From the NCBI GenBank assembly GCA_001871075.1, contig MNUP01000045.1, positions 1 through 14,532 on the forward strand: DNA of 14,532 nucleotides, read 5' to 3'. Of this stretch, positions 1 through 14,532 are shown piece by piece. Each line of letters opens with the position of its first letter. Within the stretch, counting starts at the first letter, position 1. A program made the translations under genes and the position numbers. The notes beneath the pieces were generated by a model. It saw nothing but the letters and a program-made list of their open reading frames with translations, made no database searches and was not told the origin of the DNA. This stretch comes from Candidatus Desantisbacteria bacterium CG1_02_49_89. GTDB taxonomy: Bacteria; Desantisbacteria; UBA1551.

Positions 1-197
1 TAAGGGAATATGAAGGAGGGGGCATGGATTCGCACGCCGCGGACCAGCTCCTGCCCTATCTCGCGCTTGCCGGGGGAAGGATAAAGGTGAACGGCGTTAC
101 GGACCACTGCCAGGCCAATATGTTCGTGATAGAAAAATTCCTGCCGGTCAAGTTCAAGGTTGAGGAAAAAATCATCGAAGTGGTCAGGGCAGAATAA
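1..197 (+). CDS. rtcA: RNA 3'-terminal phosphate cyclase, C-terminal fragment
   Basis: The 5' end lies outside the window; the frame runs from base 3 to the TAA at 195-197 (64 residues seen). The peptide contains HAADQLLPYLALAGG followed by VIEKFLPVKFKVE, which matches from memory the end of RtcA proteins (HLADQL..ALAGG ... TN..VVE.FLPV.F). RtcA is a cytoplasmic enzyme that uses ATP to convert an RNA 3'-phosphate to a 2',3'-cyclic phosphate, through an adenylated histidine. The His of the HxxDQ motif here is probably that residue, but I recall this rather than prove it. The TNI-type segment reads CQANMFVIEKF here. No RtcB or RtcR is visible. A heptamer array begins on the base directly after the stop. 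Family is fairly sure; the rest of the gene cannot be judged. Confidence 0.82.
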   Translation, partial: REYEGGGMDSHAADQLLPYLALAGGRIKVNGVTDHCQANMFVIEKFLPVKFKVEEKIIEVVRAE

Positions 198-232
198 TTC
201 GTTCATCGTGCGTCGTTCATCGTGCATCGTTA
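198..232 (+). repeat. Heptamer array, word ATCGTGC (5 units)
   Basis: Five degenerate 7-bp units of consensus (A/T/G)TCGT(G/T)C follow the rtcA stop codon without a gap. The same word recurs, in both orientations, at 2504-2531 and 2571-2598. The 7-bp period argues against coding use. Confidence 0.8.
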
Positions 233-235
233 ACT

Positions 236-260
236 CAGTGTCCAGTATCCAGTGTCCAGC
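236..260 (+). repeat. Heptamer array, word CAGTGTC
   Basis: Three full units (CAGTGTC, CAGTATC, CAGTGTC) and a partial CAGC. It is separated from the preceding array by three bases and uses an unrelated word with the same 7-bp period. Confidence 0.75.
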
Positions 261-270
261 AAAAGATTTA

Positions 271-300
271 TCTGTGGAAATCCGTGTGAATCCGTGGTTG
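271..300 (+). repeat. Decamer array, AATCCGTGGT type, copy 1
   Basis: Three 10-bp units around the core TCCGTG(G/T) (TCTGTGGAAA, TCCGTGTGAA, TCCGTGGTTG). Close relatives lie at 7974-8003 and 14401-14430, so this is a dispersed family with period 10. Confidence 0.75.
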
Positions 301-307
301 ATAAATG

Positions 308-338
308 CAGTTGTCAGTTGTGAGTTGTCAGTTATCAG
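308..338 (+). repeat. Heptamer array, word CAGTTGT
   Basis: Four units (CAGTTGT twice, GAGTTGT, CAGTTAT) plus CAG. From memory this resembles the short tandemly repeated repetitive (STRR) heptamers of cyanobacteria, though nothing else here points to a cyanobacterium. Confidence 0.75.
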
Positions 339-383
339 TAAAAGCCAAATATTACTCTGTGCCTCCGTGCCTCTGTGGTGATT
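338..383 (+). repeat. 46-bp module with 8-bp CTCTGTGC units, copy 1
   Basis: The module starts GTAAAAGCCAAA, then has three 8-bp units (CTCTGTGC, CTCCGTGC, CTCTGTGG) and ends TGATT directly against the ATG at 384. A second copy at 14448-14493 is the same length with about six mismatches. Its GGTGAT (377-382) matches the anti-Shine-Dalgarno complement and may serve as the ribosome-binding sequence of the next gene. Confidence 0.75.
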
Positions 384-1745
384 ATGAATAAATTATCCCT
401 TTTTATTTTTGTGCTTATTCTTTTTCTGTGGCTGCCCGGCGCTGCGCCGGCGGAGCAGGTGTTCACGTCCGCGAACGAGACGATCAATCTCTCGATAGCC
501 GCTGTTCCCGGAACCGAAACAGGCGCCGAAGGCGCAATAGAAGAAGCAGGGAGGTTCTGCCAGGAGGGAATGCGCGAATACGCCGCGGGAAACTGGCCCC
601 GGGCAAAAGACAAGTTCGACATCGCGATAAAAATGCTCGCGGGGCTTGACGAGGGCAGCCTGGAACCGGCGGCCCAGCAGGAATATAACAACCTTTTCGG
701 TTCCGTCTGCCAGTACCAGCTGCGCGTCCGCAACCTTATCTACGGGTTTTCCGTAAGCGTTGACGACATCGGCACTGAGGCCTGCCCCTTTCCGCTTGTT
801 TTCAACCACAAGGTGGAGAAATGGCTCCAGCGCTACGTCACCGTGGACTATGAATATTTCGGCAAGAAACTCTACGAATCCGGGAAATACTACCAGATGA
901 TAAAGGAAATTTTCAAAGAGAGCGGCCTGCCGCCGGAGCTCGCGTATACGGCGTTTGTTGAGAGCGGTTTCAACCCGTACGCGTATTCAAGGGCGAATGC
1001 CGCCGGCATGTGGCAGTTCGTGGCTTACACGGGCAGCCTTTACGGGCTGGACCGGGACCACTGGGTCGATGAAAGGCGCGACGTTGAGAAATCCACGAAG
1101 GCTGCCGCGGAGTTCCTGAGGAGCCTTTATAAGCAGTTCGGCTCATGGCCTCTTGCGCTTGCCGCGTATAACGGGGGGCCGAACAGGGTTGCCAAGGCAA
1201 TAAAAGACCAGGGGACAAATAATTTCTGGGACCTTGTCCTGCCGGCCGAGACAACGGAATTCGTGCCCAAGATATTCGCGACGATAATGATAGCAAGAGA
1301 CCCTGAGGCATACGGGTTCACAAGGGAATTCAAGGACGCGCATAGTTTCGACTCCGTGCAGATCGACAGGTGCGTGAACCTAAGCACGGTCGCCAGGTGC
1401 TGCAGCGCGCCCCTTGAGGAGATCGTGGGCCTTAACCCTGAGCTGACAAGGATGTGCACGCCTGACAACCCGGGGACCTACACGCTGAAAATACCCGCGG
1501 GCTCCAAAGAAACTTTCTACGCGCGCTTCCTGGCCCTGGCTGAGAACCAGAGGTATCTTTCTAAAGAGGAAGTCGCGCGCATGAAGGGGTACTGGATCAC
1601 CTATACGATAAAGGCGGGCGATTCGCTGGGCAAGATCGCTAAAAAGTTCAACACGACCATAGAAAAAATCCGGCAGTGGAATCCTTCCGTAAGAAAGCAG
1701 AAATATCTGCAGATAGGTTCCAAACTCAAGGTTTTCCAGAAATGA
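384..1745 (+). CDS. mltD: Membrane-bound or periplasmic lytic transglycosylase, SLT + LysM (MltD-like)
   Basis: Cleaves the MurNAc-GlcNAc bond of peptidoglycan to leave 1,6-anhydro-MurNAc; it acts in the periplasm. Numbering is from ATG 384 (453 residues). A hydrophobic signal peptide (MNKLSLFIFVLILF...) ends near AAPA. Residues about 55-105 look like a helical TPR-type segment. The SLT domain spans roughly 165-310, with catalytic Glu193 in VESGFNP, then ANAAGMWQF and LALAAYNGG. A C-terminal LysM (about 406-451, YTIKAGDSLGKIAKKF...IGSKLKVF) should bind glycan. A weaker LysM-like stretch may lie near 335-370. No lipobox cysteine follows the signal, so it need not be a lipoprotein. A GTG at 375 lies inside a repeat and is less likely as start. 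The stop overlaps the next start by ATGA, implying translational coupling. Family assignment is strong. Confidence 0.92.
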   Translation: MNKLSLFIFVLILFLWLPGAAPAEQVFTSANETINLSIAAVPGTETGAEGAIEEAGRFCQEGMREYAAGNWPRAKDKFDIAIKMLAGLDEGSLEPAAQQEYNNLFGSVCQYQLRVRNLIYGFSVSVDDIGTEACPFPLVFNHKVEKWLQRYVTVDYEYFGKKLYESGKYYQMIKEIFKESGLPPELAYTAFVESGFNPYAYSRANAAGMWQFVAYTGSLYGLDRDHWVDERRDVEKSTKAAAEFLRSLYKQFGSWPLALAAYNGGPNRVAKAIKDQGTNNFWDLVLPAETTEFVPKIFATIMIARDPEAYGFTREFKDAHSFDSVQIDRCVNLSTVARCCSAPLEEIVGLNPELTRMCTPDNPGTYTLKIPAGSKETFYARFLALAENQRYLSKEEVARMKGYWITYTIKAGDSLGKIAKKFNTTIEKIRQWNPSVRKQKYLQIGSKLKVFQK

Positions 1746-2494
1746 CAGAGCCGCAGGCTTCTTTTTCGGAATTCGCAGGCGTATACGACAGGTTCATGCA
1801 CTACATAGACTACCCCGGATGGGTCAGGTATGCCTGCGAGATACTCAACCTTTACAACATAAGGGGCAGGAAACTGCTGGACATCGCGTGCGGAACAGGG
1901 ACCTGCGCCCTTCTTTTCGCGGAGAAAGGGTTTGAGGTCACGGGGATCGACGCGTCGCAGGAGATGATAGCGCAGGCCCTGGAAAAAGCGGGATCAGACA
2001 AGCACGCGGCCCTTTTCCAGCAGCAGGACATGCGGGATTTCCGCCTTGGCCTGAAGTTCAATATCGCGACGAGTTTCTACGACAGCATTAACTACCTGCT
2101 CACCGCCGAAGATGTGGGCAGGGCCTTTGCCTGCGCTTTTGAGTCCCTCGAGGAAGGCGGCGCGTTCATCTTCGACATGAATACCGAATATGCGCTGAGC
2201 GAGATCTGGGGGTCAAAGACCATGAAAAGGAACGAAGGCGGTGTTTCTTCCGTGTGGAAGAACGAATATGACCCCTTAACAAAGATCTGCACCCTTTGCC
2301 TGACCTGGTCAACCAGGGAGAACGGGAAGAACCGGGAGCACGTTGAAATACACAGGGAAAGGGCCTACGGAAACGCGGAGGTAAAAAGCCTGCTTGAAAA
2401 AGCAGGGTTCAAAAGGATCATTATATACGCTCACCCGACGTTCAGCCCGCCGTTTGAATTAACGGCGCGCATAATGGTGGTCGCGCTTAAATAA
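1742..2494 (+). CDS. Class I SAM-dependent methyltransferase
   Basis: A soluble 250-residue protein with a Rossmann-type methyltransferase core. Motif I is LLDIACGTGT (45-54), followed by the strand end VTGIDAS (66-72), whose acidic residue should hold the SAM ribose. QQQDMRDF (94-100) fits the loop that contacts adenine, and SFYDSINYLL (111-120) fits the motif IV strand. These features match Methyltransf_25/Methyltransf_11-type enzymes; the substrate cannot be told. The start chosen is ATG 1742, which overlaps the transglycosylase stop in an ATGA junction. An in-frame ATG at 1676 lies inside the LysM coding sequence and would add 22 residues with no methyltransferase character. Coupling to a cell-wall enzyme may be incidental. 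Fold is confident; role is open. Confidence 0.88.
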   Translation: MTEPQASFSEFAGVYDRFMHYIDYPGWVRYACEILNLYNIRGRKLLDIACGTGTCALLFAEKGFEVTGIDASQEMIAQALEKAGSDKHAALFQQQDMRDFRLGLKFNIATSFYDSINYLLTAEDVGRAFACAFESLEEGGAFIFDMNTEYALSEIWGSKTMKRNEGGVSSVWKNEYDPLTKICTLCLTWSTRENGKNREHVEIHRERAYGNAEVKSLLEKAGFKRIIIYAHPTFSPPFELTARIMVVALK

Positions 2495-2503
2495 CCGTCT
2501 TAG

Positions 2504-2598
2504 ATCGTACATCGTTCTTCGTTCATCGTTTAAACTCATGACCCATGACACATGCCTCATGACTGTTTTTACGATGCACGATGCACGAAGCACGATTC
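2504..2598 (+). repeat. Inverted pair of heptamer arrays, word ATCGTTC
   Basis: The left arm 2504-2531 has four units of the ATCGTTC type. The right arm 2571-2598 has four units of ACGATGC type, its reverse complement. By hand about 21 of 28 positions could pair. The span between the arms is a third array with another word, followed by a short T run. The pair fills the gap between two same-strand genes. Confidence 0.78.
2535..2563 (+). repeat. Heptamer array, word CTCATGA, inside the inverted pair
   Basis: Four units (CTCATGA, CCCATGA, CACATGC, CTCATGA) occupy the loop of the surrounding inverted arrays. An in-frame ATG at 2552 within it opens a longer reading frame, but this is unlikely to be the real start of the next gene. 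Confidence 0.72.
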
Positions 2599-2600
2599 GC

Positions 2601-2606
2601 GAGGAG
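2601..2606 (+). promoter_or_regulatory. Shine-Dalgarno GAGGAG that sets the start at 2612
   Basis: GAGGAG lies five bases before ATG 2612 and directly after the right arm of the repeat. It supports 2612 over the in-frame ATG at 2552 in the repeat. Confidence 0.75.
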
Positions 2607-2611
2607 TAAGG

Positions 2612-3706
2612 ATGGATGAGATCGAGGAACTCGAAAAACAGGGGTATGACATAATCGATATAATTGCCGGGGATGTAAAACCCGCCCGGGAAGTGCAGTA
2701 CCTTGTTGACCGGGTCGTGAAGAACAAGGGCGGGGATTTCTACGGCGGGATCCTTTTCGAGCTGGCTTCCGTCCGGTTCCCGGAGGACAGGGCAAAAGCC
2801 CTGTGGCAGGAAATACTGCGCCACAAATACATAATAAGCGAAAGGCTGGGCAGGAACATAGGGGTAAGGGTCGCGACGCTTGACTACCTGGAAAACATCA
2901 AAAAACTCATCAGCGCCCCTGTCATAATTCCCGAGACCGAGTTCGCGAAAACGCTCAAGCTTTCAACCACCGACGACCTGACAGGCCTTTACAACCGCCG
3001 GTACCTTAACAACAGGCTGCGCGCCATGGTTTCCGAGGCGCAGGCGGAAAGATCCAGGTTTTCCGTCCTGATGATGGACCTGGACGGCTTTAAGAAATTC
3101 AACGACACGCAGGGCCACCAGGCAGGCGACCTTATACTGCAGGAGTTTGCCCGCGTCCTGAGGGAAGGCCTGCGCAAGAGCGACATGGTCGCGCGGTACG
3201 GCGGGGACGAAATGGTCTGTATCCTGCCGCTTACCGATAAATTCATTGCCAAAACAGTCGCGTCCAAGATCTGCGAACAGGTCAGGAAGGATTTTTCCGA
3301 GGTGAAGATCTCACTTAGCACCGGGATCGCGGAATACCCGACCGACGCGGCGGACGACGAAGGCCTTATATTGCAGTCAGACGCCGCGATGTACAGGGCA
3401 AAGGCGTTCGGCGGCAGCGCGGTTTCCTATTTCCACCCGGTTGAAATAACATACCGCCATACCGAGCCCGGGCCCGGGGATGTTGCCTGCGTGGGCGACT
3501 TCAACAGGTGGAACAGCAAGAAAGGCATGATGAAGCCGGATGAAAAGCCGGGGGTTTGGAAGGTTTCCCTGGACCTGCTCGCGGGAAAATACAAATATAA
3601 GTTCCTTATAGACGGTTCAAAATGGGTTACAGACCCTTCGCAGGTTGAATGCGGGGATGACGGGTTCGGCGGGATGTGCTCTGTCCTTAGTGTAAGAATG
3701 GAGTGA
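2612..3706 (+). CDS. Diguanylate cyclase (GGDEF) fused to C-terminal glycogen-binding CBM48/AMPK-beta-like domain
   Basis: A 364-residue protein with no signal peptide or membrane segment. Residues 1-110 are mostly helical and not recognised. The GGDEF domain covers about 115-275: DDLTGLYNRRYL, MMDLDGFKKFND (metal-binding Asp156), and the active-site loop GGDEM at 197-201, with Met in place of the usual Phe. RKSD (188-191) sits five residues before it, as in the RxxD product-inhibition site, so the enzyme should make c-di-GMP and be feedback inhibited. Residues about 283-363 resemble the AMPK-beta glycogen-binding module: VGDFNRWN, GVWKVSLDL, GKYKYKFLIDGSKWVTDP. Trp300, Lys330 and Trp338 align by eye with its sugar-contacting residues. 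The likely idea is a cyclase that senses or docks on glycogen or another alpha-glucan; this is inference. A CBM fused to a cyclase is unusual to me. Confidence 0.87.
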   Translation: MDEIEELEKQGYDIIDIIAGDVKPAREVQYLVDRVVKNKGGDFYGGILFELASVRFPEDRAKALWQEILRHKYIISERLGRNIGVRVATLDYLENIKKLISAPVIIPETEFAKTLKLSTTDDLTGLYNRRYLNNRLRAMVSEAQAERSRFSVLMMDLDGFKKFNDTQGHQAGDLILQEFARVLREGLRKSDMVARYGGDEMVCILPLTDKFIAKTVASKICEQVRKDFSEVKISLSTGIAEYPTDAADDEGLILQSDAAMYRAKAFGGSAVSYFHPVEITYRHTEPGPGDVACVGDFNRWNSKKGMMKPDEKPGVWKVSLDLLAGKYKYKFLIDGSKWVTDPSQVECGDDGFGGMCSVLSVRME

Positions 3707-3714
3707 ATGTCCGT

Positions 3715-3785
3715 CGTGTAACGTGTAAGGTGTAAGGCAAACTTTAAAAGATTATTTAATCCCGTTACACGTGACACGTTACACG
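3715..3785 (+). repeat. Inverted pair of heptamer arrays, word GTGTAAC
   Basis: The left arm 3715-3737 and the right arm 3763-3785 are reverse complements at 20 of 23 positions, each about three 7-bp units, with a 25-base A/T-rich loop. The hairpin occupies nearly the whole gap and ends eight bases before the GGAGGA ribosome-binding site (3794-3799) of the next gene. No T run follows it, so a simple intrinsic terminator is not supported. Confidence 0.82.
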
Positions 3786-3805
3786 GTTTTTCCGGAGGAA
3801 AAAGA

Positions 3806-4501
3806 ATGGCGTGTTACGAAAAAGACCCTGACCGCGACGGAAGCCACAACAGGCAGGAGCTTGAAGCGGCAGCGAAAAACATAGGCATAAGCCTTTTCGG
3901 GGTTGCGCTTCTTGAGCCAGCGCGCGAATACTTCCACGGATCGATAAAAGAGAGCGCTTCAGGCCTGAAATTCGGCATCTCAATGGGTGTCAGGCTGCAG
4001 GACAGCATAATAGACGGGATAAACGGTGAGCCGACCCTGATCTACAAGCACCACTACTCGACAGTAAACCACCTTTTAGACCAGGCGGCTTTGCGGATAG
4101 CGGGCCTGATACAGGATAAAGGAGCGAGGGCAATACCGGTTCCCGCTTCGCAGATCGTGGACTGGGAAAAACAGCTTGGCCACCTTTCCCACAGGGTGAT
4201 CGCTTATTACGCGGGCCTTGGCTGGATAGGCCGATCCACCCTTCTTGTGAACCCGCGGTCCGGCGCAAGGGCCAGGTACGTGACCGTGCTGACAGACCTT
4301 CATTTAACGGCTGATAAACCCGCTGAAGGCAGCTGCGGGGAATGTCGAAGATGCATTGAGGCCTGCCCTGCGGGGGCTATAACAAAGGAAGGATACGATA
4401 AGGCAAAGTGCCTTGAAAAATTGAAGGAGTTCGCGAAGAAGCAGGGCATCGGGCAGTTCATATGCGGGGTTTGCGTAAAGGCTTGTAAAGGCAGTTCTTA
4501 A
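3806..4501 (+). CDS. Short QueG-like (COG1600) iron-sulfur protein
   Basis: A 231-residue protein, started by GGAGGA six bases upstream of ATG 3806. AGLGWIGRSTLLVNP (136-150) is the signature seen in epoxyqueuosine reductases. Eight cysteines fit two [4Fe-4S] clusters: C177-x2-C180-x2-C183-x3-C187-P, then C202 and C220-x2-C223-x3-C227. In QueG this core reduces epoxyqueuosine in tRNA with cobalamin. Here the protein is short (QueG is typically over 300 residues) and ends right after the second cysteine set, without the HEAT-type tail. The stretch before AGLGW reads LGHLSHRVIAYY, unlike the usual DSxPxxER segment as I recall it. It is therefore likely a paralogue with another substrate, such as a redox or corrinoid-linked partner. 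Family is good; calling it queG would be too strong. The stop codon TAA is shared with a repeat array. Confidence 0.75.
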   Translation: MACYEKDPDRDGSHNRQELEAAAKNIGISLFGVALLEPAREYFHGSIKESASGLKFGISMGVRLQDSIIDGINGEPTLIYKHHYSTVNHLLDQAALRIAGLIQDKGARAIPVPASQIVDWEKQLGHLSHRVIAYYAGLGWIGRSTLLVNPRSGARARYVTVLTDLHLTADKPAEGSCGECRRCIEACPAGAITKEGYDKAKCLEKLKEFAKKQGIGQFICGVCVKACKGSS

Positions 4502-4608
4502 TTATGAATTATGAGTGATGAGTTATGTCCCTTCGGGACATCAACAGCACGGATGTTTATTTAAATAAAATTCCTTCACTCATAAATCATAATTCATAAC
4601 TCATAATT
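4500..4608 (+). repeat. Inverted pair of heptamer arrays, word AATTATG
   Basis: The left arm 4500-4527 has four units (AATTATG, AATTATG, AGTGATG, AGTTATG) and includes the last two bases of the upstream stop codon. The right arm 4581-4608 has four units of CATAATT type. By hand 24 of 28 positions pair. The loop holds a small hairpin TGTCCC TTC GGGACA (4526-4540) and an A/T-rich part. Confidence 0.82.
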
Positions 4609-4639
4609 GATATCCGTCTCACAAGGGCCAGCATAAAAC

Positions 4640-5218
4640 ATGGGGAAGATAAAAGAAGCCAAACCTGTTAAGCTGATCATGGGCGTTATCGCCTGCTGCG
4701 CAGGAACCGCGGAGGAAGCTGAGGGACTGCTCGTGAAAAAGTTCGGCAGCATTGACGCGCGCAGCGCCGTTACCCCTTTCGGCTTTACCGATTACTATGA
4801 GAATGAAATGGGCAAGAATCTCCTGCGCGTGTGGATCTCTTTTGAAAAGCTGGTTGACCCGCAGGAGCTTGCCGGCATAAAGACAGAGACGAACAAGATC
4901 GAGGAAAAATTAAGTGTAGGGGTCGGATTCATCCGACCCGAAGGCGCGGGCTTGATAAATCAAGCCCCTGCAAAAAAACGGCGCGTAAACCTGGACCCCG
5001 GGTATATTGACGGGGGCAAGCTTGTCCTGGCAAGCACGAAGAACTACAGCCACAGGATCTATTTAAGCAAGGGGATCTACGCGGAAGTGACGCTTATTTT
5101 TGAAAAAAGCGCGTTCCGCCCGCTCGCGTGGACTTATCCTGATTATAAATCCGTTACCGCGCTTGATTTTCTGGTAAAAGCGCGCAGCCGCTACCTCGCA
5201 CAACTAAAAAAGGCGTAG
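4640..5218 (+). CDS. DUF4416 family protein with an in-frame repeat insertion
   Basis: A soluble 192-residue protein of the uncharacterised DUF4416 family. Recognisable parts are VKLIMGVIACC near the N-terminus, FGFTDYYENEMGKNLLRVWISFE (47-69), RRVNLDPGYIDGGKLVLAST (114-133), HRIYLSKGIYAEVTL (138-152) and LAWTYPDYKS (162-171). No function is established that I know of. Residues about 93-113 are encoded by a palindromic element (see 4915-4972) and do not look like family sequence; the flanks rejoin in the correct frame. The Shine-Dalgarno is weak: an AAGGG at 4623-4627 sits 12 bases from ATG 4640. The next ATG in frame is well inside conserved sequence, so 4640 is preferred. Confidence 0.83.
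   Translation: MGKIKEAKPVKLIMGVIACCAGTAEEAEGLLVKKFGSIDARSAVTPFGFTDYYENEMGKNLLRVWISFEKLVDPQELAGIKTETNKIEEKLSVGVGFIRPEGAGLINQAPAKKRRVNLDPGYIDGGKLVLASTKNYSHRIYLSKGIYAEVTLIFEKSAFRPLAWTYPDYKSVTALDFLVKARSRYLAQLKKA
4915..4972 (+). repeat. Double-hairpin palindromic element inserted inside the DUF4416 gene
   Basis: A 58-bp unit bounded by TGTAGGGG (4915-4922) and CCCCTGCA (4965-4972), which are inverted with one mismatch. Inside are two perfect 9-bp inverted repeats: GGGTCGGAT/ATCCGACCC (4920-4928, 4931-4939) and GGGCTTGAT/ATCAAGCCC (4948-4956, 4959-4967), each around two central bases. It is read through in frame without a stop. From memory, similar GTAGGGG...CCCCTAC double palindromes are common between genes in uncultured bacteria. 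Confidence 0.82.
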
Positions 5219-5235
5219 TTAGCGGGCAAATTGTT

Positions 5236-5318
5236 AGATTGCCAGATTTAAGATTGTAAGAGTGAAAATAAATTGATTTTTATCTAAAACAATCCTTCAA
5301 TCTTACATCTCACAATAT
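5236..5318 (+). repeat. Inverted pair of degenerate 7-8 bp arrays, word AGATTG
   Basis: The left arm 5236-5264 and right arm 5290-5318 pair at about 22 of 29 positions by hand, with a 25-base A/T-rich loop. Units are AGATTGN-like with 7- or 8-bp spacing. It lies between the DUF4416 stop and the HD-GYP gene. Confidence 0.7.
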
Positions 5319-5347
5319 CTCAATGAACTAAGGAATGGGGGTTTAAA

Positions 5348-7804
5348 ATGAACTGGTACGGAGTGCCGCCGATGCTGGTGGCGATGTGCATTCTGGTATA
5401 CGGCATTCTAATCCTGAGGAGCAACAGGAGATCCCCTGTTATCCTGGCATTTTTTATGCTTGCGTTCGAGGGGTGCGTCTGGCTTTTTTCCGTTGCCTTG
5501 TCGTATGTGGCACCGGACGAATCGATCGCGCTCGTCTGGAACAGGAACGTTTATATCGGGCTCATCTTGATACCGTCAACATTGTATCATTTCACCATAG
5601 AATACCTGGGCCTTAAAGAAAAGAGAAAAACGCTGTTTATCCCCTATACGATCTCGGGGGTTTACCTGTGCCTTAGCAGGGGGCCAAATTTTATAACCGG
5701 CGTTAAAAAGAACTTATTCGGTTACTCCACCCAGGGCGGGTTGCTTTATTATCTGTTCATGGCATTTTTCGCGGTAATGACGATCGTTTCGATCTCCTAT
5801 CTTTACAGGGAACTGAAATCAGCCGAACCCGGTTCAATGAGGAAAACAAGGATCAAGTACATGTTTTCAAGCATTCTGGTCGCCGCGCTCGCAAGCGTTG
5901 ATTTCCTGCCGGACTTCGGAGTGCAGATCTACCCATTCGGCTACCTGTTCATTTTCGCGTTCATCATCATAAACGGTTACGCCATAGTCAAATACAGGCT
6001 GCTTGACATGGAAACCTTCCTGTATAGGTCCGCGGGGTTCCTTACAGTGTCGTTCCTGGCGGTTGCGCTGTACGCGGCCGCGTTCACCGCGCTGTATGAA
6101 TATGTCGGCAGGTCCCTTAACCTGCCCCATGCCCTGATAACCGGGCTGCTTTTAATAGTATTGCTCTGGGTGTTCATACCTTTCAAGAACTGGGTATGGT
6201 CTTTGATGGACAAGGTGTTTTACAGGGAGAAATATCTATACCGCAAGACGATCGCGGATTTCATGAAGCGGCTGAATGTGCTGATGGACCTGGACGAGCT
6301 CATCCCTATGATGGTGGAAACAATATCCCAGACCCTGAAACCCGACAAGGTTTCCATAATGATCCTGGACGAAGCAGAAGGGGAATACGCGGTGAAGAGC
6401 CAGGTGGGGATGTCGAATCCCGCGGTGACCCTTGGCAGGGACGACTCTTTCGCCACGTGGATATTTTCCCAGAGGAAACTGGTTGAAAAGGAAGGGCTTT
6501 CATCCGACCCGTGGTATTCCAAGATGCAGGAGGCCGGTATAGAAAAGTTCAGGGAACTGGAGGCGGAGATCTGCATACCGCTCATTGTCAGGAACCAGAT
6601 GATAGGCATCATAAACCTCGGCAGAAAATCCTCAGGCGAATCCTACAAGAAGGAAGACATAGAACTTCTGTCCGACCTGGGGGTGCAGTCAGCGATAGCG
6701 GTCAGCAACGCGATGAACTACAACCTGCTTAAAAAAAGGACCGACCAGCTCCGCCTCCTTTCAAAGCTGGGGCAGGAAATGGGCCAGACCCTGGAGCTGG
6801 GCGCCATGGGAAAAAGCATCATAGACAGGATAAAGGAACTCATGCGCACCCAGATAGTGGCGATACTTTTAAAAGACGAGCAGACCGGTGAACTGTTTGT
6901 GAGCCAGGCCTCCGGCATTGACGAGGCGGCCGTGAAAGAGACCAGGATACGGCCGGGCGAGAAGATATCCGGATGGGTCGCCCAGCTCGCCCAGCCCGTT
7001 ATCGTTGAAGACCTTGAAACCGACTCAAGGTTTTCAAAACGCATTCAGGAAAGGTATTACACGAAATCCCTTATAAGCGCGCCCCTTGTTGTCAAGGGCA
7101 AAGTCATAGGCGTGATCAACGTCAACGACAGCGAGAAGAAGAAGGCCTTCAGTTCCTACGACCTGGAGATCCTTACGGGTATCTGCAGCGAAACATCAGC
7201 GCTGGTGGAGAATGCCAGGCTTTACGCCTCAATGAAACAGGCATATCTGCGAACCCTGCAATCCCTGGCGGAAGCCCTTGACGCGAAAGACCAGTATACC
7301 TGCGGCCACTGCAGCCGCGTGCGCGATTACGCCCTTAAAATAGCAAGGGAAATGAGCCTTTCACAGTCAGTGGTCGATTCGATAGCCACCGCCGCGGTCC
7401 TGCACGACATAGGCAAGATAGGGATAAGCGAATCAATACTTTCGAAGCCGTCAAAACTCACCGCGAAAGAATATGAGGAGATAAAGAAACACCCCGAGAT
7501 GAGTGAGAAAATAACAAGGCCCATAGGGCTTCCGGAAAGCACCCTGATGATAATCAAGCACCACCACGAGTGGTTCAACGGAAAGGGTTACCCGTCCGGG
7601 CTTGAGCACGAAAATATTCCGCTGGGCGCGAGGATCCTGAACATCGCGGACGCGTATGACGCGATGACGTCGGACAGGCCGTACAGGAGCGCGCTCACAA
7701 AGGACGAGGCGATCGAGGAAATGAGAAGGTCCGCCCCGGACCAGTTTGACCCGGACATAGTGGATGTTTTTATAAAAACGCTTGAGCATAAATCCGACAA
7801 GTAG
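5348..7804 (+). CDS. Membrane sensor: N-terminal multi-TM region, two GAF domains, HD-GYP c-di-GMP phosphodiesterase
   Basis: An 818-residue inner-membrane protein. About nine hydrophobic segments lie within residues 8-280 (roughly 8-23, 30-52, 66-85, 94-110, 131-153, 170-187, 194-214, 228-252, 260-280); the first seven resemble the HisKA_7TM sensor region of histidine kinases. Two GAF-like domains follow, about 316-455 and 485-625; the second contains SGWVAQLAQPVIVEDL and LISAPLVVKGKVIGVINV. The HD-GYP domain covers about 636-812: His686-Asp687 in AVLHDIGKIGI, HHHEWFNGKGYPSGL (738-752) and ADAYDAMTSDRPYR. It should hydrolyse c-di-GMP with a metal centre; the position usually Asp before GxGYP is Asn744. 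No kinase or receiver domain is present, so signals probably pass directly to the HD-GYP domain. The ATG follows AAGGA and GGGGG stretches. It opposes the GGDEF gene two genes upstream. Confidence 0.92.
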   Translation: MNWYGVPPMLVAMCILVYGILILRSNRRSPVILAFFMLAFEGCVWLFSVALSYVAPDESIALVWNRNVYIGLILIPSTLYHFTIEYLGLKEKRKTLFIPYTISGVYLCLSRGPNFITGVKKNLFGYSTQGGLLYYLFMAFFAVMTIVSISYLYRELKSAEPGSMRKTRIKYMFSSILVAALASVDFLPDFGVQIYPFGYLFIFAFIIINGYAIVKYRLLDMETFLYRSAGFLTVSFLAVALYAAAFTALYEYVGRSLNLPHALITGLLLIVLLWVFIPFKNWVWSLMDKVFYREKYLYRKTIADFMKRLNVLMDLDELIPMMVETISQTLKPDKVSIMILDEAEGEYAVKSQVGMSNPAVTLGRDDSFATWIFSQRKLVEKEGLSSDPWYSKMQEAGIEKFRELEAEICIPLIVRNQMIGIINLGRKSSGESYKKEDIELLSDLGVQSAIAVSNAMNYNLLKKRTDQLRLLSKLGQEMGQTLELGAMGKSIIDRIKELMRTQIVAILLKDEQTGELFVSQASGIDEAAVKETRIRPGEKISGWVAQLAQPVIVEDLETDSRFSKRIQERYYTKSLISAPLVVKGKVIGVINVNDSEKKKAFSSYDLEILTGICSETSALVENARLYASMKQAYLRTLQSLAEALDAKDQYTCGHCSRVRDYALKIAREMSLSQSVVDSIATAAVLHDIGKIGISESILSKPSKLTAKEYEEIKKHPEMSEKITRPIGLPESTLMIIKHHHEWFNGKGYPSGLEHENIPLGARILNIADAYDAMTSDRPYRSALTKDEAIEEMRRSAPDQFDPDIVDVFIKTLEHKSDK

Positions 7805-7826
7805 AAAACAGTCATTAATTCAAAAT

Positions 7827-7850
7827 CGTGTCAACGTGTCAACGTATCAG
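7827..7850 (+). repeat. Octamer array, word CGTGTCAA
   Basis: Three 8-bp units: CGTGTCAA twice and CGTATCAG. Confidence 0.78.
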
Positions 7851-7856
7851 AGTAAC

Positions 7857-7901
7857 AAAGTTTATAGAGTTTACAAAGTTTACATAGTTTACAGAGTCTA
7901 A
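7857..7901 (+). repeat. Nonamer array, word A(A/G)AGTTTAC (5 units)
   Basis: Five consecutive 9-bp units sharing AGTTTA (AAAGTTTAT, AGAGTTTAC, AAAGTTTAC, ATAGTTTAC, AGAGTCTAA). The best-defined long array in the window. Confidence 0.82.
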
Positions 7902-7931
7902 ATCTCAGGGAACTCAGTGGCTGATTTTAAA

Positions 7932-7970
7932 GCAGTTTACAGAATTTATAGAGTTTACAAGTTTACAAGG
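7932..7970 (+). repeat. Nonamer array, second block of the AGTTTAC word
   Basis: GCAGTTTAC, AGAATTTAT and AGAGTTTAC continue the 9-bp word after a 30-base interruption, followed by AAGTTTACAAGG, where the register slips by one base. Confidence 0.75.
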
Positions 7971-7973
7971 AAA

Positions 7974-8003
7974 AATTCGTGGTAATTCGTGGTAATTCGT
8001 GGT
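7974..8003 (+). repeat. Decamer array, AATTCGTGGT, three exact copies
   Basis: Three identical 10-bp units in tandem. This is the cleanest member of the family also seen at 271-300 and 14401-14430, and gives its likely consensus. Confidence 0.85.
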
Positions 8004-8039
8004 TAAAAAGTGGTTATTTTCGGGTGTTTGTGTTTTCCT

Positions 8040-8087
8040 CGCCCATCCTTACAGGTGGGCGAAGTCTCGCCCGCTGAAAGACGGGCG
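8040..8087 (+). repeat. Double-hairpin element
   Basis: The first hairpin is CGCCCA...TGGGCG (8040-8061), with a bulge in the upper stem. The second is CGCCCG...CGGGCG (8068-8087) with an 8-base loop. The layout of two adjacent hairpins parallels the elements at 4915-4972 and 11383-11430. It lies 25 bases before the protease start. Confidence 0.65.
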
Positions 8088-8111
8088 GAGTGTTTCCGTG
8101 GCAATCATTTT

Positions 8112-9002
8112 ATGAAAAGATTGTTGGTTATCCTTATTGGTCTTTCGCTCGTGTCTGCCGCATGCGCGCAGGAGAAGAGCGTTTCCACCACCCTGCTCTG
8201 GTCCCTGCTCTTCCCCGGAGGCGGGCATTTCTATCTGGACCAGCCTAACGCAGGAAACGCGTACCTGCTGACCGAGGGCCTGCTCCTGCTGGGCGGGCTA
8301 AGCGTTAACAGCAACCTTGTTGAGGGAGAATGGAATTTTTTCTACGTCAACGCCATCAAGATCTACGAGATGAGTATTTTCACTTCTTACAGAGAAGCAC
8401 GTATCCTGAACGGAAACGCGGGATACAGCTCGCCTGTTGACAGCACTTCCGTAAAAGACCTGGTGCTGGCGCCCTTTAAGTGGGAAAACTTTTCAAGCCC
8501 CTATGTTTTCGGGTTCCTGATCGCCGGAGCCGGGCTTAACGCCCTGGAGGCGTCCCTGAACCCGGGCAGGAAATGCCACTCGGATATTTCAGAGATACGC
8601 ATAATGGGCGCCGACCTTGACAGGGCCGGGGGTACCGCGGCTTACAGCGCGATGTGGATCACCTTAAGCCTTGACGCGGCGGTAAGCGAAGAGTGCGCTT
8701 ACAGGGGGCTTTTCCAGGTTGAATGCGAAGAAGCCCTTGGGAAAACAGCCGGGCTTTTTACATCAGCCGGCCTGTTCGGGCTGGGCCATGTTGTGAACTG
8801 GGCGGACGGGCAATCCTGGGCAAGCGGAGGGGTTGCCGCCCTTGCGGGGCTTTACCTGGGCTGGCTTTTCCGGCATGAGGGGTACAGGCTTGAAAAACCC
8901 ATAGCGGCGCACTTCTGGTTCAATCTTGCCGCGGGCACGACCCTTTTCATAATGGACCCCGCGAACAATCCCATAGGCATAAGGGTGAATTTCAGCCTTT
9001 GA
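8112..9002 (+). CDS. CPBP/CAAX-type intramembrane protease homologue with N-terminal signal and DUF5683-like segment
   Basis: A 296-residue predicted membrane protein. The C-terminal half has the three CPBP motifs: EECAYR (193-198, EExxxR), FGLGH (222-226) and HFWFN (267-271), whose Glu and His residues should form the catalytic site within the membrane. The N-terminus begins with a hydrophobic signal (MKRLLVILIGLSLVSAACA). It is followed by SLLFPGGGHFYLDQPNAGNAY (31-51), which resembles the PGxGqxY motif of DUF5683/TM2-like membrane proteins. This looks like a fusion of that segment with a CPBP protease domain, similarity judged by eye. Substrate unknown; CPBP members process prenylated proteins, bacteriocins or signal proteins. 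An upstream in-frame start at 8010 would translate through repeats and is rejected. No good Shine-Dalgarno is seen before ATG 8112. Confidence 0.8.
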   Translation: MKRLLVILIGLSLVSAACAQEKSVSTTLLWSLLFPGGGHFYLDQPNAGNAYLLTEGLLLLGGLSVNSNLVEGEWNFFYVNAIKIYEMSIFTSYREARILNGNAGYSSPVDSTSVKDLVLAPFKWENFSSPYVFGFLIAGAGLNALEASLNPGRKCHSDISEIRIMGADLDRAGGTAAYSAMWITLSLDAAVSEECAYRGLFQVECEEALGKTAGLFTSAGLFGLGHVVNWADGQSWASGGVAALAGLYLGWLFRHEGYRLEKPIAAHFWFNLAAGTTLFIMDPANNPIGIRVNFSL

Positions 9003-9056
9003 AGACATTTTAACCACACGATTGCACTCGATTTCCACAAGATTTTAGACTGGTTT

Positions 9057-9150
9057 GTCATTGCGAACCGAAGCCGCGAGCAAAGCGTGGCGGGCAGGCG
9101 AAGCAATCCGACGAAGTCGTTGCGAGCCGACTTGCGTTCCTCGCAATGAC
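9057..9150. repeat. 94-bp REP-like element with 10-bp perfect terminal inverted repeats
   Basis: The ends are GTCATTGCGA (9057-9066) and TCGCAATGAC (9141-9150), exact reverse complements. The interior is G/C-rich with repeated GCGA/CGAAG words (GAAGCAATC, GACGAAGTCG). I recall GTCATTGCGAG...GAAGCAATC as a repeat common across many unrelated bacterial genomes. It could form a long imperfect hairpin. Its right end contains an ATG (9146) in frame with the next gene. Confidence 0.82.
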
Positions 9151-9172
9151 ACAAAAAGGCAGTACGGATATT

Positions 9173-10096
9173 ATGAATAAAAAAATGCTGCTGGTACTGA
9201 TGGCTGTCGGTAACGCCCTTCCCTCAGTCTTTATAAAATATCTCAGTTCCCACTTTGACCCGTTCACCCAGAGTTTTTACAGGTTCCTGGCAGCGGGAGT
9301 TTTTTTTCTGATAATCGCTTTTATCTTTTTCAGGACCGAGCTGAAAGAAACCTGCGCCGACCGAAGGTCCATTTTTTTCATCATCCTTCTGACCCTGGTA
9401 AACCTGGGGTCGGTCGTGCTGTGGGTTACCGGTATTTACCTGGTCCCCGCAACGCTCGCGGAACTGCTGAGCAAGCTGCAGGTGATCATAATAGTGGTCT
9501 TTTCATACCTGCTGTTCCGGGATGAACAGGAAGTGATCAGGTCCAGGTCTTTTTTTGCGGCGTCAATACTATGCATTGCCGGAGTAGCGGGCGTGATACT
9601 TGGGAAGGGCGCGCCTGTAACCGGTTATTCAAAAGGCGTGGTCCTGGTGATACTCGGATCTTTCCTGAGTTCTATTTACGCGCTCCTCGCGAAGAAGGCC
9701 CTTAACAGAACGCACCCGGTGGTCCTTTCAACGCTCAACGTCCTTCTGATGTCAGCCGGGTTCCTGCTTCTCGGGCTGTTCTGGGGCGACCCAGGCAGCA
9801 TAACAAGGGCTGCGCCCGGTATTACGGTATTTATGCTTTTTTCTGGAGTTATAGGCGTGGGCTCAGGCGTGGGGCTTTATTTGCTGAACATCCGCAGCGC
9901 GGGAGTTGTGGTCACAAACATGGTGCTTCTCGTCACGCCCCTTTTCACGGCCATATTCGCGTTCCTTTCAATGGGCGAAAAGCTTACGCCCTGGCAGATG
10001 GTCTGGGGCGCGGTGCTTGTAACAGGCTGCTACATACTAATTAAGAGTCAGAGAGTCATAGTTAAAGATTCATTTCAAAAGTCAAAATGTCCCTAA
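9173..10096 (+). CDS. EamA/DMT-superfamily transporter
   Basis: A 307-residue inner-membrane protein with about ten hydrophobic segments arranged as two five-helix EamA repeats (about 3-142 and 153-290). First-repeat features include AVGNALPSVFIKYLSSHFDPFTQSF-type sequence at 11-35, YRFLAAGVFFLI (36-47) and LVPATLAELLSKLQVI (90-105). The second repeat has SSIYALLAKKAL and SMGEKLTPWQMVWGAVLV. The family moves small metabolites (amino acids, nucleotide sugars, drugs); the substrate cannot be read from the sequence. The start chosen is ATG 9173, just before the first helix; ATG 9146 lies inside the REP-like element. The last codons and the stop (10077-10096) coincide with a repeat unit, so the tail KSKCP appears to come from repeat DNA. 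Confidence 0.87.
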   Translation: MNKKMLLVLMAVGNALPSVFIKYLSSHFDPFTQSFYRFLAAGVFFLIIAFIFFRTELKETCADRRSIFFIILLTLVNLGSVVLWVTGIYLVPATLAELLSKLQVIIIVVFSYLLFRDEQEVIRSRSFFAASILCIAGVAGVILGKGAPVTGYSKGVVLVILGSFLSSIYALLAKKALNRTHPVVLSTLNVLLMSAGFLLLGLFWGDPGSITRAAPGITVFMLFSGVIGVGSGVGLYLLNIRSAGVVVTNMVLLVTPLFTAIFAFLSMGEKLTPWQMVWGAVLVTGCYILIKSQRVIVKDSFQKSKCP

Positions 10097-10195
10097 GGGA
10101 TCCCAGCGTCTAGTCCCGATAGCAATCGGGACTGCGGGGACAAATTGTCCCAAAGAGATTCCTTCGGAATAAAAGTCAAATTGTCTCAAAGAGAC
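10077..10195 (+). repeat. Cluster of direct repeats and small hairpins linking two genes
   Basis: AAAAGTCAAA-T-TGTC-type 24-mers at 10077-10100 and 10172-10195 agree at about 19 of 24 positions. An 18-base copy (10141-10158 versus 10178-10195) has one mismatch. Within the cluster are TCCCT/AGGGA (10090-10100), a strong hairpin at 10112-10133, GGGACAA/TTGTCCC (10138-10152), ATTCC/GGAAT and TGTCTC/GAGACA. The first unit supplies the transporter stop and the last one abuts the next start. Confidence 0.75.
10112..10133 (+). repeat. Perfect 9-bp hairpin AGTCCCGAT / ATCGGGACT
   Basis: The arms are exact complements around a four-base loop AGCA, preceded by GCGTCT. A near-identical lead-in (GCGTTTAGTCCC) occurs at the very end of the window (14521-14532). 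No T run follows. Confidence 0.8.
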
Positions 10196-11272
10196 ATGAT
10201 GGAACACACGACCATATATAAGGACGAAAACCTATACTGCGCTTTCCCGGATATAGCGAAGCTTGAAAGCGGAGAACTGCTGGTGGCGTTCAGGGAGGCG
10301 CCGCGAAGAAAAACCATAAGCCACCACGACCCGCAATCCAGGGCGGTACTGGTCCGTTCAAAAGACAGCGGCAGGACCTGGGGAGAAAAAACCGCGATCT
10401 ATGCCGACGAAGACGGGGTCCAGGACCCGTCAATAATGCAATTAAAAGACGGCGCGCTGCTGTCAAACTTTTTCAAGTGGCGGTTCAGGAAAAACAGGGA
10501 AGATCTGGAAGGATCCGGGCAGGTATATGACGTATCATCCCTTGGTTTTCCGGAAGGCGGGTGGACCGCGGATATCGGGACATTTGTTGTCCGTTCCGAA
10601 GACAGCGGGCGCACCTGGGACAAAATTCCCTCGCATTTTGAAATTGCCGGGCACAAAGCGATTTCCACTTCTTCACCCGCGCTGGAGCTCACCGGTGGCA
10701 CAATATTACTACCGGTCTATTCCCAGCCTGTCACAAGCGGTTCTGAAATGACCAGGCCTTCGCCGTCTTTTGTGATGAGATCCCGCGATAAAGGGAAAAC
10801 CTGGGCAGAGCCTGCCCTTATTGCCGAAGACCAGGAAGGAAAAGCCGCGCTTGAAGAACCGGCGCTTGTCCGGCTGAAAAGCGGGAAGATCATCTGCATG
10901 ATGAGGGCGGATTCAGGCGGGGGTGATCTCCTGCGCCAGGCGGAATCTTCAGACAACGGAAAGACCTGGGCAAAATTTTGGGAAACCCCGATCATGGGCC
11001 ACCCTCCCCACCTGCTCCAGTTGACAGACGGCAGGATACTTTGCACGTACGGGTACCGCCACAAACCCTTCGGTATCAGGGCAAGCCTCAGCTCCGATGA
11101 AGGAAGAACATGGGACCTGAAGAACGAGATCATAATAAGGGATGACGGCATGCACACAGACCTGGGCTATCCAAGTTCAGCGGAGATCGGGCCGGGCAGG
11201 GTCCTTACGGCTTATTATTTTCACGACGAAAAAGGCACGCGTTTCATCGCCGGAACGTTTTTTAAAATATAA
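10196..11272 (+). CDS. Sialidase-like (BNR/Asp-box) protein, five Asp boxes
   Basis: A 358-residue protein with five Asp-box repeats of type SxDxGxTW at 55-62 (SKDSGRTW), 134-141 (SEDSGRTW), 196-203 (SRDKGKTW), 251-258 (SSDNGKTW) and 299-306 (SSDEGRTW), spaced as in a six-bladed sialidase propeller. Arg33 in LVAFRE fits the first arginine of the sialidase triad; other candidates are Arg237 (CMMRAD) and Arg295, judged by eye. Glu221 in LEEPALVRL resembles a catalytic-region Glu. There is no signal peptide, so it probably acts in the cytoplasm on an imported or internal glycan. Sialic acid itself is not proven; related propellers act on other acidic sugars. The start is uncertain among ATG 10196, ATG 10199 and TTG 10145, and none has a strong Shine-Dalgarno; the TTG start would translate repeat DNA. 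Confidence 0.83.
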   Translation: MMEHTTIYKDENLYCAFPDIAKLESGELLVAFREAPRRKTISHHDPQSRAVLVRSKDSGRTWGEKTAIYADEDGVQDPSIMQLKDGALLSNFFKWRFRKNREDLEGSGQVYDVSSLGFPEGGWTADIGTFVVRSEDSGRTWDKIPSHFEIAGHKAISTSSPALELTGGTILLPVYSQPVTSGSEMTRPSPSFVMRSRDKGKTWAEPALIAEDQEGKAALEEPALVRLKSGKIICMMRADSGGGDLLRQAESSDNGKTWAKFWETPIMGHPPHLLQLTDGRILCTYGYRHKPFGIRASLSSDEGRTWDLKNEIIIRDDGMHTDLGYPSSAEIGPGRVLTAYYFHDEKGTRFIAGTFFKI

Positions 11273-11382
11273 TTTTGACACAGATAGCCACCGATATCCC
11301 CCTGCAGCTGCTGCGCAGCTCAACGCAGGGACCTTCGGGTCAGAATCTTCGATCAATGACCCTACGGCACGGATTTATTTAT

Positions 11383-11430
11383 GTAACTCAAACCTTCAGG
11401 TTTGATATCAGGGCTGAAGCCCTGAGTTAC
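11383..11430 (+). repeat. Double-hairpin element with 8-bp terminal inverted repeats
   Basis: GTAACTCA (11383-11390) pairs exactly with TGAGTTAC (11423-11430). Inside are CAAACCT/AGGTTTG (11389-11395, 11398-11404) and TCAGGGCT/AGCCCTGA (11408-11415, 11418-11425), each around two bases. This matches the plan of the element inside the DUF4416 gene but with different sequence. The rest of the gap 11273-11482 holds an imperfect ACAGATAG...ACCGAT stretch and CAGCTGCTGCGCAGCT-like palindromic sequence; no gene seen. Confidence 0.78.
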
Positions 11431-11482
11431 AACTTCTTTTCCTTACCTCAATCTCAATCTGAAGTTAATTGCAGGGGGAACA

Positions 11483-12361
11483 ATGGCGCAGAAAATAATA
11501 ATCGACACGGATATCGGGGACGACATAGACGACGCGCTGGCTATCGCGCTTGCGCTTGGGTCCCCGGAACTGGACCTGATAGGCGTTACGACCGTGTACG
11601 GCAGGGTTGACCTGCGCACACGCCTTGCCCTGAAAGAACTGCAGGTATTCGGCAGGACTGATATTCCCGTGGCAACCGGGATCGGGAAGCCGCTGAACAG
11701 GCCTGAAGACACCCACGTGCCCAGCCAGACCGAAATAGTAAAACAGGAGGAGAAACTCCAGCCCCAGGCGAAGCAGGGAGCCGTTGATTTTATTATCTCG
11801 GCTGCCCGGGCAGATCCCAAAAACGTGATCCTTGCGCCCATAGGGGCGCTCACGAACGTTGCGGCGGCGGTCTCAGCCGACCCGCGCCTTAAAGACAATT
11901 TAAAAAGCATCGTAATGATGGGCGGCGTCGCCGGCGAAAAAATAGCCGAATACAATATCGCCTGCGACCCTGAGGCCGCGGGCATTGTTTTCAGGTCCGG
12001 GATACCCGTTACCATGATAGGGCTTGACGTGACAATGAAGTGCAGGATGAAAAAAGAGGAAGTAGAAAAGATCGAGAAAAGCAAGAGCCCCGGGGCAAAA
12101 CTCCTGGCGCAGCTTATCCATATCTGGCAGGGGGGCAACTCCGAGAATTTCCCGGTGCTCCACGACCCCCTGGCGATCGCGGTGATATTTGACCCGTCCC
12201 TTGTAAAAACAGAGAAAATGGCGATCGAGGTTGATACCGGCTCAAGCCCGGAGCGTGGGTTTACGAAGCCGGTTTCCGGCAGGCCTAACGCGGATGTCGC
12301 GCTTGAGGTGAACAGGGACAGGTTTGTCAAGATGTTTGTGGAGAGAATAGTGGGCGCATAA
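11483..12361 (+). CDS. Inosine-uridine-preferring nucleoside hydrolase family protein
   Basis: A 292-residue soluble enzyme of the IunH/Rih family, which splits nucleosides into base and ribose. The calcium-binding N-terminal motif IIIDTDIGDDIDDALAIALA (5-24) carries Asp8, Asp10, Asp13 and Asp16/17. GALTNVAAAV (121-130) is the usual GPLTNLA segment, EYNIACDPEA (156-165) holds the substrate-binding Asn158, and HDPLAIA (227-233) supplies the active-site His227 and calcium-binding Asp228. Length is close to the family norm of about 310. AGGGGG at 11473-11478 lies four bases before ATG 11483. Base preference cannot be assigned. It follows the sialidase-like gene on the same strand across a 210-bp repeat-bearing gap, so a shared salvage role is possible but unproven. 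Confidence 0.9.
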   Translation: MAQKIIIDTDIGDDIDDALAIALALGSPELDLIGVTTVYGRVDLRTRLALKELQVFGRTDIPVATGIGKPLNRPEDTHVPSQTEIVKQEEKLQPQAKQGAVDFIISAARADPKNVILAPIGALTNVAAAVSADPRLKDNLKSIVMMGGVAGEKIAEYNIACDPEAAGIVFRSGIPVTMIGLDVTMKCRMKKEEVEKIEKSKSPGAKLLAQLIHIWQGGNSENFPVLHDPLAIAVIFDPSLVKTEKMAIEVDTGSSPERGFTKPVSGRPNADVALEVNRDRFVKMFVERIVGA

Positions 12362-12377
12362 ATACAAGTTAAAAGTC

Positions 12378-12405
12378 AAATTGCAAATTGTAAATTGCAA
12401 AAGTG
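12378..12405 (+). repeat. Heptamer array, word AAATTGC
   Basis: Four units (AAATTGC, AAATTGT, AAATTGC, AAAAGTG) in the 70-bp gap before the barrel-protein gene. There is no inverted partner nearby. The lead-in AAAAGTC at 12371-12377 resembles the repeats at 10077 and 10172. Confidence 0.72.
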
Positions 12406-12431
12406 AAAGATATACCAAAGAGGCATAGAGA

Positions 12432-14315
12432 TTGAAACGGGACCCGAAGACTGTTAATATTAAAAAATTCATTTTTCTTATTTCAATACTTTTTGTTTTC
12501 TGCGTTCCGCCGAATTCTGCGCAGGCGAAGGGAAACCTTGTCAGGACAGAGCATTTTTCCCCCCTGAGTTTCTGCCCGCACAGGGGTGAAACAACGGCGC
12601 TGGATTACCATATACTCAGGAATTCAGCCGTCGCGATAAAGATATCCAGCCTTTCAGGTCGAAGGGTCTTTGAATACAGGCAGGGATTCATCTTCGCCGG
12701 AAAATACAGCTTCGTGTGGGACGGGACCGACTCTTTTGAAAGGACGGTTGAGCCGGGTTTTTACAAATGCGAGATAGCGGCTGTTTCATCCTCAGGCGAT
12801 ACCGCGTCTGATTACGCCGACGCGATAGTGCGCGTTATCATCCCCGGAGAATCCCTTGCCCCCAGGATAAGAGAAAAATTCAAAAACTGGTCGGTGAAGG
12901 TCAGAGGGTTTGTCAGGTACGTGACGGAAGCTGAAACAGGCCTTTCATTTGATCTCAACCACAGGGAGGTCCAGCTGGACCTTAAGGGAAGGCGCGGGGA
13001 TGACTGGAGATACGGCGTAAGGTTCTTCCCGTTCTATTCAAGCGGGCAGCCGGACTGGAGCGAATTCGTTGAAGCAAGCGCGGGATATTACGGAAGCAGG
13101 TTCAGCGTTGAGGCGGGTTACAGGAACCTTGTGGACGGCTACGCGGATCCCCTGCTGCTTTTCGCTTCCCCGGCGCTTGACAGGAGCAGGTTAAGCGTTC
13201 TTTCAAAAATAAACGCCGCCGAGTTCCTGGACCTTGACTGCGGGCTGCATTACATAACCGGTTCAAACGAACTTGGGCTGAACGCGAGGGGAAATTTCAC
13301 GGTGAAGGATCTCAGGGCGGCCTGTTTCACGCTGAACTCCTTTACCGAGTCGCGCGCGAATAACGTTCTGGCGGCAGAATGCGCGGTCCCGCTCGCGGGA
13401 CCTACGGTCATATCCGCGGAAGCAGGCGTAAGCAGGACAGAGGCCAGGCCGGACTCGTCTTCAGCTGCCGTCGATTCGTTCGGTCTAGCGTTCCGGGCAG
13501 AGCTAAGGCACGATTTTAAGGCAGCGTCAGGGAACTTCGGCACCGCGAGCGTGCTTGTTGCCGGAGAGTACGTTGAGAAGGATTTCGCCTGCGACCTCGC
13601 GGCGCTCCCAAACGGCAGCGATAACTACGGCGCGGACATTATCCTGGGCTACACCAACAACCCCGGCCTGCCGTGGCTTGAAGACGCGAGAATTGAGGTG
13701 AGAAAGGCATATTTCAGGAACATGGCGAACAACCTGCAAAGGCAGAGGTTCAGGCCCACGGTGTCCGTGGATCTCGGCAGGCAGTTAAGGGTTCAGGTGC
13801 AATACGATTACCTTGGCGTCGAGGACATAACATCGGGGCACGACATACCCGTGTCCCGCTCAAGGAATTTCTTCAGCGAAGCCCGGTACGCCCCGGAGCA
13901 GGGCGGGTGGGATATATACTGCAGCTACGCGACCACGCTTAATACGGTAAGCCTGTACAGCGAATATACCGTGACCAGGGCGGTGTGCGGTTACCGTTTC
14001 ACAGTTCCTTTTTACGCGTACCTTGGTTACGACAAGGTGGCAAATTTTACCACTCCTGATCCCGTTACCTGGCGTAACTACAGCCTGATAACAGCCGGGT
14101 TCAGGTGGGATATTTCAGGCAAGTCGAAAACGCGGGCCGGGCTGCAGGCAGGCCTTGTCATTGACAACCTCGCAGCAGGAGCCGCGAGGATGGTTTATTA
14201 CGGCGAATTCTCGCACTGCGTGTTCAGGGGGTTAAGCCTGGGCCTGACCTACGGCACGCCCTCGGGAGCGGATGCAATTCAGAGGATATACGTCCAGGCG
14301 AAGTATGAGTTTTAA
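12432..14315 (+). CDS. Secreted protein: FlgD-like Ig domain followed by predicted outer-membrane beta-barrel
   Basis: A 627-residue exported protein. The signal peptide covers about 10-32 (KKFIFLISILFVFCVPPNSAQA). Residues about 40-137 match a FlgD-type Ig fold: DYHILRNSAVAIKISSLSGR (58-77), AGKYSFVWDGTD (89-100) and VEPGFYKCEI (106-115). From about residue 150 to the end the sequence alternates polar and hydrophobic residues with many aromatic strand ends (VQLDLKGRRGDDWRYGVRFFP, VSVDLGRQLRVQVQYDYLGV) and finishes IQRIYVQAKYEF, with the C-terminal Phe expected for insertion by the BAM machinery. This suggests a large barrel with an Ig domain on its N-terminus. It may be a porin or surface protein; function is unknown. 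The start is TTG 12432; a weak AGAGG lies upstream. No later ATG precedes the signal peptide, which supports TTG. Confidence 0.75.
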   Translation: MKRDPKTVNIKKFIFLISILFVFCVPPNSAQAKGNLVRTEHFSPLSFCPHRGETTALDYHILRNSAVAIKISSLSGRRVFEYRQGFIFAGKYSFVWDGTDSFERTVEPGFYKCEIAAVSSSGDTASDYADAIVRVIIPGESLAPRIREKFKNWSVKVRGFVRYVTEAETGLSFDLNHREVQLDLKGRRGDDWRYGVRFFPFYSSGQPDWSEFVEASAGYYGSRFSVEAGYRNLVDGYADPLLLFASPALDRSRLSVLSKINAAEFLDLDCGLHYITGSNELGLNARGNFTVKDLRAACFTLNSFTESRANNVLAAECAVPLAGPTVISAEAGVSRTEARPDSSSAAVDSFGLAFRAELRHDFKAASGNFGTASVLVAGEYVEKDFACDLAALPNGSDNYGADIILGYTNNPGLPWLEDARIEVRKAYFRNMANNLQRQRFRPTVSVDLGRQLRVQVQYDYLGVEDITSGHDIPVSRSRNFFSEARYAPEQGGWDIYCSYATTLNTVSLYSEYTVTRAVCGYRFTVPFYAYLGYDKVANFTTPDPVTWRNYSLITAGFRWDISGKSKTRAGLQAGLVIDNLAAGAARMVYYGEFSHCVFRGLSLGLTYGTPSGADAIQRIYVQAKYEF

Positions 14316-14321
14316 CGAAGA

Positions 14322-14362
14322 ATGATTACAGTGATTATTAACTGATGATTACAGTGATTATT
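14322..14362 (+). repeat. 23-bp tandem duplication
   Basis: An 18-base sequence ATGATTACAGTGATTATT occurs at 14322-14339 and exactly again at 14345-14362, a period of 23 bp. It starts seven bases after the barrel-protein stop. Each copy contains shorter TGATTA words. Confidence 0.82.
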
Positions 14363-14400
14363 TTAATACATACAGTTAAAGATTGAAAGATAGACAGTTA

Positions 14401-14430
14401 AATTCGTGGAAATTCGTGTTAATCCGTGGT
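14401..14430 (+). repeat. Decamer array, AATTCGTGGA type, copy 3
   Basis: Three 10-bp units: AATTCGTGGA, AATTCGTGTT, AATCCGTGGT. It precedes a copy of the 46-bp module, in the same order as at 271-383. Confidence 0.8.
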
Positions 14431-14447
14431 TGCAAAGACAGTCATTT

Positions 14448-14493
14448 GTAAAAGCCAAAGATTTCTCCGTGTCTCCGTGCCTCCGTGGTGATT
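14448..14493 (+). repeat. 46-bp module with 8-bp CTCCGTGC units, copy 2
   Basis: Same length and layout as 338-383, with about six substitutions: GTAAAAGCCAAA, three octamers, and GGTGATT at the end. No start codon follows directly. The final bases 14521-14532 (GCGTTTAGTCCC) look like the start of another hairpin unit like that at 10106-10133, cut by the window edge. No gene is seen in 14316-14532. Confidence 0.75.
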
Positions 14494-14532
14494 TTTTCGT
14501 GCTTTCGTGCGACAGCCCCTGCGTTTAGTCCC

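Follow-up and report, generated by a model that had tools for sequence, protein, structure and literature searches.

Inverted pairs of short tandem arrays in the intergenic gaps of a Desantisbacteria genome: abundance, polarity and imperfect complementarity of the arms

In a stretch of 14,532 nucleotides from Candidatus Desantisbacteria bacterium CG1_02_49_89 (contig MNUP01000045.1, positions 1 to 14,532; hereafter the window), four consecutive intergenic gaps between positions 2504 and 5318 each carry a short tandem array, a loop and the reverse complement of the array, with another repeated word in each gap. The locus therefore raises the question of what such elements are and how their two arms come to match. 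Tandem heptamers in bacterial intergenic regions have been noted for decades and, to our knowledge, their origin is not agreed.

Inverted repeats were significant in 4/4 gaps (p = 0.002 each; 500 dinucleotide shuffles per gap), which confirms the sequence-only reading on this point, and the same shuffle test gave a significant 7-bp periodicity in 3/4 gaps. In the first gap, the left arm (2504–2535, + strand) consists of four units of the word [AT]TCGT[AT]C with an inverted-repeat score of 18, and the right arm (2565–2596) carries ATCGTGC on the − strand; the period of 7 had p = 0.002. The two arms differ in that the left units have T or A at the place where the right units have G. Within the loop lies a second, nested array of CATGACA (2537–2563, + strand), the word core of which, TCATGA, is self-complementary. 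The second gap has the word GTGTAAC/G in its left arm (3715–3735, + strand; 19/21 paired) and GTGTAAC on the − strand in its right arm (3765–3785), with p = 0.002 for inverted repeat and period alike. The same values were obtained for the third gap, where the left arm (4500–4527, + strand; four units of A[AG]T[TG]ATG, inverted-repeat part 4503–4527) overlaps at its start the stop codon of the upstream gene. It is adjoined by a small REP-like hairpin from the element list, TCCCTTCGGGACAT (4528–4541), followed by the element core (4541–4579), in which ATCAACAGCACGG and TTCCTTCAC enclose the AT-rich centre TTTATTTAAATAAA. The right arm (4580–4609, with the full array reaching 4612; − strand word A[AG]TTATG, inverted-repeat part 4588–4612) terminates in the type-Y sequence AGTGAAGG, and an additional small hairpin, ATGTCCCTTCGGGACAT, is present in this gap. 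Finally, the fourth gap pairs a left arm of AGATTG(N) (5230–5264, + strand) with the AGATTG word on the − strand (5290–5324). Its tandem period was weak (p = 0.094, best period 8). Units are of 7, 8, 9 or 10 bp, and not of 7 bp alone. RNA folding z-scores for the four gaps were −5.5, −4.2, −6.1 and −2.5, and no match to Rfam was obtained.

The genome is a 150-contig draft of an uncultured bacterium, of which 1.68 of 2.48 Mb (68%) were analysed. Tandem arrays with periods of 7, 8, 9 and 10 numbered 487, 214, 143 and 160, against 6 to 10 each in shuffled sequence, and the excess was confined to these periods. At least one array was found in 553 of 930 gaps, and the lag-7 periodicity was 0.301 in gaps, compared to a background of about 0.265 and to 0.250 in genes. 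Inverted repeats occurred in 295 of 914 gaps as opposed to 39 in shuffles. Both the excess over shuffles and the recurrence of the arms elsewhere in the genome, on which the earlier reading had staked its case, were thus found. The words themselves are common genome-wide, and the proposal of a word private to each gap has to be abandoned: AATTATGAATTATGA with at most one mismatch gave 299 matches and its reversed control 1, reversed-word controls giving 0 to 1 in general. The companion proposal, that the form is kept while the words differ, held well, since inverted pairs of short-unit arrays recur through the genome far above chance. Most pairs have the same word and the same unit length on both sides, and the spacing of paired arrays is 12 to 71 nt (10th to 90th percentile).

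Arrays of the third-gap word, AATTATG, have a nearly invariant polarity, with 44 in left-right (inward) and 1 in right-left (outward) order; 58 arms were unpaired, compared to 44 paired elements. Within the unit, only particular positions vary (A[AG]T[TG]ATG). Copies of 80 to 95% identity span the whole element, with its AT-rich core and nested REPs, and lie between unrelated genes in both orientations, ending at the outermost unit. At other places in the genome, the same core as in the third gap connects arms of AATTATG and CGTTGACA, and in hybrid elements halves with different words meet at the common core CC[AT]TGnnGTTG. No target-site duplication was visible in the aligned copies, the divergence of which limits this test. 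A plasmid search with the third element matched only array-sized pieces of 35 to 47 bp.

How well the two arms of one element fit each other was assessed by a register-free re-pairing of arms across elements. For AATTATG, the arms scored 19.85 with their own partner and 21.72 when re-paired (0/2000 permutations). Because descent from one asymmetric ancestor could mimic such an effect, copies were oriented for maximal arm asymmetry; the effect persisted (23.52 versus 25.99, 0/2000). Own arms were also less complementary in the 8-mer (10/2000) and 9-mer (1/2000) classes, and the GTCGTAT class showed a trend only (71/2000 for run), so that beyond AATTATG two of three word classes agreed on the lower own-arm complementarity and the third did so weakly. 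The longest perfect run was 17 in own arms and up to 35 in cross-pairs; own arms are kept at about one mismatch per unit, with a perfect stem never above 17 bp. An earlier mismatch test over all words, carried out in the inverted-repeat register that maximises pairing, had shown no effect. When arrays from the period finder were used instead of full arms, the score deficit of AATTATG was absent (1664/2000) and runs did no more than tend to be shorter (317/2000), which we attribute to truncation of the arms. In the literature we found no report of arms within one element being less complementary than chance. The re-pairing test is simple and applicable to any genome, and the copy number within this single genome suffices for statistical tests of mechanism.

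Fixed polarity, copying of whole elements and imperfect arms point to hairpin DNA that is selfish and under selection through palindrome instability. With middling confidence, we regard the elements as non-autonomous, dispersed, hairpin-forming intergenic DNA of the REP/MITE kind, in units of about 100 to 200 bp, whose arms are tandem arrays of a 7–10-bp word facing inward around an AT-rich core. Their spread may proceed through insertion of copies, as folded or single-stranded DNA, possibly by a Y1/HUH-type enzyme, and words could change by slippage combined with exchange of half-elements at the core. SbcCD-type instability acts on long perfect palindromes. Their deletion or cleavage would leave imperfect pairs as the sole survivors and so account for the persistence of the mismatches. 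The many unpaired arrays, the lack of a visible target-site duplication and the failure to find an array-flanked transposase in the 68% of the genome count against this view.

An alternative, which we consider unlikely, is that the arrays are read by a set of regulators that bind DNA or RNA, one protein per word, with the pairs looped together. The restriction of variation to certain unit positions and the strict polarity would fit this, as would the closeness of arrays to stop codons (median 10 nt) and start codons (median 29.5 nt), and unidentified global regulators were proposed for comparable sites by the authors working on Geobacter metallireducens (PMC2700814). Many words spread over 553 of 930 gaps, however, would demand an implausible number of regulators, and the copying of whole elements as units, AT-rich core and nested REPs included, also speaks against it. 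Since the share of gaps with arrays is similar in codirectional (66%), convergent (66%) and divergent (58%) gaps of at least 60 bp, there is no promoter preference. A promoter or terminator bias was likewise not seen.

Selection for RNA hairpins at gene junctions, as transcript-end protection, processing sites or, with deliberate mismatches, antideterminants of RNase III, is rather improbable. All four gaps fold strongly (z from −2.5 to −6.1), elements are positioned between stop codon and ribosome-binding site, and mismatches of such regularity could tune RNase III. On the coding strand, however, G-U mismatches (142) are not favoured over A-C mismatches (167), and for AATTATG the figures are 20 and 41; nor was an intrinsic terminator (G+C-rich stem plus downstream T run at 3′ ends) called at the hairpins. 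Inverted repeats were found in 29% of divergent gaps, a share not clearly below that of codirectional (35%) and convergent (42%) ones. In its fully paired form, the RNA hairpin suggested by the sequence-only reading is therefore unsupported, and gap type matters little.

The same reading had envisaged a process that makes or maintains the arms, one from the other. Hairpin-templated copying or slippage of this kind would account for most pairs having one word and one unit length in both arms. It predicts, however, that own arms are more alike than arms from different elements, and the opposite was observed, which is evidence against one arm serving as template for its partner and leaves this explanation very improbable. 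Chance, AT-rich composition or a draft-assembly artefact, for which one could cite the 150 contigs and the weak periodicity of the AGATTG gap alone, is practically negligible, being refuted by the array counts (143–487 per period versus 6–10 in shuffles), the genome-wide excess of inverted repeats and the per-gap shuffle tests, with the reversed-word control (0–1) and the occurrence of the same design in independent Nitrospirota contigs also standing against it.

Paired inverted arrays, thought at first to be undescribed, are already known from Geobacter metallireducens (PMC2700814) and Xanthomonas (PMC4692102); the variant found here is very abundant and new. The 'putative global regulator binding sites' of classes 1–4 in G. 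metallireducens are paired inverted tandem 7/8-mers, mostly in opposite-strand pairs at variable distance and with one word per class, as are the elements here, and the class-2 word TCTCCGTS[Y] equals our CACGGAGR word (PMC2700814). Those sites comprise 24, 21 and 8 pairs with few words and were interpreted as putative regulator sites (PMC2700814), whereas we count about 970 arrays in 1.68 Mb. These draw on dozens of words; the elements share cores, form hybrids, have REPs nested in them and follow the mismatch rule. In Xanthomonas, 70–75 convergent two-site cases of GGGAATC heptamer arrays form inverted repeats as here, but with one G-rich word and proposed G-quadruplexes, in contrast to many words that are not G-rich (PMC4692102). 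STRR or long simple sequence repeats of cyanobacteria and the TAACTGA repeats of Beggiatoaceae share the intergenic tandem heptamers, here far above chance, and the genome-dependent word, but are described as direct repeats not defined by pairing or polarity (PMC4679880). With REP/BIME/REPIN sequences and their RAYT the elements share the high-copy, short, imperfect extragenic palindrome (PMC3116915, PMC3733652); REPs, however, are single stems of 20–40 bp, whereas the arms of our elements comprise several units, and heptamer arrays were not found to flank a RAYT gene at the loci inspected. Like MITEs, one of which, in Porphyromonas gingivalis, bears a minisatellite (PMC4596501), they are small, dispersed, non-coding and non-autonomous units with terminal inverted repeats, inserted between genes; no target-site duplication was visible in the aligned copies, and no autonomous partner was found in the 68% of the genome analysed. 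Tentatively, they may belong to a widespread class of intergenic hairpins, in several phyla (here, Nitrospirota, possibly Geobacter and Xanthomonas), in which both arms use the same 7–10-bp word but keep about one mismatch per unit; this would be a rule of structure, needed for propagation or survival of the element, and would outlast the turnover of the words.

Ten Y1_Tnp matches are present in the genome. A RAYT pair (locus C23) is flanked by the REPs CAGGGCT/CAAACCT, and these RAYT-linked REPs are nested in element loops. Of the ten Y1_Tnp loci, seven were inspected together with the gaps on both sides, and inverted heptamer arrays bracketed none of these; within the 68% of the genome, neither a transposase or other gene flanked by heptamer arrays nor a multicopy transposase besides the RAYT pair was found, nor was an autonomous transposon with such arrays at its ends. 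The nested REPs have a cognate RAYT; a mobiliser of the array elements was not found in this part of the genome.

The nearest relative (G001) is without these elements. As the sole usable relative it is distant (about 60–70% protein identity), and single insertions cannot be dated. Array density per 100 kb is 38.5 here versus 2.5 in G001, and array-bearing syntenic gaps measure 144 bp versus 40 bp, over 19 syntenic pairs of which several are noisy or spurious.

Pairing is common and not universal, since four other gaps of the window (150–374, 7805–8009, 12362–12431 and 14316–14532) have significant arrays with no inverted partner. The last of these contains three units of CACGGAG(R) on the − strand (14464–14487; TCTCCGTG on +), unpaired within the gap and with the word of the Geobacter class-2 sites (PMC2700814). 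In the second, a 10-mer array of CCACGAATTA on the − strand (7974–8003; AATTCGTGGT on +) has a word common to other phyla.

All four gaps at 2504-2598 (word ATCGTTC), 3715-3785 (GTGTAAC), 4500-4608 (AATTATG) and 5236-5318 (AGATTG) contained a significant inverted repeat (p = 0.002, 500 dinucleotide shuffles) and folded better than shuffled sequences, the z values being −5.5, −4.2, −6.1 and −2.5, respectively. Against 500 such shuffles the 7-bp array reached p = 0.002 in three of them and periodicity was weaker in the AGATTG gap (p = 0.094), so that the shared paired-array design proposed by the sequence-only reading holds for the inverted repeats throughout and for heptamer periodicity in three gaps. 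Further gaps of the window contained arrays lacking an inverted partner; pairing is therefore frequent, not a rule. An imperfect palindrome of the ATGATTACAGTGATTAT type was seen at 14322-14362. ATCACCGTAATC and AATCACTGTAAT represent another dispersed family; 71 gaps of the genome contain the former and 57 the latter.

The genome is a 2.48 Mb draft in 150 contigs, one of which (C99) is the window. In the 1.68 Mb analyzed, crude gene calling by ORF length yielded 1402 genes, with 930 gaps that measured 40 bp or more. Gap arrays of periods 7, 8, 9 and 10 numbered 487, 214, 143 and 160, compared to 7.6, 10.0, 8.6 and 6.2 in shuffled controls. Counts for periods 4-6 and 11-13 were near or modestly over chance, and the period 14 signal is the double of period 7. 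Removal of overlaps left 972 arrays in 553 of the 930 gaps; the excess over shuffled controls and the recurrence elsewhere in the genome expected from the sequence-only reading were thus both observed. The words make up a lexicon across the genome, comprising the heptamers AATTATG (96 arrays), ACGTACG-type (78) and GTTAAAA (45), the 8-mers CGTTGACA (52) and CACGGAGA (31), the 9-mer AGTTTACAA (63) and the 10-mers CCACGAATTT, CACGAATTAA, CACAGGTTAA and CACGGATTTT (14-20 each). With a minimum arm length of 18 bp, inverted repeats occurred in 295 of 914 gaps (39 when shuffled), 114 of these 295 having an array in both arms. Neighboring arrays of the same period were inverted partners 75 times, where words drawn at random gave an expectation of 13.

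The closest named genome found, Candidatus Desantisbacteria bacterium CG1_02_38_46 (G001), belongs to the same order, and the iron-sulfur protein of the window is 68% identical. Its 7-bp array density is 2.5 per 100 kb, compared to 38.5 in the studied genome. Across 52 syntenic neighbor pairs, several single rows of which are noisy due to inserted genes or paralogous matches, gaps with arrays had a median of 144 bp (40 bp in G001) and those without arrays 20 bp (5 bp). The gap between the GGDEF and iron-sulfur genes of the window measures 99 bp versus about 3 bp, and that preceding the HD-GAF gene 129 bp versus a gene overlap. The GGDEF protein (2612-3706) continues into an AMPK1_CBM/CBM48 glycogen-binding domain, and its G001 orthologue has equal length and a similar C terminus. 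Within the DUF4416 gene, an insertion at 4915-4977 adds about 17 residues in frame (VGVGFIRPEGAGLINQAPA) that the G001 orthologue lacks. This insertion is composed of two REP-like palindromes, GGGTCGGATTCATCCGACCC and GGGCTTGATAAATCAAGCCC, the second of which is also present in four genome gaps.

In AATTATG elements, 44 pairs ran from left arm to right arm and one was reversed. Almost all outermost units read AATTATG, and inner units vary at fixed positions (A[AG]T[TG]ATG). The arms enclose a core that consists of the motif TCAAnnnCA[AT]GGA, an AT-rich center with TTTAAA and the inverse of that motif. The core half CC[AT]TGnnGTTG is attached to AATTATG arms at some sites and to CGTTGACA 8-mers at others, and the opposite half may bear either a third word or several REP-like hairpins in a row. 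Whole elements or parts recur as copies of 80-95% identity between unrelated genes and in both orientations, identity stopping at the outermost unit or at an internal junction. No target duplication was visible around the aligned copies.

Arms made one from the other, or maintained as perfect hairpins, would be expected to show higher complementarity within an element than between different elements of the same word. The opposite was found. For 33 AATTATG elements the best ungapped score was 19.85 compared to 21.72 (sd 0.37) upon re-pairing, with 0 of 2000 permutations as low, and the longest perfect run was 13.1 versus 15.5 (maxima 17 for own and 35 for cross-element arms). Taking out near-duplicates did not change the deficit, nor did it vanish when copies were oriented for maximal arm asymmetry, allowing for descent from a single asymmetric ancestor (23.52 versus 25.99, sd 0.45; 0/2000). 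The 8-mer CGTGTCAG (10/2000) and the 9-mer AGTTTACAG (1/2000) also showed a score deficit, and GTCGTAT a weaker trend (71/2000 on run). The score deficit was absent from AATTATG arrays as truncated by the period finder, which indicates that the full arm is needed. In the gap at 2504-2598 the right units have G where the left units have T or A, giving at least one mismatch in each unit. The same paired design occurs on Nitrospirota contigs L170 and L171; in one example TCGGATT x4 is paired with TCGGAAG x4, and almost all units have two mismatches, at a constant position.

Selfish hairpin-forming intergenic elements that spread as units are the simplest account. They would spread whole between genes and be tolerated within gaps. 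Perfect palindromes are prone to deletion or cleavage, and their loss by this route may leave the mismatched arms. Selection for an RNA hairpin at gene junctions, suggested earlier, is disfavored by the coding-strand mismatches, among which G-U was not favored over A-C. Promoter and terminator roles are argued against by the similar share of gaps of at least 60 bp with arrays (66% codirectional, 66% convergent, 58% divergent). An active process making or maintaining the arms, the other earlier suggestion, is disfavored by the re-pairing result in the form in which one arm is copied from the other. As to enzymes that might mobilize selfish elements of this kind, the genome has ten Y1_Tnp matches, and none of the loci examined was bracketed by heptamer arrays. 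Two neighboring RAYT-type Y1 transposase genes on contig C23 (L049, 1739-2222 and 3765-4248) are embedded in long clusters of CAGGGCT/CAAACCT REPs (TCAGACCTGAAGGTCTGAGTTAC / GTAACTCAGGGCTTTAGCCCTGA), which are also contained in loops of heptamer elements.

Paired inverted arrays, thought undescribed in the sequence-only reading where the word differs per locus, have precedents in the paired opposite-strand tandem 7/8-mers of Geobacter metallireducens, putative regulator sites whose word differs per class (PMC2700814), and in the 70-75 convergent pairs of GGGAATC heptamers of Xanthomonas (PMC4692102); Beggiatoaceae have TAACTGA direct repeats (PMC4679880). This kind of element is therefore already known, and the novelty lies in the abundance, in the modular make-up of cores and arms, in the evidence for insertion and most of all in the mismatch rule, of which no earlier report was found in the open-access literature, though one elsewhere is possible. 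The Geobacter class 2 word TCTCCGTS equals the CACGGAGR word of the studied genome, and sequence matches indicate that words cross phyla. Of 385 other genomes, 8 contain the 10-mer CACGAATTNN x3 (reversed control, 0 matches). The case for CACGGAG x3, found in 4 of 144, is weaker since its reversed control matched in two genomes, 23 times in one. Serratia plasmids NZ_CP098501.1 and AP028508.1 have 10 and 7 sites matching the CATAATTCATAACTCATAATT array of the gap at 4500-4608, with no annotated gene over the best-matching site. The 10-mer array AACACGAATTATCACGAATTNACACGAATT occurs on the IMG/VR viral contigs L238, L240, L241 and L245, unpaired and in several directly 5' of a start codon, and on viral contig L244 it is paired and inward-facing.
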